A stretch of DNA of 64,000 nucleotides, taken from positions 1-64,000 of the forward strand of contig CAMCRV010000005.1 of assembly GCA_945877365.1 (NCBI GenBank), written 5' to 3'. This document shows positions 1 through 64,000 of this stretch, piece by piece. The position numbers were made by a program, and so were the translations under genes. How positions within the stretch are numbered: the stretch's first letter is position 1; each line of letters begins with the position of its first letter. The stretch is from an uncultured Clostridia bacterium (lineage in GTDB: Bacteria; Bacillota; Clostridia; Oscillospirales; Oscillospiraceae). The notes beneath the pieces were generated by a model. It was given only the letters and a program-made list of their open reading frames with translations, did no database searches and was not told the origin of the DNA.

Positions 1-287
1 TCACCGCCAACAACTGGAATGTGGTGCAGTACGCCGTGCTGACCCACATGATGGCGCAGATCTCCGGGCTGGAGGTGGGGGAGTTCGTCCATGTCATTGC
101 CGACTGCCACATCTATGACCGGCACATCCCGGCGGTGAAGGCCATGCTGGAACATGAGGGCTACGATGCCCCCACCTTTGTCATGGACAAGAGCATCACC
201 GATTTCTACGCCTTCACCAAGGATTCCTTCCGGATGGAGAACTATCAGTACCATCCCTTCGACTTCAAAATCCCCATGGCCATTTAA
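1..287 (+). CDS. thyA: Thymidylate synthase, C-terminal part (cut by window edge)
   Basis: Methylates dUMP to dTMP using methylene-tetrahydrofolate and releases dihydrofolate. The frame is open from base 3, and only about the last 95 residues are in the window; the part with the catalytic Cys lies upstream. Visible are the NNWN segment, the helix THMMAQISGL, the DCHIYDRHI motif that contacts the dUMP sugar in this family, and the terminal PMAI, a typical ThyA ending that closes over the active site. folA starts 12 bases later, the usual thyA-folA pairing in which DHFR recycles the dihydrofolate made here. Confidence 0.93.
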   Translation, partial: TANNWNVVQYAVLTHMMAQISGLEVGEFVHVIADCHIYDRHIPAVKAMLEHEGYDAPTFVMDKSITDFYAFTKDSFRMENYQYHPFDFKIPMAI

Positions 288-299
288 GAGGAACGGCCT

Positions 300-776
300 A
301 TGGAACTGATTGTAGCGGTATACGACGACTGGGGCATCGGCCGGGAGGGAACCCAGCCCATTGCCCTGTCTGCCGATCGGAAATTCTTCCGGGAAACCAC
401 CCGGGGCAGCACCGTCATCGTGGGCAGAAAAACCGCCATGGACTTTCCCGGTCAGAAGCCCCTACCGGGGCGGGTGAATCTGCTGCTGAGCCACAGCGGC
501 GCGGAACTGCCGGGCTTCACCCTCTGCCGCACCCCGGAGGAGGCTATGGAGAAGGCAGGGAAGCAGCGGTGCTTCGTCATCGGCGGCGGCAGCGTCTACC
601 GGCAGATGCTTCCCCTCTGTGACCGTGCCTATGTGACGAAGGTGCACACCACCCCGGAATCCGACACCTTTTTCCCCAATCTGGAGGAAAGCCCGGAGTG
701 GGGTGCCCCGGAAATCCTCCAATCCGGTGAGGAAAACGGCATCGCCTATGAGATGCTGCTGTATACGAGGAGATAA
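300..776 (+). CDS. folA: Dihydrofolate reductase
   Basis: Reduces dihydrofolate to tetrahydrofolate with NADPH in the cytoplasm. At 158 residues it has normal DHFR length. The N-terminal strand IVAVYDDWGIG forms the substrate loop, Asp26 in LSADRKFF is the expected catalytic acid, VGRKTAMDFP holds the cofactor-binding GRKT motif, and VIGGGSVYRQM is the glycine-rich turn of the NADPH site. A GAGG ribosome binding site lies about 8 bases before the ATG. It is cotranscribed with thyA and closed by the hairpin at 778-810. Confidence 0.96.
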   Translation: MELIVAVYDDWGIGREGTQPIALSADRKFFRETTRGSTVIVGRKTAMDFPGQKPLPGRVNLLLSHSGAELPGFTLCRTPEEAMEKAGKQRCFVIGGGSVYRQMLPLCDRAYVTKVHTTPESDTFFPNLEESPEWGAPEILQSGEENGIAYEMLLYTRR

Positions 777-777
777 G

Positions 778-810
778 AAAGCAGTGCAGAGAGTGATCTG
801 CACTGCTTTT
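778..810. terminator. Bidirectional terminator between folA and ygiQ
   Basis: A 12-bp perfect stem (AAAGCAGTGCAG with its complement) and an 8-base loop, with T-rich sequence on the plus side and A-rich on the other. It separates two convergent genes, so it can serve both. Confidence 0.8.
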
Positions 811-812
811 CC

Positions 813-2750
813 TTATCTCCGCTTCCCTCTTGCGCCAGAGGGGGCGGTTTTCTTTACCGTGGACTTTCCCGGGGTTTTCTTTCCTGCCTGTGCCCCAGGC
901 TTTTTGCCGCCGGCTTTGGCAGGTACTTTCTGCGGCGGAGCGGAATGCCCTCCGGCTATGGGGGGCACCGCCCGGATCAGGCATTTGGGGCCGGAGCCGA
1001 TGAGATCCTCCCGGTGGGCGGCAAGGAGAGCCTCCCGTACCAGATAGTAGTTCTTGGGGTCCCGGTACTGAATCAGGGCGCGCTGCATGGCCTTTTCGTG
1101 GGGGTCGGTGGGAACATAGACGGAGTCCATGGTTCTGGGGTCAAGGCCGGTGTAGTACATCACCGTGGAAAGGGTGGAGGGGGTGGGGTAGAAGTCCTGC
1201 ACCTGCTCCGGGTTGTAGCCCATGTCCCGGATGTACTCCGCCAGCTCCACGGCCTCCTTCATGGTGGAGCCGGGGTGGCTGGACATGAGATAGGGCACCA
1301 GATACTGATTCATGCCATACTGCTTGTTCAGGGCGTAGTATTTTTCAACGAACCGGTTGTAAACCGCATTTTTCGGCTTGCCCATCCGGCTGAGGACGGC
1401 ATCGGAAACATGCTCCGGCGCCACCTTCAGCTGCCCGGAGATGTGGTGCTGCACCAATTCTTTGAAGAAGGTGTCCTTTTTGTCCGCCAGCAGGTAGTCG
1501 AAGCGGATGCCGCTGCGGACAAAAACCTTCTTCACCCCGGGGATTTTCCGCAGCTTCCGCAGCAGAGCCACATAGTCGCTGTGGTCGGCATCCATATTCT
1601 TGCAGGGGGTGGGGTACAGGCACTGCCGTCCGCCGCAGGTGCCCTTGCTCAGCTGCTTCTGGCAGGCCGGGTGGCGGAAGTTGGCAGTGGGGCCGCCTAC
1701 ATCGTGGATGTAGCCCTTGAAATCCTTATCCTTCACCATCAGCTCCGCTTCCTTCAGAATGGATTCGTGGCTTCTGGTCTGGATGATCCGTCCCTGATGG
1801 AAGGTCAGGGCGCAGAAGGAGCAGGCGCCGAAGCAGCCCCGGTTGGACACCAGACTGAATTTGACCTCCTCGATGGCAGGCACGCCACCGGCTTTTTCGT
1901 AGCAGGGGTGGTAGGTGCGGCAGTAGGGAAGCTCGTAGACGGCATCCATCTCCTGGGTGCTCAGGGGCTTCTGGGGCGGATTCTGCACCACATATTCCTT
2001 GCCGTAGGGCTCCGCCAGCCGCTTGGCGGTGAAGGGGTCGCAGTTGGCGTACTGGATTTTGAAGGACTGGGCATAGAGCTTTTTGTTGGCCTTCACTTCC
2101 TCAAAGGCAGGCAGCACAAGGGTGGGCAGGCTGTCGTCCAGTTCCTTTGCCCGGAACACCGTGCCGTCCACAAAGGTGATGTCTCTGGCCTCCAGCCCGG
2201 AGTTCAGGGCATCCGCCAGCTCTATGATGCTCCGCTCGCCCATGCCATACATGAGAATGTCCGCCTGGGAATCCAGCAGAATGGAGCGCTTCATGGAATC
2301 CGACCAGTAGTCATAGTGCCCCAGCCTCCGCAGGCTGGCTTCAATGCCGCCGATGAGGATGGGCACATCGGTGTAGGTCTGGCGGATGAGATTGCAGTAG
2401 CACACCGTGGCGTAGTCCGGGCGCTTGCCCATGACGCCGCCGGGGGTGAAGGCATCGGTTTTCCGTCTGCGCTTGGAGACGGAGTAGTGATTTACCATGG
2501 AGTCCATATTGCCGCCACTGACCAGAAAGCCCAGCCGGGGACGGCCGTAGATGTCGATGGACTTGGGGTTCTTCCAGTCCGGCTGGGAGATGATGCCCAC
2601 GCTGTAGCCGTGGCTTTCCAGTACCCGGCTGATGATGGCGTGACCGAAGGAGGGGTGATCCACATAGGCATCCCCGATGACATACACAAAGTCGCACTGC
2701 TGCCAGCCCCGATCCAGCATATCCTGCCGGCAGATGGGGAGAAAATTCAT
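813..2750 (-). CDS. YgiQ-family radical SAM protein
   Basis: Large (645 aa) cytoplasmic iron-sulfur protein of the YgiQ family, whose reaction is not established. The N-terminal ~300 residues form the family-specific domain ([33 protein letters not shown]). The radical SAM core follows with the C-x3-C-x2-C cluster motif in [12 protein letters not shown] basic Lys/Ala/Gly-rich tail of about 40 residues ends the protein, probably disordered. The start has a strong GGAGG site 8 bases upstream. A -10 TATAAT at 2781-2786 suggests its own promoter. Confidence 0.92.
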
Positions 2751-2810
2751 ATTCTACCTCCGAAATCTGTGATTTTTTCCATTATACCAGAGATGCGGGG
2801 GAAAGGGAAG

Positions 2811-2839
2811 AAGAAAATCCCGGATCTTCCGATCCGGGA
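2811..2839 (-). terminator. Terminator of the ylmH-DUF896 operon
   Basis: A 9-bp stem (TCCCGGATC with its complement), TTCC-type loop and a T-rich tail on the minus strand, immediately after the DUF896 gene. Confidence 0.8.
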
Positions 2840-2846
2840 CAGGGCA

Positions 2847-3050
2847 TTACTTGCGCTGAATCTTCTTCTTGGTGCCGTCAGGTTGGAGAATATAGGTGTT
2901 GTCCAGCTGACCTACCAGATTGGCCTTGACGCTGTCGATGTAGATCCGCCGCAGCGCAGCACGCTCAGCGGTTTCTTCCTCCGTCAGCTCCCGTTCCTTG
3001 GCAATGTGGGCAAGGGCGTTGATTCTTGCAATAACTTCATCCATTTTCAT
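2847..3050 (-). CDS. DUF896 (UPF0291, YnzC-type) small protein
   Basis: A 67-residue basic helical protein of the DUF896/UPF0291 family, known from Firmicutes; function not established. The sequence shows the family pattern: MDEVIARINALA, then a Glu-rich helix (ELTEEETAERAALR), then RIYIDSV..NLVGQL. A GTG at 3062 is in frame, but a GAGG site lies 7 bases before the ATG at 3050, which I chose. It lies 8 bases after ylmH and is probably cotranscribed with it. Confidence 0.85.
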   Translation of the reverse strand: MKMDEVIARINALAHIAKERELTEEETAERAALRRIYIDSVKANLVGQLDNTYILQPDGTKKKIQRK

Positions 3051-3058
3051 AGAAAACC

Positions 3059-3844
3059 TCACACATAGCGGTGGATGACCACCGAAATTCGATCTTTTTT
3101 CGTCCTGCCGTTGACGGCGTGGAGCCGGATTTTCCCCAGACCCCGGACAGAAATTTTGCTGCCCTCCGGGACAATCCGGTCGGGCTTTTCCCAGGGAAGG
3201 CCATCCACAGCAGCCTTCCCGGCAGAAATGTACTGGGCTGCCAGACTGCGGCCAATGCGAAAGCCGGAGGAAATGACACTGTCCAGCCGCAGGGATGCCA
3301 CGGTGTCCCGAATCTCCTGTACCTCCGGTTCCGGGATTGCGGCATCCTCCATGGCAATCTGCTGAAGCCGCAGCTTCACCCGGCCGGCAGAGGTGAAATT
3401 CTGCAAAAGATAGGGGGCGATTTCCTCGGTGACGAAAAAGTCACAGCTGCATTGCCCCACACAGATATCTCCCACACTTTCCCGGGCCACCCCAGCCCCC
3501 ATCAGCGCACCCAGAAAATCCCGGTGGCTGGGGCTGTCCCCCTGATAGAAGGATGCCCGCAGGCAGGCAAGGCCGCTGCCCGGCTGGGAAAGGGCACTCT
3601 CGTCCAGATAGTCCGGCAGATAAATCAGCATCTTCCGTTCCGCCTCCGGGTAGCCGCCGTAGGCGTATAGGCCGGGCACCTCTCCAAAGAGAAATCGAGC
3701 CATCTCCTGCTCCCGGGGGGAGAGGAAACAGGTGTTGGCAGGAATATTCCGACGGATGCCGGTATTGATTTTATCCCAGAGCTTGGCCAAAAGCAGACGA
3801 TCCTCTGCAGTTTGGGCAATTTTGTCGATGTTGCTTCGATCCAT
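3059..3844 (-). CDS. ylmH: YlmH-family S4-domain RNA-binding protein
   Basis: 261-residue protein of the YlmH family. Homologues bind RNA or ribosomes through a C-terminal S4 domain and have been linked to rescue of stalled large ribosomal subunits. The N-terminal two thirds carry the family core (FLSPREQEMARFLF, YGGYPEAERKML, GDICVGQCSCDFFV); the S4-like domain is the last ~75 residues (GLPWEKPDRIVPEGSKISV, TKKDRISVVIHRY). In many Firmicutes ylmH lies in the division cluster near divIVA, but here it is alone with a DUF896 gene. Confidence 0.9.
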   Translation of the reverse strand: MDRSNIDKIAQTAEDRLLLAKLWDKINTGIRRNIPANTCFLSPREQEMARFLFGEVPGLYAYGGYPEAERKMLIYLPDYLDESALSQPGSGLACLRASFYQGDSPSHRDFLGALMGAGVARESVGDICVGQCSCDFFVTEEIAPYLLQNFTSAGRVKLRLQQIAMEDAAIPEPEVQEIRDTVASLRLDSVISSGFRIGRSLAAQYISAGKAAVDGLPWEKPDRIVPEGSKISVRGLGKIRLHAVNGRTKKDRISVVIHRYV

Positions 3845-3875
3845 GTAAAAAACCTGTCCCTTTGTTGCTTTCGTT

Positions 3876-3904
3876 ATTATACCACAGTTTTTTCTCCATG
3901 GAAA
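3876..3904 (-). promoter_or_regulatory. Promoter of ylmH
   Basis: Minus-strand TTTCCA (3899-3904), 17-base spacer, TATAAT (3876-3881), a SigA-type promoter about 30 bases before the ylmH start. Confidence 0.6.
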
Positions 3905-3914
3905 GAAGTTTTTC

Positions 3915-3943
3915 TTGTGCGCCGGCTTGTTTTGGAGTATAAT
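3915..3943 (+). promoter_or_regulatory. Promoter of the flavoprotein pair
   Basis: TTGTGC (3915-3920), 17-base spacer, TATAAT (3938-3943). It faces away from the ylmH promoter, and the ATG of the next gene is 37 bases downstream. Confidence 0.65.
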
Positions 3944-3980
3944 GATACAATCTATTCGGTTTCAGAACAGGAGGCAGGAC

Positions 3981-5189
3981 ATGACAGTTGGCATCATCGG
4001 CGGCGGCGCGTCGGGCATGGCGGCGGCACTGGCCGCGGCGCAATATCCCAATACCCAGGTGATTCTGCTGGAGCGGCAGTCCCGGGTGGGTCGGAAGCTG
4101 GGGGCCACCGGCAACGGACGGTGCAACCTCACAAATCTCCATGCCGGGGAAACAAGCTATCATGGGGAGAGTCCTGCCTTTGCCTCCCCGGCCTTGGAGC
4201 GATACCCTGTGGAGGAAACCCTGAACTGGTTTCGCGCTCTGGGGCTGCTTACCGTGGCGGAGGACAGCGGACGGGTGTACCCCTATTCCGATCAGGCAAA
4301 TTCCGTGGTGGATGTGCTGCGCTTCGCTCTGGAAAAGCCGAATATTCAGCAAAAACTGGGCTTTGAAGTTGAAAAAATAAAGAAACTTCCAGAAGGCTTC
4401 CAAATCCTCGGCAGGGAAGAGAGCCTTGTGGTTGACCGGCTGATTATCGCCTGTGGCGGCCTTGCCGGAACCAAGCTGGGGGGCAGTATGTCCGGCTATC
4501 AGCTGCTGCGCAGTATGGGGCACCATTGTACAAGACTCCGCCCCACGCTGGTGCAGCTGAAAACCAGCTGGGCAGGGGTAACCGGACTGAAGGGCGTTCG
4601 CGCCAACTGCCGTGCTGCCATTTACCATGACGGAGTGCTGCACCGGGAAAGCACAGGAGAAATTCAGTTTACCGAGTTCGGCCTTTCCGGGCCTGTGATG
4701 TTTGAAATCTCCCGGGACGCCTGTCAGGGTTCGGGGGATTGGATCGCTGATTTGGATTTTCTTCCCCAGTGGGAGGAGAAGGAGCTTTTGCAGGAGCTTC
4801 TGCGCCGTCAGGGAACCGCGCTTCCGGCTTCAGAACTGTTTACCGGTATCCTCCACAACCGCTTAGGCCGGGTGCTGACCCAGGCCGCCGGGATTTCTTC
4901 CCAGCGATTGATTTCGGAGTTGAGCCGGGAGCAGCTGCAGGAGGCTGCGGCGCAGGTCAAGGGCTTTGAGGTCTGCCTGACAGAGCCGCTGGGGATGGAT
5001 GCTGCCCAGGTGACAGCCGGGGGCATCTGTACCTCGGAATTTGACGAAAATACCATGGAAAGCCGCCATGTGCCGGGGCTGTTTGCCTGCGGCGAGGTGC
5101 TGGATATCGATGGCGACTGCGGCGGCTACAATTTACAATGGGCATGGAGCTCCGGCCGTCTGGCAGGAGCCTGTGCAGGAAAGGAATAA
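3981..5189 (+). CDS. HI0933/YhiN-family NAD(P)/FAD-dependent oxidoreductase
   Basis: 402-residue flavoprotein of the HI0933 (YhiN, BaiN-like) family. The exact substrate cannot be read from sequence; one family member reduces bile-acid intermediates. The FAD-binding Rossmann motif is at the N-terminus (VGIIGGGASGMAAALAA), followed by the family signature GRKLGATGNGRCNLTN. The C-terminal second FAD contact is FACGEVLDIDGDCGGYNLQ. Start chosen at the ATG of 3981 behind AGGAGG; longer upstream readings have no ribosome binding site and cross the promoter. One base separates it from the next gene. Confidence 0.9.
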   Translation: MTVGIIGGGASGMAAALAAAQYPNTQVILLERQSRVGRKLGATGNGRCNLTNLHAGETSYHGESPAFASPALERYPVEETLNWFRALGLLTVAEDSGRVYPYSDQANSVVDVLRFALEKPNIQQKLGFEVEKIKKLPEGFQILGREESLVVDRLIIACGGLAGTKLGGSMSGYQLLRSMGHHCTRLRPTLVQLKTSWAGVTGLKGVRANCRAAIYHDGVLHRESTGEIQFTEFGLSGPVMFEISRDACQGSGDWIADLDFLPQWEEKELLQELLRRQGTALPASELFTGILHNRLGRVLTQAAGISSQRLISELSREQLQEAAAQVKGFEVCLTEPLGMDAAQVTAGGICTSEFDENTMESRHVPGLFACGEVLDIDGDCGGYNLQWAWSSGRLAGACAGKE

Positions 5190-5190
5190 C

Positions 5191-6765
5191 ATGATTCGTA
5201 TTCGGGATATCATTCTGCCGCCGGAACACAACGCCCATCAGCTGGGCTTCGAGGCTGCGCAGATGCTCCATATTTCCCCCTCCAAAATCCGGCAGATGCG
5301 GATTGTCCGCCGCAGTGTGGATGCCCGGAAGAAGCCCAATGTCCGCATCGTCTACACCATCGATGTGCAGGTGGAGGGCAGTGAAAAGAAAATATTGAAG
5401 CAGAGCGGCTGCAAGAAGGCCAGCCCTGCTCCGGTTTCCTACTATCAGGTTCCCAAAACCGATCTTCGCCCGGAGCACCGCCCGGTGGTGGTGGGCTTCG
5501 GCCCTGCCGGAATGTTCGCGGCGCTGATTCTTGCCATGTCCGGTCTGCGGCCGCTGGTGCTGGAACGGGGGGAGGATGCTCTGACCCGGCATGAAAAGGT
5601 GGAGAAGTTTTTCGCCACCGGGCAGCTGGACCCTGCCAGCAATGTCCAGTTCGGCGAGGGGGGAGCCGGCACCTTCTCCGACGGCAAGCTGAACACCGGG
5701 GTGAACAACCCCAGAATCGGCTGGATTCTGGAGCAGTTTGTGAAGGCCGGTGCCCGGGAGGAGATACTCTACGACGCCAAGCCCCATGTGGGTACGGATG
5801 TGCTGCTGGAAGTGGTGCAGAATCTTCGGCAGCGGATTCTCTCGCTGGGGGGCGAGGTGCGCTTCTGCACCCAGGTCACCGGGCTGGTGCTGGAAGGGGG
5901 CACGGTTGCTGGGGTGCGGACGGCACAGGGGGAGATAATCCCCACCCGCCATGTGGTGCTGGCCATCGGCCACAGCGCCCGGGATACCTTCACCATGCTG
6001 GAGCAAACCGGCATCCCCATGGAGCCCAAGCCTTTCTCCATGGGCGTTCGGATTGAACACAAGCAGAGGGATATCGACACTGCCCAGTACGGCATGGTCA
6101 GCCCTGCGCTGCCCCCGGCGGACTATAAGCTGGCGGAGCATCTGGATTCCGAGACGGTATATACCTTCTGTATGTGTCCCGGAGGCTTCGTGGTGGCTGC
6201 GGCCTCGGAGGAGGGTCGGGTGGTGACCAACGGCATGAGTTATGCCGACCGGGATGGAGAAAATGCCAACGCCGCGCTGCTGGTGACATTGAATCCTGCG
6301 GACTTCCCCTTTCCGGGTGCCCTTGGGGGAATGCAGTGGCAGCGGCAGGTGGAGGAAAATGCCTACCGGGTCAGCGGCAGCTACAGAGCCCCAGCCCAGA
6401 CCGTAGGGGACTTTCTGGCAGGCAGACCCAGCACCGGTCCGGCATCCGTGATCCCCACCTATCGCCCCGGCGTACACTGGTGCGACCTGCATCAGGTGCT
6501 GCCGGAGAAGATCACCCGGGCACTGGCAGAGGCTCTGCCCAGGCTGGAAAGGAATCTGGCGGGCTTTGCCAATCCCGAGGCGGTGCTGACGGCACCGGAA
6601 ACCAGAAGCTCCTCCCCGGTGCGGATTGTCCGGGGGGAGAACCGGCAGTCCCCAGTGGCCGGGCTGTATCCCACCGGCGAGGGCGCAGGCTACGCCGGAG
6701 GCATCATGTCCGCCGCCATCGACGGGATGATGACCGCCGAGGCCATTCTGGAATCCCTGAAATAG
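5191..6765 (+). CDS. FAD-dependent dehydrogenase, COG2509 type
   Basis: 524-residue flavoprotein of the uncharacterised COG2509 family. An N-terminal ~85-residue domain (RIRDIILPPEHNAHQLGFEA) precedes the dinucleotide fold, whose motif VVVGFGPAGMFAALILA is followed by the conserved stretch SNVQFGEGGAGTFSDGKL. The C-terminal FAD contact is GLYPTGEGAGYAGGIMSAA. The ATG at 5191 follows AGGAAAGGA and one base after the stop of the preceding flavoprotein, so the two are almost certainly cotranslated. The substrate is unknown. Confidence 0.88.
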   Translation: MIRIRDIILPPEHNAHQLGFEAAQMLHISPSKIRQMRIVRRSVDARKKPNVRIVYTIDVQVEGSEKKILKQSGCKKASPAPVSYYQVPKTDLRPEHRPVVVGFGPAGMFAALILAMSGLRPLVLERGEDALTRHEKVEKFFATGQLDPASNVQFGEGGAGTFSDGKLNTGVNNPRIGWILEQFVKAGAREEILYDAKPHVGTDVLLEVVQNLRQRILSLGGEVRFCTQVTGLVLEGGTVAGVRTAQGEIIPTRHVVLAIGHSARDTFTMLEQTGIPMEPKPFSMGVRIEHKQRDIDTAQYGMVSPALPPADYKLAEHLDSETVYTFCMCPGGFVVAAASEEGRVVTNGMSYADRDGENANAALLVTLNPADFPFPGALGGMQWQRQVEENAYRVSGSYRAPAQTVGDFLAGRPSTGPASVIPTYRPGVHWCDLHQVLPEKITRALAEALPRLERNLAGFANPEAVLTAPETRSSSPVRIVRGENRQSPVAGLYPTGEGAGYAGGIMSAAIDGMMTAEAILESLK

Positions 6766-6772
6766 CAAACCC

Positions 6773-6887
6773 TGTCATCCTGAGCGTAGCACGAAGTGCG
6801 AAGTCGAAGGATCTTCGCACTTACCTACTGCTTTGCGGTATCGAAATGCAAAGATCCTTCGACTCGTTTCACTCGCTCAGGATGACA
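6773..6887. repeat. 115-bp palindromic repeat with TGTCATCCTGAGCG ends
   Basis: Terminal inverted repeats TGTCATCCTGAGCG and complement, plus a second inner pair around GTCGAAGGATCTT. It contains no gene. The ends resemble the TGTCATTSCGAG ends of the elements near 48.3 and 58.4 kb, so it may belong to the same group of short palindromic elements. Confidence 0.75.
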
Positions 6888-6914
6888 TAATTCTCTATTT
6901 CTGCGTAATCATTT

Positions 6915-6947
6915 GGCGTGTTGCAACCATCATTTTTGCAACACGCC
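6915..6947. terminator. Stable hairpin before the end of the MATE gene
   Basis: 12-bp perfect stem (GGCGTGTTGCAA with complement) between two convergent genes. There is no good U-run on either strand, so terminator function is only probable. Confidence 0.45.
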
Positions 6948-6954
6948 TCTGTAT

Positions 6955-8274
6955 TTAGTCTCTTTCCTCCTTCAGCCGGTTGCAGGAGCAGGACAGCACC
7001 GTGGCTACGATCCAGCCCACAGGCCATGCCGCCCAGATGCCTGTGCTGCCCAACTGCGCGGAGAATAGATAGGCCAGAACCACCCGGAGGAACAGGTCGG
7101 AGAAGGTGCAGAGCATGAACCTGCCCATTTTGCCGCGCCCCCGGAGCACACCGTCAGAGACCAGCTTGGTGGCCACCACGATGTAGAAGGGGGCAACAAT
7201 TTTCAAAAACAGGACGCCGGTTTTCAGGGCGGTTTCGGCGCCGTCATCCAGAAAGAACCGGATGAGAAAAGGTCCGCCGCAGAAATACAGCAGCGACAGC
7301 GGAATACTGATGAGCCACACCATCCGCAGCCCTGAGCGGAAGCCCTCCCGAACCCGGGGCAGATTTCCGGCGCCGATGTTCTGGGCGGTGTAGTTGGAGA
7401 TGCCGTTTCCGATGGTGGTGAAGGAGGTGGTCACCAGATTGTTCAGCTTCACCGCGGCGGAATAGCCGGCAATGACCCCAGAGCCATAGGGGTTGATAAT
7501 GCTCTGAATCAGAATGTTGCCCACGGAGATGAAGCCCTGCTGGAACATACTGGGGATGGCTACCACGGCGATGCGGCGCATGGCGGCGGCAGAGAAGAGG
7601 GGAGCCTTTTCCGAGGGGATCTCCCGGATTTTCCGCAGAATCAGCCCCAATGCCAGCAGAGCGCTGATGCCCTGACAGATGAAGGTCGCCCAGGCGACTC
7701 CGGGTACTCCCATCCGGAACACGGTGACAAAGAGAATATCCATGCCCACATTGGCGACGGAGGACAGAGCCAGAAACTGAAAGGGTGTTTTGGAGTCCCC
7801 CAGAGCCGTGAAGATGCCTGTGGCGATGTTGTAGGCAAACACGAAGGGTACGCTGAGAATGTAGATCTGCAGATAGCGTTTGCAGTCGGCCATCACATTT
7901 TCCGGGGTCTGAATCCATTCCAGAAGGGTTTGCAGGAAGAGAAGTCCCCCGGTCATCAGAATCAGGCACAGCACACCTGCGCAGATCAGGGAGGTGTAGA
8001 CCGCCGTTTTCATTTCGCCGTATCGCCGAGCGCCGAATTTCTGGGCGGTGAAGACAGAGCAGCCGATGTTGCAGCCGAAGCACACCGCCAGAAACAGCAA
8101 TGTGATCTCATAGGAATTTCCCACGGCGGCAAGGGCGCTCTCTCCGATAAATTTTCCGGCAACAAGGCTGTCGGCGATGTTATACAGCTGCTGAAAGACT
8201 ATGCTGCCGAACATGGGCAGACAAAACCGCCAAAGGACGGTGCTGGGTTTTCCCACCGTCAGATCCCGAGCCAT
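6955..8274 (-). CDS. MATE-family multidrug/metabolite exporter
   Basis: 439-residue integral membrane protein of the MATE family, which exports cationic drugs or metabolites against a sodium or proton gradient. About 12 hydrophobic segments are visible in two repeated halves. The N-terminus is typical (LTVGKPSTVLWRFCLPMFG, LYNIADSLVAGKF), and the family's conserved GALGDSKTP-like loop appears as FTALGDSKTPFQF. Start chosen at 8274 behind AGGAGG. Its promoter (TTGCAT-N17-TATAAT, 8308-8336) separates it from the purine genes. The substrate is not predictable. Confidence 0.9.
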   Translation of the reverse strand: MARDLTVGKPSTVLWRFCLPMFGSIVFQQLYNIADSLVAGKFIGESALAAVGNSYEITLLFLAVCFGCNIGCSVFTAQKFGARRYGEMKTAVYTSLICAGVLCLILMTGGLLFLQTLLEWIQTPENVMADCKRYLQIYILSVPFVFAYNIATGIFTALGDSKTPFQFLALSSVANVGMDILFVTVFRMGVPGVAWATFICQGISALLALGLILRKIREIPSEKAPLFSAAAMRRIAVVAIPSMFQQGFISVGNILIQSIINPYGSGVIAGYSAAVKLNNLVTTSFTTIGNGISNYTAQNIGAGNLPRVREGFRSGLRMVWLISIPLSLLYFCGGPFLIRFFLDDGAETALKTGVLFLKIVAPFYIVVATKLVSDGVLRGRGKMGRFMLCTFSDLFLRVVLAYLFSAQLGSTGIWAAWPVGWIVATVLSCSCNRLKEERD

Positions 8275-8307
8275 GATGATTCCTCCTGTTTCTTTTTTCG
8301 GTTGGTT

Positions 8308-8336
8308 ATTATACAACTTTTCTGTGCGCCATGCAA
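8308..8336 (-). promoter_or_regulatory. Promoter of the MATE gene
   Basis: Minus strand TTGCAT (8331-8336), 17 bases, TATAAT (8308-8313), 34 bases before the start codon. Confidence 0.65.
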
Positions 8337-8338
8337 GA

Positions 8339-8363
8339 GCCGGTATGGTTTTCCCATACCGGC
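8339..8363 (-). terminator. Hairpin after purF
   Basis: 10-bp perfect stem (GCCGGTATGG with complement) just after the purF stop. The U-run on the minus strand is weak (CTCTT), so it is a probable rather than certain terminator of the pyrG-purF unit. Confidence 0.5.
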
Positions 8364-8379
8364 CTTTTTGCTGGTTTTG

Positions 8380-11629
<3,250 letters not shown>

Positions 11630-11659
11630 TTCCCAATTTATCCCATCCGCAGCAGCGAA

Positions 11660-13195
11660 TTACTCCCATTCCACAGTGGCCGGGGGCTTGCTGGTGATGT
11701 CGTAGACTACCCGGTTGATGCCGGGAATCTCGCCGGTGATGCGGCTGCTGGCCCGTTCCAGAACCTCGAAGGGGATGTGGGTCCAGTCCACGGTCATAAA
11801 GTCGTCGGTGGTGACGCAGCGCAGAGCCACGGTGTGGCCGTAGGTGCGCATATCTCCCATGACGCCCACGCTGCGGGTATCGGTGAGAACGGCAAAATAC
11901 TGGCTGGCCATGCTCTTTGCGGTGCTGCTTTCCAGCTCCTGCCGGAAAATCCAGTCCGCTGTCCGCAGAACCTCCAGCTTGTCCTTGGTGATCTCGCCAA
12001 TGATCCGCACAGCCAGACCGGGGCCGGGGAAGGGCTGGCGGTAGACCAGCTCGGAGGGTATCCCCAGCTCCAGTCCTACTTTGCGCACCTCATCCTTGAA
12101 CAGGTCGCGCAGGGGCTCTACGATCTGCTCGAAGTCCATCCTCTCCGGCAGACCGCCCACATTGTGGTGGCTCTTGATGGTGCTGGCATTGCCGGCACCG
12201 CTTTCAATCACATCGGGATAGATGGTGCCCTGAACCAGCACCTGTACCTTCCCCAGCTTCCGGGCTTCTTCCTCAAAGACCCGGATGAATTCCTCCCCGA
12301 TGATTTTCCGCTTCCGCTCCGGCTCCGTTACGCCCTTCAGCTTTTCCAGAAACCGATCCTCAGCGTTGACCCGGATAAGATTCATGCCGAATCTGCCCCG
12401 GAAAATGGATTCCACCCAGTCGCCCTCATCCTTGCGCAGCAGACCGTGGTCTACAAACACGCAGGTCAGGTTGTCGCCGATGGCTCTGTGGAGCAGAACG
12501 GCTGCCACGGCACTGTCCACGCCGCCGCTGAGGGCGCACAGCACCTTCTTGCCGGACAGCTGCTTCTGATACTTTGCCACATTGCGCTGGACAAAGTCCT
12601 CCATGTTCCAGCTGCGATGGCAGCCGCAGATGTCGAACAGGAAGTTGTGGAGCATCTGGAAGCCGTAGGCGGTGTGGGATACCTCGGGGTGGAACTGCAC
12701 GCCGTAAAGCCTGCGGCTCTCGTCGCACATGGCGGCGCAGTGGCACTTGTCGGTGTGGGCGATGGTGCAGAAGCCCTGGGGCACCTGACTGATGAAGTCG
12801 GTGTGGCTCATCCAGCAGAAGGAGGTGTGGGGCACATCCCGGAACAGAGCACAGTCGGTGCTGTACAGGGTGGTTTTGCCGTATTCGCTGCTGCTTTCGG
12901 CGCTGGAAACGGTGCCTCCGGCCATATAGGCCATCAGCTGATCGCCGTAGCAGATGCCCAGCACCGGAATCCCCAGATTCAGAACCTGGGGGTCAAAGTG
13001 GGGGGAAGCGGGGTCATACACGCTGTTGGGGCCGCCGGTGAAGATGATGCCCTTGTAGCCGATCTGCCGGATCTCCGCCGGGGTGATTTTATTAAAGGGC
13101 TTGATTTCGGCGTAAACCTGCTGTTCCCGAACCCGTCGGGCAATCAGCTGGTTGTACTGGCCGCCGAAGTCCAATACCAGAATTTTTTCGTCCAT
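11660..13195 (-). CDS. guaA: GMP synthase (glutamine-hydrolysing)
   Basis: Converts XMP to GMP using glutamine and ATP. 511 residues. Domains in order: class I glutaminase ([17 protein letters not shown]; nucleophile in [22 protein letters not shown]), ATP pyrophosphatase with the PP-loop [12 protein letters not shown], and the C-terminal dimerisation domain ([13 protein letters not shown], ending PPATVEWE). Start set at 13195 behind AGGGAGG; an earlier in-frame ATG lies inside purB. It follows purB by 10 bases in the purine operon. Confidence 0.97.
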
Positions 13196-13205
13196 GGTGT
13201 CCTCC

Positions 13206-14621
13206 CTACAAATTGATCTGTGCGTCGGATTTGGCGATATCGGCAATCAGGGGTCTGATCTCTGCCAGGAAGGCATCCACCTGCTCCGGGCATCTTCCGA
13301 TATAGTGCATGGGATCCAGCGCGGCCTCCATCTCCTGCCGGGACATTCCGAATTCAGAATGCCGGGCAAGGTCAGAAAGCAGATCCCAGCTTTCGCCGTT
13401 TTTCATCTTGGCGGTGGCATCCATGGAGCAGCTGCGGATGATTTCATGCAGCTCCTGTCGGTTGCCGCCCCGCTTGACCCCTTCCATCATCAGGTTTTCC
13501 GTGGCGATGAAGGGCAGATACTCCCGGACGGTCTTTGCCACGATCTTTTCGTTGACATGAAGGCCGTTTGTAATGTTCTGTGCCAGCCGCAAAATGGCAT
13601 CGGCGCAGAGGAAGCCCTCGGGCATGGAGATGCGGCGGTTGGCGGAGTCGTCCAGCGTCCGCTCCAGCCACTGCACCGAGGCTGTCATGGGGGCGTTCAT
13701 GGCGTCGGTCATAAGATACCGGGCAAGGGAGCAGATCCGCTCGGAGCGCATGGGGTTGCGCTTGTAGGCCATGGCGGAGGAACCGATCTGGTTCTTCTCA
13801 AAGGGCTCCTCCACCTGCCGGTCATGCTGCAAAAGACGGATGTCGTTTGCCATGCGGTAGCAGCTCTGGGCAATGGCGGACAGGGCATTCAGGATACGGC
13901 TGTCCAGCTTCCGGGGATAGGTCTGACCGCAGACGCTGAAGCATCTGTCAAAGCCAAAGTCGGCGCTGATTTTCCGGTTCATTTCGTCAATTTTCGCCGT
14001 GTCGCCGCTGAACAGCTCCACAAAGCTGGCCTCAGTGCCGGTGGTGCCCCGGCAGCCCAGAAATTTCATGTTGTCGATGACAAAATCCAGCTCCTCCAGA
14101 TCTGCCAGCAGATCCTGCATCCACAGGGTGGCCCGCTTGCCCACCGTCACCAGCTGGGCAGGCTGATAGTGGGTATAGCCCAGGGTGGGGGTGGCCTTGT
14201 AGGTATCGGCAAACTCGGACAGGTTGCGGATTACCTTTAGCAGCTCTCCCCGGAGGTATCTCAGACCGTCCCGGTACAGGACAATGTCGGCGTTGTCGGT
14301 GACATAGCAGCTGGTGGCTCCCAGATGGATGATTCCGGCGGCGGAGGGGGCTGCCTTTCCATAGGTGTAGACATGGGCCATCACATCGTGGCGCACTTCC
14401 TTTTCCCGCTGGGCGGCGCAGTCAAAATCGATGTCGGTGATATGCTGCTGAAGCTCCTCTACCTGCTGGGCTGTGATGGGCAGACCCAGCTCCATCTCTG
14501 CTTTGGCAAGGGATACCCACAGCCGTCTCCAGGTTTCAATCCGCTTCTGGGCGGAGAACAGGTGAAGCATATACTCCGATGCGTAACGGGAGCTGAGGGG
14601 GGATTCGTACTTTTCCGTCAT
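13206..14621 (-). CDS. purB: Adenylosuccinate lyase
   Basis: Acts twice in purine synthesis, splitting SAICAR to AICAR and adenylosuccinate to AMP, releasing fumarate. 471 residues, all-helical fumarase/aspartase fold. The signature loop is [15 protein letters not shown], and the His-containing helix [15 protein letters not shown] is also clear. purA lies 10 bases upstream and guaA 10 bases downstream on the same strand, so the order purA-purB gives the last two steps to AMP side by side. Confidence 0.97.
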
Positions 14622-14631
14622 GGCTTTCTCC

Positions 14632-15906
14632 TTATCGAATGATGATGCTGTCCCGCTCCGGACCTACGGAGACATATCCGATGCGGCAGCCGATCTGCTG
14701 CTCCACATAGGTCACATAGCGCTGGGCAGCGGCAGGCAGCTCCTCCCAGCGGCGCACACCGCTGATGTCGCACTGCCATCCATCCAGATATTCTACCACA
14801 GGCCGGGCGTTTTGCAATGCCGTGGGGAAGGGAAATTCATCGGTTTCCACCCCATCCACCACATATCGGGTGCATACGGGAATCTTCTCCATGTAGCTTA
14901 GCACATCCAGCTTGGTCAGGGCGATGTTGGTGGCGGCCTGAACCTGCACACCGTACCGGGTGGCTACCAGATCAATGGGACCCACCCGACGGGGACGGCC
15001 GGTTTTCGCGCCATATTCCGCACCGGCGGTGCGCAGAGCCTCGGCTTCCTCGCCGAACATCTCGCACACAAAGGGGCCTTCGCCCACACAGGTGGAGTAG
15101 GCCTTCACCACGCCGATGACCTCGTCGATCTTGGCAGAGGGCAGGCCGGAGCCCACGGGGGCGTAGGCGGCAATGGCGTTGGAGGAGGTGGTGTAGGGAT
15201 AGATGCCGTAATCCAGATCCCGAAGGGCGCCCAGCTGAGCCTCAAAGAGAATCTTTTTGCCGCCGTTCTGGGCATCCCGGAGGAACAGACCTGTGTTGCA
15301 GATAAAGGGCTTGATCTTTTCACAATAGTCGTCAAACCATGCGTACAGGTCATCCAGAGCGATGGGGGTTTCTCCATACACCCCTGTGATGGTGAGGTTT
15401 TTCCATTCCAGCAGATCCTTCAGATGCTCCTTCAGGTGCTCCGGGTGGAGCAGCTCACCGGCCAGAATGGTTTTCTTCTGGTATTTGTCGGAATAGAAGG
15501 GGGCAATGCCCTGTTTGGTGGAGCCGTACTTCCGATCCTTCAGCCGGTTCTCCTCCAGACAGTCCAGCTCCCGGTGCCAGGGCAGCAGCAGGGAAGCCCG
15601 GTCGCTGATTTTCAGGTTTTCCGGGGTGATGGGTACGCCCTTGCCGGATACCTCCTGCATTTCCTTCCACAGGTTTTCCGGGTCCAGCGCCACGCCGTTG
15701 CCCAGAATGTTTACCACACCCTTGCGGAAAATGCCGGAGGGCAGCAGATGCAGGGCGAACTTGCCGTATTCGTTGATGACGGTGTGTCCGGCGTTGCCGC
15801 CGCCCTGATAGCGGACGACGATGTCATAGTCCTCGGTGAGCAGATCCACCATCCGACCCTTGCCTTCGTCACCCCAGTTGATGCCAACAATCGCTGTGTT
15901 TCCCAT
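14632..15906 (-). CDS. purA: Adenylosuccinate synthetase
   Basis: Joins IMP and aspartate using GTP to form adenylosuccinate. 424 residues, the normal length. The N-terminal phosphate loop NWGDEGKGRMVD contains the catalytic Asp, and GGGNAGHTV is the IMP/GTP-binding stretch with the catalytic His. TGRPRRVGPIDLVATRYGV is the conserved C-terminal region. It is 12 bases downstream of purC in one operon. Confidence 0.97.
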   Translation of the reverse strand: MGNTAIVGINWGDEGKGRMVDLLTEDYDIVVRYQGGGNAGHTVINEYGKFALHLLPSGIFRKGVVNILGNGVALDPENLWKEMQEVSGKGVPITPENLKISDRASLLLPWHRELDCLEENRLKDRKYGSTKQGIAPFYSDKYQKKTILAGELLHPEHLKEHLKDLLEWKNLTITGVYGETPIALDDLYAWFDDYCEKIKPFICNTGLFLRDAQNGGKKILFEAQLGALRDLDYGIYPYTTSSNAIAAYAPVGSGLPSAKIDEVIGVVKAYSTCVGEGPFVCEMFGEEAEALRTAGAEYGAKTGRPRRVGPIDLVATRYGVQVQAATNIALTKLDVLSYMEKIPVCTRYVVDGVETDEFPFPTALQNARPVVEYLDGWQCDISGVRRWEELPAAAQRYVTYVEQQIGCRIGYVSVGPERDSIIIR

Positions 15907-15918
15907 TTATCTGTCTCC

Positions 15919-16635
15919 TTATTTCAGATGCTCTTCCAGACGGCGCATGATCTCGGCGTAGGCCTCCTCCACGCCTCCCAGATCCCGGCGGAAGCGGTCC
16001 TTATCCAGCTTTTCTTTGGTCTCGGAATCCCATAGGCGGCAGGTATCGGGGCTGATTTCGTCTGCCAGCACGATGGTGCCGTCGCTGAGACGGCCGAACT
16101 CCATCTTGAAATCCACCAGCGTCACGCCGCAGCCTGCCCAGAATTCCTTCAGCAGGTCGTTGACCTGAAAAGAGAGGGCTTCGATGGTGGCAAGCTCCTC
16201 TTTCGTCACCAGCTTCAGAGCCAGGGCGTGCCGGGCGTTCAGCAGGGGGTCGCCCAGAGCGTCGTTTTTGTAGGAGTATTCGATGGTGGGCTCGTCGAAG
16301 ACGATGCCCTCCTCCACGCCGTAGCGCTTGGCGAAGGAACCGGCGGAGATGTTGCGGATAATCACTTCCAGAGGAACAATCTGCACCTTTTTCACCAGAG
16401 TCTCCCGCTGGCTCAGCTCGCGGACGAAGTGGGTGGGAACGCCCCGGCGCTCCAGCAGCTGCATCAGCCGGTTGCTCATCTGATTGTTGATGACGCCCTT
16501 ACCGGCGATGGTGCCCTTTTTCAGCCCGTTGAAGGCGGTGGCATCGTCCTTGTACTGCACAATGAGAAGCTCGGGATCTTCGGTGGCAAATACCTTCTTT
16601 GCCTTGCCTTCGTAAAGTTGTTCTTTCTTTTCCAT
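15919..16635 (-). CDS. purC: SAICAR synthetase
   Basis: Adds aspartate to CAIR with ATP to form SAICAR. 238 residues, the typical bacterial single-domain form. It starts with [14 protein letters not shown] (nucleotide-binding glycine-rich loop) and contains [19 protein letters not shown] and [10 protein letters not shown], both family signatures, and the [13 protein letters not shown] substrate motif. It follows asnB by 33 bases. Confidence 0.97.
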
Positions 16636-16668
16636 GAATGGTTTCCTCCTAAGTTTGTATTCTTTATA

Positions 16669-18249
16669 TTATTTACCGCTGGCGCCGTAGTTTGACAGGA
16701 CGCGGGCAGAGGGGTCGTTGACATTGCAGCCCTTCCATTCCTTGTTGGGCATCCAGAAATCCACAATCATCTGAGACTGACCGGGATAGTATTTTTCAAA
16801 CAGCTCCCGGTACAGCAGGGATTCCTTGGTAAAGGGCTGAGGGTTTTTGTATTTCCGGCAGAGGGTGTCGAATTCCAGATCGGTGTACTGCTCGGCTGCG
16901 TATTCCTTCAGGTGATCCACCATGGAATGTCCCACGGCATCGGAGAAGGCGGCCTTCTCGCGCCACAGGATTTCGTCCGGGAGATACTCCAGCCCTTCAA
17001 AGGCATGGCGCAGCAGGTACTTGCCCTTGCCGTAGGTGTTCAGCTTCCTGGCCGGGTTAATGGCCATGACATACTTTACGAAGTCCAGATCTCCGAAGGG
17101 TACCCGGGCCTCCAGAGAGTTGACGCTGATGCATCGGTCAGCCCGGAGCACATCGTACATATGCAGCTCCCGGATTCGCTTCTGAGCCTCCTTCTGGAAG
17201 GCCTCGGCGGAGGGGGCAAAGTCGGTGTACTTGTAGCCGAACAGCTCGTCGGAGATTTCGCCGGTGAGCAGTACCCGGATGTCGGTGTTCTCGTGGATGT
17301 ATTTGCACACCAGATACATACCGATGCTGGCGCGGATGGTGGTGATGTCGTAGGTGCCCAGCAGCTCCACCACCGGTTCCAGAGCCTCCAGAACCGTTTC
17401 CTTGGAGATGATCACCTCGGTGTGGTCACTTCCGATGAAGTCTGCCACCTGCCGGGCGTACTTCAGGTCGATGGCATCCTCGTTCATGCCGATGGCAAAG
17501 GTGCGGATGGGCTTGCTGCTCTGCCGGGCGGCGATGGCGCAGACCAGAGAGGAGTCCAGACCTCCGGAGAGAAGGAAGCCCACCTTGGCATCTGCCACCA
17601 GCCGCTTCTGGACACCGGCAATCAGCTTTTCCCGGATGTTTGTGCAGACGGTTTCCAGATCCTGGTCATGGTAGCTGGGAGCGTTGGCAATGTCGCAGTA
17701 GCAGGTGAATTTCCCGTCCTTGTAGAAGTGTCCGGGAGGGAAGGGAAGGATGGTGCCCACCAGACCCACCAGATTTTTGGGCTCGCTGGCAAAGACAATC
17801 TCACCATTAGCATCATACCCATAGTACAGCGGCCGGATACCGATGGGATCTCTGGCTGCCACAAAGGTGTCCTCTTTGGCATCGTAGAGGATGCAGGCAA
17901 ATTCTGCATCCAGCATGGCGAACATATCGGTGCCGTATTTTTCGTACATGGGCAGCATCACCTCGCAGTCGGAGTCGCTGCAGAAGGTGTACTCCCCGGA
18001 CAGGGACTGACGGATTTTTTCAAAGCCGTAGATCTCGCCGTTGCACACCACTGCGCTGCCGTTCAGGGTGAAGGGCTGCATCCCCTCGGGGTGCAGACCC
18101 ATGATGGAAAGCCGGTGAAAGCCCAAAAGACCCTGCCCTGCAGAAATCACCCGGGAATCGTCAGGACCTCTGGAAACGGTGCGGGAAAAGCCCTCCTGAA
18201 AGGCTTTGGGGTCTATGGGAGTGCCGCAGTAACCAATAATGGAACACAT
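16669..18249 (-). CDS. asnB: Asparagine synthase B (glutamine-hydrolysing)
   Basis: Makes asparagine from aspartate, ATP and glutamine. 526 residues. Cys2 (MCSIIGYCG) is the class II glutaminase nucleophile after Met removal; the SRGPDDSR and VCNGEIYGF motifs line the glutamine site. The synthetase half carries the PP-loop LLSGGLDSSLVCAIAA. It lies between glnN and purC on the same strand, separated from glnN by a 94-base gap with a hairpin, placing it among the direct users of the glutamine made by glnN. Confidence 0.95.
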   Translation of the reverse strand: MCSIIGYCGTPIDPKAFQEGFSRTVSRGPDDSRVISAGQGLLGFHRLSIMGLHPEGMQPFTLNGSAVVCNGEIYGFEKIRQSLSGEYTFCSDSDCEVMLPMYEKYGTDMFAMLDAEFACILYDAKEDTFVAARDPIGIRPLYYGYDANGEIVFASEPKNLVGLVGTILPFPPGHFYKDGKFTCYCDIANAPSYHDQDLETVCTNIREKLIAGVQKRLVADAKVGFLLSGGLDSSLVCAIAARQSSKPIRTFAIGMNEDAIDLKYARQVADFIGSDHTEVIISKETVLEALEPVVELLGTYDITTIRASIGMYLVCKYIHENTDIRVLLTGEISDELFGYKYTDFAPSAEAFQKEAQKRIRELHMYDVLRADRCISVNSLEARVPFGDLDFVKYVMAINPARKLNTYGKGKYLLRHAFEGLEYLPDEILWREKAAFSDAVGHSMVDHLKEYAAEQYTDLEFDTLCRKYKNPQPFTKESLLYRELFEKYYPGQSQMIVDFWMPNKEWKGCNVNDPSARVLSNYGASGK

Positions 18250-18275
18250 TCTCTTTGCCTCCTGAAACCATCTCA

Positions 18276-18300
18276 GGGAGAACCGCTAAGCGGCTCTCCC
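18276..18300 (-). other. Intercistronic hairpin between glnN and asnB
   Basis: 11-bp stem (GGGAGAGCCGC with complement, one G-T pair) and a three-base loop, with no U-run after it. It may stabilise or process the glnN-asnB transcript rather than end it. Confidence 0.5.
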
Positions 18301-18343
18301 GGAGACGGTGTTATTCTCTTGATTGTTCAAGGTTCATACGGCC

Positions 18344-20440
18344 TTAGCGCACACCAAACAGCAGTTCGCCGTAGGTGGGGAAGGGCCAGTATTTTTCGGA
18401 TGTAACGGTTTCGGCTTCATCAACAGCAGCCCGGAGTGCTGCCATTGCGCCGATGACGGTATCCCGGATGGCGTAGGACTCGCTGATGATGTCCCCGGAA
18501 TCCTTCAGAGCCAGAAGGCTGGCCTCAAGGTCGTCGGTGCGTCCGGCAATCTGGTCAGTCAGGGCAGACAGCTTGGTCAGCAGGTCGGTCTCATACTGGC
18601 AGGCCAGGGCGGGGGCAACGGCCTTCTTTGCGGCGATGGTGCCGGCCAGCTCAGCGCAATAGCCTTCCGTGGCGGGCAGAATCTGCTTTCTGGCCATATC
18701 CACCATGGTGTTGGCCTCGATGACCACGGTCTTGCAGTAGTTCTCCAGCATGATTTCGCACCGGGACTTCAGCTCGGCCACGGTGAACACCTTGTGGGCG
18801 GTGAGCATCTGCACATTCTTCTCGTCCAGAATGTGGGGCATACAGTCGGGGGTGGTGGGGTAGTTGCACAGACCCCGAACCTCGGTGGCCTCCTTGATCC
18901 AGGCGTCGTCATAGCCGTTGCCGTTGAAGATGATCCGCTTGTGATCCTTGATGGTCTTGCGAATCATCTCATGCAGAGCGGTCTGGAAGTCCTCGGCGGC
19001 CTCCAGACGGTCGGCGTAGATCTTCAGGGACTCTGCCACGGCAGCGTTCAGCATGATGTTGGCGCAGGCGATGGAGTTGGAGGAGCCCAGCATCCGGAAC
19101 TCAAACTTGTTGCCGGTGAAGGCGAAGGGAGAGGTACGGTTGCGGTCGGTGGTGTCCCGGGCGAACCGGGGCAGAATATCCACACCCAGCTTCATGGTCT
19201 TGCGCTTGGCAGCCTCGTAGGGGGTGTCGTTCTCAATGGCATCCAGAATGCCCTGCAGCTCGTCGCCCAGGAAGATGGAGACCACTGCCGGAGGTGCTTC
19301 GTTGGCGCCCAGCCGGTGGTCGTTGCCGGCGGTAGCCACGGAGATCCGCAGCAGATCCTGATAGTCGTCCACGGCCTTGATGACGGCGCACAGGAACAGC
19401 AGGAACTGGGCATTCTCATAGGGGGTCTCGCCGGGGGACAGCAGGTTCACACCGGTGTCGGTGGCGATGGACCAGTTGTTGTGCTTGCCGGAGCCGTTGA
19501 CACCGGCGAAGGGCTTCTCATGGAGCAGGCACACCAGACCATGCTTGGCGGCTACCTTCTGCATGATCTCCATGGTCAGCTGGTTATGGTCGGTGGCGAT
19601 GTTGGTGGTGGTGTAGATGGGAGCCATCTCGTGCTGGGCGGGGGCAACCTCGTTGTGCTCGGTCTTGGCCAGAATTCCCAGCTTCCACAGCTCCTCGTTG
19701 AGGTCAGCCATATAGGCTTCCACCCGGGGCTTGATGACACCGAAGTAGTGATCGTCCATCTCCTGACCCTTGGGGGGCTTGGCGCCGAACAGAGTGCGGC
19801 CGGTGAAGATCAGATCCTTGCGCTTTTCATACAGCTCCTTGGGAACCAGGAAGTATTCCTGCTCGGGACCCACGGAGGTGCGGACGCACTTCACTTCCTC
19901 GTTTCCGAAGAGCTTCAGAATCCGCATGGCCTGCCGGTTCAGGGCTTCCATGGAGCGAAGCAGGGGGGTCTTCTTGTCCAAAGCCTCGCCGCCGTAGGAG
20001 CAGAAGGCCGTGGGGATGCACAGGGTCTTGCCCTTGATGAATGCGTAGGAGGTGGGGTCCCAGGCGGTGTAGCCCCGGGCTTCGAAGGTTGCCCGCAGGC
20101 CGCCGGAGGGGAAGGAGGAGGCATCCGGCTCACCCTTGATCAGTTCCTTGCCGGAGAAGTCCATAATCACGCCGCCGTCGGGGGCGGGGGAGATGAAGCT
20201 GTCGTGCTTCTCGGCGGTGATGCCGGTCAGAGGCTGGAACCAGTGGGTATAGTGGGTGGCACCCTTGGAAATGGCCCAGTCCTTCATGGCGGCAGCCACG
20301 GCGTTGGCAACGCTTGCGTCCAGCTTGGCACCTTCATCGATGGTTTTGCGCAGGGACTGATAGACATCGGCGCTGAGGTTTGCTTTCATGACCCGGTCGT
20401 CAAAAACGAGACAGCCAAAATAATCGGAAACAGTACCCAT
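18344..20440 (-). CDS. glnN: Glutamine synthetase type III
   Basis: Forms glutamine from glutamate, ammonia and ATP. 698 residues, characteristic of the large type III (GlnN) class found in Bacteroidetes and some Firmicutes. Catalytic-domain stretches visible include VGPEQEYFLVP, AKTEHNEVAPAQHEMAPI, HEKPFAGVNGSGKHNNWS and NRTSPFAFTGNKFEFRM, the family's metal- and nucleotide-binding loops. Start chosen at 20440 behind AAAGGAGAG. The leader contains a terminator-type attenuator with an ANTAR-like hairpin (20465-20514), so expression is probably set by antitermination. It heads the series asnB-purCAB-guaA. Confidence 0.95.
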   Translation of the reverse strand: MGTVSDYFGCLVFDDRVMKANLSADVYQSLRKTIDEGAKLDASVANAVAAAMKDWAISKGATHYTHWFQPLTGITAEKHDSFISPAPDGGVIMDFSGKELIKGEPDASSFPSGGLRATFEARGYTAWDPTSYAFIKGKTLCIPTAFCSYGGEALDKKTPLLRSMEALNRQAMRILKLFGNEEVKCVRTSVGPEQEYFLVPKELYEKRKDLIFTGRTLFGAKPPKGQEMDDHYFGVIKPRVEAYMADLNEELWKLGILAKTEHNEVAPAQHEMAPIYTTTNIATDHNQLTMEIMQKVAAKHGLVCLLHEKPFAGVNGSGKHNNWSIATDTGVNLLSPGETPYENAQFLLFLCAVIKAVDDYQDLLRISVATAGNDHRLGANEAPPAVVSIFLGDELQGILDAIENDTPYEAAKRKTMKLGVDILPRFARDTTDRNRTSPFAFTGNKFEFRMLGSSNSIACANIMLNAAVAESLKIYADRLEAAEDFQTALHEMIRKTIKDHKRIIFNGNGYDDAWIKEATEVRGLCNYPTTPDCMPHILDEKNVQMLTAHKVFTVAELKSRCEIMLENYCKTVVIEANTMVDMARKQILPATEGYCAELAGTIAAKKAVAPALACQYETDLLTKLSALTDQIAGRTDDLEASLLALKDSGDIISESYAIRDTVIGAMAALRAAVDEAETVTSEKYWPFPTYGELLFGVR

Positions 20441-20464
20441 AACAAACTCTCCTTTTCTCTGAAA

Positions 20465-20514
20465 AAATAAAAAGGGCGTCTTCGAGCCGCAGCTCAAAGA
20501 CGCCTTTGCCTTAC
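20465..20514 (-). promoter_or_regulatory. glnN leader attenuator with ANTAR-type hairpin
   Basis: The predicted transcript begins near 20514. First comes a hairpin with stem AAGGC/GUCUU and hexaloop AAAGGC (loop 20502-20507), having A at position 1 and G at position 4 as in known ANTAR-protein RNA targets. Its 3' arm overlaps the 5' arm of a terminator (GGCGUCUU...AAGACGCC, 20475-20504, inner stem GAGC/GCUC) followed by a T-run. The two folds exclude each other. Sequence is direct; regulation is inference. Confidence 0.7.
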
Positions 20515-20521
20515 GGGTTGC

Positions 20522-20550
20522 ATTGTACATCACGGAGGGGCGTTTGTCAA
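20522..20550 (-). promoter_or_regulatory. Promoter of glnN
   Basis: Minus strand TTGACA (20545-20550), 17 bases, TACAAT (20522-20527), a near-perfect SigA promoter. It faces away from the glutamate synthase promoter 37 bases away. Confidence 0.85.
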
Positions 20551-20586
20551 CACCCTGCACAAAAAAAGTTTTTCATTCTGTACACA

Positions 20587-20615
20587 TTGACAAAAACCAA
20601 AATATGACATATAAT
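20587..20615 (+). promoter_or_regulatory. Promoter of the split glutamate synthase operon
   Basis: TTGACA (20587-20592), 17 bases, TATAAT (20610-20615): exact consensus. Transcription should start near 20622, directly before the attenuator. Confidence 0.88.
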
Positions 20616-20621
20616 CCAGGC

Positions 20622-20690
20622 AATGAATAAAGGCGTTCATGGGAAGGGCAGCTTTGCCCCTCCGGTGAACGCCTTTTTATTTTTAATCCG
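20622..20690 (+). promoter_or_regulatory. Leader attenuator of the glutamate synthase operon
   Basis: Hairpin AUGAAU/GUUCAU with hexaloop AAAGGC (loop 20629-20634), the same loop as in the glnN leader, with A1 and G4 of the ANTAR target pattern. It overlaps the 5' arm of a terminator whose outer stem is AAAGGCGTTCA/TGAACGCCTTT (20629-20675) with an inner GGGC/GCCC hairpin, then a long T-run. Unless antiterminated, most transcripts should end here before the 20707 start codon. Confidence 0.72.
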
Positions 20691-20706
20691 AAAGGGTGGA
20701 CAGTTT

Positions 20707-21798
20707 ATGAAACCAGAAGGCCAGATTCGGATTCCCTCCGGGTGCGCCATTGCCGCCGTGATCTCCAAAGAGGGCAGACGGATGTCCGGCGAAGGAATCC
20801 TGAACGCCATGAAGCCCATGCACGACCGCTCCAACGGCCTGGGCGGCGGCTTCGCCGGCTACGGCATCTATCCCCAGTACCGGGATTTTTACGCCTTACA
20901 TATGTTTTTCGACCGGCGGGAAACCCGGAAGAGCTGCGAGGTGTTCCTGAAGGAACGCTTTGAAATCGTACAGTCGGAGATCATCCCCACCCGGAAGACC
21001 CCGGCCATCACCGACGAGCCCATTATCTGGCGGTATTTTGTAACCCCCCTGCGCAGCGCCAAAAACGCCATGCAGGTGGACGAACGGGAGTTCGTTTCCA
21101 GAGCGGTGATGAAGATCAACAACGAAATACCCGGTGCCTTTGTGTTCTCCAGCGGCAAGAATATGGGCGCCTTCAAGGCTGTGGGCTTCCCCGAGGATGT
21201 GGGAGAATTTTACCGGCTGGAAGAGTACGAGGGCTATTCCTGGACGGCTCATGGCCGTTATCCCACCAATACCCCCGGCTGGTGGGGCGGTGCTCACCCC
21301 TTCACATTGCTGGACTATTCCGTCGTACACAACGGCGAAATCTCCTCCTACGATGCCAACCGCCGGTTCATTGAGATGTTCGGCTACAAGTGCAGCCTGC
21401 AAACCGATACCGAGGTCATCACCTACATTCTGGACTACCTGCTGCGGCGGCAGGGGATGACCATCGAGGAGGCAGCCAGCGTTATTGCCGCTCCCTTCTG
21501 GAGCACCATTGAGAAGCTGCCCGCCGAAGAGCAGAAGCGGCTGGCCTATTTGAGAACCGTGTTCCCCAGCCTGCTGATTACCGGACCTTTTTCCATTGTC
21601 TTCGGCTTTGAGGGCGGTCTCATGGCGCTCAACGACCGGCTGAAGCTGCGCTCCATGGTGGTGGGGCAGAAGGACGACAAGGTTATGATTGCCAGTGAAG
21701 AAGCAGCCATCCGGGTCATGGAGCCGGATGCAGAAAGAATCTCGGCCCCTGCCGGCGGCGAGCCGGTGATCATCCGGGTCAAGGAGGGTGCATTTTAA
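20707..21798 (+). CDS. Glutamate synthase amidotransferase component (class II, stand-alone)
   Basis: 363-residue class II glutamine amidotransferase corresponding to the N-terminal domain of GltB, here a separate protein as in archaeal-type glutamate synthases. It should release ammonia from glutamine for the partner encoded next. The expected nucleophile is Cys13 (RIPSGCAIAAV), so a 12-residue propeptide must be removed. Other features are ERSNGLGGGFAGYGIYP-like residues after a variant of the family motif and WTAHGRYPTNTPGWWGGAHP, the glutamine-binding region. Start chosen at 20707 behind AAAGGGTGG. TAATG overlap with the next gene. Confidence 0.85.
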   Translation: MKPEGQIRIPSGCAIAAVISKEGRRMSGEGILNAMKPMHDRSNGLGGGFAGYGIYPQYRDFYALHMFFDRRETRKSCEVFLKERFEIVQSEIIPTRKTPAITDEPIIWRYFVTPLRSAKNAMQVDEREFVSRAVMKINNEIPGAFVFSSGKNMGAFKAVGFPEDVGEFYRLEEYEGYSWTAHGRYPTNTPGWWGGAHPFTLLDYSVVHNGEISSYDANRRFIEMFGYKCSLQTDTEVITYILDYLLRRQGMTIEEAASVIAAPFWSTIEKLPAEEQKRLAYLRTVFPSLLITGPFSIVFGFEGGLMALNDRLKLRSMVVGQKDDKVMIASEEAAIRVMEPDAERISAPAGGEPVIIRVKEGAF

Positions 21799-23303
21799 TG
21801 GGTGTGGAATTTTTATATCCGGAATTTGAAGTGGTTCGCAACACCAACCGGTGTATTGCCTGCCGGGTCTGTGAGCGTCAGTGCGCCAACGAGGTGCACC
21901 GCTACGACCCCGATGCCAAGTGCATGGTCTGCGATGAAAGCAAGTGCGTCAACTGCCAGCGGTGCGTCAGCCTGTGCCCCACCCGGGCACTGAAGATCGT
22001 CAAGAGCGACTGCACCCTCCGGGAAAACGCCAACTGGCAGAATGATACCATCCGGGAGATTTACAAGCAGGCAAACTCCGGCGGTGTGCTGCTGTCCAGC
22101 ATGGGCAACCCCAAGGAGTTCCCGGTGTACTGGGACAAGATTCTTCTGAACGCCTCTCAGGTTACCAATCCCCCCATCGACCCCCTCCGGGAGCCTATGG
22201 AGACCAAGGTGTTTCTGGGCAGAAAGCCGGAGAAGATCGAACGGGATGCTTCCGGCAACATTATCTGCGACCTGCCGCCCCAGCTGGAGCTGAGTATGCC
22301 GGTGATGTTCTCCGCCATGAGCTACGGCTCCATCAGCTACAACGCCCACGCCAGTCTGGCAAGGGCCGCCCGGGAGCTGGGAATTTACTACAACACCGGC
22401 GAAGGCGGCCTCCACGAGGACTTCTATGTCTACGGCGACCGCACCGTGGTGCAGGTGGCCTCCGGTCGTTTCGGTGTCCATAAGGACTATCTGGAGGCCG
22501 GTGCTGCCATCGAGATCAAGATGGGTCAGGGCGCAAAGCCCGGCATCGGCGGACACCTCCCTGGTGCCAAGATTGTGGGAGATGTGTCCCGCACCCGGAT
22601 GGTGCCGGAGGGCTCCGACGCCATCTCCCCGGCACCCCATCACGATATCTATTCCATCGAAGACCTGCGCCAGCTGGTGTACTCTTTGAAGGAGGCCACG
22701 CAATACCGCAAGCCCATCATTGTTAAGGTGGCGGCGGTGCACAACATTGCCGCCATTGCCAGCGGCATTGCCCGCAGCGGCGCGGATATCATCGCCATCG
22801 ACGGCTTCCGGGGCGGCACCGGCGCGGCTCCCACCCGAATCCGGGACAATGTGGGCATCCCCATTGAGCTGGCACTGGCTGCCGTGGATCAGCGGCTCCG
22901 GGACGAGGGCATCCGCAACCGGGTGTCTCTGGTGGTAGGCGGCAGCATCCGCAGCGCGGCGGATGTGGTAAAGGCCGTGGCTCTGGGCGCGGATGCCTGC
23001 TATATTGCCACCGCAGCGCTGCTGGCTCTGGGCTGTCACCTGTGCCGTAGCTGTCAGGGAGGCAAGTGCAACTGGGGCATCGCCACCCAGCGTCCGGATC
23101 TGGTGAAGCGGCTGAACCCGGATATCGGCAGCCAGCGGCTGGTGAACCTGATGACGGCCTGGCAGCATGAGATCAAGGAGCTGATGGGCGGCATGGGCAT
23201 CAATTCCATCGAAGCCCTCTGCGGAAACCGCCTGATGCTCCGGGGCGTGGGGCTGACGGAGAAGGAACTGGAGATTCTGGGCATCGCCCATGCCGGAGAA
23301 TAA
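21798..23303 (+). CDS. Glutamate synthase FMN/Fe-S catalytic component (archaeal type)
   Basis: 501 residues. The N-terminus carries a ferredoxin-like domain with ten Cys between residues 19 and 60 (CIACRVCERQC, CVNCQRCVSLCP). The FMN-binding GltB-type barrel follows (SAMSYGSISYNAHASLARAA, EGGLHEDFY, GQGAKPGIGGHLPG, DGFRGGTGAAPT), with a third cluster motif CHLCRSCQGGKCNWGIA. It should combine ammonia and 2-oxoglutarate to glutamate using electrons from the Fe-S chain. One base overlap with the amidotransferase gene supports a complex. Confidence 0.9.
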   Translation: MGVEFLYPEFEVVRNTNRCIACRVCERQCANEVHRYDPDAKCMVCDESKCVNCQRCVSLCPTRALKIVKSDCTLRENANWQNDTIREIYKQANSGGVLLSSMGNPKEFPVYWDKILLNASQVTNPPIDPLREPMETKVFLGRKPEKIERDASGNIICDLPPQLELSMPVMFSAMSYGSISYNAHASLARAARELGIYYNTGEGGLHEDFYVYGDRTVVQVASGRFGVHKDYLEAGAAIEIKMGQGAKPGIGGHLPGAKIVGDVSRTRMVPEGSDAISPAPHHDIYSIEDLRQLVYSLKEATQYRKPIIVKVAAVHNIAAIASGIARSGADIIAIDGFRGGTGAAPTRIRDNVGIPIELALAAVDQRLRDEGIRNRVSLVVGGSIRSAADVVKAVALGADACYIATAALLALGCHLCRSCQGGKCNWGIATQRPDLVKRLNPDIGSQRLVNLMTAWQHEIKELMGGMGINSIEALCGNRLMLRGVGLTEKELEILGIAHAGE

Positions 23304-23315
23304 GGAGGCCGCGAC

Positions 23316-23744
23316 ATGAAACGGGTATATGTAAATGAAGAATGGTGCCTTGGGTGCCATCTGTGCGAATATAACTGCGCCTTTGCCAATTCCGGGGAAA
23401 CGGACATGGTGAAGGCTCTGAAGGGCAAGCCCATCTTCCCCCGGATCCGGGTGGAGGGGGAGAACCTGATCCACTTTGCGGTGTCCTGCCGCCATTGTCA
23501 GGATCCCATCTGCGTCAACAGCTGCATCTCCGGTGCGCTGAGCGTAAAGGACGGACGGGTCTGCATCGATCACACCCGGTGCGTGGGCTGCCTGACCTGT
23601 ATGCTGGTCTGTCCCTATGGCGCCCTGTCAAAGGGGCCGGAGGGAGCCGTCCAGAAGTGCGAGCTGTGTCTGGAAAACGCCTGCGGGGAGCCGGCCTGCG
23701 TCAAGGGCTGCCCCAACCGGGCCATCGTCTATGAGGAGAGGTGA
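23316..23744 (+). CDS. Four-cluster-type 4Fe-4S ferredoxin (glutamate synthase operon)
   Basis: 142-residue electron carrier with Cys groups resembling DmsB/HycB-type iron-sulfur subunits: WCLGCHLCEYNC, CRHCQDPICVNSC, CVGCLTCMLVCP and CELCLENACGEPACVKGCP, enough for about four [4Fe-4S] clusters. It probably carries electrons between the pyridine-nucleotide oxidoreductase downstream and the FMN component upstream. GGAGG lies before the ATG, and the next gene overlaps or abuts its stop. Confidence 0.88.
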   Translation: MKRVYVNEEWCLGCHLCEYNCAFANSGETDMVKALKGKPIFPRIRVEGENLIHFAVSCRHCQDPICVNSCISGALSVKDGRVCIDHTRCVGCLTCMLVCPYGALSKGPEGAVQKCELCLENACGEPACVKGCPNRAIVYEER

Positions 23745-23749
23745 GGCAG

Positions 23750-24991
23750 ATGAAGCAATATGTGATCATCGGCAACGGTGTGGCCGCCACGGGCTGCGTG
23801 GAGGGCATCCGCAGCGCAGACCCGGAGGGAAAAATCACCGTGATCTCCGGGGAGAACCGCCCGGTGTACTGCCGCCCCCTGATCTCCTACTATCTGGAGG
23901 GCAAAGCAACCCCGGAAAAGATGAATTACCGCAACCCTGATTTTGCGGAAAAAATGCACTGTGCGTATTTATACGGAAAGCAAGCTGTGCAGCTGGATGC
24001 CAAAACCGTGGTTCTGGACGACGGCACCGTTCTTCCCTATGATGAGGTATGTATTGCCGCAGGCTCCGTACCCTTTGTGCCCCCCTTTGCCGGGCTGGAT
24101 ACTGTGGAAAAGCAGTTCTCCTTTATGACCATGGACGATGCCCTGGCTCTGGATGCAGCTGTCAACAAGGACAGCCGGGTGCTGATTGTGGGTGCAGGTC
24201 TTATCGGCCTGAAATGCGCCGAGGGTCTCCACGGACGGGTGGCCTCCATCACGGTCTGTGACCTGGCAGACCGGGTGCTGTCCAGCATCCTGGACACCCG
24301 GAGTGCCGCCGTGATGCGGCAGCATCTGGAAGAAAACGGGATTCATCTTCTGCTGGGAGATACGGTTTCTCGGTTTGAGAAGAATGTGGCTTCTATGCGC
24401 AGCGGCACGGAGGTAGAATTTGATGTGCTGGTGCTGGCGGTGGGCGTAAAGGCCAACACCGCACTGGCCCGTCAGGCTGGGGCGGAGGTTAACCGGGGCA
24501 TTCTGGTGAACGAAAAAATGGAGACCACCGTGCCCGGCATCTTCGCCGCCGGAGACTGCACCGAGGGCATGGATGCCTCTCTGGGTCAGCGCCGGGTGCT
24601 GGCCATTCTGCCCAATGCCTATTTACAGGGCAGATGCGCCGGCATCAACATGGCAGGGGGGAATGCCGTCCATGACCGGGCCATTCCCATGAACTCTCTG
24701 GGTCTGCTGGGGCTGCATGCCATGACCGCCGGAACCGCCTTCTCCGAGGCTGACGGCGGCAGCATGGTGGAGGAGAAGAGCGAGGCAGGCTGGAAGCGTT
24801 TCTTCCTCAAGGACGGATATTTGACGGGCTTCATGCTGCTGGGAGATGTGGACAGAGCCGGAATCTACACGGCCCTGATCCGGGAGAAGACCCCTCTGGA
24901 TTCCATCGACTTTGCAGCGCTGAAAAAAAGTCCCACTTTGGCGGCAATGCCCAAAGAAAACCGTAGAAAAAAGCTGGGAGGTGTGGTATAA
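23750..24991 (+). CDS. NAD(P)/FAD-dependent oxidoreductase (glutamate synthase operon)
   Basis: 413-residue pyridine nucleotide-disulphide oxidoreductase-type flavoprotein. The FAD motif is YVIIGNGVAATGCVEGI, the NAD(P) motif is VLIVGAGLIGLKCAEGL, and the second FAD contact is TVPGIFAAGDCTEG. No redox-active Cys pair is seen. It probably feeds NAD(P)H electrons to the ferredoxin gene just upstream, replacing the GltD subunit of the bacterial enzyme. An in-frame GTG at 23741 overlaps the previous stop, but the ATG at 23750 has GAGGTGAGG at the right distance. Confidence 0.87.
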   Translation: MKQYVIIGNGVAATGCVEGIRSADPEGKITVISGENRPVYCRPLISYYLEGKATPEKMNYRNPDFAEKMHCAYLYGKQAVQLDAKTVVLDDGTVLPYDEVCIAAGSVPFVPPFAGLDTVEKQFSFMTMDDALALDAAVNKDSRVLIVGAGLIGLKCAEGLHGRVASITVCDLADRVLSSILDTRSAAVMRQHLEENGIHLLLGDTVSRFEKNVASMRSGTEVEFDVLVLAVGVKANTALARQAGAEVNRGILVNEKMETTVPGIFAAGDCTEGMDASLGQRRVLAILPNAYLQGRCAGINMAGGNAVHDRAIPMNSLGLLGLHAMTAGTAFSEADGGSMVEEKSEAGWKRFFLKDGYLTGFMLLGDVDRAGIYTALIREKTPLDSIDFAALKKSPTLAAMPKENRRKKLGGVV

Positions 24992-24993
24992 CT

Positions 24994-25716
24994 ATGGTAG
25001 TGATCGATGCAAAGGATAAGCAGAGCCGGGAACTCAACGACCTGATCCGCGGAGCAGGGGAGGAATGCACCGTAACCGGCTGCTGCGGTCAGCGGTTTCT
25101 GGGAGCCGGAATGTCCGGCGTGAACATCACCATGGAGGGCATCCCCGGAAACGCTTTGGGAGCCTACCTCAACGGCGCGCAGATTACCGTCCACGGCAAC
25201 GCACAGGATGCCGTGGGAGATACCATGAATGACGGACGGATTGTGGTGCACGGCAGCATCGGCGATGCCGCAGGCTACGCCATGCGGGGCGGAGAGATCT
25301 TCGTTCAGGGAAATGCCGGCTATCGGGCCGGAATCCACATGAAGGAATACGGGAAGAAGATCCCGGTTATGGTCATCGGCGGCTGCGCCGGCAGCTTTCT
25401 GGGGGAATATCAGGCCGGCGGCATCCTTCTGGTGCTGGGTCTCAATGCCCAGGGAAAGCCTGTTGTCAATAATTTCCCCTGCACCGGTATGCACGGCGGA
25501 AGGCTGATTCTTCGGGGGGATGTCTCCGGACTGAGCTTCCCCGGACAGGTCACCGCCAGACCGGCCGGAGCTGAGGATATGGAACTGATTGCAAAGTATG
25601 TAAAGACCTATTGTGACCTGTTTGGAGGGGACTGTGGGGACATTCTGAAGGCTCCCTTCACTGTGGTCAGCCCGGACAGCAGCAACCCCTATAAGCAGAT
25701 GTATGTAGCAAATTAA
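24994..25716 (+). CDS. GXGXG-domain component of glutamate synthase
   Basis: 240-residue protein made of the right-handed beta-helix found at the C-terminus of GltB and in formylmethanofuran dehydrogenase subunit C. Repeated G-x-x-x-G turns are visible (GMSGVNITMEGIPGNALG, NGAQITVHGNAQDAVGD, DGRIVVHGSIGDAAG, GGEIFVQGNAGYRAG). In glutamate synthases this helix is structural, holding the amidotransferase and FMN domains in register. Together with the four preceding genes it completes a glutamate synthase split over five polypeptides. Confidence 0.9.
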   Translation: MVVIDAKDKQSRELNDLIRGAGEECTVTGCCGQRFLGAGMSGVNITMEGIPGNALGAYLNGAQITVHGNAQDAVGDTMNDGRIVVHGSIGDAAGYAMRGGEIFVQGNAGYRAGIHMKEYGKKIPVMVIGGCAGSFLGEYQAGGILLVLGLNAQGKPVVNNFPCTGMHGGRLILRGDVSGLSFPGQVTARPAGAEDMELIAKYVKTYCDLFGGDCGDILKAPFTVVSPDSSNPYKQMYVAN

Positions 25717-25736
25717 CTACGAAAGCAGGATTCGCC

Positions 25737-26945
25737 ATGAAGTACACGCCGCAGGAAGTCATGCAGTATATTCAGGAGGAGGATGTGAAGTTCATCCGCC
25801 TGGCATTTTGCGATGTTTTTGGCCGACCCAGAAACATCTCCATCATGCCCCATGAGCTGGAACGGGCCTTCAAGTATGGCATTGCCATCGATGGCTCTGC
25901 CATTGCCGGGTTCGGCGACGAGGTACATTCCGACCTGTTTCTGCACCCCGATCCGGCCACCATCACCGTGCTGCCCTGGCGGCCGGAGAACGGCCGGGTG
26001 GTGCGGATGTTCTGCTCCATCGCCCATCCCGACGGCACCGCCTTTGCCCACGACAGCCGGAACATTCTGAAGCAGGCCATTGCGGATGCAGCCAGAATGG
26101 GCTATACCTTCTCCTTCGGATCGGAGCTGGAATTCTATCTGTTCCGGCTGGATGAAGAGGGCAATCCCACCCATATTCCCTACGACAATGCCACCTATAT
26201 GGAGGTGGCACCGGAGGACAAGTGCGAAAATGTCCGCCGGGAGATCTGCCTGACCTTGGAGCGGATGGGAATTATGCCGGAGTCCTCCCACCATGAGGAA
26301 GGCCCCGGTCAGAATGAAATTGATTTCCGCTATTCCGACGCCCTCAGCGCGGCGGACAATGCCGTGACCTTCTGCACCGTGGTGAAGACCATCGCCGCCC
26401 GGAACGGCCTGTTTGCCGATTTTTCCCCAAAGCCCCTGCAGGAGAACCCCGGCAGCGGCTTCCACATCAACATCTCCGTCAAGGGCGGCGGCGAGATGGT
26501 GATGCACCGTGCCATGGGAGGGATCCTGCGGCATATCGGAGATATGACCCTGTTCCTGAACCCCACGGAGCGTTCCTACCAGCGGCTGGGAAGTCACAAG
26601 GCTCCCAAGTACATCTCCTGGTCCAGCGACAACCGTTCCCAGCTGATCCGGGTGCCCGCGGCGGACGGGGAGTATCGCCGCTTTGAGCTTCGCAGCCCCG
26701 ACTGCACCGCCAACCCCTATCTGGCCTTTGCCCTGCTGATCTGGGCGGGGCTGGACGGAATCCTCAACAATATCGCCCTGCCGGAAAGCTCCAATGTGAA
26801 TCTGTATACCGCCTCCCCCAGAGACCTTTGGGGGCTGGAAACCCTGCCCCTGACCCGCAATCTGGCGGCAAAGCTGGCTCTGGCCAGCCCCTTTATCCGG
26901 GAGCACCTGCCCCAGTCGCTGATCACTTACTTCTGCGAACGGTAG
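25737..26945 (+). CDS. glnA: Glutamine synthetase type I (short form)
   Basis: 402 residues; class I enzymes usually have 440-470. The N-terminal beta-grasp domain (VKFIRLAFCDVFGRPRNISI) and the catalytic domain (SELEFYLF, HHEEGPGQNEIDFRY, GSGFHINIS, FELRSPDCTANPYLAF) are complete. The protein stops at HLPQSLITYFCER, lacking the last ~25-residue helix that Bacillus GlnA uses in self-inhibition and regulator contacts. It is the second glutamine synthetase of the window and shares an operon with glutamate synthase, so ammonia assimilation by the GS-GOGAT cycle is encoded in one unit. Confidence 0.92.
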   Translation: MKYTPQEVMQYIQEEDVKFIRLAFCDVFGRPRNISIMPHELERAFKYGIAIDGSAIAGFGDEVHSDLFLHPDPATITVLPWRPENGRVVRMFCSIAHPDGTAFAHDSRNILKQAIADAARMGYTFSFGSELEFYLFRLDEEGNPTHIPYDNATYMEVAPEDKCENVRREICLTLERMGIMPESSHHEEGPGQNEIDFRYSDALSAADNAVTFCTVVKTIAARNGLFADFSPKPLQENPGSGFHINISVKGGGEMVMHRAMGGILRHIGDMTLFLNPTERSYQRLGSHKAPKYISWSSDNRSQLIRVPAADGEYRRFELRSPDCTANPYLAFALLIWAGLDGILNNIALPESSNVNLYTASPRDLWGLETLPLTRNLAAKLALASPFIREHLPQSLITYFCER

Positions 26946-26977
26946 TCCCATCGAAATAGCAGAGAGGAGGGAGCGGT

Positions 26978-27562
26978 ATGGTATTCAGCGACCAGACCTA
27001 CAGCGTGCTGGTAGTTTCGGCTGCCCGGAAGTTCTGCGATGCCATCGCGCCGCTGCTTCCGTATTCTGAGTATTACCCCGTGTGCTATGTGGACAATATT
27101 GCCGCGGCGAAGCGGGAACTGCTGAGCAGGAGCTATGACCTTGTGCTGATCAACGCACCTCTGCCGGATGACTTCGGCACCCGGTTTGCCATCGACACCA
27201 GCGGCAGAGCGGACTGTGCGGTGCTGCTGTTTCTGCGCTCCGAGGTGTATGAAGAGGTGAATTTGAAGGTTCAGCCCTACGGGGTCTTTACCCTTCAGGT
27301 TCCCACGCCGGTGCAGACCCTGAAGCAGGGACTGCAGTGGATGACGGCAGCCAGAGAGCGGCTGCGCCGGCTGGAAAAGAAAACTGTCAGCATGGAGGAG
27401 AAGATGGAGGAGATCCGTCTGGTGAATCGAGCCAAGTGGATTCTCATCGAGCAGCTGAAGATGACGGAGGCAGAGGCTCACCGCTTCATCGAAAAGCAGG
27501 CCATGGATCGGTGCTCTGCCAAAAGGGAGATTGCCCTGGGCATCATCAAAACCTATCAGTAA
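26978..27562 (+). CDS. ANTAR-domain antiterminator with degenerate receiver domain
   Basis: 194 residues. Residues ~8-118 resemble a response-regulator receiver but lack its key acids: the N-terminal DD pair is replaced (VLVVSAARKF) and the phospho-acceptor Asp by Asn (DLVLINAPLP). A coiled coil (residues ~121-140, RLEKKTVSMEEKMEEI) leads to the ANTAR RNA-binding domain (VNRAKWILIEQLKMTEAEA, KREIALGIIK). ANTAR proteins bind paired hairpins and prevent termination. Its targets are probably the two AAAGGC-loop leaders of this cluster. An ANTAR regulator (NitR) next to glnA has been described in Clostridium saccharobutylicum, from memory. Confidence 0.88.
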   Translation: MVFSDQTYSVLVVSAARKFCDAIAPLLPYSEYYPVCYVDNIAAAKRELLSRSYDLVLINAPLPDDFGTRFAIDTSGRADCAVLLFLRSEVYEEVNLKVQPYGVFTLQVPTPVQTLKQGLQWMTAARERLRRLEKKTVSMEEKMEEIRLVNRAKWILIEQLKMTEAEAHRFIEKQAMDRCSAKREIALGIIKTYQ

Positions 27563-27581
27563 CTATCTTTGCCTGATATAA

Positions 27582-27617
27582 AAAAGCCCCGAAGCCAAGT
27601 TGGCTTCGGGGCTTTTG
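27582..27617. terminator. Bidirectional terminator between the ANTAR gene and rpsI
   Basis: AAAAGCCCCGAAGCC and complement with a very short loop, A-run on one side and T-run on the other, between two convergent genes. Confidence 0.85.
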
Positions 27618-27640
27618 CTGCCAAGGGAAAGAGAAACGGA

Positions 27641-28045
27641 TTATCTCTTGGAGAACTGGGGAGCGCGACGGGCGGCCTTCAGACCGTACTTCTTTCTCTC
27701 CTTCATTCTGGGGTCGCGGGTCATGAAGCCAGCGGCCTTCAGGGAAGCGCGGTTCTCGGGGTTCAGTGCCACCAGAGCACGGGACAGGCCGTGACGGATA
27801 GCGCCGGCCTGGCCGGAAACGCCGCCGCCGGCGACGGTGACAGCGATGTCAACCTTGCCCAGCATATCGGTGGTGACCAGGGGCTGACGGACGATCAGCT
27901 TCAGGGTCTCCAGACCGAAGTAGTCGTCGATGTCGCGGCCGTTGATGATGATGGAGCCGGTGCCGTTCTCGTAAACGCGAACCCGGGCCACGGAGGACTT
28001 ACGACGGCCGGTGCCGTAAAAATACTTCTTCTTGCTCTCGTACAT
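27641..28045 (-). CDS. rpsI: Ribosomal protein S9
   Basis: Small-subunit protein whose C-terminal tail reaches the P-site tRNA. 134 residues. The N-terminus [17 protein letters not shown] and the internal [19 protein letters not shown] are the family signatures; the chain ends in the invariant basic FSKR. rplM lies 16 bases upstream, the conserved rplM-rpsI operon. Confidence 0.97.
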
Positions 28046-28061
28046 TCTAAGTTACCTCCAA

Positions 28062-28493
28062 TTAGTCCAGGGTCCAGGCTTCGGGCTTCTGTGCGGCATG
28101 GGGATGCTCAGCGCCCTTGTACAGGTGCAGGCGGGTCATGCAGTTGCGGCCCAGGGTGTTCTTGGGCAGCATACCCTTGACGGCCAGCTCCATAGCGTAG
28201 TCGGAGCGATTCTCCATCATGATGCGGGCCTTGGTCTCCTTCAGGCCGCCGATCCAGCCGGAAACACGGTAGTAGGTCTTCTGCTCCAGCTTCTTGCCGG
28301 TGAGAATAGCCTTGTCGGTGTTGATGATGATGACATAGTCGCCGCAGTCAACATTGGGGGTGAAATCGACCTTGTTCTTGCCGCGCAGCAGGTTGGCAGC
28401 GGTGACAGCGGTGCGGCCCAGGGGCTTGCCGGCTGCATCGATGACATACCACTTGCGCTCCAGGGTCTCCTTCTTCAGCAGGGTAGTGGACAT
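28062..28493 (-). CDS. rplM: Ribosomal protein L13
   Basis: Early-assembly protein of the large subunit. 143 residues with the usual landmarks KWYVIDAAGKPLGRTA, GDYVIIINTDKA and AVKGMLPKNTLGR. First gene of the rplM-rpsI operon, with a promoter at 28571-28599 and a leader of about 75 nt. Confidence 0.97.
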   Translation of the reverse strand: MSTTLLKKETLERKWYVIDAAGKPLGRTAVTAANLLRGKNKVDFTPNVDCGDYVIIINTDKAILTGKKLEQKTYYRVSGWIGGLKETKARIMMENRSDYAMELAVKGMLPKNTLGRNCMTRLHLYKGAEHPHAAQKPEAWTLD

Positions 28494-28570
28494 TATGCGT
28501 TCCTCCAGTTAGGTAAAATATTTTGACATTTCACTGTACTTGAAGTACAATAGCTTCAAATCGCCTGATT

Positions 28571-28599
28571 CTTATACCATATTAAAAATCAAATGTCAA
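28571..28599 (-). promoter_or_regulatory. Promoter of rplM-rpsI
   Basis: Minus strand TTGACA (28594-28599), 17 bases, TATAAG (28571-28576). The leader down to 28494 contains a GTACTT/AAGTAC hairpin. L13 autoregulatory leaders are known in Firmicutes, but I cannot confirm one here. Confidence 0.75.
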
Positions 28600-28717
28600 C
28601 AGCTATTTTGTGAAAATTTGTGAAATCCGATATAAACTCGTAAATACTCCATTATGCTCTTAAATACTCCTGTTTTCTCACACTCTATTTTTAAAAATAT
28701 ACGGAGGAATTCCAACA

Positions 28718-29458
28718 ATGCAAAAGCTAATGGGTCTTGTCCGCCGGTGCGTGGACGACTATCATATGATTGAAGCCGGGGACAAAATCGCCGTAGGTGT
28801 CTCCGGTGGAAAGGACTCGCTGGTGCTGCTGGTGCTGCTGGCCGGCCTGCGGGAATACTTCGACAAGCCCTATGAATTGGAAGCCATTACCATCGACATG
28901 GGACTGGGCATGGACTACAGCGGCGTGCAGGCGCTGTGTGACCGGCTGGAGGTTCCCTATACCATTGTGGAAACCCAGATTGCCCCCATCATTTTTGACC
29001 ACCGGAAGGAGAAGAATCCCTGCTCCATGTGCGCCAAGATGCGCCGGGGAGCGCTGAATCAGGCTATTCTGGAAAAGGGCTTCAACAAGCTGGCTCTGGG
29101 GCATCACTACGACGATGCGGTGGAAACTTTCCTCATGTCTTTGATTTTTGAGGGGCGTATCAGCTGCTTCCAGCCGGTGACCAATCTGGACAGAACCGGC
29201 ATCATCCAGATTCGCCCCATGCTCTATATCCATGAGCGGACGGTGGACAACTTTGCGGTGCGGCAGAATCTGCCGGTGCTGGAAAACCGCTGCCCTGTGG
29301 ACAAAACCACCAAGCGGGCGGAGATCAAGGAGCTGATCTACACCCTGAGCCAGACCTACCCCGACCTGAAGGAGCGGATCTTCGGCGCCATGCAGCGCTT
29401 TCCCTTGCCGGAGTGGGAGCCTCAGGGGCGGTACAAGCGGCCAAAAGAGCAGGAATAA
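28718..29458 (+). CDS. TtcA-family tRNA 2-thiocytidine-type PP-loop ATPase
   Basis: 246-residue cytoplasmic protein of the TtcA/TtuA group, which thiolates tRNA bases after adenylating them. The PP-loop is VGVSGGKDSLVLL; the Cys pair CSMCAKMRRG and a further Cys (ENRCPVD) match the positions that hold an Fe-S cluster in this family. HHYDDAVETFLM is the conserved active-site helix. The exact modified base (C32 or another) cannot be fixed. The 5' region 28600-28717 is very AT-rich with a TTTAAAAATATACGGAGG-type leader. Confidence 0.88.
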   Translation: MQKLMGLVRRCVDDYHMIEAGDKIAVGVSGGKDSLVLLVLLAGLREYFDKPYELEAITIDMGLGMDYSGVQALCDRLEVPYTIVETQIAPIIFDHRKEKNPCSMCAKMRRGALNQAILEKGFNKLALGHHYDDAVETFLMSLIFEGRISCFQPVTNLDRTGIIQIRPMLYIHERTVDNFAVRQNLPVLENRCPVDKTTKRAEIKELIYTLSQTYPDLKERIFGAMQRFPLPEWEPQGRYKRPKEQE

Positions 29459-29474
29459 ACCGGTTGGAAAAGGG

Positions 29475-29513
29475 AAATACTTCCTCCGAAGATCATCAAC
29501 GGAGGAAGTATTT
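29475..29513 (+). promoter_or_regulatory. 14-bp hairpin covering the ribosome binding site of the next gene
   Basis: Perfect 14-bp stem (29475-29488 with 29500-29513) and 11-base loop. The 3' arm contains the GGAGG (29501-29505) that should initiate the ATG at 29515. It can act either as the weak terminator of the thiolase gene (tail TATTTTA) or as a translation switch. Confidence 0.65.
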
Positions 29514-29514
29514 T

Positions 29515-29772
29515 ATGGTCAAAGGCATATCCCGGCAGGTCATCGTGGTGAACGCCCCGGATCCCAAGCTGTTTGAGCAGGCCATTTTTATTCTGAAGGA
29601 CAATATGGGTGACGGAGTCACCAACGAGGCACTGCTGAAGGAAGCGACTCAGGTGATCCGGGGAGCGGAGGTTCGACAGAAAAAGCGGCATTTTTACCTG
29701 TACGGTGCCGTCTGGGCCTGCGCCGGTGCGTTTCTGACAGGAATTGTGTGGCTGTGTACGGTACTGTTTTAG
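29515..29772 (+). CDS. Small protein with C-terminal membrane anchor, unknown function
   Basis: 85 residues, family not recognised. Residues 1-58 are soluble (RQVIVVNAPDPKLFEQAIF, then a charged helix LLKEATQVIRGAEVRQKKRH); residues ~61-85 form one hydrophobic segment (AVWACAGAFLTGIVWLCTVL), giving a tail-anchored topology. Start at the ATG after GGAGGAAG. The ribosome binding site is inside a strong hairpin. It sits between tRNA modification genes ttcA-like and dus, 62 bases before dus. Confidence 0.7.
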   Translation: MVKGISRQVIVVNAPDPKLFEQAIFILKDNMGDGVTNEALLKEATQVIRGAEVRQKKRHFYLYGAVWACAGAFLTGIVWLCTVLF

Positions 29773-29773
29773 C

Positions 29774-29802
29774 TTGCAGAGGAGATTGTGCCGTGGTATA
29801 AT
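29774..29802 (+). promoter_or_regulatory. Promoter of dus
   Basis: TTGCAG (29774-29779), 17 bases, TATAAT (29797-29802), 32 bases before the start codon. Confidence 0.6.
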
Positions 29803-29834
29803 CCCCGGTGAATTGCATCGAAAGAGAGAAAGCT

Positions 29835-30800
29835 ATGAAACTTGGAAAGATAGAAGTGGAGAGGCCCCTGGTTCTGGCCCCCATGGCAGGGGTGACGGAC
29901 TGGGCCTTCCGAACCGTCTGCGCCCAGCTGGGGGCGGACATTACGGTGACGGAGATGGTGTCCTCCCGGGCGCTGGTGTATCGGGATCAGAAAAGTGCAA
30001 GGCTCCTGCGGAAAAATGAGGGCAGCATCTGCGGCGCCCAGATTTTCGGCAATGACCCGGCCACCATGGCCGAGGGGGCAAGGCTGGCGCTGGAAATTTC
30101 CGGCTGTGACTTTCTGGACATCAACATGGGCTGCCCCATGCCGAAAATCGCCAATTCCGGGGACGGCTGCGGCCTGATGCGAACCCCGGAGCTGGCGGAG
30201 GAAATCGTCCGGCAGGTAGTGAAGGCGGTGGAGGTTCCCGTCACCGTGAAGTGCCGTCTTGGCTGGGACAAGGGCAGCATCAATGTGCTGGATTTCACCA
30301 AACGGATGGAGCAGGCCGGGGCGGCTATGGTCAGCGTCCATGGTCGAACCCGGAGTATGCTGTACACCGGTGTGGCGGACTGGGACACCATCCGCAAGGT
30401 GAAGGAGCAGCTGTCCATTCCCGTGATTGCCAATGGCGACATCACCGGAGGGGAGGCCGCTGTCCGCTGCGCCAAATGGACGGGAGCCGACGGCCTGATG
30501 ATCGGGCGCAGCACCTTCGGCGATCCCTGGATTTTTGCGGAGATCAAGGCTGCCATGGCCGGGGAGGAATACCCCGGCCGCCCGGTGCTGGCAGACCGAA
30601 TCGCCGTGGCTGTCCGGCAGTTTGAGCTGGCGGAGCAGGATCACGGGGAGCACATCGCCTGTCTGGAGGCCAGGAAGCACTTTGCCTGGTATCTTCGGGG
30701 GGTGCGCAACAGCAGCTTCTACAAAAAAGAAATATCCTCCATGAGTAAAATGGAGGATATCTACCGCATTGCCCGGGAAATCTCCCGGGATTTGAAATAG
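29835..30800 (+). CDS. tRNA-dihydrouridine synthase
   Basis: 321-residue FMN enzyme that reduces uridines in tRNA D-loops with NADPH. TIM-barrel start LVLAPMAGVTDWAFR, catalytic Cys in DINMGCPMPKIANSGDG, FMN-phosphate loop VHGRTRSMLYTG and PVIANGDI. The C-terminal helical domain (HFAWYLRGVRNSSFYKKEI) binds tRNA. Start placed at 29835 after GAGAAAG. Resembles DusB-type proteins of Firmicutes; target positions are not predictable. Confidence 0.94.
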   Translation: MKLGKIEVERPLVLAPMAGVTDWAFRTVCAQLGADITVTEMVSSRALVYRDQKSARLLRKNEGSICGAQIFGNDPATMAEGARLALEISGCDFLDINMGCPMPKIANSGDGCGLMRTPELAEEIVRQVVKAVEVPVTVKCRLGWDKGSINVLDFTKRMEQAGAAMVSVHGRTRSMLYTGVADWDTIRKVKEQLSIPVIANGDITGGEAAVRCAKWTGADGLMIGRSTFGDPWIFAEIKAAMAGEEYPGRPVLADRIAVAVRQFELAEQDHGEHIACLEARKHFAWYLRGVRNSSFYKKEISSMSKMEDIYRIAREISRDLK

Positions 30801-30841
30801 GGCAAATTGATAAAAAGATGCCAGAAAAAGATAAGTGATTC

Positions 30842-30870
30842 TTTACATTCTGCCGGGTTCGTGTTATAAT
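30842..30870 (+). promoter_or_regulatory. Promoter of the secreted leucine-rich protein
   Basis: TTTACA (30842-30847), 17 bases, TATAAT (30865-30870). The start codon is 220 bases downstream, giving a long structured leader. Confidence 0.75.
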
Positions 30871-30908
30871 TTCCTTATCACCTGATAGAAGAGCCATACT
30901 GATATTCA

Positions 30909-31057
30909 ATTAAAATGTTTCAAACTGCAGAATGAAACATTTTAATAGGAAGATCATAATGAGACGGGTATCTATGATTTTCTATTCTGAAAATCATAGA
31001 TACGACAACGCCGTCAGGCGGTGTCTTCTCAATAGAATGAAAGCATTCTATTGAGAA
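30909..31057 (+). other. Leader with four consecutive perfect or near-perfect hairpins
   Basis: Hairpin 1: 14 bp (30909-30922 with 30933-30946). Hairpin 2: 15 bp (30968-30982 with 30989-31003). Hairpin 3: 9 bp with one mismatch (31004-31025). Hairpin 4: 14 bp (31026-31039 with 31044-31057). The last three abut with no spacer. None is followed by a U-run. They lie between the promoter and the ribosome binding site of the next gene. Confidence 0.75.
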
Positions 31058-31090
31058 ATAGTATCAGAAATCAGAAAAGAGGTTATTTAC

Positions 31091-31765
31091 ATGAAACGGC
31101 ACTCTCGAATTTTGGCGATTGTTCTTACGCTGTGCATGGTGCTTTCCATGCTGCCGCTGACGGCTCTTGCCGCCTCCCTTACCTTTACGGATAAGTACGG
31201 CACCTGGGAATATGTGGAGGAGGCTGACGGCACCATTACCATCATCGGCTTTACCGCCGCCCGAAAGAATATCGCCGTGCCCGCTATGATTGACGGCAAG
31301 CCGGTGATCAGGCTGGGGGACGGTCTTTTCAAAAATAATGAGGAAATCACTATGGTGGTCATCCCTATGGGTGTTCGGGAGATTGGCGCCGAGGCATTCT
31401 CCGGCTGTACCTATCTGGAACGGGTGGAGCTTCCCGATACCATGAACGCCATCGGTGACGGCGCCTTCTCGAACTGCGCCGTTCTGGGCGATCTGTACAT
31501 TCCTTCCTCGGTGACAGAGCTGGGTCAGGGCGTGTTCGCGTACAGCCCCCAGATTCATGTTACCTGCGAGATCGATTCTGCCGCGGCGGAATACCTGCAG
31601 GAAAACAGAACGGAGGTTCCTCATTTCACACTGATTGAGGTGGAGCAGACTCCTGCTGCCCCCGCAGGGGCTGAGGGCGTTGCCAAGGGGGATATGAGTT
31701 CGGCAGAACCATCAACGGCAAGCGTGAGTATACGCTGGTTCTGGCGGACTCCATGCCGGATCTGA
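31091..31765 (+). CDS. Secreted BspA-like leucine-rich protein, N-terminal part before frameshift
   Basis: 224-residue reading frame. A signal peptide (MKRHSRILAIVLTLCMVLSM, cut after LTALAA) is followed by a BspA-type LRR_5 region with repeats such as IPMGVREIGAEAFSGCTYLE and LPDTMNAIGDGAFSNCAVLG, a fold common in surface adhesins of gut bacteria. After residue ~200 the frame becomes non-sensical. The next frame continues smoothly from GYEFGRTINGKREY, so the natural product is probably one ~810-residue protein interrupted at the G5 tract 31687-31691. Confidence 0.8.
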   Translation: MKRHSRILAIVLTLCMVLSMLPLTALAASLTFTDKYGTWEYVEEADGTITIIGFTAARKNIAVPAMIDGKPVIRLGDGLFKNNEEITMVVIPMGVREIGAEAFSGCTYLERVELPDTMNAIGDGAFSNCAVLGDLYIPSSVTELGQGVFAYSPQIHVTCEIDSAAAEYLQENRTEVPHFTLIEVEQTPAAPAGAEGVAKGDMSSAEPSTASVSIRWFWRTPCRI

Positions 31766-33534
31766 ATTTGAACAGCTATATTATCAAGGACAGCGCGGGC
31801 TACGATACCCTTGACTCCCGGGCATGGGAAGTGATGGACCACCGGTTCAAGCTGGTATCCCTGCAGCAGTACGACGGTTCCGAAACCCGGGATCTTACAC
31901 CCGATACTGTCAGTGTGGGCTTGATTCCGGATTATGATTCCACCGGAATCACCGAAGTTGGATATTCCCTGTATGTTGGTGGGGAACTGTCTGATTTGGA
32001 GAAGCTTATGGCAGTGGAGTTTTCTACCGCAAATCAGCTGATCGGTTATTTTTTCAGCGCCTATGAGGGGCAGCATTCTCAGGTTAAAATGGATTCCGGG
32101 GCGGCTGCCATCTATTCCATCGCCGACAGTGCCTACGAATATCATTATGCGGACGGTCAGTTCGTCCGCAGGAACGAGTATTCCTTTGCGCAGGCGCATC
32201 GGGCAGCGGTGGATGGCTCCTGCGTGGAAATTGTCATCCATAAGAACACCGATTGGGATTCTGCACAGGCCGTGGCAAACTCGAAAGACAGGCGTCTGGT
32301 TGTGAAGGATGGCAATGGCGGCGAAATCGTAGCCCAAACCTCCAGCATGACAGACAAAGATGGTATTCTTCATAAATCAGGGGATTATCATCAATTTGCA
32401 GAAAACCAGCACACGGAAGCAAGGCATTGGAAGGCAACATACGATGAAAACGGCAAGCTGGAGAGCGTATCCGAATCCGTGATTGCGCCCGTATCGGATG
32501 GCATTTATCAGGATACCTGGTGCAGCTTTGACAAAGAGGATATCCGGGATTCCAGCCAGGAGGAACACTACACCCTGGAAGATGAAAATGGAGCCACTGT
32601 TCTGGAAGATTACCGGATAGATACGCATTCCGTATGGACGGATTCTCTGTACTACACAGAGGAGACTGTCCGCGCGGAGAGTGTAGACGAAGTGTATGAA
32701 CGGGAGTTAACCCAGTTCCCCAATGAGCCGGATGAGCATACCTACGATGTGGAAACCCGTTCTGTCGATGTAACAGGTGAGCATACAGCTGAGCAGACGA
32801 AAACAGATCTGAATACCGGAGCTGTGGAGCACACAAAGGCTGTCAGCAGCGGGGAGAGCCTTTCGGATCATATTTACATCGGAGATACAGGCAAGTTTGT
32901 GGGCTGGGATTGGTCCTGGAACTACTATTCGGATATTGACCCACAGACCAATGCGACCATTTCTCAAAGCATGAACTACTCGGTGACGGAATACAACTAC
33001 AGCTCTGAGAATGACACCGAAACCTGGACTAAAACAACGGTTTGTGTAACGGCAAAGGATGGGCAGAGCGTGGAAGACTTCAAGACCACCTGCACCCAGG
33101 ACACCCTGGCCGATTATGATCTGTATTCCACCAAATATGTGTTTGACGCAAGTGTGGAAGGCGGTGCGGATAACTGGAGACTGCTGGAGCCGGAAGAGAA
33201 TTCGGAAGAGTCTGAGCAGCTTGCTGCGGAAGCTGAGGCCATCGCCATGGGCACCACCGCTGTCACCGTTGGCGATATCACCATCACCCAGGAAGAGAAG
33301 AAGCAGGAGATGCTGGAGCTGGAAGCAAAACTGCTGACAGATCCGCTGCAGGACAACACTGAGGAAGCCATTGAGGAAGTTCTGGAAACCGTGCCCGACG
33401 GAGAAGAACTGCTGGCAGAAGTGGAGGAAGCGGTGGAAACCAACACCCTTCCCGAGACCAACACCACGGAGAATTGGGAGCATGACTGCGTAATTACGGA
33501 ACCCGTCCCCGACGACGGTACCCCGGTGGGTTAA
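31690..33534 (+). CDS. Secreted protein, C-terminal part after frameshift (no recognised domain)
   Basis: The frame is open from about 31690 to 33534 (first in-frame ATG 31753, which has no ribosome binding site). It is rich in Tyr, Asp, Glu and Thr, has no membrane segment and no sorting signal, and ends in an acidic helical stretch (residues EEAIEEVLETVPDGEELLAE). A beta-rich repeat-like pattern occurs (TYDENGKLESVSES, DTETWTKTTVCV). Read as the downstream portion of the BspA-like protein above. Base composition is slightly more AT-rich than neighbours. Function unknown. Confidence 0.7.
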   Translation, partial: GYEFGRTINGKREYTLVLADSMPDLNLNSYIIKDSAGYDTLDSRAWEVMDHRFKLVSLQQYDGSETRDLTPDTVSVGLIPDYDSTGITEVGYSLYVGGELSDLEKLMAVEFSTANQLIGYFFSAYEGQHSQVKMDSGAAAIYSIADSAYEYHYADGQFVRRNEYSFAQAHRAAVDGSCVEIVIHKNTDWDSAQAVANSKDRRLVVKDGNGGEIVAQTSSMTDKDGILHKSGDYHQFAENQHTEARHWKATYDENGKLESVSESVIAPVSDGIYQDTWCSFDKEDIRDSSQEEHYTLEDENGATVLEDYRIDTHSVWTDSLYYTEETVRAESVDEVYERELTQFPNEPDEHTYDVETRSVDVTGEHTAEQTKTDLNTGAVEHTKAVSSGESLSDHIYIGDTGKFVGWDWSWNYYSDIDPQTNATISQSMNYSVTEYNYSSENDTETWTKTTVCVTAKDGQSVEDFKTTCTQDTLADYDLYSTKYVFDASVEGGADNWRLLEPEENSEESEQLAAEAEAIAMGTTAVTVGDITITQEEKKQEMLELEAKLLTDPLQDNTEEAIEEVLETVPDGEELLAEVEEAVETNTLPETNTTENWEHDCVITEPVPDDGTPVG

Positions 33535-33548
33535 ACTTACAAAAAAGA

Positions 33549-33585
33549 ATTACCCGGTTTGCCTTGGCAAACCGGGTAATTTCAT
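33549..33585. terminator. Bidirectional terminator after the secreted protein gene
   Basis: ATTACCCGGTTTGC with complement, four-base loop, between convergent genes; A-run before and T-containing tail after. Confidence 0.8.
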
Positions 33586-34268
33586 GCTTTATTGACTTCC
33601 ACCACCGTCAGAAGCGTATCCTTCACGGTGAAGCGGATATCGAATCCGGCAAAGGTCAGGCCGTAGACTCTGTCCGGGCTTCTCTGGTAGGAGGGACGGG
33701 GGTCGTGACGCAGAACGCCCATGGCAGCCTCCCACTTTTCCTCCGGCAGCTTTAGGAGCAGGTTTTTGGGGAAATCCACCTCCAGAAGAAATTCCCCGGC
33801 CTGGTCGGTAAAGCCGCCGATGGCATCGGGATGGCAGTCTCCGTAGGCAATGTAGGGCTTGATGTCAAAGATGGGGGTTCCGTCCATGAGATCAGCACCC
33901 CCCACATGGAGTACCGTGCCATATTGTGCAGTCTGCTCCACCCCCAGCAGCTTTACGCTGGACAGCCCCAGATGGTTGGGGCGGAAGGGGGAGCGGGTGG
34001 CGAAAACCCCCATCCGGGTGTTTCCTCCCAGCCGGGGAGGACGCACCGTGGGGCTCCAGGACTGGCGCACAGCCCCGGAAAACTGCCAGATAATCCACAG
34101 GTGGGAAAAGCCCTCAATGCCCCGGAGGGCATCGGGATTGCGGAATTCCGGCTCAAAGACAATGGTGGATTTCAGCTCCTCCACCAGACCGCTCTGCCGG
34201 GGAATGCCGAACTTTGTGGCAAAATCGCTGTGCATCCGGGCGATTACCTGAATGGTCTCCTCCTGCAT
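33582..34268 (-). CDS. trmO: TrmO/TsaA-family tRNA methyltransferase
   Basis: 228 residues. The N-terminal ~140 residues are the TsaA/TrmO beta-barrel domain, which N6-methylates t6A37 of threonine tRNA with SAM: PRQSGLVEELKSTIVFEPEF, RPPRLGGNTRMGVFATRSPFRPN and VGGADLMDGTPIFDIKPYI are the family motifs. The C-terminal part (RPSYQRSPDRVYGLTFAGFD) matches the second domain of bacterial TrmO. It is the last gene of the zinc transporter operon, 3 bases after znuB, with no obvious functional link. Confidence 0.92.
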   Translation of the reverse strand: MQEETIQVIARMHSDFATKFGIPRQSGLVEELKSTIVFEPEFRNPDALRGIEGFSHLWIIWQFSGAVRQSWSPTVRPPRLGGNTRMGVFATRSPFRPNHLGLSSVKLLGVEQTAQYGTVLHVGGADLMDGTPIFDIKPYIAYGDCHPDAIGGFTDQAGEFLLEVDFPKNLLLKLPEEKWEAAMGVLRHDPRPSYQRSPDRVYGLTFAGFDIRFTVKDTLLTVVEVNKA

Positions 34269-34271
34269 AGC

Positions 34272-35111
34272 CTACCCCCTGACCTTGCGGAACGCAAAGG
34301 TGATGCCGAACACCAGCGCCAGAAGCAGGCTGATGGCAGCGCCGGCAGAGCTTCCCAGATAGTAGGATACTGTCAGCCCGCCCACCCCGGCAATCAGGGC
34401 AAAGACCACGGAAAAGAGATGGTATTCCCGGAGGTTTCGTGCCACATTCCGGGCAGAGGCCGCCGGCAGCACCAGCAGAGAGTTGAGAATCAGCAGACCT
34501 ACGCTGGAAATGGACAGGGTGACCACCACGGCGATGGCGGCGGTGAACAGCGTCTGGGACAGCCCCACGGGAAAGCCCCGGGAGGAGGCCAGCTGGGGAT
34601 GGATGGCCATGAGGCTCAGCCGGTTGGAAAACAGAACCCAGAACACCAGAATCCCCAGCAGCACCAGCGCCAGCATCCCGATTTCTGACCGGGTAACGGA
34701 GAGAATATCGCCGATGAGATATTTGTTGTATTTTGTGAAGCTGCCGCCGCCCAGTGTGGCGACAAAGATGCCCAGAGCCACGGCAGTGCTGGAAAACACG
34801 CCAATCAGAGTGTCCGCGGCCTGATTGGAGCGGCTGCGCACCCAGGAAAACAGCAGGGCGAACAAGATGCTGAAGCCCACCGCCGCCCACAGGGGTGCGG
34901 TCAGCCCCAGAATGGAGCCGATGGCAATGCCGGTAAAGGCGGAGTGCCCCAGGGCATCGGAGAAGAAGCTCATGCGACCGGTGACGATCATGGTGCTGAG
35001 GATTCCAAACAGGGGGGCCATCAGCAGCAGAGCCAGCAGGGCGTTTTTCATAAAGTCCCATTGGAGCATTTCCCACGGGAGAAGCTCACACAGAGTATAC
35101 CAGATGCTCAT
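34272..35111 (-). CDS. znuB: Zinc/manganese ABC transporter permease
   Basis: 279-residue membrane protein of the ABC-3 family with about eight hydrophobic segments. FSDALGHSAFTGIAIG and RSNQAADTLIGVFSSTAVALG are conserved family segments near the ATPase coupling region. It overlaps znuC by four bases, so both are coupled. Metal inferred from the His-rich binding protein in the same operon. Confidence 0.92.
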   Translation of the reverse strand: MSIWYTLCELLPWEMLQWDFMKNALLALLLMAPLFGILSTMIVTGRMSFFSDALGHSAFTGIAIGSILGLTAPLWAAVGFSILFALLFSWVRSRSNQAADTLIGVFSSTAVALGIFVATLGGGSFTKYNKYLIGDILSVTRSEIGMLALVLLGILVFWVLFSNRLSLMAIHPQLASSRGFPVGLSQTLFTAAIAVVVTLSISSVGLLILNSLLVLPAASARNVARNLREYHLFSVVFALIAGVGGLTVSYYLGSSAGAAISLLLALVFGITFAFRKVRG

Positions 35112-35860
35112 GCCCTGCCTCCTTTCATGTGGAAGGTTCGGCTGAATTCCTCGGAATCCAGAACGGTATCCGGACTGCCCTGAATCAGAACGGTGTGGTC
35201 AATCAGCACCACCTGATCCGCGTACCGGCGCAGCATGGAAAAGTCGTGGGTGGTCATCAGGATGCTCAGGTCATACTCCCTGCGGATCTCGTCCAGCATA
35301 TCCATGAGATTTTCCATGCCCTCGATATCCACGCCGGACAGAGGCTCGTCCAGAATCAGAATGTTGGGCAGCGGCTCCAGCGCCAGTGCCAGCAGAACCC
35401 GCTGCAGCTCACCGCCGGAAAGGGTGCCCACCCGCTTGTCGATCAAATCCGTGCCGTGCACCCGTTCCAGACATTCCAGCACCAGCTCCCGCATGGATTT
35501 GGACAGCCCCAGAAAAGCAGGGCGGCGGCTCATGCAGCAGGCAAACAGGTCTGCCACGCTGACGGGGTCGCCGGGGTCGAAGGCAGGACTCTGAGGGACA
35601 TAGCCGATCCGGGGCTTTTTACTCCGCTGGCCGGGCTGGGAGAAGGCGATAACCCCCTGATATTCCCGCTGCCCCAGCACTGCCTTGAGAAAAGTGGATT
35701 TTCCCGCGCCGTTGGGGCCGATGAGAGCCACCATTTCGCCGCAGTGGACATGAAGATTCACATCCTTTAATATCTGATCGGAGCCGATCTGAACGGAGAG
35801 ATTTTCCACCCGCAGACAGCAGGCGTGTCCGCAGGAGCCTCCGTGGGGCTTGAATCTCAT
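35108..35860 (-). CDS. znuC: Zinc/manganese ABC transporter ATP-binding protein
   Basis: 250 residues. Walker A IGPNGAGKSTFLKAV, Q-loop YVPQSPAF, signature LSGGELQRVLLALAL, Walker B ILILDEPLSGVD and the switch His in TTHDFSM are all present, so it is a complete ATPase. The N-terminus carries an additional HGGSCGHACC stretch, a possible metal-binding extension. Four-base overlaps on both sides. Confidence 0.94.
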   Translation of the reverse strand: MRFKPHGGSCGHACCLRVENLSVQIGSDQILKDVNLHVHCGEMVALIGPNGAGKSTFLKAVLGQREYQGVIAFSQPGQRSKKPRIGYVPQSPAFDPGDPVSVADLFACCMSRRPAFLGLSKSMRELVLECLERVHGTDLIDKRVGTLSGGELQRVLLALALEPLPNILILDEPLSGVDIEGMENLMDMLDEIRREYDLSILMTTHDFSMLRRYADQVVLIDHTVLIQGSPDTVLDSEEFSRTFHMKGGRA

Positions 35861-36732
35861 TGCAGTGCCTCCTTTATGGTGTCGATGTTGTGATACATGG
35901 CGTCAAAATAGCTGCTGCCGGACATGGCCATGTCCAGCGTATAGACCTTTGCGCCGGTCTCCCGGGAGAGGATGGAGGCGGCGGAGCCGCTGCCGTTTTT
36001 CTCCACAAAGATGGCAGGAAGATTATGCTCCCGAACCAGTTCAATCAGGTGAATCAGCTCCCTGGCGGAAGCCTCACTGCCGGATTCCTCCTCCACGGCC
36101 TCCACAATGGTCAGGCCGAAGCTCCGGGCAAAATAGGAAAAGCCGTCGTGGAAGGGAATCATCTCCCGGCAGGAAAGACCGGCGAGTTCCTGCTCTCCAT
36201 AGGCCTGCAGGGAGGCAAGCTGTTCCAGCAGACCGGTCAGATTGCCTTGAAAAACTCCCTGATACTGGGGATAATGCTGACACAGCCCCCGGCAGATGTT
36301 TTCTGCCATGAGTGCGGCATTTTCCGGGGAGAGCCAGATGTGGGGATCTTCCTCATGGCTGTGCCCCTCGTGGGCATGGTGTTCGTGATGGTCTTCATCT
36401 TCCTCTGCGCAGAGCAGGTCGATTCCCTCTGAGGCATCGATGACAGACTTGTTTTCCAAAACATCGTGTAAAAATTCCTCCAGCCCGGCCCCGGACTGAA
36501 CAATGACATCAGCGGCTTCCGCAGCCTGCACCTGCCGGACATTCAGGGAATAGTTGTGCAGGCAGGAAACCTCCTCCGTCACCAGCCGGGTGACGGTCAG
36601 GGGCGTCCCTTGACACAGTGCGCTGGTGAAGTCATATACCGGCAGGGTGGTGGCGGCGATGTCCGCGGAGGGCTTGGGGGTGCAGCCCCACAGCAAAAGC
36701 AGCGGCAGCAGAAGCAGGAAAAATTTTTTCAT
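35857..36732 (-). CDS. znuA: Zinc ABC transporter substrate-binding lipoprotein
   Basis: 291 residues. A lipoprotein signal peptide ends in LLLWGC, placing the acylated Cys at about residue 15 and the mature protein on the outer membrane face. The cluster-9 fold is shown by SGAGLEEFLHDV, DPHIWLSPENA and IPFHDGFSYFARSFGL, with metal-ligand His in these segments. The His/Glu-rich loop EDEDHHEHHAHEGHSHEEDP is typical of zinc-specific ZnuA. Start at 36732 behind GAGGA. First gene of znuA-znuC-znuB-trmO. Confidence 0.94.
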   Translation of the reverse strand: MKKFFLLLLPLLLLWGCTPKPSADIAATTLPVYDFTSALCQGTPLTVTRLVTEEVSCLHNYSLNVRQVQAAEAADVIVQSGAGLEEFLHDVLENKSVIDASEGIDLLCAEEDEDHHEHHAHEGHSHEEDPHIWLSPENAALMAENICRGLCQHYPQYQGVFQGNLTGLLEQLASLQAYGEQELAGLSCREMIPFHDGFSYFARSFGLTIVEAVEEESGSEASARELIHLIELVREHNLPAIFVEKNGSGSAASILSRETGAKVYTLDMAMSGSSYFDAMYHNIDTIKEALQ

Positions 36733-36792
36733 GGAGTATCCTCGGTTTTCAAACATTCTACCCTATATCATACCACAACTGTCAAGAAACAG

Positions 36793-36830
36793 ACAAGAAA
36801 AAAGCCTGCCGTGGGGCAGGCTTTTTGGGT
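36793..36830. terminator. Terminator after the 76-residue protein gene
   Basis: AAAAAGCCTGCC with complement and a four-base loop, T-run on both strands; it ends the minus-strand gene at 36838. Confidence 0.82.
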
Positions 36831-36837
36831 GATGTAA

Positions 36838-37068
36838 TTAGTGCTTTTCCATCCAGTCGTTGACCTTGGTCTTTGCCAGACGGATGATATCCTCAGTGGG
36901 GTAGGGAGAAGTCTCGCCGCCGCCAACATGCAGGAAATACAGGCCGCCCTCGGTCTGGTACAGGTCTTCCTCATAACCGGCGGGATCACCCAGCTGACCG
37001 AAAGAGTAACGCTTGATCAGGGTTGCGGTTTCGGTGTCGTATTCCTTCTTGCAGATAATCTTCTTCAT
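36838..37068 (-). CDS. Small conserved-looking protein, unknown function
   Basis: 76 residues, not assigned to a family. It has a strand-rich first half (MKKIICKKEYDTETATLIKR), an acidic/aromatic centre (YQTEGGLYFLHVGGGETS) and a C-terminal helix (DIIRLAKTKVNDWMEKH). Coding is supported by AAAGGAGGT before the ATG, a promoter (37107-37134) and a terminator, that is, a complete single-gene unit. It lies next to a palindrome at 37137-37155 that may be its operator. Confidence 0.78.
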   Translation of the reverse strand: MKKIICKKEYDTETATLIKRYSFGQLGDPAGYEEDLYQTEGGLYFLHVGGGETSPYPTEDIIRLAKTKVNDWMEKH

Positions 37069-37106
37069 CGTATGGACCTCCTTTCCCGGTTGTTATTCTT
37101 TGAGAT

Positions 37107-37155
37107 ATTATACACCGGTTTGTGAGAAAAGCAAGGGTAAATTGGGTCAATTTAC
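37107..37155 (-). promoter_or_regulatory. Promoter and possible operator of the 76-residue protein gene
   Basis: Minus strand TTGCTT (37129-37134), 16 bases, TATAAT (37107-37112). Directly upstream is the perfect palindrome GTAAATTG-N3-CAATTTAC (37137-37155), of the size bound by a dimeric regulator. Confidence 0.55.
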
Positions 37156-37321
37156 AACTTTCGCCAAAAGATTGGGAGAAGATGCAATACCCGGCCGGGA
37201 AAAAGCCGGGGGGTCAGTGAATTTTGCACAAGGATTTTTGGAAAAATGGAAGCAAATGGAAAACAAAATTCATTGATATGGAGGGGAAAAACTGGTATGA
37301 TAGGAAAAAAGGAGGGTGTTT

Positions 37322-37975
37322 ATGCGCGATATTCCGCTTTTTTCGACAGAGGACGGGGTCTCTTCCCTGATCCTGAAAGAGATTCCCTACCGTTCGGAGG
37401 CCTATATCCACATCGGGGATGTTCAGCCCGGGGGTTTGGAGAAGCATCTTGGTGAGTGTGTTGGCTTTTGCCGCATGGCAGGGGCAGACCGGGTCTATGC
37501 CACGGGTCACCCGGAGCTGGAAGGATACCCCCTGCACACCGCCGTGCTGGAAATGCGTGGGACGGCATGGGTGGACACAGACAAGCTGCGCTGCCTGTTC
37601 CCGGTGACGGAGGCCACGGTGAGCCGCTGGCGGCAGCTGCACAATGAAAAAATGGCTTCGGTGGACAATGCCGGAACTCTGGAAGGCCGGGAAGAAGAGA
37701 AAATCCTCTCCTCCGGGGGTGCCTATTTTGTCCACGACAACGGGGATCTTTTGGGCATCGGGTGGCTGGAAGAGGACAGACTGCTGGCTATCGCCGCGGT
37801 GCAGCCCGGGGCGGGGGAGCTGGTTGCCCACAGCCTGATGTCTATGATCGAGGGAGCAGACATCTGCCTGGAAGTGGCCTCCACCAACCGAAAGGCCATA
37901 CGCCTCTATGAAAAGCTGGGCTTCCTTCCCACCCGGGAGATCTGCCGCTGGTACCGGGTGGACAGTGGGAAATAG
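37322..37975 (+). CDS. GNAT-family acetyltransferase
   Basis: 217 residues. The C-terminal ~90 residues show the GNAT pattern of Firmicutes: a strand GDLLGIGWLEEDRLLAIAAV, an acetyl-CoA site and the closing ICLEVASTNRKAIRLYEKLGF. The N-terminal half (residues 1-110) is less conserved and may be a second, degenerate GNAT fold. GGAGG lies seven bases before the ATG at 37322. The acceptor substrate cannot be predicted; monocistronic. Confidence 0.8.
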   Translation: MRDIPLFSTEDGVSSLILKEIPYRSEAYIHIGDVQPGGLEKHLGECVGFCRMAGADRVYATGHPELEGYPLHTAVLEMRGTAWVDTDKLRCLFPVTEATVSRWRQLHNEKMASVDNAGTLEGREEEKILSSGGAYFVHDNGDLLGIGWLEEDRLLAIAAVQPGAGELVAHSLMSMIEGADICLEVASTNRKAIRLYEKLGFLPTREICRWYRVDSGK

Positions 37976-38004
37976 TATGTGTATATTGGGTTTGGTCAGC
38001 AAAT

Positions 38005-38165
38005 CGACAAATTGGAATTTGCGGGGGTGCCCAAAGCCTCCCCTGTGTAAGGGGAGGTGGCAAAAATCTATTGATTTTTGCCGGAGGGGTTGTCAATCCC
38101 CCAGTCAGCTTCGCTGACAGCCCCCTTTACACAAGGGGGCCTTTGACCCCGCCAAATTCCAATTT
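38005..38165 (+). repeat. 161-bp repeat, copy 1 (forward)
   Basis: Identical over 161 bases to the reverse complement of 40805-40965. Imperfect terminal inverted repeats (AAATTGGAATTTGCGGGG and complement) enclose three internal hairpins. No reading frame. Similarity to the other copy continues imperfectly for ~30 bases on both sides. A non-autonomous mobile element is likely. Confidence 0.88.
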
Positions 38166-38226
38166 ATCAACCGGCTGTGTAAAACCGATAAGCACAAAAT
38201 AATAAAAGGCTGTTCAGGAAAAATCC

Positions 38227-38255
38227 TTGACAAGGGCGGGGGATTGTGCTATAAT
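38227..38255 (+). promoter_or_regulatory. Promoter of ylxM-ffh-rpsP-khpA
   Basis: TTGACA (38227-38232), 17 bases, TATAAT (38250-38255), exact SigA consensus 41 bases before ylxM. Confidence 0.88.
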
Positions 38256-38296
38256 GCCCGAGGTCAAGGGAAATGCCTTGACACAGGAGGTTTTCC

Positions 38297-38635
38297 ATGG
38301 ATGCCTTGGAAATGTCGCTGCTGTTTGACTTCTACGGCGGTATGCTGACGGAAAAGCAGCAGGAATGTTTCGATATGCGCTACAATCAGGATCTCTCTTT
38401 GGGGGAGATCGGCGAGGCCATGGGCGTCAGCCGTCAGGCAGTTTGCGACAATCTGGCACGGACAGAGGCGCTGCTGCGGAGGATGGAGGACAACATCGGC
38501 TGTGTCCGCCGCAGCCTGCGAACCCGTAAGGCTGTTCAGCAGATTCAGGAGGCTGCCCGCCAGCTTCCGGAGGATCCCACCACATCCCATCTCGTCCGGC
38601 AGATTTTGTCCGCCGTCGGAGAACTGGAGGAATAA
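38297..38635 (+). CDS. ylxM: YlxM-family putative DNA-binding protein
   Basis: 112 residues of the YlxM/UPF0122 family, which accompanies ffh in Firmicutes and is thought to act with the signal recognition particle pathway. A sigma-70 region 4-like helix-turn-helix is clear: LTEKQQECFDMRYNQDLSLG then EIGEAMGVSRQAVCDNL. It starts after AGGAGG and ends 3 bases before ffh, so the two are cotranslated. Confidence 0.92.
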   Translation: MDALEMSLLFDFYGGMLTEKQQECFDMRYNQDLSLGEIGEAMGVSRQAVCDNLARTEALLRRMEDNIGCVRRSLRTRKAVQQIQEAARQLPEDPTTSHLVRQILSAVGELEE

Positions 38636-38638
38636 AAT

Positions 38639-39991
38639 ATGGCATTTGAAGGCTTAACTGAAAAAATCAATGCCACCTTCAAAAAGCTCCGGGGCAAAGG
38701 CCGCCTGAAGGAGAGCGATGTGAAGGAGGCAATGCGGGAAATCCGCATGGCTCTGCTGGAAGCGGATGTCAGCTACAAGGTCACCAAGGACTTTGTAAAA
38801 TCCGTCACCGACCGCTGCGTCGGCGCGGATGTGCTGGAATCTCTCACCCCTGCCCAGATGATTGTGAAGATCGTCAACGAAGAGCTGACTAAGCTCATGG
38901 GCAGCAGCATCAAGCACATTACCATCAATCCCAACGGCCCCACCGTAGTGATGCTGGTGGGTCTGCAGGGTGCAGGTAAAACCACCAACGGCTCCAAGCT
39001 GGCTGGGCTGATGAAGCGGCAGGGCAGACGCCCGCTGCTGGTGGCCTGTGATATCTACCGTCCGGCGGCTATTCAGCAGCTGAAGGTCTGCGGTGAAAAG
39101 CTGGACATCCCCGTTTTTGAAAAAGGCACCCAGGATCCCGTTCAGACGGCGAAGGAGGCTGTCCTCTATGCCCGTCAGCGGGGCTACGATATGGTGTTTC
39201 TGGATACCGCCGGTCGTCTCCATGTGGACGAAGCTCTCATGGAGGAGCTGAAACGGATCAAGGAGACGGTGAAGCCCGACGAGATCATGCTGGTGGTGGA
39301 CGCCATGACCGGTCAGGATGCCGTCAACGCCGCCCAGAGCTTCAACGAGTGGCTGGATATCGACTCTGTGATGCTGTCCAAGCTGGACGGCGATGCCAGA
39401 GGCGGTGCCGCCCTGTCCGTCCGCGCCGTCACCGGCAAGCCCATCAAGTTCTCCGGCATCGGCGAGAAGCTGGAGGATATTGAGCCCTTCCACCCTGACC
39501 GTATGGCCAGCCGGATTCTGGGCATGGGCGATATGCTTTCCCTCATCGAGAAGGCGGAAAAAGCCTTCGATGCCAAGAAGGCAGCCGAGATGGAAAAGCG
39601 GATGAAATCCAACAAGTTCACCCTGCAGGATTTCTACGACCAGATGGTTCAGCTGAAGTCCATGGGTTCCATGGAGGATATCCTCTCCCAGATTCCCGGC
39701 GGCGCCGGGCTGAAGGGTGTCAAGGTGGACGAAAAGCAGATGGCTCACACCGAGGCCATCATCCTGTCCATGACCCCAAAGGAGCGGGAAAAGCCCGAGA
39801 TCATCGCCGCCAGCCGGAAAAAGCGGATTGCCGCCGGTGCCGGCGTGAAGGTGGAGGATGTGAACCGGCTGCTGAAATCCTTTGAGCAGATGCGCAAGCT
39901 GATGAAGCAGTTCTCCGGCCCCGGCGCCGGAAAGAAGCTGAAGCGCATGGGTCGCATGGGCGGCTTCGGCGGAGGTTTCCCCGGTTTTTAG
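38639..39991 (+). CDS. ffh: Signal recognition particle protein Ffh
   Basis: GTPase that binds signal sequences of nascent membrane proteins and delivers ribosomes to FtsY. 450 residues. N domain (1-~90), G domain with GLQGAGKTTNGSKLA (P-loop), DTAGRLHVDE and SKLDGDARGG, then the Met-rich M domain that binds SRP RNA and signal peptides, ending in a Gly/Phe tail. A second promoter is not seen before rpsP, so ffh and rpsP are probably cotranscribed. Confidence 0.97.
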   Translation: MAFEGLTEKINATFKKLRGKGRLKESDVKEAMREIRMALLEADVSYKVTKDFVKSVTDRCVGADVLESLTPAQMIVKIVNEELTKLMGSSIKHITINPNGPTVVMLVGLQGAGKTTNGSKLAGLMKRQGRRPLLVACDIYRPAAIQQLKVCGEKLDIPVFEKGTQDPVQTAKEAVLYARQRGYDMVFLDTAGRLHVDEALMEELKRIKETVKPDEIMLVVDAMTGQDAVNAAQSFNEWLDIDSVMLSKLDGDARGGAALSVRAVTGKPIKFSGIGEKLEDIEPFHPDRMASRILGMGDMLSLIEKAEKAFDAKKAAEMEKRMKSNKFTLQDFYDQMVQLKSMGSMEDILSQIPGGAGLKGVKVDEKQMAHTEAIILSMTPKEREKPEIIAASRKKRIAAGAGVKVEDVNRLLKSFEQMRKLMKQFSGPGAGKKLKRMGRMGGFGGGFPGF

Positions 39992-40087
39992 ACCTTAATT
40001 TCATTTGTTCGCTTTAAGCAATTTGTGTTACGATTTTGCTTTGCGATATAGATTATTCAACAGATTATTTATGGAGGTGAAACTCTC

Positions 40088-40327
40088 ATGGTTAAGATCA
40101 GACTGAGAAGAATGGGCGCCAAGAAGACTCCTTACTACCGTATCGTTGTGGCCGACTCCCGTTCTCCCCGCGATGGCCGCTGCATTGAGGAGATTGGTAC
40201 CTACAATCCCCTGACCGAGCCCGTCACCCTGACTGTGGATGCCGAGAAGGCCCAGGCATGGATCAAGAACGGCGCACAGCCCACCGACACCGTTCGTGGC
40301 CTGCTGAAGAATGCCGGCGTGCTGTAA
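40088..40327 (+). CDS. rpsP: Ribosomal protein S16
   Basis: 79-residue small-subunit assembly protein. It begins with [20 protein letters not shown] and [19 protein letters not shown], both diagnostic. AGGAGGTG-type ribosome binding site. Part of the conserved ffh-rpsP-khpA-rimM-trmD order, interrupted here after khpA by a repeat. Confidence 0.97.
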
Positions 40328-40349
40328 TATCCCCGAAGGAGTCGCACAC

Positions 40350-40580
40350 ATGAAGGAACTTTTGCTGTATATGGCAAAGAACCTGGTGGACAATCCTGAG
40401 GCAGTTACCGTAACCGAACTCGATGGAGAGGACGGCAAGGTTCTGGAGCTTCATGTTGCCGAAGGCGATATGGGCAAGGTAATCGGCCGCCAGGGACGGA
40501 TCGCCAAGGAGATCCGGACCATCATCAAGACTGTTGCCCAGCGCACCGGCGAAAAGGTCACAGTTGAGATTGTGGATTAA
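40350..40580 (+). CDS. khpA: KH-domain RNA-binding protein KhpA (YlqC)
   Basis: 76 residues consisting of one KH domain with the GxxG loop in VIGRQGRIAKEIRTII. KhpA forms a dimer with KhpB (Jag/EloR) in Gram-positive bacteria and influences cell elongation and small RNA stability. Start chosen at 40350 after AAGGAG, 22 bases beyond rpsP; an earlier in-frame start lies inside rpsP. Confidence 0.93.
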   Translation: MKELLLYMAKNLVDNPEAVTVTELDGEDGKVLELHVAEGDMGKVIGRQGRIAKEIRTIIKTVAQRTGEKVTVEIVD

Positions 40581-40586
40581 ACGGCT

Positions 40587-40621
40587 ATGCGTGGCGGTAT
40601 CGTCACGCATTTTCGTTTTCC
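40587..40621 (+). terminator. Terminator after khpA
   Basis: ATGCGTG/CACGCAT stem, ten-base loop, then TTTTCGTTTTCC. It separates ffh-rpsP-khpA from rimM-trmD. Confidence 0.7.
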
Positions 40622-40631
40622 TTATTTTAAC

Positions 40632-40721
40632 GGAAACTCTGAGTCAATGGTCTGCGGCTGGGCATCGAATCTGAGCCAAAATCTTCTGCTGCCAGCTCTT
40701 GCCGATTGCCTCAGAGTTTCC
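40632..40721. repeat. 90-bp inverted repeat, origin unknown
   Basis: Ends GGAAACTCTGAG and complement, with four further pairs after a mismatch, around a ~55-base core without a reading frame. It lies between the khpA terminator and repeat copy 2. The rest of the 40581-41016 gap holds only these two elements. Confidence 0.6.
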
Positions 40722-40804
40722 TTGGATTTGAAAACACAAGCATCCGGAAACGGTGCTTTTCGATAAATTGAAATATGCTTATTGGTTTTACTCAGCCGCT
40801 TGAA

Positions 40805-40965
40805 AAATTGGAATTTGGCGGGGTCAAAGGCCCCCTTGTGTAAAGGGGGCTGTCAGCGAAGCTGACTGGGGGATTGACAACCCCTCCGGCAAAAATCAAT
40901 AGATTTTTGCCACCTCCCCTTACACAGGGGAGGCTTTGGGCACCCCCGCAAATTCCAATTTGTCG
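40805..40965 (-). repeat. 161-bp repeat, copy 2 (reverse)
   Basis: Exact reverse complement of 38005-38165. The pair brackets ylxM, ffh, rpsP and khpA and could recombine to invert that 2.6-kb segment. Confidence 0.88.
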
Positions 40966-41016
40966 CTTTGCTGACTTAAGCCGATATGTACAAATTGAAA
41001 TGTTAGGAGACTGTTT

Positions 41017-41505
41017 ATGAAACTCCCCTTTATCAAGGCCGGTGAGATCGTCACCACCCACGGTGTCCGGGGTGAGGTGAAGGTGCTCCCCTGGGTGGAC
41101 TCGGCGGAGGTTCTGGCTGAGTTTGACCGCTGCCGCATTGACGGAAAGGAATATGCCATGACCTGCCGGATTCAGAAGTCCTGCAATCTGGTGAAGCTGG
41201 AGGGCATCGACACCATGGAGCAGGCTCAGGCTCTCCGGGGCAAGGTTTTGGAGCTGTACCGGGAGGATATCGACGAGGATGTGATCTTCGCCGATGAGCT
41301 GAAGGGCGTGGAGGTCTTTGCCGACGGTGTGCAGATTGGAAAAGTCGTGGATGTGCTGGACTACCCCGGCAACAGCGTGTATGTGGTTCGGGGGGAGCAT
41401 GAATATATGATCCCTGCGGTGAAGACCTTTGTGCTGCTTACCGATCTGGATGCCAACCGCATGGAGGTTCGGCTCATTGAGGGGATGCGCAGCGATGAGG
41501 ATTGA
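41017..41505 (+). CDS. rimM: 16S rRNA processing protein RimM
   Basis: Assembly factor of the 30S head, binding S19. 162 residues with an N-terminal RimM barrel (IKAGEIVTTHGVRGEVKVLPW) and a C-terminal PRC-barrel (VGKVVDVLDYPGNSVYVVRG-like region followed by EYMIPAVKTFV). trmD starts 11 bases before its stop, so translation is coupled. With the repeat upstream, its promoter must lie between 40722 and 41016 or transcription must read through. Confidence 0.95.
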   Translation: MKLPFIKAGEIVTTHGVRGEVKVLPWVDSAEVLAEFDRCRIDGKEYAMTCRIQKSCNLVKLEGIDTMEQAQALRGKVLELYREDIDEDVIFADELKGVEVFADGVQIGKVVDVLDYPGNSVYVVRGEHEYMIPAVKTFVLLTDLDANRMEVRLIEGMRSDED

Positions 41506-42241
41506 TATTCTGACCCTCTTTCCCGAGACACTGGGGGATGTGCTCAGCGAGAGTATTCTGGGTCGGGCACAGGAACGGGGCTTCATCCGTATCGAAACCC
41601 ATCAGATCCGGGACTATACCGCCAATAAGCAGAATCAGGTGGACGACTACCCCTACGGCGGCGGCCGGGGCGCGGTGATGGCGGCGGACCCCCTGTACCG
41701 CTGCTGGGAAGCGGTGTGCGACGAGGCCGCCGGGCCTGTGCACACCATTTATCTGTCCCCCTGCGGCCATACCTTCCGGCAGGCAGATGCCATCCGCCTG
41801 AGCCAAATGGAGAATCTGGTGCTGGTCTGCGGCCACTATGAGGGCATCGACCAGCGGTTCATCGACGAGTGTGTGGATGAGGAGATTTCTTTAGGTGACT
41901 TCGTCCTCACCGGTGGGGAGATTGCCGCCATGGCGGTGACGGACGCGGTGTGCCGCATGGTGCCCGGGGTACTGGCAGACCCGGAGTGCTTTGAGGATGA
42001 AAGTCATTTCAATGGACTTCTGGAATACCCCCAGTATACCCGTCCGGCGGTGTGGCACGGCAGAGCCATCCCGGAGATTCTCACCTCCGGCAACCATGAA
42101 AAGGTGCGCCAGTGGCGCAGGAAGCAGGCTCTGCGCCGCACCCGGGAACGCCGCCCGGATATGTATGAAAAGCTGGATCTTTCTTCCAAGGCGGATCAGA
42201 AGCTGCTGCGGGAAATGGAAGCGGAGGAGCTGGACAAATGA
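41495..42241 (+). CDS. trmD: tRNA (guanine-N1)-methyltransferase
   Basis: Methylates G37 of tRNAs reading CNN and CGG codons, preventing frameshifts. 248 residues. Knotted SPOUT fold shown by PYGGGRGAVMAADPLY, LVCGHYEGIDQRFID and ISLGDFVLTGGEIAAM; the basic C-terminal helix WRRKQALRRTRERRPDM binds tRNA. Start fixed at 41495 (RIDILTLFPE) inside the end of rimM. rplS, often next, is absent; a terminator follows. Confidence 0.97.
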   Translation: MRIDILTLFPETLGDVLSESILGRAQERGFIRIETHQIRDYTANKQNQVDDYPYGGGRGAVMAADPLYRCWEAVCDEAAGPVHTIYLSPCGHTFRQADAIRLSQMENLVLVCGHYEGIDQRFIDECVDEEISLGDFVLTGGEIAAMAVTDAVCRMVPGVLADPECFEDESHFNGLLEYPQYTRPAVWHGRAIPEILTSGNHEKVRQWRRKQALRRTRERRPDMYEKLDLSSKADQKLLREMEAEELDK

Positions 42242-42244
42242 GAG

Positions 42245-42274
42245 AAAATCCCCATCTTCGGATGGGGATTTTTT
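42245..42274 (+). terminator. Terminator of rimM-trmD
   Basis: AAAATCCCCATC, TTCG loop, complement, then six Ts. Confidence 0.88.
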
Positions 42275-42367
42275 GAAAAAATATCGGCGGCATCATTGCC
42301 AAACCCGCGGCAATGTGATAAGATGTCCCTGTAATTTTTTGCCGAAAAGGCCAGAAAGGGGATTCCT

Positions 42368-42736
42368 ATGGGTAAATTTGTCATTCGCACTGTCAATTCC
42401 GGCATTAAGTTTGATCTGAAGGCCACCAACGGCCAGGTCATTCTGACTTCTGAGGTCTACACCACCAAGGCAGCCTGCCGTAACGGCGTGGAGAGCATCA
42501 TGAAGAACGCTCCCGTCGCCAATGTGGAGGATCAGACCGTGGAGGGCTTTGAGACTGTGACCCACCCCAAGTTTGAGATGTACCAGGACAAGGCAGGAGA
42601 ATTCCGATTCCGCCTGAAGGCTCGCAACGGTGAGATCATCGGCGTTTCCGAGGGCTACACCAGCAAGGCCAACTGCGTCAACGGCGTGGAGAGCGTGAAG
42701 AAGAACGCTGCCGAGGCCGAGATTGTGGAGGAGTAA
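42368..42736 (+). CDS. DUF1508 (YegP-type) double-repeat protein
   Basis: 122 residues formed by two ~55-residue DUF1508 repeats: GKFVIRTVNSGIKFDLKATN...TKAACRNGVESIMKNA and FEMYQDKAGEFRFRLKARNG...SKANCVNGVESVKKNA. This small fold occurs in YegP of E. coli and in secreted or stress-linked proteins; the molecular role is unknown. AAAGGGG site before the ATG. The next gene begins four bases after the stop, suggesting a two-gene unit. Confidence 0.9.
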   Translation: MGKFVIRTVNSGIKFDLKATNGQVILTSEVYTTKAACRNGVESIMKNAPVANVEDQTVEGFETVTHPKFEMYQDKAGEFRFRLKARNGEIIGVSEGYTSKANCVNGVESVKKNAAEAEIVEE

Positions 42737-42740
42737 TTCC

Positions 42741-42959
42741 ATGGATTTCAAGGCAAAGGCCACCGAGCTGGTGGAGAAGATCAAAAATGATCCAGCTCTT
42801 CTGGCCCAGTTCCGGGAGGACCCCGTGGCTGTGGTGGAGAAGCTGGTGGGCGTGGATCTGCCCGAGGAGCAGCTTCGTCAGGCGGCAGAGCTGGTGAAGG
42901 CCAAAATTGATCTGGACAAGGCTTCCAATCTGCTGGGCGGCCTGTTTGGAAAAAAGTAA
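42741..42959 (+). CDS. Small helical protein, unknown function
   Basis: 72 residues predicted all-helical and charged: MDFKAKATELVEKIKNDPAL, then LVGVDLPEEQLRQAAELVKA and a short glycine tail LLGGLFGKK. The N-terminal pattern (helix, NDP, Phe, then PVAVVEKLVG) loosely resembles Nif11-type leader peptides, but no modification enzyme is nearby, so that reading is weak. Starts after GAGGAG, four bases downstream of the DUF1508 gene, followed by a terminator. Confidence 0.8.
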   Translation: MDFKAKATELVEKIKNDPALLAQFREDPVAVVEKLVGVDLPEEQLRQAAELVKAKIDLDKASNLLGGLFGKK

Positions 42960-42965
42960 TCATTT

Positions 42966-42998
42966 GCACCCCATCCAACCGGATGGGGTGCTTCCTTA
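42966..42998. terminator. Bidirectional terminator
   Basis: GCACCCCATCC, AACC loop, complement, between two convergent genes; modest T content after the stem. Confidence 0.7.
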
Positions 42999-44219
42999 TT
43001 TGCTCCTGCGCCAGTCGGCGTACATCCGGAACAGGGTAGAGGGCAGCAGAATGCCCACAGCCATGACACCGGCAATGGCGGCGGTATACATTCCCTGGTT
43101 GAAAAACTGTTCCATGTTCCCCCGAACGGCCCAGATCATGGTATAGTAGACCCCGGCGCCGGGAATCATGGGGAAGATGGAAATCACCAGATAGCTAAGA
43201 GCCGGGAACTTGCGGATTCTGGCCAGAATTTCCGAGTAGAGGGAGGCTACAAAGGCACTGACAAAATAGGCGGAAATCCCGTCCTGCATCAGCTCCAGCG
43301 TGATGCAGTAGCTGATCCATGCGATAGTGCCCCCCAGCGCGCACAGCAGAATTCCCAGCTTGTGAATGTTAAACAGAATGGAAAAGCCCACGCAGCCGAT
43401 GAAGCAGAAAACGCTGCTGATCAGCAGAGGGTAGTCGATGGTGTCTGCCTCCGGAATCACGCCGAACAGGCGGTGGGAAAGTCCCAGGGCAGCCGCCGTG
43501 CCCACGGCCAGCGCCGCAGCCACCAGAAAGACCTGCACGATGCGGTTGACACCGGAGTTGATGTCCCCGTAGATGATGTCCCGCATGGCGTTGGTAAACA
43601 GCAGACCGGGCACCAGAATCATCAGTGCGCCGATGGTAACGGCATCGGCATTGGGGGCAATTCCGGTTGCGCCGAAGCCGTAGGCCAGCAGAGCCATGAA
43701 GAAGGAGGCGGCGATGGTGTGGAAGAAGGGGTTGGCGTTCTGCCGGACGGCAATGGTGCTGACGGTTCCGGCTACGATGCCGCAAAGCCCGGCGCAGATA
43801 CCGTCCGGGAAGCTGCCACCCAGAAAAATGCCGAAGCCGAAGGCTCCCAGAAAGTAGCCCAGCAGGAGGACGGGGAAGGTGAACACGGCCTTTTTGTTCT
43901 TGGTGTCCTCCAGCCACAGCATGGCATCGTGCAGCTGGGGATGGTGCTGACACAGCTTGCGGCTCAGGTCACTGAACAGCTCTACGCCGTACAGATCGTT
44001 GCCGTGGTAGCCGATGCGGCGCATCCGGGTGATGGGGGTTCCGTCCTCGGTCTGGATGGTGATGAGAAAATAGTTGGGGATGGCAAAGACCTCGCTGCCC
44101 ACGCCATAGGTGCTCAGGACACGGGTGATGGTCTCCTCCACCCGGGAGGTCTCCGCCCCGCTCATGGCCAGCTCATAGCCCAGGTCGGAAACCAGATCCA
44201 AAAGCAGATTGTAGTTCAT
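42996..44219 (-). CDS. ThrE-type threonine/serine exporter, fused form
   Basis: 407 residues. The N-terminal ~115 residues are soluble (LGYELAMSGAETSRVEETIT, the YjjP/ThrE start), followed by about ten membrane segments. Both halves of the ThrE family are fused: YjjP-like (GFGIFLGGSFPDGICAGLCG, AVTIGALMILVPGLLFTNA) and YjjB-like (FPALSYLVISIFPMIPGAG). Related proteins export threonine, serine or, in E. coli YjjPB, succinate. Substrate here unknown. DegV and HxlR genes lie upstream on the same strand behind a terminator. Confidence 0.9.
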   Translation of the reverse strand: MNYNLLLDLVSDLGYELAMSGAETSRVEETITRVLSTYGVGSEVFAIPNYFLITIQTEDGTPITRMRRIGYHGNDLYGVELFSDLSRKLCQHHPQLHDAMLWLEDTKNKKAVFTFPVLLLGYFLGAFGFGIFLGGSFPDGICAGLCGIVAGTVSTIAVRQNANPFFHTIAASFFMALLAYGFGATGIAPNADAVTIGALMILVPGLLFTNAMRDIIYGDINSGVNRIVQVFLVAAALAVGTAAALGLSHRLFGVIPEADTIDYPLLISSVFCFIGCVGFSILFNIHKLGILLCALGGTIAWISYCITLELMQDGISAYFVSAFVASLYSEILARIRKFPALSYLVISIFPMIPGAGVYYTMIWAVRGNMEQFFNQGMYTAAIAGVMAVGILLPSTLFRMYADWRRSK

Positions 44220-44237
44220 GGAACATACCTCACAGGA

Positions 44238-44270
44238 AAAGTATCGCCGGGGAAAACCCGGCGATACACG
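44238..44270 (-). terminator. Terminator after degV
   Basis: Minus-strand GTATCGCCGGG, loop TTTTC, complement, then TTTTCC. Confidence 0.78.
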
Positions 44271-44273
44271 GAT

Positions 44274-45116
44274 TTATTTGCGAATAACCACCAGTCCCAG
44301 GGTGCCGGGGCCGCAGTGACAGGAGATGGTACAGCCGGCGACATTCTCACAGAAGGGGCCGGGCTGGACAAACGCCGCCATATCCTTCCGTGCCTGTGCC
44401 ACAATCTCGTCTTCCACCTGGGTGTAAAGCAGCCAGCCGGTGCTGTGCTCCACATCCTCCCGGCCGGTCAGCCGATCCTTGCAGTAGGCGGCGATGCACT
44501 TGGAGAAGCTGCCCCGGTATTTTTTCACCACGGTGAGTTTGCCGTCCTTCACCTCAAGACAGGGCTTCAGGTTCAGCAGGTTGGCGCCCAGTGCGGTGGC
44601 GGAGGAGCAGCGGCCGCCCTTGACCATGTAGGCCAGGTGCTCCAGCACGAAGCTGATTTCCACCCGGGGGATAAAGTCCTGAATCTGCTCCCGGATTTCC
44701 TCCAGTGTGGAACATACCTGTGCCAGACGGCAGATCTCCAGCACCACGCTGCCCTGACCCATACACAGATTCTGGGAATCCACAACCAGAACATTGTCAA
44801 AATCCGCAGCAGCCAGACAGGCGTTCTGATAGCAGGCAGAGAAGCCGGAGCCGATGTTCACCTGAATCACGGCATCATAGGAAGAGGCGTACCGGGCAAA
44901 GATATCCTGATATTCTCCCACGCTGACGGCGGAGGTGGTGCACAGGTCGCCCCCGGCAGCCACATGGTCGAAAATCTCTTTGGGGGTAATGGTGATGCCG
45001 TCCCGGAAGTCCTTTCCGTCCTTGATGATATACAGAGGGGTGATGGAGATGTCGTATTTCTGAAGCAGCTCCTGAGGAAGGTCGCAGGTGCTGTCGGCAA
45101 TCACTTTGATGTTCAT
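44274..45116 (-). CDS. DegV-family fatty-acid-binding protein
   Basis: 280 residues. DegV/FakB proteins bind a fatty acid and present it to the kinase FakA for phosphorylation. Family landmarks: KVIADSTCDLPQELLQKYDI at the start, ATTSAVS-like CTTSAVSVGEYQD, IGSGFSACYQNACLAA and, in the second lobe, the invariant fatty-acid-contacting LAYMVKGGRCSSATALGANL. The Ser/Thr-rich first loop that holds the carboxylate is present. Follows the HxlR regulator by 10 bases. Confidence 0.92.
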   Translation of the reverse strand: MNIKVIADSTCDLPQELLQKYDISITPLYIIKDGKDFRDGITITPKEIFDHVAAGGDLCTTSAVSVGEYQDIFARYASSYDAVIQVNIGSGFSACYQNACLAAADFDNVLVVDSQNLCMGQGSVVLEICRLAQVCSTLEEIREQIQDFIPRVEISFVLEHLAYMVKGGRCSSATALGANLLNLKPCLEVKDGKLTVVKKYRGSFSKCIAAYCKDRLTGREDVEHSTGWLLYTQVEDEIVAQARKDMAAFVQPGPFCENVAGCTISCHCGPGTLGLVVIRK

Positions 45117-45126
45117 AATATTCTCC

Positions 45127-45498
45127 TTATCTTTCGGTATCGGAGACTGGCTCCGTGCGCATCATAAATGTGTCTGGGTTCCGGTCTTGTCTGCGCAGAT
45201 AGCCGGTGCCCCAGTCCCGCATGGCCATGAGAATGGGCATCAGGCTTCGCCCGGTTTCCGTCAGGGAGTATTCCACTTTTGGGGGAACCACGGGATAAAC
45301 CTCCCGGTGGATGAGGTTCTGGGATTCCAGCTCCCGAAGCTGCTGGGTCAGCATTTTTGGGGTGGCACCCCGGATCACTTTGCTGAGCTGGGAAAAGCGC
45401 AGCTTGCTTTCCGTCAGATGCCACAGGATCAGCGCCTTGTATTTGCCGCCGATGAGCTCCATTGTGGCGGCCACGGGGCAGGTTTCTGTGTATTCCAT
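45127..45498 (-). CDS. HxlR-family transcriptional regulator
   Basis: 123 residues, winged helix. [20 protein letters not shown] is the family start with its single conserved Cys (redox or electrophile sensing in some members); [20 protein letters not shown] is the recognition helix region and [16 protein letters not shown] the wing. Cotranscribed with degV and perhaps regulating itself and that gene. Confidence 0.9.
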
Positions 45499-45704
45499 GG
45501 GACTCTCCTACAGTATCCAAAAGGGTAGTATAGAACAAAACGGTGCATACTTGTTCTTCCTGAATTGAATGGTAAGATATTACCACAAAGCAGGGGCGAA
45601 GTCAACCGAAAACCTGTCAGATAAGCAGGTTTCCATGAAAAATGAGTTTTGCGTCAAAGGCATGATCTGCGCGCCTGCCCAGCAGCCCCTGCGGGGATTT
45701 GGGC

Positions 45705-45733
45705 TTGACATTGTGAGGCTGACAGGGGATAAT
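45705..45733 (+). promoter_or_regulatory. Promoter of the copZ-like gene
   Basis: TTGACA (45705-45710), 17 bases, GATAAT (45728-45733). The remaining part of the 45499-45816 gap shows no convincing gene. Confidence 0.65.
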
Positions 45734-45816
45734 GAAGGTACGGCAAAGGACGGCGATACAGGAGGCCGGGATTCCCCGGGCTGAGCCGAGCTGCCACAAT
45801 CAAGGAGGAAACAGCA

Positions 45817-46014
45817 ATGGAAATGGTAATTCATGTGGAAGGTATGATGTGCAAGCACTGCAAGGCACGGGTGGAGTCCGTATGCAAAGGAGTGAGCGGT
45901 GTCACCGACGCCGTGGTGGATCTGGAAGCCAAGACCGTGACGGTTTCCGGAACCGCCGATGTGCAGGCCGTGAAGAAGGCCATTGCCGACGCCGACTATC
46001 AGGTGGTGGAGTAA
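45817..46014 (+). CDS. Heavy-metal-associated (CopZ-like) metallochaperone
   Basis: 65 residues, one ferredoxin-like HMA domain. The metal site is the CxxC of EGMMCKHCKARVES near residue 12-15, with the hydrophobic pattern of CopZ/Atx1 proteins and the closing DADYQVVE. It should bind Cu(I) or a similar soft metal. No copper ATPase gene is nearby. AGGAGG before the ATG; the hydrolase gene starts 4 bases after its stop. Confidence 0.92.
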   Translation: MEMVIHVEGMMCKHCKARVESVCKGVSGVTDAVVDLEAKTVTVSGTADVQAVKKAIADADYQVVE

Positions 46015-46018
46015 GGCT

Positions 46019-46951
46019 ATGGCAGAGGACTTCTGGTATCCCTCCTGCGGAGAGGGGAAGCTCCATGGCATCTGCTGGCGGCCGGAGGGAGAGCCGGCTG
46101 CGGTGGTGCAGATTGTCCACGGCATCGCAGATTTCGCGGAACGCTATCAGGATTTTGCCCAATATCTGACAGACCGGGGCTTTCTGGTGGTGGCGGAGGA
46201 TCACATGGGTCATGGCCAGTCCGTGGAGGGCGGCAGCATTCAGGGCTATTTCCACGGCGGCTGGTTTGCCGCGGTGGAGGATACCTACCGGCTCCTGCGA
46301 GGAACCCGTCAGGCGTTTCCGGGGATTCCCTATATTCTGTTCGGACACTCCATGGGCTCCTTTATGACCCGAACCATCCTGTGCAAGTACCCGGATTCCG
46401 GGATTCGCGCTGCGGTGCTCTGCGGCACCGGATGGATGCCGGATGCCCTACTGCCCGGGGCAGAGAAAATGGTGGATTTCATCTGTAAGCAGGGGAAGGA
46501 AACCCAGCCCAATCCGGGTTTGGAGAAGCTGGTGTTCGGCAATTACAACGCCCGGGTGGAGCACCCCAGAACGGAGTTCGACTGGGTCAGCCGGGATAAA
46601 AAGCAGGTGGATGCCTACATTGCCCATCCACGCTGCGGCTTTACCCCCACCGCCGGGCTGATGCGGGAGCTGATCCGGGGCGTCCGCTATATCCAGAATG
46701 GGAAGCATCTGAAGGCCATGAAAAAGGAGCTGCCGGTGCTGTTTATCGCCGGCGGAGACGATCCTGTGGGCAATTACGGCAAGGGCGTTCGTCATGCAGC
46801 CGAAGCCTTCCGGAAGGCCGGTGTGCAGGATGTGACGGTAAAGATCTATCCTCTGGATCGCCATGAGATTCTCAACGAAATCAACCGCAGCGAGGTCTTT
46901 GAGGATGCGTTCCGGTGGATGGAATCGAAAATTGGGGAAACTGTAGAATAA
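46019..46951 (+). CDS. Alpha/beta hydrolase, monoacylglycerol lipase/lysophospholipase type
   Basis: 310 residues of the PldB/Hydrolase_4 group. Oxyanion-hole motif VQIVHGIADFAERY, nucleophile elbow LFGHSMGSFMTR with Ser as nucleophile, acid in LFIAGGDDPVGNYG and catalytic His in YPLDRHEILNE form a full triad. No signal peptide, so cytoplasmic; expected substrates are monoacylglycerols or lysophospholipids, unproven. Four bases after the copZ-like gene, hence the same transcript. Confidence 0.9.
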   Translation: MAEDFWYPSCGEGKLHGICWRPEGEPAAVVQIVHGIADFAERYQDFAQYLTDRGFLVVAEDHMGHGQSVEGGSIQGYFHGGWFAAVEDTYRLLRGTRQAFPGIPYILFGHSMGSFMTRTILCKYPDSGIRAAVLCGTGWMPDALLPGAEKMVDFICKQGKETQPNPGLEKLVFGNYNARVEHPRTEFDWVSRDKKQVDAYIAHPRCGFTPTAGLMRELIRGVRYIQNGKHLKAMKKELPVLFIAGGDDPVGNYGKGVRHAAEAFRKAGVQDVTVKIYPLDRHEILNEINRSEVFEDAFRWMESKIGETVE

Positions 46952-47021
46952 AGTCCGTTTTATTGTACTGAATATATGGTAACCTTTGGTCAGAAACAAA
47001 AAGACGAAAGGTGGAGTAACC

Positions 47022-47150
47022 ATGTATTCCATGAAGTATGTAGCCGGACACATTCAGGTGTATGATATGACAGGCGCCTTCCTATTCTCCGCAGACAACG
47101 AATGGGAGGCTCGGGAGGAACTGGAAAACTATGAGGAATCTGCGGCTTGA
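47022..47150 (+). CDS. 42-residue small protein overlapping truA
   Basis: Short reading frame (MYSMKYVAGHIQVYDMTGAF...NEWEAREELENYEESAA), too short for ordinary gene calling. Coding is supported by an excellent AAAGGTGGAG site eight bases before the ATG and by a strand-turn-strand-helix pattern. Its last 20 bases overlap the start of truA, so it probably couples truA translation. No family recognised. Confidence 0.65.
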   Translation: MYSMKYVAGHIQVYDMTGAFLFSADNEWEAREELENYEESAA

Positions 47151-47865
47151 TCTTTGTTATGACGGCACACGCTACCGGGGCTGGCAGCGGCTGGGGGACA
47201 GCGACAGCACCATTCAGGGGAAGCTGGAGCAGGCGCTGAGCCGGATTCTGGAAGAACCCATCGAGGTCAGCGGCAGCGGCCGCACCGATGCCGGGGTTCA
47301 CGCCCGGGGACAGGTGGCGAATTTCCACTGCGCAAGCGCCATGCCGGCAGAGGAGATTCTTTCTGCCCTGCGGCGGTATCTGCCGGAGGACATCGGTGTC
47401 TACAGCTGCCGGGAGGTATCGGAACGGTTTCACGCCCGGCTGAACGCCCGGGAGAAAACCTACTGCTACCGGATCTGGAACAGCGATGATCCCTGTGTGT
47501 TTCAGCGCCGCTTCGTGGCGGTGATGCCGGAGGAGCTTAGCTTGGAGCAGATGCGCCGGGGCGCGGAGTGGCTTCTGGGAGAGCACGATTTTTCCGCCTT
47601 CTGCGGCAACCCCAAAATGAAAAAATCCACCGTCCGCAGCATCTATGCCATCGATATCCGCAGAGCAGGGCAGGAGGTTCAGATTTCCGTCACCGGAAAC
47701 GGCTTTCTGCACAACATGGTTCGGATTCTGGTGGGGACGCTGGTGGAGGTGGGCAGGCTGGAACGCCCGGCGGAATCCCTGCCCCGGCTGTTTGGTGCCA
47801 GACGGGAGCAGGCTGGATTTCTGGCACCCCCACAGGGGCTGTGTCTGGAGGAGGTAAGGTATTGA
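47131..47865 (+). CDS. truA: tRNA pseudouridine(38-40) synthase
   Basis: Isomerises U38-U40 in the anticodon arm. 244 residues. The catalytic Asp lies in SGSGRTDAGVHARGQVANFH, preceded by DGTRYRGWQR; GNGFLHNMVRILVGTLVEVG is the C-terminal family block. The start lies within the preceding 42-residue gene, and the stop overlaps the TTG start of the next gene. Confidence 0.96.
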   Translation: MRNLRLDLCYDGTRYRGWQRLGDSDSTIQGKLEQALSRILEEPIEVSGSGRTDAGVHARGQVANFHCASAMPAEEILSALRRYLPEDIGVYSCREVSERFHARLNAREKTYCYRIWNSDDPCVFQRRFVAVMPEELSLEQMRRGAEWLLGEHDFSAFCGNPKMKKSTVRSIYAIDIRRAGQEVQISVTGNGFLHNMVRILVGTLVEVGRLERPAESLPRLFGARREQAGFLAPPQGLCLEEVRY

Positions 47866-48203
47866 ACATACAGATTTTCGGAAAAAACAAATGCTTCGAC
47901 ACCAAAAAGGCGGAGCGATACTTCAAGGAGCGGCGGATCAAATTTCAGTCCATCGATCTGAAGCGCTACGGAATGTCCGGCAAGGAATTTGACAGCGTCC
48001 TGCGGGCGGTAGGGGGCATTGACAACCTCATCGACTGGGAGGGCAAGCACCCGGACATCACCCTGATGAAATATATGGATGACCGGACTGCAAAGGAGGA
48101 CAAGGTCTTTGACAATCCGGAGCTGATGAAAACCCCGGTGGTGCGCAACGGAAAACAGGCCACCGTGGGCTACCACCCCGAGATCTGGGAGAATTGGGAA
48201 TAA
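47862..48203 (+). CDS. ArsC/Spx-family thioredoxin-fold protein
   Basis: 113 residues. The N-terminal strand and active site IQIFGKNKCFDTKKAERYF have a single Cys (CxxT rather than Spx CxxC), and ERRIKFQSIDLKRYGMSGKE plus LMKTPVVRNGKQATVGY complete the ArsC/YfjG fold with its cis-Pro. Function may be arsenate reductase-like or regulatory; without a second Cys or arsenic genes this stays open. Translation probably starts at TTG 47862, 8 bases after GGAGGAGG and overlapping the truA stop. Confidence 0.85.
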   Translation: MNIQIFGKNKCFDTKKAERYFKERRIKFQSIDLKRYGMSGKEFDSVLRAVGGIDNLIDWEGKHPDITLMKYMDDRTAKEDKVFDNPELMKTPVVRNGKQATVGYHPEIWENWE

Positions 48204-48255
48204 TCCCTGCAAAATTGCAGCCCGAAATCCTGGCTTTTTCCATGGAATCCGTAAA

Positions 48256-48281
48256 ACCGATGCTTTCCGGCATCGGTTTTG
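48256..48281 (+). terminator. Terminator of truA-arsC-like, first copy
   Basis: ACCGATGC/GCATCGGT hairpin with T-run. The identical 26 bases recur at 48459-48484; a palindromic element lies between. Confidence 0.75.
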
Positions 48282-48458
48282 CGAGACTGTCGAAAAACCT
48301 GTCATTGCGAGCCAGTGCGCACACTGGCGTGGCAATCCGTTCTCCAAAATGTTCTGTTTTACCGAGTTTTACGAAAAAATGGGCGCGTTCTTGGGGAACG
48401 GATTCCCACGGCCGCTTCGCGTCCTCGGAATGACATACTATTTTGGCACGCTGACAAG
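48282..48458. repeat. 177-bp palindromic element between duplicated terminators (copy B1)
   Basis: Ends ACCTGTCATTGCGAG and CTCGGAATGACAT. Inner blocks GCGTGGCAATCCGTTCTCCAA and GGAACGGATTCCCACGGCCG recur inverted at 58.4 kb. No reading frame. The 48204-48624 gap holds this element, the two terminators and the promoter at 48514. Confidence 0.8.
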
Positions 48459-48491
48459 ACCGATGCTTTCCGGCATCGGTTTTGTTTTTCC
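48459..48491 (+). terminator. Terminator, second copy
   Basis: Same 26-base hairpin as at 48256, here followed by TTTTTCC, a better U-run. Confidence 0.75.
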
Positions 48492-48513
48492 ATGAAGGAC
48501 AGAAATATTTCTC

Positions 48514-48542
48514 TTGCATATACGCCGGAAAAGTGGTATGCT
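48514..48542 (+). promoter_or_regulatory. Promoter of the aminotransferase gene
   Basis: TTGCAT (48514-48519), 17 bases, TATGCT (48537-48542), about 80 bases before the ATG. Confidence 0.55.
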
Positions 48543-48624
48543 AGGAAAACGATGCGGATTCTGACATCAGTCGTCGGAAACCGCCGGAAAACAGGAAACG
48601 GCTGCCAGGCCGGAGGAGGTAATT

Positions 48625-49830
48625 ATGCAGATTTCAATCAATGCCAATCGTTGCGAACCGTCCCCCATGCGGAAATTCCATCCTTACGCGGTGGCGGCGG
48701 AAGCGGCGGGCAAGAAAATCTACCACCTGAACATTGGCCAGCCGGATCTTCCCACGCCTCAGGAATACTATGAGGCCATGAGAACCTTTGATAAGAAGAC
48801 CCTGGGCTATGCCGAGTCTCCGGGTATGCCGGTGCTGATTCACGCGGTTCAGAACTACTATAAGCAGCTGGGGGTATCCCTGGATCCCAATGAGATTTTC
48901 ATCACCACCGGCGGCAGCGAGGCACTGCTTCTGACCTGCCTGAGCATTCTGGATCCCTATACCGAGGTGATCATCCCGGAGCCTTACTACCCCAATTACA
49001 CCACTTTCGTTCATGCTGCCGGCGGCGTTATCCGCGCCCTGCCCACCAACCCCTGGGAGGGCTACCGCTATGCCCAGCGGGAGCGGATCGAGAGCCTGAT
49101 CACCAAAAATACCCGTGCCATCCTCATCACCAATCCCGGAAATCCCACTGGCGTTGTCCTCAGCTCCGAGGAAATGCGGATGATCGCCGACATCGCCAAG
49201 GAGCATGACCTGTTCCTGATCTGCGACGAGGTCTATCGGGAGTTCTGCTATGACGATAAGTTCGGCGTGCCCACCATGGCCCACTTCCGGGATATCGACG
49301 AAAATCTGGTGATCATCGACTCTGTGTCCAAGCGGTTTTCCGCCTGCGGCGCCCGGGTGGGCTGCGTGGTCACCCGAAACAAGGAGCTTCAAGCTGCCAT
49401 TCTGAAGTTCTGCCAGTCCCGGCTGTCTGTGGCTACGGTGGATCAGATCGGTGCCGCTGCCCTCTATAATGTGGATCACAGCTTTTTCCGGGCCTCCAAG
49501 GAGGAGTACCGCCGCCGCCGGGATACCGTCATCAGAAAACTCCGTGAGATTCCCGGAGTGGTGGTGGAGGAGCCCATGGGCGCCTTCTATGTGATGGCCA
49601 GCCTGCCGGTGGACGATACGGATAAATTCCAGTACTGGCTGCTGGATCACTTCGATGACTATGGGGATACCGTGATGTTTGCCCCCGGCGCCCCCTTCTA
49701 CGAGACACCCGGTAAGGGCATCAATGAGGTCCGAATTGCCTATGTGCTGAAGCAGGAGGATCTGGAGCGGGCTCTGGATGTTCTGGCCAAGGGCATCGCT
49801 GTGTACCAGCGCCATGTGATGAAAATTTGA
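48625..49830 (+). CDS. Class I/II PLP aminotransferase (aspartate aminotransferase-like)
   Basis: 401 residues, fold-type I. Substrate-binding start NIGQPDLPTPQEYYEA, PLP-contacting ITTGGSEALLLTCL, NPGNPTGVVLSSEEM, the Asp of FLICDEVYREFCYDD and the Schiff-base Lys in DSVSKRFSACGARVG. C-terminal Arg (NEVRIAYVLK) binds the alpha-carboxylate. Probably an aspartate or aromatic aminotransferase; the substrate cannot be fixed. GGAGG precedes the ATG; monocistronic with a terminator at 49842-49871. Confidence 0.93.
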   Translation: MQISINANRCEPSPMRKFHPYAVAAEAAGKKIYHLNIGQPDLPTPQEYYEAMRTFDKKTLGYAESPGMPVLIHAVQNYYKQLGVSLDPNEIFITTGGSEALLLTCLSILDPYTEVIIPEPYYPNYTTFVHAAGGVIRALPTNPWEGYRYAQRERIESLITKNTRAILITNPGNPTGVVLSSEEMRMIADIAKEHDLFLICDEVYREFCYDDKFGVPTMAHFRDIDENLVIIDSVSKRFSACGARVGCVVTRNKELQAAILKFCQSRLSVATVDQIGAAALYNVDHSFFRASKEEYRRRRDTVIRKLREIPGVVVEEPMGAFYVMASLPVDDTDKFQYWLLDHFDDYGDTVMFAPGAPFYETPGKGINEVRIAYVLKQEDLERALDVLAKGIAVYQRHVMKI

Positions 49831-49841
49831 TGGGTTTTGCA

Positions 49842-49872
49842 AACGGGATGCTTCGGCATCCCGTTTTTGCTT
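49842..49872 (+). terminator. Terminator of the aminotransferase gene
   Basis: AAACGGGATGC, TTCG loop, complement, then five Ts. Confidence 0.88.
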
Positions 49873-49955
49873 CGTCTCCCTTTTTCGGTGGCATTTCCCG
49901 GCGCGAAGGGCTATACTGGGAACACAACCGGGAAAGGAAGTGGAAGGGTTTGCTG

Positions 49956-50066
49956 GTGAGTCTGGCGGATTTCGGAAGGTATTCCATGCTGGTGTGGGTG
50001 GCCATGGGGGTGGGTCTGGGAATTTTGGGGCTGATTGTGCTGGGAGACAGAAACGGAAAAGAATAA
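49956..50066 (+). CDS. 36-residue single-span membrane peptide (tentative)
   Basis: Short frame from GTG 49956: a polar start (SLADFGRYS), one hydrophobic span (WVAMGVGLGILGLIVLG) and a basic end (DRNGKE). GGAAGGG lies about 8 bases before the GTG. A perfect 12-bp palindromic hairpin (50073-50097) follows. Family not recognised; small size leaves doubt. Confidence 0.45.
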   Translation: MSLADFGRYSMLVWVAMGVGLGILGLIVLGDRNGKE

Positions 50067-50072
50067 TGGAAT

Positions 50073-50097
50073 GCCGGGGAGCAGCCTGCTCCCCGGC
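50073..50097. other. 12-bp perfect palindromic hairpin
   Basis: GCCGGGGAGCAG and complement around one base. No U-run on either strand. It marks the boundary between the small peptide gene and the small RNA array. Confidence 0.6.
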
Positions 50098-50127
50098 GAA
50101 ACATATCTTATGAGTGCGTTTAGAAAC

Positions 50128-50237
50128 AAAAAGGGAGTATTGCAAGTGCCTGATGAAAAATCCCCAAGCAGTGACGCCCGAAACGAGCTTGCGTATACTC
50201 CCAAGGAAAGAGTAACAGATATTGGTGGAAATGTCAA
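50128..50237 (-). ncRNA. Small RNA unit d of a four-unit array
   Basis: Promoter TTGACA (50232-50237), 17 bases, TACTCT (50209-50214). The expected first base, about 50202, is the first base of a rod: GGGAGUAU with AUACUCCC (50195-50202 with 50133-50140), then GCAAG with CUUGC, closing a ~42-nt inner region; five Us follow (50128-50132). Product about 75 nt. Its -35 box begins two bases after the U-run of unit c. Confidence 0.65.
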
Positions 50238-50238
50238 G

Positions 50239-50346
50239 AAAAAGCCCGTCTGGTTCCGCTAAGGCCTTGAACACACAAGGTGACAGCATCCTTAACCCAG
50301 ACAGGCTTTCCACAATTAGTGTAGCTGATTTGCCGGGACTTGTCAA
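50239..50346 (-). ncRNA. Small RNA unit c of a four-unit array
   Basis: Promoter TTGACA (50341-50346), 17 bases, TACACT (50318-50323). RNA starts near 50311 at a rod with AAAGCC/GGCUUU, GUCUGG/CCAGAC, GUUAAGG/CCUUAGC and an apical CCUUG/CAAGG hairpin, then UUUUU (50239-50243). About 73 nt. The rod is the longest of the four. Confidence 0.7.
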
Positions 50347-50387
50347 GGAAGAAGCGGAAGTAAAAAAACATAAGCCCCAGCGAGAAT

Positions 50388-50494
50388 AAAAACAGAAGCA
50401 TCCAGACCGGTGAACGCGGCACACTAATCGTGCCGGATTATGGAAAGGACACTTCTGCTGCGGATATGATAGCAGACGCTGGGAAGGATGTCAA
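50388..50494 (-). ncRNA. Small RNA unit b of a four-unit array
   Basis: Promoter TTGACA (50489-50494), 17 bases, TATCAT (50466-50471). RNA starts near 50459; an 11-bp stem CAGAAGUGUCC/GGAUGCUUCUG (two G-U pairs) encloses a GGCAC/GUGCC hairpin, followed by UUUUU (50388-50392). About 72 nt. The loop contains UCCUUUCC, complementary to a Shine-Dalgarno sequence. Confidence 0.7.
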
Positions 50495-50617
50495 CAAAGA
50501 ACTTTCGACAAATGGAAGCGGAAGACATTGGTATTCCAGTTTTCATTGCAGTTTTTGCTTTTGAGGAAAAAACGGGAGTACCGAAAGATTTCGGCGTCGG
50601 ACATGATACTTCGGGAT

Positions 50618-50727
50618 AAAAAAGAAGCCATGGCGCTTCTTCAGCGGACTGGGAACCAATTTCCCGGGACGCTGATACCTCGCGATGGCTTCATAAACAG
50701 TATACGCGATCCAAAGTCACCTGTCAA
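50618..50727 (-). ncRNA. Small RNA unit a of a four-unit array
   Basis: Promoter TTGACA (50722-50727), 17 bases, TATACT (50699-50704). RNA starts near 50692 at the base of a rod: GAAGCCAU/AUGGCUUC, CGC/GCG, CAGCG/CGCUG and GGGAA/UUCCC, then UUUUUU (50618-50623). About 75 nt. No reading frame with a ribosome binding site is present. Confidence 0.7.
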
Positions 50728-50788
50728 GAAAGAATTGAAAAAGTTATGTAAAGTGAAGATATTGGGGGAAAATTTGACAAAAAGGGTG

Positions 50789-50911
50789 GCGAGAGATGGG
50801 ACTCGTTGCCGATTTGCCGAAGGCAAATCGTAAGGAGGCAATTCCGTCCAGCCGGAATTGCCCAACCTGCCCCCGGCAGGTTGGATTGAATTTTTCGAGT
50901 CCCATCGAGCA
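50789..50911. other. tRNA-derived element: 11-bp closing stem around three perfect hairpins
   Basis: GATGGGACTCG and its complement (11 bp) enclose three hairpins in succession: CGATTTGCC/GGCAAATCG, GCAATTCC/GGAATTGC and CAACCTGCC/GGCAGGTTG. The closing sequence equals the T-arm to acceptor part of the tRNA-Leu gene at 50952-51034, and 17 bases of that tRNA end are repeated directly at ~50787. No gene inside. Confidence 0.7.
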
Positions 50912-50916
50912 TTAAA

Positions 50917-50950
50917 AAATCCGAACGCCCGTAAGGGCATTCGGATTTTT
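50917..50950 (-). terminator. Terminator of tRNA-Leu
   Basis: ATCCGAATGCCC-type stem (one mismatch), four-base loop, T-run on both strands, directly after the tRNA. Confidence 0.8.
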
Positions 50951-50951
50951 T

Positions 50952-51034
50952 TGGTGCGAGAGATGGGACTCGAACCCACACGGCATAACCACACGCACCT
51001 CAAACGTGCTTGTCTACCATTCCAACACTCTCGC
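50952..51034 (-). tRNA. tRNA-Leu (anticodon GAG)
   Basis: 83 nt including encoded CCA. Acceptor stem GCGAGAG/CTCTCGC, D-arm with TGG-TAG, anticodon stem CACGT/GCGTG with loop TTGAGGT (anticodon GAG), a long variable region as in class II tRNAs, and T-arm GTGGG-TTCGAGT-CCCAT. Reads CUC and CUU. Confidence 0.92.
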
Positions 51035-51048
51035 GAATGTGCTAAAAT

Positions 51049-51077
51049 ATTATAACCCTGCACCTTGCTTTTGTCAA
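51049..51077 (-). promoter_or_regulatory. Promoter of tRNA-Leu
   Basis: Minus strand TTGACA (51072-51077), 17 bases, TATAAT (51049-51054), exact consensus. Confidence 0.85.
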
Positions 51078-51097
51078 TATCTTTTTGAAGAAAACCC

Positions 51098-51126
51098 TTG
51101 AATCCGGGGTGTTTCTCTGCTACACT
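51098..51126 (+). promoter_or_regulatory. Promoter of rsmE
   Basis: TTGAAT (51098-51103), 17 bases, TACACT (51121-51126), 28 bases before the ATG. Confidence 0.6.
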
Positions 51127-51154
51127 AGGGAAAACGAGGCGGGGAGGATGCCAG

Positions 51155-51886
51155 ATGGTTCGATTTTTTGCACAGCCAGAGGAGCTGGCAGGGGACAGCG
51201 TGATTCTGACCGGGGAGAATGCCCAGCACGCGAAGGTTCTGCGGCTGAAATCCGGGGAGGAGGTACTGGTCTGCGACGGAGACGGGCAGGAGTGCCTGTG
51301 CCGGGTGGCGGAGTTTGACGGAAAGGAATTGACGCTGACGGTCTGTGACCGCCGGGATTCCGTGACGGAGGCTGCCGTCCGGGTCAGCGTATATATGGCC
51401 TTCCCCAAGGCGGACAAGCTGGAGCATGTGATTCAGAAGGCTACGGAGCTGGGAGCCTACGAGATCGTGGCCTTCCCCTCCGGGCGGTGTGTTTCCAGAC
51501 CCGATGAGAAAAGCCTGAAAAAGAAGCTGGAGCGGTGGCAGAAAATCGCCGCCTCTGCCGCAGAGCAGTCCGGCCGTGGACGGATTCCACAGGTAATCGC
51601 CCTTGGAAGCTACGCAGAAGCCCTGTCCCGGGCGGCGCAGGCGGATAAGGCTCTGATGTTCTATGAGAATGAACAGGCAGTTACCCTGAAAATGGCTCTG
51701 TCTGGCGGCGGCTACCAGACCGTCAGCCTCCTCACCGGCCCGGAGGGCGGCTTAGAGGAGAAGGAAGTGGAACAGGCCAGAGCCGCCGGGCTGCAGGTCT
51801 GCACCCTTGGCAAGCGGATTCTTCGTTGCGAGACAGCCCCTCTGTGCGCCCTGTCTGCGGTTATGTACGATGCTGGAGAGTTTTAG
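51155..51886 (+). CDS. rsmE: 16S rRNA m3U1498 methyltransferase
   Basis: Methylates U1498 near the decoding centre. 243 residues. N-terminal PUA-like domain (MVRFFAQPEEL, NAQHAKVLRLKSGEEV) and C-terminal SPOUT domain (QKATELGAYEIVAF, LLTGPEGGLEEKEV, LGKRILRCETAPL). Start at 51155 behind GGGGAGG; longer readings begin in the promoter. Usually follows prmA, which is absent here. Confidence 0.95.
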   Translation: MVRFFAQPEELAGDSVILTGENAQHAKVLRLKSGEEVLVCDGDGQECLCRVAEFDGKELTLTVCDRRDSVTEAAVRVSVYMAFPKADKLEHVIQKATELGAYEIVAFPSGRCVSRPDEKSLKKKLERWQKIAASAAEQSGRGRIPQVIALGSYAEALSRAAQADKALMFYENEQAVTLKMALSGGGYQTVSLLTGPEGGLEEKEVEQARAAGLQVCTLGKRILRCETAPLCALSAVMYDAGEF

Positions 51887-51893
51887 TTCAAAA

Positions 51894-51925
51894 GCGGAAG
51901 GCATTTGCCTTCCGCTTTTTCCGTC
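51894..51925. terminator. Bidirectional terminator between rsmE and the arginase gene
   Basis: AAAGCGGAAGGCA, three-base loop, complement, T-run, between convergent genes. Confidence 0.85.
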
Positions 51926-51934
51926 AGGAGAAAC

Positions 51935-52825
51935 TCACCGAAGATGCGTAAAACAGGTTTTCAGCAAATCCATGCACACCTGCAGACCGCTTTGCTCGTC
52001 ATCATTTTTGGGGCTGTATTCCACAAAGTCCATGGAGCGAACTTTTCCGCTGCCCAGAATCAGGGACAGACATTGGTGGGCATCGGCAACCGAGGGCCCG
52101 TCGGGAATGGGAAGTCCGGTGGCGCAGAACGCGCCGGAATCCAGAAAGTCCACATCAAAGCTCAGATGGATGCAGGGGGTTTTCACCAGAGAAAGGAGTT
52201 CTTGGGTGCAGGCATTAATCCCTCGTTCCCGAACCTCCTCCATGGAGAAGCAGCGGATGCCCTGCTTTTGCAGAATTGCCCATTCCGCAGGATCTACGGA
52301 GCGGGTGCCGATGTAAAAGAGGTTTTCCGGGAGCACCTTGATGGCCTCTCTGCCGAAGCCGTCCATGAGCTTGCGGCTGCCCAGCCCCAGACAGGCGGAC
52401 AGAGGCATACCGTGGATATGGTGAGATTCGGAGCTTTCGTGGGTATTGATATCCGTATGGGCATCCATCCAGATGACCGTCAGTTCTTCTTTGGGGATGG
52501 CATGATTCACACCGGAAATGGAGCCGATGCTCAGGGCATGGTCGCCGCCCAAAATCAGCGGAAAGTCGCCGGCGGCGTAAGCAGAAGAAACAGCCTGCTC
52601 CAGATTGCGGCAGACGGCTGTGGTGCCGCTGAGATATTCCATGGTCGGGTCAAGGTATTTGTCCGGATCTTCCGGAACCGGGATTGCCCGATTGCCGGTA
52701 ATCTGGTGCCCACAATCCAGAGCCAGCCGGGCAAGTCCGGCTTTGCAGAAGCAATCGTAGGCCTGCTCTGTGCCCGGATTATCACAGCCATACCACATGG
52801 GGACACCGATAAACTGGATTTTCAT
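51935..52825 (-). CDS. Arginase/agmatinase-family ureohydrolase
   Basis: 296 residues. All binuclear-Mn ligands are visible: His in LILGGDHALSIG, the DAHTDIN trio and DVDFLD. The SFDVDFLDSGAFCATGLPIP region resembles arginase (RocF) more than agmatinase, so it probably hydrolyses arginine to ornithine and urea, though guanidino acids cannot be excluded. Single gene; the proline genes lie 6 kb away. Confidence 0.88.
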   Translation of the reverse strand: MKIQFIGVPMWYGCDNPGTEQAYDCFCKAGLARLALDCGHQITGNRAIPVPEDPDKYLDPTMEYLSGTTAVCRNLEQAVSSAYAAGDFPLILGGDHALSIGSISGVNHAIPKEELTVIWMDAHTDINTHESSESHHIHGMPLSACLGLGSRKLMDGFGREAIKVLPENLFYIGTRSVDPAEWAILQKQGIRCFSMEEVRERGINACTQELLSLVKTPCIHLSFDVDFLDSGAFCATGLPIPDGPSVADAHQCLSLILGSGKVRSMDFVEYSPKNDDEQSGLQVCMDLLKTCFTHLR

Positions 52826-52920
52826 TTATCTAACCTCGCAGTTCGCCACTGAGGCGGGGGAGTTGTCAACAACTTGTATATAGTATCACAATTTCCGGGT
52901 TTTGCAAGAGAAAGTCCCGA

Positions 52921-53403
52921 TTACTTGTGATACTTGCTCCCGGCCTGAATGGCCTCCGCCCGGTACAGCTGTTCCAGCACCATGATCCGTGCCAGATGGT
53001 GGGGGAAGGTCATGGGACCCATGGACAGCCGGTAATCCGCCCGTTCCTTGACTTGAGGTGCCATGCCGAAGGAGGAGCCGATGAGAAAGCAGGCGCTGGA
53101 CTTGCCGGAGAGCTTCACTTCCTCCAGCTTCCGGGCAAAGCCCTCGCTGCTCAGCTCCTTGCCCTCCGGGGTGAACACACAAAACCATGCCCCCTTGGGA
53201 ATTTTGGAGAAAATCAGCTCCGCTTCCTTATCCAGCCCGGCGGCGATTTCGGCAGGGGAGGGATTCTCCGGCAGGCGCACCTCCGGCAGCTCCAGCAGGG
53301 TGAAGCGGCAGTAGCCCCCCAGCCGCTTTTTGTACTCCTCGGCGGCGGAGGCGTAAAATTTTTCCTTCAGCTTGCCCATGGTGATCAGAGTGATGTCAAA
53401 CAT
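52921..53403 (-). CDS. rlmH: 23S rRNA pseudouridine1915 N3-methyltransferase
   Basis: 160-residue SPOUT methyltransferase acting on assembled ribosomes. Diagnostic C-terminal half: FLIGSSFGMAPQVKERADYR and LSMGPMTFPHHLARIMVLEQ, ending LYRAEAIQAGSKYHK with the invariant YHK. Start at 53403 (MFDITLITMGKLKEKFY) behind GAGGA. Confidence 0.96.
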   Translation of the reverse strand: MFDITLITMGKLKEKFYASAAEEYKKRLGGYCRFTLLELPEVRLPENPSPAEIAAGLDKEAELIFSKIPKGAWFCVFTPEGKELSSEGFARKLEEVKLSGKSSACFLIGSSFGMAPQVKERADYRLSMGPMTFPHHLARIMVLEQLYRAEAIQAGSKYHK

Positions 53404-53507
53404 AGTTTTTCCTCGCATTCCGATTTGTACATAGTTTACCATTGCCGCCGGAAAAAGGCAAGTATCCAATCCTTCCTGTGGGGGAAACTGTATTTGGGGT
53501 GATTGGG

Positions 53508-53606
53508 ATGAAAGAAAAGAAAATTGTCACAGACCCCAACGGCAGCTACACCGGCCGTCCCAAGAACCCGGGGGAAATCCCGGTGCAGGATGTGGACGAT
53601 CTGTAG
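53508..53606 (+). CDS. 32-residue small protein
   Basis: Short frame MKEKKIVTDPNGSYTGRPKN followed by a PGEIPVQDVDDL end. The NGSYTGRP...PVQDxDDL pattern is one I recall from short hypothetical proteins of gut Firmicutes, but I cannot check it. A GGGGTGATTGGG ribosome site precedes the ATG and a strong terminator follows, so it has its own unit. Confidence 0.6.
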   Translation: MKEKKIVTDPNGSYTGRPKNPGEIPVQDVDDL

Positions 53607-53612
53607 CAAAAG

Positions 53613-53645
53613 GGCACAGGCAGAAAAACTGCCTGTGCCGCATTT
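53613..53645. terminator. Bidirectional terminator
   Basis: GGCACAGGCAG, five-base loop, complement, then a six-T run on the plus strand; also closes the convergent anti-sigma gene. Confidence 0.85.
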
Positions 53646-53646
53646 T

Positions 53647-54723
53647 TTACCGGATGGGGATTTCATAGAAGGTCTCGATGGTTGGCCTGCCTTCTGCGTC
53701 CTTCTCCCAGCCCTTGTGGAACAGCAAGGATTCCACCTGACTGACATCCAGAATGGCATCATATATATCGGACTGGGTAAAGTAAATCATATTTTCCTCA
53801 TCCTCAAAGCCGCTGGAACCGGCACCGCACCGATGTTCACTGCCGTCCTTCATGCGCACACCCCTGACTGCCTGAGGAAGCTCCACCAGTTCATCCCAGC
53901 CCTCCCAGTAGTCATCTACCTGATACCGGGCACGAATGGTTTTCTGGCCGATTTCCGCATCCAGCAGAATCACATTGCTGTCACCAATTTTTGCGTTGGG
54001 TGTGACGGTGATGCTGTCGCTGGTGCCAGTCAGTGTCCACTTCAGTTCCCAGTTGCCTTCTACCTGGGGTTCCGGCATGCCTGCCTTCTGGCCAGACTGA
54101 TAATCGATGCTGTGGAAGGAAAAAACAATCTCCTTACCCATATACCTGCCATCCGTTTCTTGGAAGCTGATATAGTGAGTATATTCCAGCCTTCCGTCAG
54201 TGGTTCCATCAAGGAACCAGCCGGACTGACTTACATAAAAATCCTGCTTTCCGTCAATGGTGACCGTGGGCCAGACAGAGGGTTCTTTGTTTTCCGGCAG
54301 GTCAAAGCCTTCGATTCGGAAGATGATCTCTGCATGGAAACTATCCACAATGGTCTGCACCGCAGTGATGGTAATGCCCTGATCGGTGACAGACAGCACT
54401 TCATTGGGTTCTTCTGAACCCTTGGATTCCTCCAGCATCACGGACAGGCCGCTCTTTTCTGCCTGTTGTTTGATTTCCTCAGACGGATTGTACCTTGTCT
54501 GCGTACTGGTTGACCACCGGGTGAATACCGCCGCGCCGGTGAGGGTGGCCAGCAGGGCGGCGAGGACTGCTGCTGTCAGCAAAATTTTTCCGGATGTACG
54601 ATGATGCATAGCTTGCTCCTTTCCATGGGCGGCCAGCTTTTCTGCCATAGCAGCCTGTGCCTCGGGAGAAAACCGGATGGCATCCATGGACGAGCGGTAT
54701 TCCTGTTTCAAATTGTGTCTCAT
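53647..54723 (-). CDS. Membrane-anchored anti-sigma factor-like protein (DUF4179 type)
   Basis: 358 residues. A short cytoplasmic N-terminus (~46 residues, RFSPEAQAAMAEKLAAHGKE), one membrane span (~47-68, LLTAAVLAALLATLTGAAVF) and a ~290-residue external domain rich in beta-strand, matching the layout of DUF4179 proteins encoded after ECF sigma factors in Clostridia. The start is 4 bases after the sigma gene. Expected role: hold the sigma factor until an external signal arrives; the signal is unknown. Confidence 0.82.
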   Translation of the reverse strand: MRHNLKQEYRSSMDAIRFSPEAQAAMAEKLAAHGKEQAMHHRTSGKILLTAAVLAALLATLTGAAVFTRWSTSTQTRYNPSEEIKQQAEKSGLSVMLEESKGSEEPNEVLSVTDQGITITAVQTIVDSFHAEIIFRIEGFDLPENKEPSVWPTVTIDGKQDFYVSQSGWFLDGTTDGRLEYTHYISFQETDGRYMGKEIVFSFHSIDYQSGQKAGMPEPQVEGNWELKWTLTGTSDSITVTPNAKIGDSNVILLDAEIGQKTIRARYQVDDYWEGWDELVELPQAVRGVRMKDGSEHRCGAGSSGFEDEENMIYFTQSDIYDAILDVSQVESLLFHKGWEKDAEGRPTIETFYEIPIR

Positions 54724-54727
54724 AGAA

Positions 54728-55204
54728 TCAGAGGCTCCCTTCCGCAGATAGTGCTGAGCGCAGTTTCCGCCGTCCCCGGGACAGAAGCTGGTTGATGTTT
54801 GCTTCGCTTTTGCCCAGAATCTGCCCGATCTCTCTGGCGGAGTATTCTTCGTAGTAGTACAGGTACAGGGCAATGCGCTGCTCCTTGGGCAGGGTTTGCA
54901 GGGCATCCAGAATAGGAGTGTCCGGGACTGCCGGGGCGGCAATGGTTTCCGCCTCGTCCAGCGCCACGGTTCGCCGGAAAAAGGAGCTTTTCAGGTAATC
55001 CTTACAGGCGTTGACGGTGGTGCGGATGATCCACGCCTTTTCGTGCTGATCGTTTTCAAACTGGGGTGCCTTGGTCAGATATTTGAGAAAAACCGTCTGG
55101 CAGATATCCTCGGCATCATAGGTCTGCTTCAGATATTGATAGCTGATGCGAAGAATCATGTTGGAATATTGCGCCACCAGCCGGTTTGCCTGCTGGGTAT
55201 CCAC
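54728..55204 (-). CDS. ECF-type RNA polymerase sigma factor
   Basis: 158 residues. Region 2 (MILRISYQYLKQTYDAEDIC, QTVFLKYLTKAP) binds core and the -10 box; region 4 (LPKEQRIALYLYYYEEYSAR, EIGQILGKSEANINQLLSRG) the -35 box. Starts at GTG 55204 behind AAGAAGGTG. It precedes its likely anti-sigma partner and follows a structured RNA gene with its own terminator. Confidence 0.93.
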   Translation of the reverse strand: MDTQQANRLVAQYSNMILRISYQYLKQTYDAEDICQTVFLKYLTKAPQFENDQHEKAWIIRTTVNACKDYLKSSFFRRTVALDEAETIAAPAVPDTPILDALQTLPKEQRIALYLYYYEEYSAREIGQILGKSEANINQLLSRGRRKLRSALSAEGSL

Positions 55205-55284
55205 AGCGTATCACCTTCTTTATGTTTTTGGAGGCCTCTGTATGGTATACGAAACACACAGACAATATCTGACACCATGATAGC

Positions 55285-55544
55285 AAAAAAGCTGCAAAAC
55301 ACAAGAAGTGCTTTGCAGCTCTCTTGATCTGGTGAAAACCCCTTTGGGCTTTTCACCAAAGGTTTGCAGTCTGCTGCGCGCAGAATTTGCTTGCCACGAG
55401 CAAACAAATTCCACACTTGCAGCCTGAGATGTATCATCGGCCAGGTACATGCCCCGGCCGATGATGATTCAGATTCTATTTGCCGTTTTCACGGCAAACT
55501 CTGCGAGGCTTTTGATACATAGGAGCATCAAAACAAAAGCAGCT
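55285..55544 (-). ncRNA. Structured RNA, copy 1 (about 260 nt with terminator)
   Basis: Starts right after spoIIID and ends in a perfect intrinsic terminator (AGCTGCAAA..CAC hairpin, T6 at 55285-55290). Conserved blocks shared with copy 2 at 61453-61703: CTGCTTTTG, AGCCTCGCAGAGTTTGCC, GGCAAATAGAATCT, GATACATCTCAGGCTGCAAG. Five stems have paired substitutions between the copies, which shows selection on structure. No reading frame. A known class such as raiA RNA is possible but unchecked. Confidence 0.75.
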
Positions 55545-55557
55545 TTCCTACTGTTGA

Positions 55558-55809
55558 CTATTGTCTTTGCTGGTATTTCCGTTTGGTAGCCATACCGCCC
55601 CGAATGTGGCGCTCCTGCTTGTTGAGATCCAGTACCTGCCGTACCTGAAGGTAGAGGGCGTAGTTATATTGCTTCAGCCGCTGGGAAAGATCCTTATGTA
55701 CAGTGGATTTGGAAAGGCCGAAATGGCTGGCGGCGCTGCGTACCGTGGCGCCGGTTTCGATCATGTACACAGCCAGTTGACAGGCTCGCTCCTCCATGGT
55801 GCTCTGCAT
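55558..55809 (-). CDS. spoIIID: Stage III sporulation regulator SpoIIID
   Basis: 83 residues. Mother-cell transcription factor that represses and activates sporulation genes. The helix-turn-helix GATVRSAASHFGLSKSTVHK and DLSQRLKQYNYALYLQVRQV, followed by the basic tail HIRGGMATKRKYQ, identify the family. Presence implies an endospore-forming ancestry or ability. Confidence 0.95.
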   Translation of the reverse strand: MQSTMEERACQLAVYMIETGATVRSAASHFGLSKSTVHKDLSQRLKQYNYALYLQVRQVLDLNKQERHIRGGMATKRKYQQRQ

Positions 55810-55875
55810 AGGCTTCCCTCCGATGCTGTGTGCTGACAGAAAATCCTATGCCCCGAAGGGAAATAATATGCCTTC

Positions 55876-55904
55876 TTGACAGGCAGAAACCACAAGGGTA
55901 CAAT
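55876..55904 (+). promoter_or_regulatory. Promoter of the threonine aldolase gene
   Basis: TTGACA (55876-55881), 17 bases, TACAAT (55899-55904), 30 bases before the ATG. Confidence 0.8.
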
Positions 55905-55934
55905 ATAGTACGAAAAAGAATCAGGAGGCAGATT

Positions 55935-56978
55935 ATGCTGTATTTCAACAATGACTACGCCGAGGGCTGCCACCAGAGCATTCTGGATGCCCTTGTGAAA
56001 ACCAATATGGAGCAGACTCTGGGCTACAGCGAGGATTCCTACTGCGCCGCAGCTCGGGAGAAAATCCGCAAAGCCTGCGGTAACGACAAGCTGGCAGTCC
56101 ACTTCCTTGTGGGCGGCACCCAGACCAACCTGACGGTGATCGATGCCGCCCTGCGTCCCCATCAGGGGGCGATGTGCGCATCCAGCGGTCATATCCATGT
56201 CCACGAAACCGGCGCGGTGGAGGCAACGGGGCACAAGGTGCTGACCTTGCCTTCCACAGACGGAAAAATCACCGCCCGGCAGGTGGAGCAGGCGGTGCTT
56301 GCCCACCGGGCAGACGGAGCCTTTGAGCACATTGTCCAGCCCAAGCTGGTGTACATCTCCAACCCCACGGAGCTGGGAACGCTGTATACGAAACAGGAGC
56401 TGGAGGATTTGTCTGCGGTCTGCCAGAAGCTGGGGCTGTACCTGTTTCTGGACGGGGCCCGGCTGGGCTACGGCCTGATGGCAAAGGGGAACGATCTGAC
56501 TATGGCGGACATCGCCCGACTGTGCGATGTGTTCTACATCGGCGGCACCAAGGTGGGAGCTCTCTTTGGGGAGGCTGTGGTGATCCGGAATCCGGCTCTT
56601 GCGGAGGATTTCCGCTATATCATCAAGCAGCACGGCGGTATGCTGGCTAAGGGTCGCCTGCTGGGAATCCAGTTTGACACCCTGTTTACCGACGACCTGT
56701 ACTACAAAATCTCTGCCCATGCCGATGCCATGGCGGACAGACTCCGGGATACTTTGGCGGAAATCGGCGCGCCCCTGCTGGTGCCCGGCACCACCAATCA
56801 GGTCTTTGCCATCCTGCCGGATACCTTATTGGAGGAACTGGCAAAAACGGTTACCTTCAGCGAGCAGGAGAGAGTCAGCGATACCCACCGGGCGGTGCGG
56901 TTCTGCACCAGCTGGGCAACCAAGGCGGAAAATGTGGACACCCTCTGCCGAAAACTGAAGGAGCTGGCTGCGAAATAA
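55935..56978 (+). CDS. ltaE: Low-specificity L-threonine aldolase
   Basis: 347 residues, PLP fold-type I. Splits threonine or allo-threonine to glycine and acetaldehyde. FNNDYAEGCHQSILDALVKT at the start, FLVGGTQTNLTVIDAALRP (PLP phosphate), the Asp of LYLFLDGARLGYGL and the Schiff-base Lys in FYIGGTKVGALFGEA. Related beta-eliminating lyases share the fold, so substrate specificity stays open. AGGAGG before ATG 55935. Confidence 0.92.
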   Translation: MLYFNNDYAEGCHQSILDALVKTNMEQTLGYSEDSYCAAAREKIRKACGNDKLAVHFLVGGTQTNLTVIDAALRPHQGAMCASSGHIHVHETGAVEATGHKVLTLPSTDGKITARQVEQAVLAHRADGAFEHIVQPKLVYISNPTELGTLYTKQELEDLSAVCQKLGLYLFLDGARLGYGLMAKGNDLTMADIARLCDVFYIGGTKVGALFGEAVVIRNPALAEDFRYIIKQHGGMLAKGRLLGIQFDTLFTDDLYYKISAHADAMADRLRDTLAEIGAPLLVPGTTNQVFAILPDTLLEELAKTVTFSEQERVSDTHRAVRFCTSWATKAENVDTLCRKLKELAAK

Positions 56979-57043
56979 TTTACACCCTATTCACGGATTT
57001 TGCCCCAGACTGCGGTATACTGTGACAAAAAGGGGGAGTATTC

Positions 57044-58300
57044 TTGCAAATGGATAAAAAACTCATCCGCAACATCTTCTACGGTGCTGCCGGATGTGTG
57101 ATTTTGGCCTGGCTGCTACGGGATACCGAGCGGTTCCGGGCATTGGTGGGTGCCTTCTGGTCGCTGATTGCCCCCTTTGTGGTGGGAGCTGCGCTGGCCT
57201 TTATTTTTAATGTCCCCATGCGTGCCATTGAGCGGCAGCTGGACGGCGTCCGGCACAGGGGTTTGCGCCGGGGGCTTTCCATCGTCCTGACGGTGCTGTT
57301 TCTGATTCTCATCATCATGTTTGTGGTGGAGCTGCTGGTGCCCCAGATCCGGCAGACGGTGGATTCCCTGACGGCCTCCGTCCCGGCCTTCGTGGAACGG
57401 GTGGCAGGTACACTGAGAGTCTACATGGATGAGAACCCGGATATCAAGCAGTGGGTGATGGATGCGCTGGACATGGAAACCATCAACTGGAACACCCTGC
57501 TAAAGAATGCCATGCAAATGGCGGGTGACGCGGCTTCGTCTGTCATGGGCAGCGCTGTCAGCGTCATCGGCAATGTGGCCGGTACGCTGGTGAATGTGGT
57601 GATCAGCATTGTGTTCTGCCTGTACTGTCTGGCACGGAAGGACATCCTGGCCTGTCAGGGGAAAAAGATTCTGTATTCCCTTCTGCCGGAAAAAACCACG
57701 GACGAGATTCTGCGGATTCTCCGGCTCACCAACACCACCTTTTCCAGCTTCATCTCCGGGCAGTGTCTGGAGGCCTGTATTCTGGGTTGCCTGTTTGCCG
57801 TTTCCATGGCGCTGTTCAGGATGCCCTATATCCCTCTGGTCAGTGTCATCATCGCGGTGACGGCACTGGTGCCGGTGGTGGGTGCCTTTGTGGGCTGCAT
57901 TGTGGGAGCCTTCTTCATTCTGGTGGAGGATCCGGTGCAGGCGTTGACCTTTGTGGTGATGTTCCTTGTATTGCAGCAGATCGAGGGCAACCTCATTTAC
58001 CCCAGAGTGGTGGGTACCTCCGTGGGTCTGCCGGGAATGTGGGTGCTGGTGGCGGTGAGCATCGGCGGCGAGCTGCTGGGCGTTGGGGGAATGCTGCTGA
58101 TGATTCCGCTGACCTCCGTGCTGTACACCCTGCTCCGGGAGTTCACCGACCGTCGGCTGAAGGAGCGGAATATCCCTGCCGAGAAGCTCCGCAGTCCGCC
58201 CCCGGAAATCCAGCCCTGGCAGCAGAAAAAGCAGGCGAAGAAAGATCGTGCCCACCTGGAAAAGATGAAGGAACAGCTGAAAAAGCTACAGCAGAAATAA
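57044..58300 (+). CDS. AI-2E/PerM-family membrane protein
   Basis: 418 residues with about eight membrane spans in the family arrangement: N-terminal pair, central hydrophilic helix (residues ~100-150, TVDSLTASVPAFVERVAGTL), then the C-terminal block (LVSVIIAVTALVPVVGAFVG, GNLIYPRVVGTSVGLPGMWV) and a Lys-rich cytoplasmic tail. Members include sporulation protein YtvI and Na+/H+ antiporters; the autoinducer-2 export label is not reliable. Starts at TTG 57044 close to GGGGGAG, or at ATG 57050. Confidence 0.88.
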   Translation: MQMDKKLIRNIFYGAAGCVILAWLLRDTERFRALVGAFWSLIAPFVVGAALAFIFNVPMRAIERQLDGVRHRGLRRGLSIVLTVLFLILIIMFVVELLVPQIRQTVDSLTASVPAFVERVAGTLRVYMDENPDIKQWVMDALDMETINWNTLLKNAMQMAGDAASSVMGSAVSVIGNVAGTLVNVVISIVFCLYCLARKDILACQGKKILYSLLPEKTTDEILRILRLTNTTFSSFISGQCLEACILGCLFAVSMALFRMPYIPLVSVIIAVTALVPVVGAFVGCIVGAFFILVEDPVQALTFVVMFLVLQQIEGNLIYPRVVGTSVGLPGMWVLVAVSIGGELLGVGGMLLMIPLTSVLYTLLREFTDRRLKERNIPAEKLRSPPPEIQPWQQKKQAKKDRAHLEKMKEQLKKLQQK

Positions 58301-58304
58301 AGTT

Positions 58305-58331
58305 TTGGGAGACTGCAAAGGCAGTCTCCCA
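58305..58331 (+). terminator. Terminator after the AI-2E-family gene
   Basis: GGGAGACTGC/GCAGTCTCCC hairpin. The same stem recurs at 58572-58596 beside proC, on the other side of a palindromic element. Confidence 0.7.
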
Positions 58332-58571
58332 TTAGCGTGTCAAAAAAGTATGTCATTCCGAGGGAGCGAAGCGACCGTGGGAATCCGTTCCCTCAGAAAG
58401 CATCGATTTACTGAAAAATCTGACTAAAACGGAATATTTTGGAGAACGGATTGCCACGCCAGTGGCGCTCCGCGCAGCGAATCCATAATCGCAATGATTG
58501 CCAGTGGCAATCATACCACATTTTTTCTGAGCACTGGCTCGCAATGACAGGTTTTTCTACAATCTCTTTCG
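58332..58571. repeat. 240-bp palindromic element between duplicated terminators (copy B2)
   Basis: Reverse-orientation relative of 48282-48458: ends TGTCATTCCGAGG and CTCGCAATGACAGGT, inner blocks ACCGTGGGAATCCGTTCC and TTGGAGAACGGATTGCCACG. Compared with B1 it has about 70 extra bases with the palindrome TGATTGCCAGTGGCAATCA. No reading frame. Fills the gap between the AI-2E-family gene and proC. Confidence 0.82.
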
Positions 58572-58601
58572 GGAGACTGCCTTTGCAGTCTCCCAATTTT
58601 G
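58572..58601 (-). terminator. Terminator of proBAC
   Basis: GGGAGACTGC/GCAGTCTCCC hairpin directly after the proC stop on the minus strand. Confidence 0.65.
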
Positions 58602-59387
58602 TTATTTGCCAAGATCTTTGTTTTTCTGATAGGCCGCCACAATGCAGTCCATGGCGGCGCCCCGGAAGCCCTTGTTTTCCAGTGCCCGGAGTCCTGCGAT
58701 GGTGCTGCCCCCGGGGGAGCACACCGCGTCCTTCAATGCCCCGGGATGCCGGCCGCTTTCCATCAGCATTTTGGCGGAGCCTGCCATGGTGGCTGCGGCG
58801 TAGGTCATGGCCTTTGCCCGGGGCAGGCCGCAGGCCACTGCGCCGTCTGCCAACGCCTCCAGAAAGACATACATATAGGCAGGGCCGCTGCCGGACAGGG
58901 CACTGGCGGCATCGATAAGTGTCTCATCCAGAGGATCCAGCAGACCGCAGCCGGCCATATCTCCCAGCCAGTCCTGCAAAACATCCTTCTGCACCAGCGC
59001 ATTGCAGCAGTAGGGAATCAGTCCCTCCCCCACGGAAACCGGGGTGTTGGGCATGATGCGGATAATGGGGATTTCACACCCGGCAAACGCCTGAATCTGT
59101 GCCATGGTCAGCCCCGCCGCCATGGTGATGAGCAGAGGCTTTCGACCAGCCAGAACCTCCTGCAAGGGAGCCAGGCAGCCCTTCATCATGTGGGGCTTCA
59201 CCCCCAGAAAGATTCGATCACAGGTTTGGGCAATGATTTCATTGGTGGCATAGGTGATTTCCAGTTGCTGTGCCAGAGCCTTTCCCTTGCCGGAGCGGTC
59301 GGACAGGGCGATGTCCTTTGTTGCCCGGCTCAGGGCAGCGGCGATGGCACCGCCCATGTTTCCGCAGCCGATAAATCCGTATTTCAT
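58602..59387 (-). CDS. proC: Pyrroline-5-carboxylate reductase
   Basis: Last step of proline synthesis, P5C to proline with NAD(P)H. 261 residues. Rossmann motif GFIGCGNMGGAIAAALS, then IRIMPNTPVSVGEGL and the C-terminal signature LKDAVCSPGGSTIAGLRALE with the catalytic region ALSGSGPAYMY. Follows proA by 11 bases. Confidence 0.96.
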   Translation of the reverse strand: MKYGFIGCGNMGGAIAAALSRATKDIALSDRSGKGKALAQQLEITYATNEIIAQTCDRIFLGVKPHMMKGCLAPLQEVLAGRKPLLITMAAGLTMAQIQAFAGCEIPIIRIMPNTPVSVGEGLIPYCCNALVQKDVLQDWLGDMAGCGLLDPLDETLIDAASALSGSGPAYMYVFLEALADGAVACGLPRAKAMTYAAATMAGSAKMLMESGRHPGALKDAVCSPGGSTIAGLRALENKGFRGAAMDCIVAAYQKNKDLGK

Positions 59388-59398
59388 AAGTTTCCCTC

Positions 59399-60625
59399 CT
59401 AACGCACATGGCCGTTGCCATGGATGATGTATTTGTAGGTGGTCAGCTCCCGCAGACCCATGGGGCCCCGGGCGTGGAGCCGCTGGGTGGAGATGCCCAT
59501 TTCACAGCCCAGACCGAATTCCCCTCCGTCAGTGAACCGGGTGGAGGCGTTGACATAGACGGCTGCACTGTCCACCAGAGAGGTGAACATCTGCTCGGCC
59601 TCTTTGCTTTGGGTGACAATGGCCTCGCTGTGCCCGGTGGAGTGGGCGGCAATGTGGGCTACGGCTTCCCGGACATCCTCCACGCACTTGACAGCCAGAA
59701 TGTAGTCCAAAAATTCCGTGTCGAAGTCCCGCTCTCCTGCCGGGGTGCCGGGGATGATGGCGGCAGCCTCCGGATCCAACCGGAATTCCACCCGATCTCC
59801 GATGCGCTGTTGCAGCATGGGCAGGAACTTTCCGGCAATGGCTCTGTCCACCAGCAGCACCTCCTCGGCGTTGCACACGCTGGGACGGCTGGTTTTGGCG
59901 TTTTCCACGATGTTCACCGCCATAGAAAGATCGGCGGTTTTCTCCACATACACATGGCAGATGCCGGTGCCGGTTTCGATGCAGGGCACCGTGGCGGTGC
60001 GGACACAGGCCTGAATCAGCCCGGCGCCTCCACGGGGAATCAGCAGATCCACATAGCCGTTGGCGGTCATCAGGGCGGTGGCGCTCTCCCGGGAGGTGTC
60101 CTGCACCAGATTCACGGCATTTTCCGGGATTCCGACTTTCTTCAGTCCCTCTCGCAGTGCCCGGACAATGGCATTGGCACTGCGGAAGGCCTCCTTGCCG
60201 CCCCGGAGGATGCAGACATTTCCGCTTTTCAGAGCCAATGCCGCTGCGTCGCTGGTGACATTGGGGCGGCTTTCATAGATGATGGCAATGACACCCATGG
60301 GAACGGAGATTTTCTGGATTTTCAGCCCGTCTGCCCGGATGGTTTCCTCCAGAACTCTGCCCACCGGGTCGGGGAGGGCGGCTACCTGCCGGATTCCTTC
60401 CGCCATGGCGGCGATCCGGGCAGGGGAGAGGGAGAGCCTGTCCAGCATCACATCGGAGACGGTGCCTTTTGCGGCTTCCAGATCCTGTGCGTTGGCCTCC
60501 AGAATGGCGGCCTGCGCGGCAAGCAGGGCATCCGCCATGGCAAATAAACCGTCATTTTTCTGCTGCTCTGTGAGGCAGGCGATCTGCCCCTTCACAGCCC
60601 GGGCGTTTTCCAGCATGGTTTTCAT
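59399..60625 (-). CDS. proA: Gamma-glutamyl phosphate reductase
   Basis: Reduces glutamyl-5-phosphate to the semialdehyde with NADPH. 408 residues, aldehyde dehydrogenase superfamily. [20 protein letters not shown] and [16 protein letters not shown] are ProA signatures; the catalytic Cys lies in [10 protein letters not shown]. Start overlaps proB by four bases (ATGA). Confidence 0.96.
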
Positions 60626-61392
60626 ACAGTTTCCTCCTCAAAGGTGGTGCCGATATCCTTTCCTTCCAGAATATCGTACAGGTTTTCCGGACGGCGGCCG
60701 TTGGCAATGACCATGGAACAGCCGCAGCTCATGCAGATCTGGGCGGCCCTCAGCTTGGTGATCATGCCGCCGGTGCCCTGCAAACCGGCACTGACACCGG
60801 CCAGAGCGTAGATGCTGTCGTCCAGCTTATGAACCCGGTGGATCTGCCGGGCATCGGGGTTCTTGTGGGGGTCGGCGGTGTACAGACCGTCGATGTCGGA
60901 CAGCAGAATCAGCTTGTCCGCCTGCACGCTTTCTGCCACAATAGCGGCCAGAGTGTCGTTGTCTCCGATGACGATTTCGTCGGTGGCAACGGTGTCGTTT
61001 TCATTGAGGATGGGCAGAGCATCCAGCTCCAGCAGCCGGTTCAGGGTGTTGCGGAAGTTCTGATGCCGCTTTTCGTTTCCGATATCCTCACCGGTGATCA
61101 GAAGCTGAGCCACAGTGTGATGGTAGTCCGCAAACAGCTTGTCGTAGATGTACATCAGCTCGCACTGTCCCACGGCGGCGGCGGCCTGCTTGGTGGGAAT
61201 GTCCGAGGGCTTCTGCCGCAGACCCAGCTTGCCCACCCCCATACCGATGGCGCCGGAGGACACCAGAATCACCTGGTGGCCGGAGTTTTTGATATCACTG
61301 ATGACCTTGCACAGCTGCTCCACCCGGCGGATGTTCAGATGCCCGGTGGCGTGGGTCAGGGTAGAGGTGCCGATTTTGATGACTATGCGCAT
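60622..61392 (-). CDS. proB: Glutamate 5-kinase (without PUA domain)
   Basis: Phosphorylates glutamate at the gamma-carboxyl, the feedback-controlled first step to proline. 256 residues: only the amino-acid kinase domain is present ([46 protein letters not shown]-like [13 protein letters not shown], and [18 protein letters not shown]-type loop); the C-terminal PUA domain of the ~365-residue form is missing, as in several Firmicutes. Confidence 0.95.
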
Positions 61393-61422
61393 GGAGAAAC
61401 CTCCTGTGTCTGTTTTTTCTAC

Positions 61423-61450
61423 ATTATACCACTTTTTGCCAGTATGGCAA
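61423..61450 (-). promoter_or_regulatory. Promoter of proBAC
   Basis: Minus strand TTGCCA (61445-61450), 16 bases, TATAAT (61423-61428). The -35 box lies just beyond the terminator of the structured RNA. Confidence 0.65.
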
Positions 61451-61452
61451 GG

Positions 61453-61703
61453 AAAAACCGCAGCCCGAAGGCTGCGGCTAAACTGTCAGAAAATCCCTCC
61501 GGGCTTTTCCGACAAATATTTGCAGCCTGCTACGCGCAGGATTTGTTTTCTATCAGAAAACAAATCCCACACTTGCAGCCTGAGATGTATCTTCGGCCAG
61601 GTACACGCCCTGACCGAAGATGATTTAGATTCTATTTGCCACAAAGTGGCAAACTCTGCGAGGCTAATTGATGAGCTGGCCAAAGAAAAAGGTTCAAAAG
61701 CAG
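61453..61703 (-). ncRNA. Structured RNA, copy 2 (about 250 nt with terminator)
   Basis: Paralogue of the RNA at 55285-55544, same strand. Its 5' end overlaps the stop codon of the aconitase X small subunit. It ends with GCCGCAGCC, TTCG loop, complement and T5 (61453-61457). Stems shared with copy 1 but with changed pairs include TTTGCCA/TGGCAAA, ATCTTCGG/CCGAAGAT, GGATTTG/CAAATCC, CCTGC/GCAGG and GTCGGAAAA/TTTTCTGAC. proBAC begins just downstream with its own promoter. Confidence 0.75.
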
Positions 61704-61704
61704 T

Positions 61705-62148
61705 TTACTCCACAATGACGGTTCCGTCAGCGCCGACGGTGATGGTCATGCCATCCTTGACATAGTCCAGAAATTCATCTCCCAGGCAGTCAATCACCGG
61801 CATCTTGGCCCCGTCCAGCCAGACGGAGGCCAGAATGGAACCGGCTGCCGCCAGAGAGTCAATGCTCTTGCTGTACAGCATACAGGCAGGCTGCCGCCCC
61901 ATGGCGCAGGCGCAGTACAGCACCATGCCGCCGGTGGTGGAGCCGATGGTCTGGGGCAGGCAGAGAGCCTTTCCCAGCATGGGCTTGTTGTACAGGTCGG
62001 GATTATTCTGGTCGCCGCAGGTAGCCTTTTTGTCCCCGAACTGCAATGCCTTCTGGAAGGAGGCGAGGGTATTCAGACCGCCGTGGGATACCAGAGCGGG
62101 GGCAGTGACGGTACCCGGGGCGATGACACGGCCTTTGAATTCACGCAT
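61705..62148 (-). CDS. Aconitase X swivel-domain subunit
   Basis: 147 residues (DUF126), the small subunit of aconitase X. FKGRVIAPGTVTAPALVSHG and QTIGSTTGGMVLYCACAMGR carry the Ser/Gly loop that contacts substrate in the swivel domain. In bacteria, characterised aconitase X enzymes dehydrate cis-3-hydroxy-L-proline; in archaea a relative acts on phosphomevalonate. Two bases after the large subunit, so a coupled pair. Confidence 0.9.
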   Translation of the reverse strand: MREFKGRVIAPGTVTAPALVSHGGLNTLASFQKALQFGDKKATCGDQNNPDLYNKPMLGKALCLPQTIGSTTGGMVLYCACAMGRQPACMLYSKSIDSLAAAGSILASVWLDGAKMPVIDCLGDEFLDYVKDGMTITVGADGTVIVE

Positions 62149-62150
62149 GG

Positions 62151-63428
62151 CTACTTTCCTCCTTCGGTGGTGATGATGCCCAGAATTTCCTGTTCGGTGT
62201 AATATCTGGCGGTGGAATAGGTTCTCAGCTTATTGGAGCAGGTAATCACCGGCATTTTTCCGCACAGGGGATTGTTCATATACATCAGAGGACAGATGTA
62301 GCTGAGCACCACGCCGGTATCTGCCAGCCGCTTGGCATACTCCGTCTTGTCGAATGCCTTCTTGACGGCAGGGGCGGTGGTGAACACCGTGGGGATGGAA
62401 ACCTGCTTCAAACCGTTCTTTTTCAGCCCGGCCTCCACATCCTCCGTCCAGCGGATCAGCTGCTCCATGGACAGGTGGGGACAGCCCACAAAGCACAGCT
62501 TGGGCTTGGCGGCAGGATTCTTCCAGACCACGGGATAATTCTTCTTCACCCGCTCCAGTTCGGTGTCGTCGATGACATAGACCCTGGCACCCTCAGCCAC
62601 CAGACCGGCACCCTGAACCTTGGCCTCCGGGGTGAGGTTTTCCATATGGAACAGACCCACGGCACCGTTGGAGGCGGTGGCGGCGCCGAAATCCTTCAGG
62701 TAGGCTCGGTTTTCGTCGTTCAGCTCCGTGCCCAGCCACTTCTCCATGCCGGTGATGAAGGGAACCTCCTCCATGACCTTCATGCCGATGGCGGAGCCAA
62801 GAAGCTGTGCCTCCGGCTTTTTGGTGGTGGCAACCTGAACGATCCAGGTGGCCTTCCGCCCTTCGTCGGTGAGCAGACCGAAGTGGGGGACAAACCCGGC
62901 GATGGAGCCCATGATGTCCATGATGCCGGAGTTGCGGTTGCACCGGGCACCCAGCACGGAGTTTGCGTACACCACGGCAGAGGACTCTGCCCAGCTGAGA
63001 ATGTCTCCCATCTTGGGTGTGTTGCCCACCTCATCCATATAGCAGGTGCAGGTGAAGGCGTCCTCGTCCATCAGACCCAGCTGCTGCAGCTGCTTTTCGT
63101 AGGATTCCTGCCGGGAGTACATGAAATTGTTGAACACAAAGTTCTGCAAAAAATTGGCGGGGACATTTTTATCCAGCGGCCGGGGATCCACGGAGAATTT
63201 CTGCTGGGAAATGGCTCCGCCGTCGATGAGCTGCTGCATCAGGTCAAACACAGGCCCCATCATTTTCAGGCCGAAGGAGGTGACCAGATGGTTGTATTGG
63301 GAGGAAACAGGCACCAGCTTGTCGGCGTGGAAGGTGTCGCCGTACATCACCAGGGTTTTCATCACCTTGGCCATGGTCTCGCCTTTGGAGCCGTCCAAAA
63401 TGGCCTGTTGTTCGTCGGTTAAGTACAT
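62151..63428 (-). CDS. Aconitase X catalytic subunit (probable cis-3-hydroxyproline dehydratase)
   Basis: 425 residues (DUF521). Candidate Fe-S ligands are the Cys of CTCYMDEVGNTP, LGARCNRNSG, FVGCPHLSMEQL and SYICPLMYMNN. VSSQYNHLVTSFGLKMMGP forms the N-terminal family block. The likely product is an Fe-S dehydratase acting on hydroxyproline, giving pyrroline-2-carboxylate; this rests on family knowledge only. The upstream gene is a flavoenzyme that might reduce a related unsaturated product. Confidence 0.88.
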   Translation of the reverse strand: MYLTDEQQAILDGSKGETMAKVMKTLVMYGDTFHADKLVPVSSQYNHLVTSFGLKMMGPVFDLMQQLIDGGAISQQKFSVDPRPLDKNVPANFLQNFVFNNFMYSRQESYEKQLQQLGLMDEDAFTCTCYMDEVGNTPKMGDILSWAESSAVVYANSVLGARCNRNSGIMDIMGSIAGFVPHFGLLTDEGRKATWIVQVATTKKPEAQLLGSAIGMKVMEEVPFITGMEKWLGTELNDENRAYLKDFGAATASNGAVGLFHMENLTPEAKVQGAGLVAEGARVYVIDDTELERVKKNYPVVWKNPAAKPKLCFVGCPHLSMEQLIRWTEDVEAGLKKNGLKQVSIPTVFTTAPAVKKAFDKTEYAKRLADTGVVLSYICPLMYMNNPLCGKMPVITCSNKLRTYSTARYYTEQEILGIITTEGGK

Positions 63429-63465
63429 GATATTGCTCCTTTCCAGAAGGAAAAATAAGGAAAAA

Positions 63466-64000
63466 TTACAGATTCATGCAGATATCCCAGGCCTGCCAGA
63501 TGACAGTGCGCAGATTGCCTACCTTGCTGGCATCGCCGATGATGTGGATGTTCTTTCCGGCAGGCGCCAGAGGCTGGGGCTTGTAGCCCACGGAGAGGAT
63601 TACGGAATCCCCGGCAATCTTGAACTGCATTCCGTTGCGATCCTTCACCAGCACACCGTCGTCCTGAATCTCCACCAGACTGGTTTCCAGATGGACGGGA
63701 ATCTTGTTGGCCTTGAAGTAGTCCCGCAGGTAGCTGGAGTTGGCAAGACAGACGCCCCGGACGGGAATCAGATCCTCCTTCATCTCCACGATGGTGGGAT
63801 GCTTGCCCATGAGACACAGATCGTAGGCAATCTCGCAGCCTGTCAGGCCGCCGCCGATGATGGTGACATGGTCGCCCACTTCCTGCTTGCCCATCAGGTA
63901 GTCCACAGCCTGAATGCCCTTCTCCGCACCGGGCAGGGGCAGGGTGTTGGGAGCTGCGCCGGTGGCAATGATGATCTCGTCGGCGCTGACCTGACTGAGA
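63466..64000 (-). CDS. Enoate reductase-like FAD/NAD(P) oxidoreductase, C-terminal part (cut by window edge)
   Basis: The frame stays open to the window end, so only ~178 residues are seen. They form the pyridine-nucleotide domain of the old-yellow-enzyme/2,4-dienoyl-CoA reductase group: ADEIIIATGAAPNTLPLPGA, NAD(P) motif VTIIGGGLTGCEIAYDL, and the FAD contact HIIGDASKVGNLRTVIWQAW. The flavin barrel and Fe-S Cys must lie upstream. 37 bases before the aconitase X gene, probably cotranscribed. Confidence 0.85.
   Translation of the reverse strand, partial: LSQVSADEIIIATGAAPNTLPLPGAEKGIQAVDYLMGKQEVGDHVTIIGGGLTGCEIAYDLCLMGKHPTIVEMKEDLIPVRGVCLANSSYLRDYFKANKIPVHLETSLVEIQDDGVLVKDRNGMQFKIAGDSVILSVGYKPQPLAPAGKNIHIIGDASKVGNLRTVIWQAWDICMNL

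Follow-up and report, generated by a model that had tools for sequence, protein, structure and literature searches.

The divergent leaders of two nitrogen operons in an uncultured Clostridia bacterium (Oscillospirales; Oscillospiraceae) each open with a single ANTAR-type hexaloop hairpin, and it is likely, with a probability of roughly 0.8 as judged from comparative sequence analysis, that a NitR-like ANTAR protein antiterminates both leaders through this one 5′-end hexaloop per transcript. The DNA analyzed, hereafter the window, is a stretch of 64,000 nucleotides comprising positions 1–64,000 of CAMCRV010000005.1 (assembly GCA_945877365.1), which is contig C5 of a 2.15-Mb draft genome.

The Divergent Nitrogen Operons

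The minus strand of the window carries glnN, encoding a type III glutamine synthetase (18347–20440; PF12437, PF18318, and PF00120), and the divergent plus strand carries a glutamate synthase operon whose last genes are glnA and an ANTAR gene. The plus-strand operon begins with gltA1 (20707–21798; PF00310), encoding the class-II glutamine amidotransferase subunit of glutamate synthase, followed by the rest of the cluster as identified by family search (21798–25716), namely the glutamate synthase core (21798–23303), a 4Fe-4S protein (23316–23744), an FAD oxidoreductase (23741–24991), and a GXGXG subunit (24994–25716). The glutamine synthetase gene glnA (25737–26945; PF00120/PF03951) lies directly upstream of the gene for the presumed antiterminator, a NitR-like protein with a pseudo-receiver and an ANTAR domain (26978–27562). 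The first-pass annotation had placed an ANTAR gene at the end of this operon, and the PF03861 profile bears this out with a score of 54.9 bits against a cut-off of 27.3; in a search of the whole draft genome it was the sole ANTAR gene found.

Downstream of glnN, co-directional open reading frames form a putative extension of its transcript (11660–18249, minus strand). From sequence recognition rather than family search, we take these to be asnB (18249–16669), purC (16635–15919), purA (15906–14632), purB (14621–13206), and guaA (ending at 11660). A scan from glnN to guaA returned no strong promoter or terminator between genes, apart from a weak 9/12 promoter-like site at 14817–14790, and the glnN transcript probably runs on through asnB, purC, purA, purB, and guaA. 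The gap between guaA and pyrG (11425–11665, minus strand) is occupied by a palindromic MITE-like element whose ends carry repeats of TTGACAATTGACAATT / AATTGTCAATTGTCAA; promoter-like matches arise from it as well. Past this element lie pyrG-like and purF-like genes in the same direction (8380–11402, minus strand), and glutamine-using nucleotide genes reach approximately 12 kb beyond the glnN leader. Elsewhere in the window, a leucine-rich-repeat-like surface protein is encoded on the plus strand (31091–33534) in two overlapping frames (31091–31765 and 31753–33534), a possible frameshift.

Leader Anatomy and Proposed Mechanism

Two sigma-70 promoters of nearly perfect match (12/12 and 11/12), each with a 17-nt spacer, lie between the operons. 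The glnN promoter, TTGACA-17-TACAAT (20522–20550, minus strand), is followed by the hairpin AAGGC[AAAGGC]GUCUU (20497–20512; loop 20507–20502), and the promoter of the glt-glnA-ANTAR operon, TTGACA-17-TATAAT (20587–20615, plus strand), by the hairpin AUGAAU[AAAGGC]GUUCAU (20623–20640; loop 20629–20634), in which a U·G pair stands in place of the closing C-G. Each hairpin starts 7–9 nt downstream of the –10 box, where transcription is predicted to begin. The glnN terminator (20465–20504) has a stem at 20504–20475, followed by CTTTTTATTT, and its 5′ arm is common to the hexaloop hairpin; the 5′ arm of the glt terminator (about 20629–20684, from the minimum free energy (MFE) fold) consists of the hairpin loop and 3′ stem. 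These terminators are the MFE folds of both leaders (–27.1 kcal/mol, z –3.75 for glnN; –35.0 kcal/mol, z –6.58 for glt), and hairpin and terminator are therefore mutually exclusive. The features first read from the letters of this region, namely an identical AAAGGC loop with A at position 1 (A1) and G at position 4 (G4) at both starts, stems that differ around this conserved loop, and an overlap with the 5′ arm of each terminator, all hold, the loop and 3′ arm of each hairpin serving a second time as the terminator 5′ arm.

An ANNG hexaloop on an equal or longer stem arose in 113 of 5000 dinucleotide shuffles of the glnN leader and in 27 of 5000 of the glt leader, and an identical hexaloop with a stem of at least 5 in both leaders at once arose in 0 of 5000. 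Neither leader matched an Rfam family at the gathering threshold; at E ≤ 1 there were only two matches, both dismissed as chance, one to a plasmid ctRNA (21.2 vs. 45 bits) and one to a microRNA family (17.1 vs. 84 bits). Another register, CAAA[GGCGTC]TTTG, was also rejected as the shared element, being present in glnN units alone and missing from glt.

In the mechanism that we infer, which covers ANTAR binding, the direction of control, and the signal, RNA polymerase would start at the hairpin, so that RC[ANNGNN]GY forms from the opening ∼20 nt of the transcript. An active ANTAR protein would grip the loop, with G4 flipped out and A1 holding the loop fold, and would keep the hairpin in place until transcription is beyond the U-tract. 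Deprived of the loop and 3′ arm that it shares with the held hairpin, the terminator could not form, and the operon would be read; with the ANTAR protein inactive, the far more stable terminator would win. Sharing a single-hexaloop attenuator, the glnN and glt leaders, along with a third before carAB elsewhere in the genome, would switch together, being on most likely under nitrogen limitation. The making and spending of glutamine would then be induced together, and the ANTAR gene, last in the glt-glnA operon, would be subject to positive feedback from its own product.

Distribution of the Unit in Relatives

Of 80 relatives, 43 carry an ANTAR homolog (44 by PF03861), and leaders were compared across 38 ANTAR loci, 20 further glnN-type leaders, and 20 leaders of the paralogous glnN2, half of the latter from genomes with an ANTAR gene (10) and half from genomes lacking one (10). 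The typical glnN1 or glt leader consists of a strong promoter, a hairpin of the form RC[ANNGNN]GY, and a terminator that uses the loop and 3′ arm. This unit is found at nitrogen operons throughout the order and in named Oscillospiraceae and Lachnospiraceae as well as in Candidatus Faecousia and Eubacterium sp. 14-2, and the geometry of the glnN promoter is matched in 48 distinct units of relatives. Among all leaders with a promoter of at least 10/12, an ANNG hexaloop (A1 and G4 both required) with a stem of at least 5 near +1 was present in 25 of 33 glnN1 leaders (0.58 expected from shuffles), 12 of 13 glt leaders (0.22 expected), and 4 of 8 glnA leaders (0.12 expected), and in none of the 4 glnN2 leaders. 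The full set of 20 glnN2 leaders likewise contained no hexaloop-terminator unit, with one chance hexaloop far upstream. A second type III glutamine synthetase of this kind, 59% identical and with a leader without an attenuator, is encoded at G000:C2:97933–99993 (L089), and it is the sole glnN in many ANTAR-less relatives of the genus.

Two complete hexaloop-terminator units stand in tandem before glnN in several genomes (L047, L048, L051, and L075–L079), which identifies hexaloop plus terminator as a repeating module; the tandem units often differ in loop sequence. The glnN leader of another genome (G078; L074) contains the hexaloop unit and no detected consensus promoter.

One Hexaloop or Two

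Published ANTAR targets contain two hexaloops, separated in eut by a linker of 5–12 nt and both needed in vivo (PMC3369931), and a search for actinobacterial targets allowed linkers of 2–25 nt (PMC8164766). Binding of NasR to a single hairpin is reported to be weak (∼12 μM), and this, like the need for both EutV hexaloops in vivo, speaks against a one-hexaloop switch. Later work on the EutV-RNA structure reduced the minimal site to one hexaloop, posed the extent of single-site use as a question, and expected such sites where polymerase timing is immaterial (PMC8934654). The glnN and glt leaders and the units of relatives lack the paired hexaloops of the 2012 definition of ANTAR target RNAs and share its six-base loop with A1 and G4, its conserved closing pairs (A-U and C-G in eut), and its overlap with an intrinsic terminator.

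An improbable alternative is that these leaders are degenerate dual targets, in which the apical hairpin of the terminator serves as the second hairpin and is recognized despite a non-consensus loop. Both window leaders do retain such a hairpin 3′ of the hexaloop, and the 5–12-nt spacing of hairpins in known targets gives the idea a precedent. The absence of a second canonical hexaloop, remarked on in the first-pass annotation, stands; the loop AGCUUU given there needs a small correction, since in the glt MFE fold its A and U are paired, leaving a 4-nt apical GCUU loop, and AGCUUU would be without G4 even if it formed a hexaloop. Across relatives, a second ANNG hexaloop (stem of at least 4) between hairpin and T tract occurred in 4 of 96 units (the best 98 of 100 matches minus the mis-registered L200+ and L218–) against 2.3 expected from shuffles. 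Two C[ANNGNN]G hexaloops no more than 25 nt apart were found in none of the 43 glnN and 15 glt leaders and in a single one of the 98 named-locus units (the best 98 of 100 matches, the 2 weakest having been dropped), in a scan that returned 2 of 30 at eutP loci, its intended positive control. The hexaloop overlaps the terminator and so corresponds in position to P2, the antitermination hairpin; it is P1, the hairpin for recruitment, that is absent. In all 96 units the hairpin starts 3–16 nt after the –10 box (6–11 nt in 88 of them), which leaves no room for a hairpin upstream. The missing second hexaloop is a stable trait of the element and no defect of the window copy.

Conservation of the Loop and Association With ANTAR Genes

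The covariance model (R1, which spans the –35 box to the hairpin end) and the pair counts were built from hairpins preselected for a stem of at least 4 pairs, G4, a C or T preceding the loop, and a G following it, which inflates the percentages paired and the G4 counts in the 48 distinct units and in both alignments below. The best 98 of 100 matches from named loci, some of which belong to genomes that also appear here under G numbers, have A at loop position 1 in 94 (G in 3), A at position 2 in 97, and G at position 4 in all 98. Position 3 is free (A 70, G 14, C 10, T 4), position 5 is mostly G (86; A 11), and position 6 mostly C (79; T 11, G 6, A 2). In 96 of these 98 the loop is closed by C-G, and the adjacent pair is G·U in 90, A-U in 6, and G-C in 2. 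The common G·U pair weakens the antiterminator, while its U can pair normally in the terminator. Loops with G at position 1, namely GAAGGC (L229 and L249, with L035 and L073 among the 48 distinct units) and GATGGC (L224), retain G at position 4. Stem cells changed on both sides numbered 49 in an alignment of 41 of the 48 distinct units (16.7 in shuffles; 0 of 500 as high) and 126 in one of 99 distinct rows (53.1 in shuffles; 0 of 500), the preselection of paired stems applying to both.

Among the 96 units, the terminator pairs with the loop or 3′ arm in 82 MFE folds, the 14 that fall outside the criterion counting against the proposed switch, and mean energies are –4.8 kcal/mol for the hairpin and –22.5 kcal/mol for the whole unit, a disparity suggesting that the hairpin would prevail only with the help of a protein.

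These loops could in principle be read without any ANTAR role, AAAGGC being the purine-rich terminator base that the U-tract demands and the hairpin being incidental or a matter of RNA stability. AAAGGC does complement the terminator 3′ arm GCCUUU in many units, and four ANTAR-less genomes keep the unit. Against this stand loops such as ACUGGC, AUUGGC, ACCGAC, and AAGGAC, which retain A1 and G4 on a covarying 5-bp stem. Where the MFE terminator fold leaves the loop bases unpaired, position 1 is still A in 40 of 42 cases and position 4 still G in 16 of 16 (96 units), and unpaired position 3 is A in 19, C in 7, T in 3, and G in 2; terminator pairing does not explain the conservation of A1 and G4. 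The absence of the unit from glnN2 leaders and its strong association with ANTAR genes argue in the same direction, and a reading without ANTAR is very unlikely.

The association was assessed by searching R1 and the PF03861 profile in the same 247 genomes of the order. R1 matches at E ≤ 1e-4 (rough values, from a shortened calibration) occurred in 104 of 162 genomes with an ANTAR gene and in 7 of 85 without (Fisher p 1e-18, not phylogeny-corrected, with two sub-threshold ANTAR matches, G272 and G284, scored as absent). The 58 of 162 ANTAR-positive genomes without a strong match, a further point against the proposed switch, partly reflect the sensitivity of R1, since one of them (G001) contains both hairpins and no R1 match. 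Among the exceptions in the other direction, the ANTAR gene of G270 is cut by a contig end, and in G190 and G196 the matched leaders have a broken hexaloop. The last two retain the promoter and terminator-like repeat before pyrG (L160, G190) and a gdhA-like gene (L159, G196), which also runs counter to a role for the loop in the terminator alone; natural decay after loss of the ANTAR gene is a possible origin of this state. The remaining four (G021, G063, G121, and G266) have intact hexaloops before purC, asnA, purA, and glnN and no ANTAR gene by either search. They speak against a simple one-to-one rule of hexaloop and ANTAR gene, except if an ANTAR gene escaped detection or a different protein takes its role, and together with the few copies that have G at position 1 they count against an ANTAR attenuator. 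Many weak R1 matches in G078 and G173 (below about 31 bits) are promoter-driven, with the loop absent, and were rejected as regulon members.

The reverse action, in which the ANTAR protein binds the hexaloop to favor termination or to affect mRNA stability or translation, has a parallel in actinobacterial ANTAR proteins described as acting on translation (PMC8164766) but is hardly credible here, as a bound hairpin takes away the terminator 5′ arm and antitermination is the mechanism by which NitR reportedly induces GS/GOGAT genes (PMC6316151).

The ANTAR Protein and Its Candidate Sensor

The ANTAR protein of the window is 194 aa long, with a receiver-like domain followed by ANTAR, and is predicted by AlphaFold with a pLDDT of 91.1. 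Among the matches listed, its best query-normalized TM-score is to RNA-bound EutV (6ww6; 0.77), with Rv1626 and AmiR also near the top; NCBIfam returned no model for it. The EutV contacts K143, K147, K149, E160, Y164, and M172 (numbering matched to the PDB chain by its letters) correspond to R147, R151, K153, E164, H168, and M176, all invariant in 32 of 32 homologs. The EutV contact R142 is I or L in window-type proteins, and Y164 is H, as it also is in AmiR; these two differences count against an EutV-like mode of contact.

The ANTAR-type attenuator proposed for the window leaders finds good support in several comparative lines: A1, G4, and the closing C-G are kept while other positions vary, the hairpin excludes the terminator, the unit co-occurs with ANTAR genes, glnN2 leaders are without it, a third site lies before carAB, and the EutV-type contacts are invariant.

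The phospho-accepting Asp of EutV-type response regulators is absent from the window protein. Position 59, aligned to the receiver Asp of Rv1626, is N in 28, D in 2, Q in 1, and S in 1 of the 32 homologs, and the prevalence of N makes phosphorylation unlikely. Of 80 named loci examined, 3 start at the ANTAR gene; in each of the other 77, which extend far enough upstream, glnA directly precedes it, with a median gap of 39 bp. Other ANTAR proteins are paired with their sensors, as in AmiC, EutW, and NasS (PMC3795266), and in Bacilli glutamine synthetase is the nitrogen sensor for GlnR and TnrA (PMC9249791; PMC6316151). With a receiver lacking the phosphorylated Asp, the adjacent glutamine synthetase becomes a candidate sensor, and by this analogy GlnA may sense for the window ANTAR protein.

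The Putative Regulon

In the draft genome itself, R1 identifies three clear sites, before glnN (51.2 bits), glt (43.0 bits), and carA (34.3 bits), the last reading GUAAGC[AAGGGC]GCUUAU with a terminator, and carA being assigned by family search. A fourth match, at a livK-like gene (C18:14223; 25.3 bits), has a 3-bp stem and no T-tract and was rejected. Units in relatives lie before gdhA (L121 by family search; L126 and L127 by the same protein start), amtB (L138, by family search), carA, asnA, and purC, with shorter-stem units before an ATP-grasp gene and a class-I amidotransferase; the pyrG unit in G190 has decayed. Of the 80 named loci, 54 have an R1 match. At glnN1 a match lies no farther than 450 bp away in 35 of 42 cases, and at gltA1 in 29 of 33. 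All 7 glnN1 misses have an R1 match ∼1.5 kb upstream on the same strand, which would fit a gdhA-glnN operon.

Relation to Known Systems and Significance

The leaders resemble the ANTAR target RNAs of EutV (eut), NasR (nasF), and AmiR (ami) in the A1/G4 hexaloop, a closing C-G beside a U-ending pair, overlap with the terminator 5′ arm, and nitrogen genes downstream (Ramesh 2012, PMC3369931). They differ in that those targets have two tandem hexaloops with a short linker, whereas here one lies at the extreme 5′ end, in the P2 position. Predictions from 2012 already placed ANTAR sites in front of glutamate synthase and other nitrogen genes (PMC3369931), NitR of C. saccharobutylicum is an ANTAR protein that, according to a review, antiterminates GS/GOGAT genes on nitrogen limitation (PMC6316151), and the Clo1313_2030–2036 cluster of C. 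thermocellum unites amidotransferase, glutamate synthase, 4Fe-4S, GS, and ANTAR genes (PMC4676874). The control logic is therefore known. The window likewise has its ANTAR gene within a glt-GS cluster and a predicted antitermination of nitrogen assimilation, the likeness to NitR being to its description; in contrast to that system, the RNA site is mapped here, and the putative targets also include glnN with asparagine and purine genes, carAB, and, in relatives, gdhA and amtB. The pairing of a regulator gene with glnA recalls the GlnR/TnrA-glutamine synthetase circuit of Bacilli, where glutamine synthetase is the nitrogen sensor (PMC9249791; PMC6316151), although that circuit works through a DNA-binding repressor/activator rather than an RNA antiterminator and the GS-ANTAR contact considered here is hypothetical. 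What is new is the one-hexaloop, start-site-proximal architecture, its breadth, and the strict glnA-ANTAR pairing. Single-hexaloop ANTAR attenuators were not found described in the open literature, which misses most subscription papers, including the primary NitR paper.

Whether one hexaloop suffices for antitermination in the cell is a question left by the EutV structural work, which treats one hexaloop as the contact unit of an ANTAR dimer and calls for a bioinformatic search for single-hexaloop sites (PMC8934654). The window leaders agree with that minimal site but, contrary to its expectation, would be co-transcriptional attenuators, the setting for which that work regarded two hexaloops as necessary. 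By their sequences, leaders of this type look like a direct answer to the single-site question, and a large natural set (at least 98 copies from named loci), without a recruitment hairpin and with transcripts that begin at the hexaloop, makes the question directly testable. The leaders further sketch a nitrogen regulon in many uncultured gut Clostridia, for whose detection they supply a covariance model.

The strict pairing of glnA with the ANTAR gene, together with a receiver that is probably not phosphorylatable, leads to a concrete sensor hypothesis. In its fullest form, which we regard as tentative and somewhat doubtful, one-hexaloop, promoter-proximal ANTAR attenuators would constitute a glutamine making and spending regulon of gut Clostridia, with GlnA sequestering the phosphorylation-dead pseudo-receiver at high glutamine and releasing it at low. 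If this is true, a metabolic enzyme would be the sensor of an RNA antiterminator, and ANTAR antitermination could do without the recruitment hairpin.

What the first reader, a model, noticed from the sequence alone, without database searches (positions are those of the whole stretch)
50128..50727. Array of four consecutive small RNA genes, each promoter + rod hairpin + U-run
On the minus strand, four units follow each other (-35 boxes at 50722, 50489, 50341, 50232). Every unit has TTGACA, exactly 17 bases, a recognisable -10 box (TATACT, TATCAT, TACACT, TACTCT), and 6-7 bases later the 5' arm of a long hairpin whose 3' arm is followed by five or six Us. So each predicted RNA (~72-76 nt) would begin at one base of a rod and end at the other. 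Primary sequences differ while architecture is kept, which suggests a diversified family. The stretch has no convincing gene, yet it has four strong promoters. Possible roles: multicopy regulatory RNAs, protein-sponging RNAs, or polymerase-binding RNAs. Function is inference.
Basis: partly seen in the sequence, partly recalled or inferred. Interest (0 to 1): 0.88.

Follow-up and report, generated by a model that had tools for sequence, protein, structure and literature searches.

The report
Orphan array of phage toxin-linked RNAs
Four tiny RNA genes sit in a row in a gut bacterium's chromosome; the same kind of RNA gene hides on the back strand of giant phage genes, right after predicted toxin domains, which suggests (not yet tested) that the bacterium keeps a stock of RNA antidotes against toxins that phages inject.

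Summary
On the minus strand, 50128-50727, four head-to-tail units each carry TTGACA-17-TANNNT, then 6 nt, a 58-72-nt hairpin and a U-run (fold z -4.0 to -5.8). The genome is a Candidatus Faecousia. Rfam has no match.
The units belong to an apparently undescribed RNA family. In phages and prophages the same unit lies ANTISENSE inside giant polyvalent-protein genes, in the linker just after MuF_C (a predicted BECR-fold RNase) or LPD3 domains. In a test that did not select on RNA, 28 of 31 such domains across the order have the antisense promoter within 330 nt (about 1-3 expected), and the next 72 nt fold at mean z -4.2. After ART domains of similar proteins: 0 of 13. This genome's prophage carries two. 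Stems covary; one apical hairpin (AAUUGGA loop) reaches an E. coli phage.
In the window the toxin domains are gone and only RNA units remain. Other Faecousia carry single orphans whose RNA body is about 95-97% identical to a phage copy while the promoter spacer differs.
Best reading: RNA immunity genes against phage-delivered RNase domains, kept as an orphan immunity array. Identity is well supported; the antitoxin mechanism is inferred and untested.

The parts
50618..50727 (-). Unit 1: RNA gene, MuF_C type. -35 50722-50727, -10 50699-50704, predicted start about 50692, rod, U-run to about 50618; apical hairpin GGGA-AATTGGT-TCCC
   Evidence: the MuF_C-type loop and closing pair; 93% DNA identity of promoter and 5' end to prophage rod C12:48503
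50388..50494 (-). Unit 2: RNA gene. -35 50489-50494, -10 50466-50471, predicted start about 50459, 13-bp outer stem, U-run to about 50386
   Evidence: cognate domain type unknown
50239..50346 (-). Unit 3: RNA gene. -35 50341-50346, -10 50318-50323, predicted start about 50311, U-run 50239-50243; antisense peptide STISVADLPGLVK resembles the LPD3-type linker STISIADLLDVVN
50128..50237 (-). Unit 4: RNA gene. -35 50232-50237 begins 1 nt after unit 3's U-run; -10 50209-50214, predicted start about 50202, U-run to 50128
   Evidence: cognate domain type unknown
50128..50727 (+). Fossil coding linkers antisense to each rod (K/KK ... V-K/N, same register in all four), e.g. KKEAMALLQRTGNQFPGTLIPRDGFINSIRDPKSPVK opposite unit 1; no toxin domain left
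50952..51034 (-). tRNA-Leu(gag) upstream of the array
50789..50805 (-). Perfect 17-bp direct repeat of the tRNA-Leu 3' end (other copy 50956-50972): attachment-site-like scar between the tRNA and the array
   Evidence: mobile-element origin is inference

Best explanation
The four units are orphan members of a phage-borne family of small structured RNA genes. In phages each gene lies antisense in the linker just after a MuF_C/PBECR-type or LPD3 domain of a giant injected polyvalent protein, with its own strong constitutive promoter and intrinsic terminator. Most likely the RNA is the immunity factor (RNA antitoxin) for that domain: made in lysogens while late genes are silent, it folds into a rod or three-way junction and binds the domain, shielding host RNA when a related phage injects the protein or the prophage makes it. 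The chromosome keeps captured units after the toxin domains are lost, giving an orphan immunity array. Shown by sequence: the units, the family, the linkage to these domains, RNA-level constraint, orphans without toxin domains. Inferred: transcription, toxicity of the domains, binding by the RNA, protection.
For: (1) Homologues: two rods of the same anatomy lie antisense in the 4321-aa and 2977-aa polyvalent ORFs of this genome's prophage contig C12, many more in related phages. (2) Test blind to RNA: 28 of 31 Pfam MuF_C/LPD3 hits in the order have an antisense TTGAC-N18-TA...T within 330 nt after the domain (0.03-0.09 expected each); the following 72 nt fold at mean z -4.2 against -0.35 for control positions. 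(3) Specificity: 0 of 13 ART-PolyVal domains have one after the domain; 7 of 13 have one before it, where a MuF_C/LPD3 unit ends. (4) RNA-level constraint: LPD3-type RNAs 98.3% paired, 9 of 13 pairs with double changes, 0 of 500 shuffles; MuF_C-type apical loop AATTGGA/T closed by C-G, A-T, G-C or T-A, with codons CAA and TTR kept against usage. (5) Orphans: L291 and L293, intergenic, RNA body nearly identical to phage rods L187/L189 with an unrelated promoter spacer but TTGACA/TATACT kept; L289 keeps three rods while toxin domains are cut down to tails. (6) MuF-C is a PBECR (predicted RNase) domain (PMC5512222); MuF toxins are thought to be injected and to need immunity (PMC5576092).
Against: No transcript, toxicity or binding data. 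LPD3 is not shown to be an RNase: the profile comparison with MuF_C failed and the fold match is weak (best Z 4.6 to a CDI system chain). In phages the RNA is complementary to the toxin mRNA, so control by base-pairing is not excluded. Units 2 and 4 have no identified cognate domain. Jamet et al. (PMC5576092) propose small immunity proteins for MuF toxins instead. Three of 31 domains lack the promoter and two promoter-linked regions fold no better than chance.
Confidence: 0.58

Rival explanations
1. Antisense control: each RNA base-pairs with the polyvalent-protein mRNA (like RNA-OUT or CopA type antisense RNAs) and silences it in lysogens; chromosomal orphans silence mRNAs of incoming phages in trans.
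For: The phage copies are exactly antisense to the gene; compact stem-loops with strong promoters are typical of antisense RNAs (general knowledge); orphans L291/L293 stay about 95-97% identical to phage copies.
Against: Units sit deep inside 9-13-kb genes, far from any ribosome site, and only after MuF_C/LPD3 domains, not ART domains. Structure is kept while sequence, hence complementarity, changes. Unit 1 matches the resident prophage gene over only about 43 nt of RNA.
Confidence: 0.25
2. The promoter-hairpin-terminator is a DNA or transcription device, for example a recombination point for swapping toxin domains or a transcription insulator, with no function of the RNA itself.
For: One unit per domain, a uniform reading register and tandem domain shuffling in these genes fit a cassette boundary; units 3 and 4 join with 1 nt between them.
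Against: A recombination site would not need TTGACA-17-TATACT with an extended -10 plus an intrinsic terminator; orphans outside such genes keep promoter and RNA but not the coding context.
Confidence: 0.1
3. The array is a decaying prophage remnant with no present function.
For: It lies by a tRNA-Leu with an att-like repeat and antisense frames are still partly open, so arrival may be recent; it is absent downstream of the same aminotransferase gene in relatives.
Against: All four promoters, rods and U-runs are intact while all toxin-domain sequence is gone; other Faecousia keep single orphans, one at the same place in two species.
Confidence: 0.12

Closest known systems
Type III toxin-antitoxin systems (ToxIN, CptIN, TenpIN; AvcID)
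   Same: A small structured RNA next to a predicted endoribonuclease toxin is proposed to neutralise the protein
   Different: Known type III: tandem repeats in the same direction upstream of a small ToxN-like toxin, one promoter, a terminator between, RNA cut by the toxin (PMC8860590). Here: single RNAs with own promoter and terminator, antisense inside the toxin gene after the domain, other toxin families
Orphan immunity gene arrays of polymorphic toxin / T6SS systems (e.g. Vibrio cholerae, PMC5361080)
   Same: Immunity units kept and stacked while their effectors are displaced or lost; protection against foreign toxins
   Different: Those are protein genes; here the units are RNA genes and the toxins would be phage-injected
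Phage MuF toxins / polyvalent proteins (PMC5576092, PMC5512222)
   Same: The host genes of the RNA units: giant injected phage proteins with MuF-C/PBECR, LPD3, ART domains
   Different: Neither paper mentions an antisense RNA in the text searched; immunity was proposed to be small downstream proteins
Type I toxin-antitoxin antisense RNAs (Hok/Sok, RalR/RalA) and RNA-OUT/CopA antisense RNAs
   Same: Short stable hairpin RNA with strong promoter encoded opposite a toxin or replication gene
   Different: Type I toxins are small separate ORFs and the RNA acts at the translation start; here the RNA lies in inter-domain linkers of 9-13-kb genes and structure covaries

Membership tests
Type III toxin-antitoxin | RNA antitoxin made of tandem repeats upstream of, and in the same direction as, the toxin gene | tested here: not met
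   RNA is a single unit, antisense and after the domain
Type III toxin-antitoxin | Toxin is an endoribonuclease of the ToxN/CptN/TenpN superfamily | tested here: not met
   Pfam gives MuF_C, LPD3, PBECR3 before the RNA units; MuF-C/PBECR are predicted RNases of another fold (PMC5512222)
Type III toxin-antitoxin | RNA binds and inhibits the toxin protein | not testable with these tools
   needs biochemistry
Type I toxin-antitoxin | Antisense RNA overlapping the mRNA of a small hydrophobic toxin and blocking its translation start | tested here: not met
   the sense gene is a giant multidomain ORF and the RNA lies in inter-domain linkers; in the window there is no toxin ORF
Known RNA families of Rfam 15 | Match at or above a family's gathering score | tested here: not met
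   no family reaches threshold for the array, the phage copies or the orphans
New RNA family proposed here (antisense RNA of MuF_C/LPD3 linkers) | TTGACA-17-TATACT-like promoter, 6 nt, rod starting at the start site, U-run, about 105 bp in all | tested here: met
   all four window units; they are the top four hits of model R1 in the window, though they were among its 35 training sequences
New RNA family proposed here (antisense RNA of MuF_C/LPD3 linkers) | Antisense strand open in the register K...V-K/N | tested here: met
   all four window units
New RNA family proposed here (antisense RNA of MuF_C/LPD3 linkers) | Located directly after a MuF_C/LPD3/PBECR-type domain | tested here: not met
   the window units are orphans without a domain; the phage relatives meet it
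BECR-fold RNase (for LPD3) | Fold or sequence similarity to BECR nucleases | tested here: inconclusive
   AlphaFold model pLDDT 83; best VIA-align hit CDI system chain 7m5f_C Z 4.6, rmsd 3.4, 85 aligned; hhalign against MuF_C gave nothing

The most novel reading that the evidence does not exclude
Phages that inject multidomain toxins encode, nested on the opposite strand right after each RNase-type domain, a dedicated structured RNA antidote; bacteria harvest these RNA genes into chromosomal arrays, an RNA-based orphan-immunity memory against phage-delivered toxins.
Probability: 0.45. Interest if true: 0.95.

Novelty: categorically new. Interest (0 to 1): 0.9.

Why it matters
The immunity factors for injected MuF/polyvalent phage toxins are largely unknown; this points to RNA, not protein, as the antidote and gives a simple rule to find it. 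It adds a large RNA family (63 units collected here, seen from Oscillospirales to an E. coli phage) hidden antisense inside coding sequence, where gene finders and RNA searches seldom look, and it suggests bacteria store orphan RNA immunity genes much as they store orphan T6SS immunity proteins. If the mechanism were antisense control instead, it would still be a new layer of phage late-gene regulation tied to one domain class.

Tried and rejected
Integron attC or CRISPR-like repeats: no attC-type ends, no repeated sequence; each unit has promoter and U-run. 6S or polymerase decoy, CsrA sponge: no Rfam hit; GGA occurs in every unit but is expected about once per 75 nt by chance. Nucleotide homologues of the whole array in 40 relatives, plasmids, phages, viral contigs by promoter pattern: none besides this genome. 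Unit 1 BLAST over 136 genus genomes: only C12 is significant and meaningful. One-sequence peptide scans of viral contigs found few relatives. LPD3 against MuF_C by hhalign: no match. First AlphaFold job on LPD3 with 7 sequences was poor, pLDDT 44; the second, 11 sequences, reached 83, but PDB matches are weak and list no clear BECR family. Coding constraint alone as the cause of the promoter: rejected by the ART control, by orphans outside genes and by the replaced spacer. Literature searches found no description of such RNAs.

Full report
CHECK OF THE OBSERVATION. The minus strand of 50128-50727 holds four units with TTGACA, a 17-nt spacer, TATACT / TATCAT / TACACT / TACTCT, six more bases, a long hairpin and a U-run. 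Each folds far better than shuffled sequence (z -4.8, -5.8, -4.3, -4.0). An independent scan (perfect or one-mismatch -35, TA...T, rod closing at the start site and ending at a U-run) finds six hits in the 64 kb, four of them these. The genome (2.15 Mb, 61 contigs) has 138 TTGACA-N17-TANNNT sites; four on one strand within 519 nt is about 3e-9 by Poisson. Units 3 and 4 are joined with 1 nt between U-run and next -35. Rfam finds only the tRNA. Relatives are titled Oscillospiraceae / Candidatus Faecousia.

FIRST CLUE. Unit 1 has one similar place elsewhere in the genome, C12:48475-48546, and pattern searches add C12:8771. Both are complete units of the same anatomy. Contig C12 is a phage-like contig: integrase (Pfam), and by size and order terminase-, portal- and holin-like genes (my reading), and two giant ORFs of 4321 and 2977 aa. 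Both units lie antisense inside the giant ORFs: C12:48503 in the linker between MuF_C (aa 1124-1238) and ART-PolyVal (1302-1423), C12:8771 after an LPD3-like domain. The antisense peptide of window unit 1 (..KKEAMALLQRTGNQFPGTLIPRDGFINSIRDPKSPVK) is the counterpart of the C12 linker (..KEKTTKVLKSAGNPIPRGLSSLDGFVNSIRDAKSPVK); that of unit 3 (..STISVADLPGLVK) resembles the other (..STISIADLLDVVN).

THE FAMILY. Loci of related polyvalent genes from the genus and from IMG/VR contain the same unit after domain upon domain; one IMG/VR phage (L183) has five, 0.6-1.2 kb apart. 63 distinct units were collected: -35 TTGACA in 56, an extended -10 (TNTG N TATACT), an outer stem of 8-9 pairs, length 60-105 nt. 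In nearly all of them the antisense strand is open in the same register, starting at the Lys codons that make the U-run and ending V-K or V-N opposite the -35. Domains before the units are MuF_C, LPD3, PBECR3 or unassigned.

TESTS THAT DO NOT SELECT ON THE RNA. I took MuF_C and LPD3 hits found by Pfam profiles in 295 genomes of the order. Of 31 hits outside this genome, 28 have an antisense TTGAC-N18-TA...T within 330 nt after the domain end, most MuF_C ones at 89-104 nt; expected 0.03-0.09 each. The next 72 nt, not chosen for structure, fold at mean z -4.2 against -0.35 (sd 1.2) at control antisense positions. A few hits share a genome, so they are not fully independent. With the full scan 20 of 32 score as complete units. 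Control domain: ART-PolyVal, 0 of 13 after the domain, 7 of 13 before it. The background of the full scan is 17 weak hits in 776 kb of chromosomal loci, some overlapping. Outside the order: two of three phylum-level hits and an E. coli phage, PhiR5_2, show a rod in the same place, the latter with a non-consensus promoter. A fecal phage contig has four in a row (L309).

RNA-LEVEL CONSTRAINT. Fourteen LPD3-type RNAs form a three-way junction: 98.3% of cells paired, 9 of 13 pairs with changes on both sides, 0 of 500 shuffles as high, far above slid controls. Across 35 diverse units the outer stem gives 96.8% pairing with 94 double changes; that set was picked for structure, so it only describes. 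MuF_C-type RNAs share an apical hairpin with loop AATTGGA or T; the closing pair is C-G, A-T (window unit 1), G-C or T-A in different members, and the encoded residues change with it (L-Q-L, N-Q-F, V-Q-F, F-Q-L). The codons are always CAA and TTR although the same genes mostly use CAG and CTN (P about 3e-9 if independent).

ORPHANS. In the window no MuF_C, LPD3 or other toxin domain remains; each unit is cut out almost exactly at -35 and U-run, and units 3 and 4 are in different antisense frames (and sequence). A model of the units (R1) run over 136 genus genomes led to three more kinds of orphan: L291 and L293, the same intergenic place by tRNA-Gln in two species, RNA body about 95-97% identical to phage units L187/L189, promoter spacer unrelated but both hexamers kept; L285, beside rpsO; and L289, three units in a row where toxin domains have shrunk to tails such as VLYDILKLQPTQITQK. 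This matches how effector displacement leaves orphan immunity genes in T6SS loci (PMC5361080). Window synteny: the aminotransferase gene 48625-49830 is conserved in the genus with its upstream gene, but what follows differs, so absence of the array there shows a local insertion or rearrangement rather than a strict empty site. The 17-bp repeat of the tRNA-Leu 3' end hints at past integration.

HOW IT MOST LIKELY WORKS. Known: MuF-C is a PBECR domain, predicted RNase or RNA-binding (PMC5512222); polyvalent and MuF proteins are thought to be packaged and injected, and lysogens should need immunity (PMC5576092). LPD3 conserves H, R, E, Y and N residues and its model has best though weak similarity to a CDI system chain, so an RNase is plausible, not shown. 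Inferred: the constitutive RNA, silent-late-gene context, exclusive position after these domains, domain-specific RNA shape and retention without the domain fit an RNA antitoxin or decoy better than antisense control, which the exact complementarity in phages keeps open. The chromosomal array would then give immunity to several foreign phage toxins at once.

LIMITS. There is no expression evidence; the genomes are draft or metagenome assemblies; cognate domains of units 2 and 4 are unknown; literature search covered open-licence PMC papers only.

Noticed in passing
window 20587-20684 +: Another TTGACA-17-TATAAT promoter followed by a strong hairpin and U-run (-35.5 kcal/mol); antisense frame closed, so probably an unrelated leader or attenuator.
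   Followed up: partly
window 50789-50805 and 50956-50972: Perfect 17-bp direct repeat of the tRNA-Leu(gag) 3' end, 167 bp apart, like an attachment-site scar of an integrated element.
   Followed up: partly
L177-L180 (G000 contig C12): Phage-like contig of 61 kb with two giant ORFs, 4321 aa (SNF2/helicase, Eco57I-like) and 2977 aa (LPD23, MuF_C, ART-PolyVal), each with one antisense RNA unit.
   Followed up: yes
L308:3384-3494 - (Escherichia phage PhiR5_2, PV340546): MuF_C domain with an antisense rod carrying the GGGC-AATTGGA-GCCC hairpin; non-consensus promoter. Related LPD38/LPD5 giant genes occur in many E. coli prophages, Stx-converting phages among them.
   Followed up: partly
L242: The linker after an LPD3-type domain is repeated about three times in tandem (EPAVLNAPSPTGNPLTVTGS...), as if several RNA units were stacked in frame.
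   Followed up: no
L291:1096-1300 and L293:1095-1298: Cobalamin riboswitch on the opposite strand near the orphan RNA unit.
   Followed up: no
all RNA units, antisense strand: Nearly all units share one antisense reading register even when sequences are unrelated, suggesting common descent of linker plus RNA as one module.
   Followed up: partly
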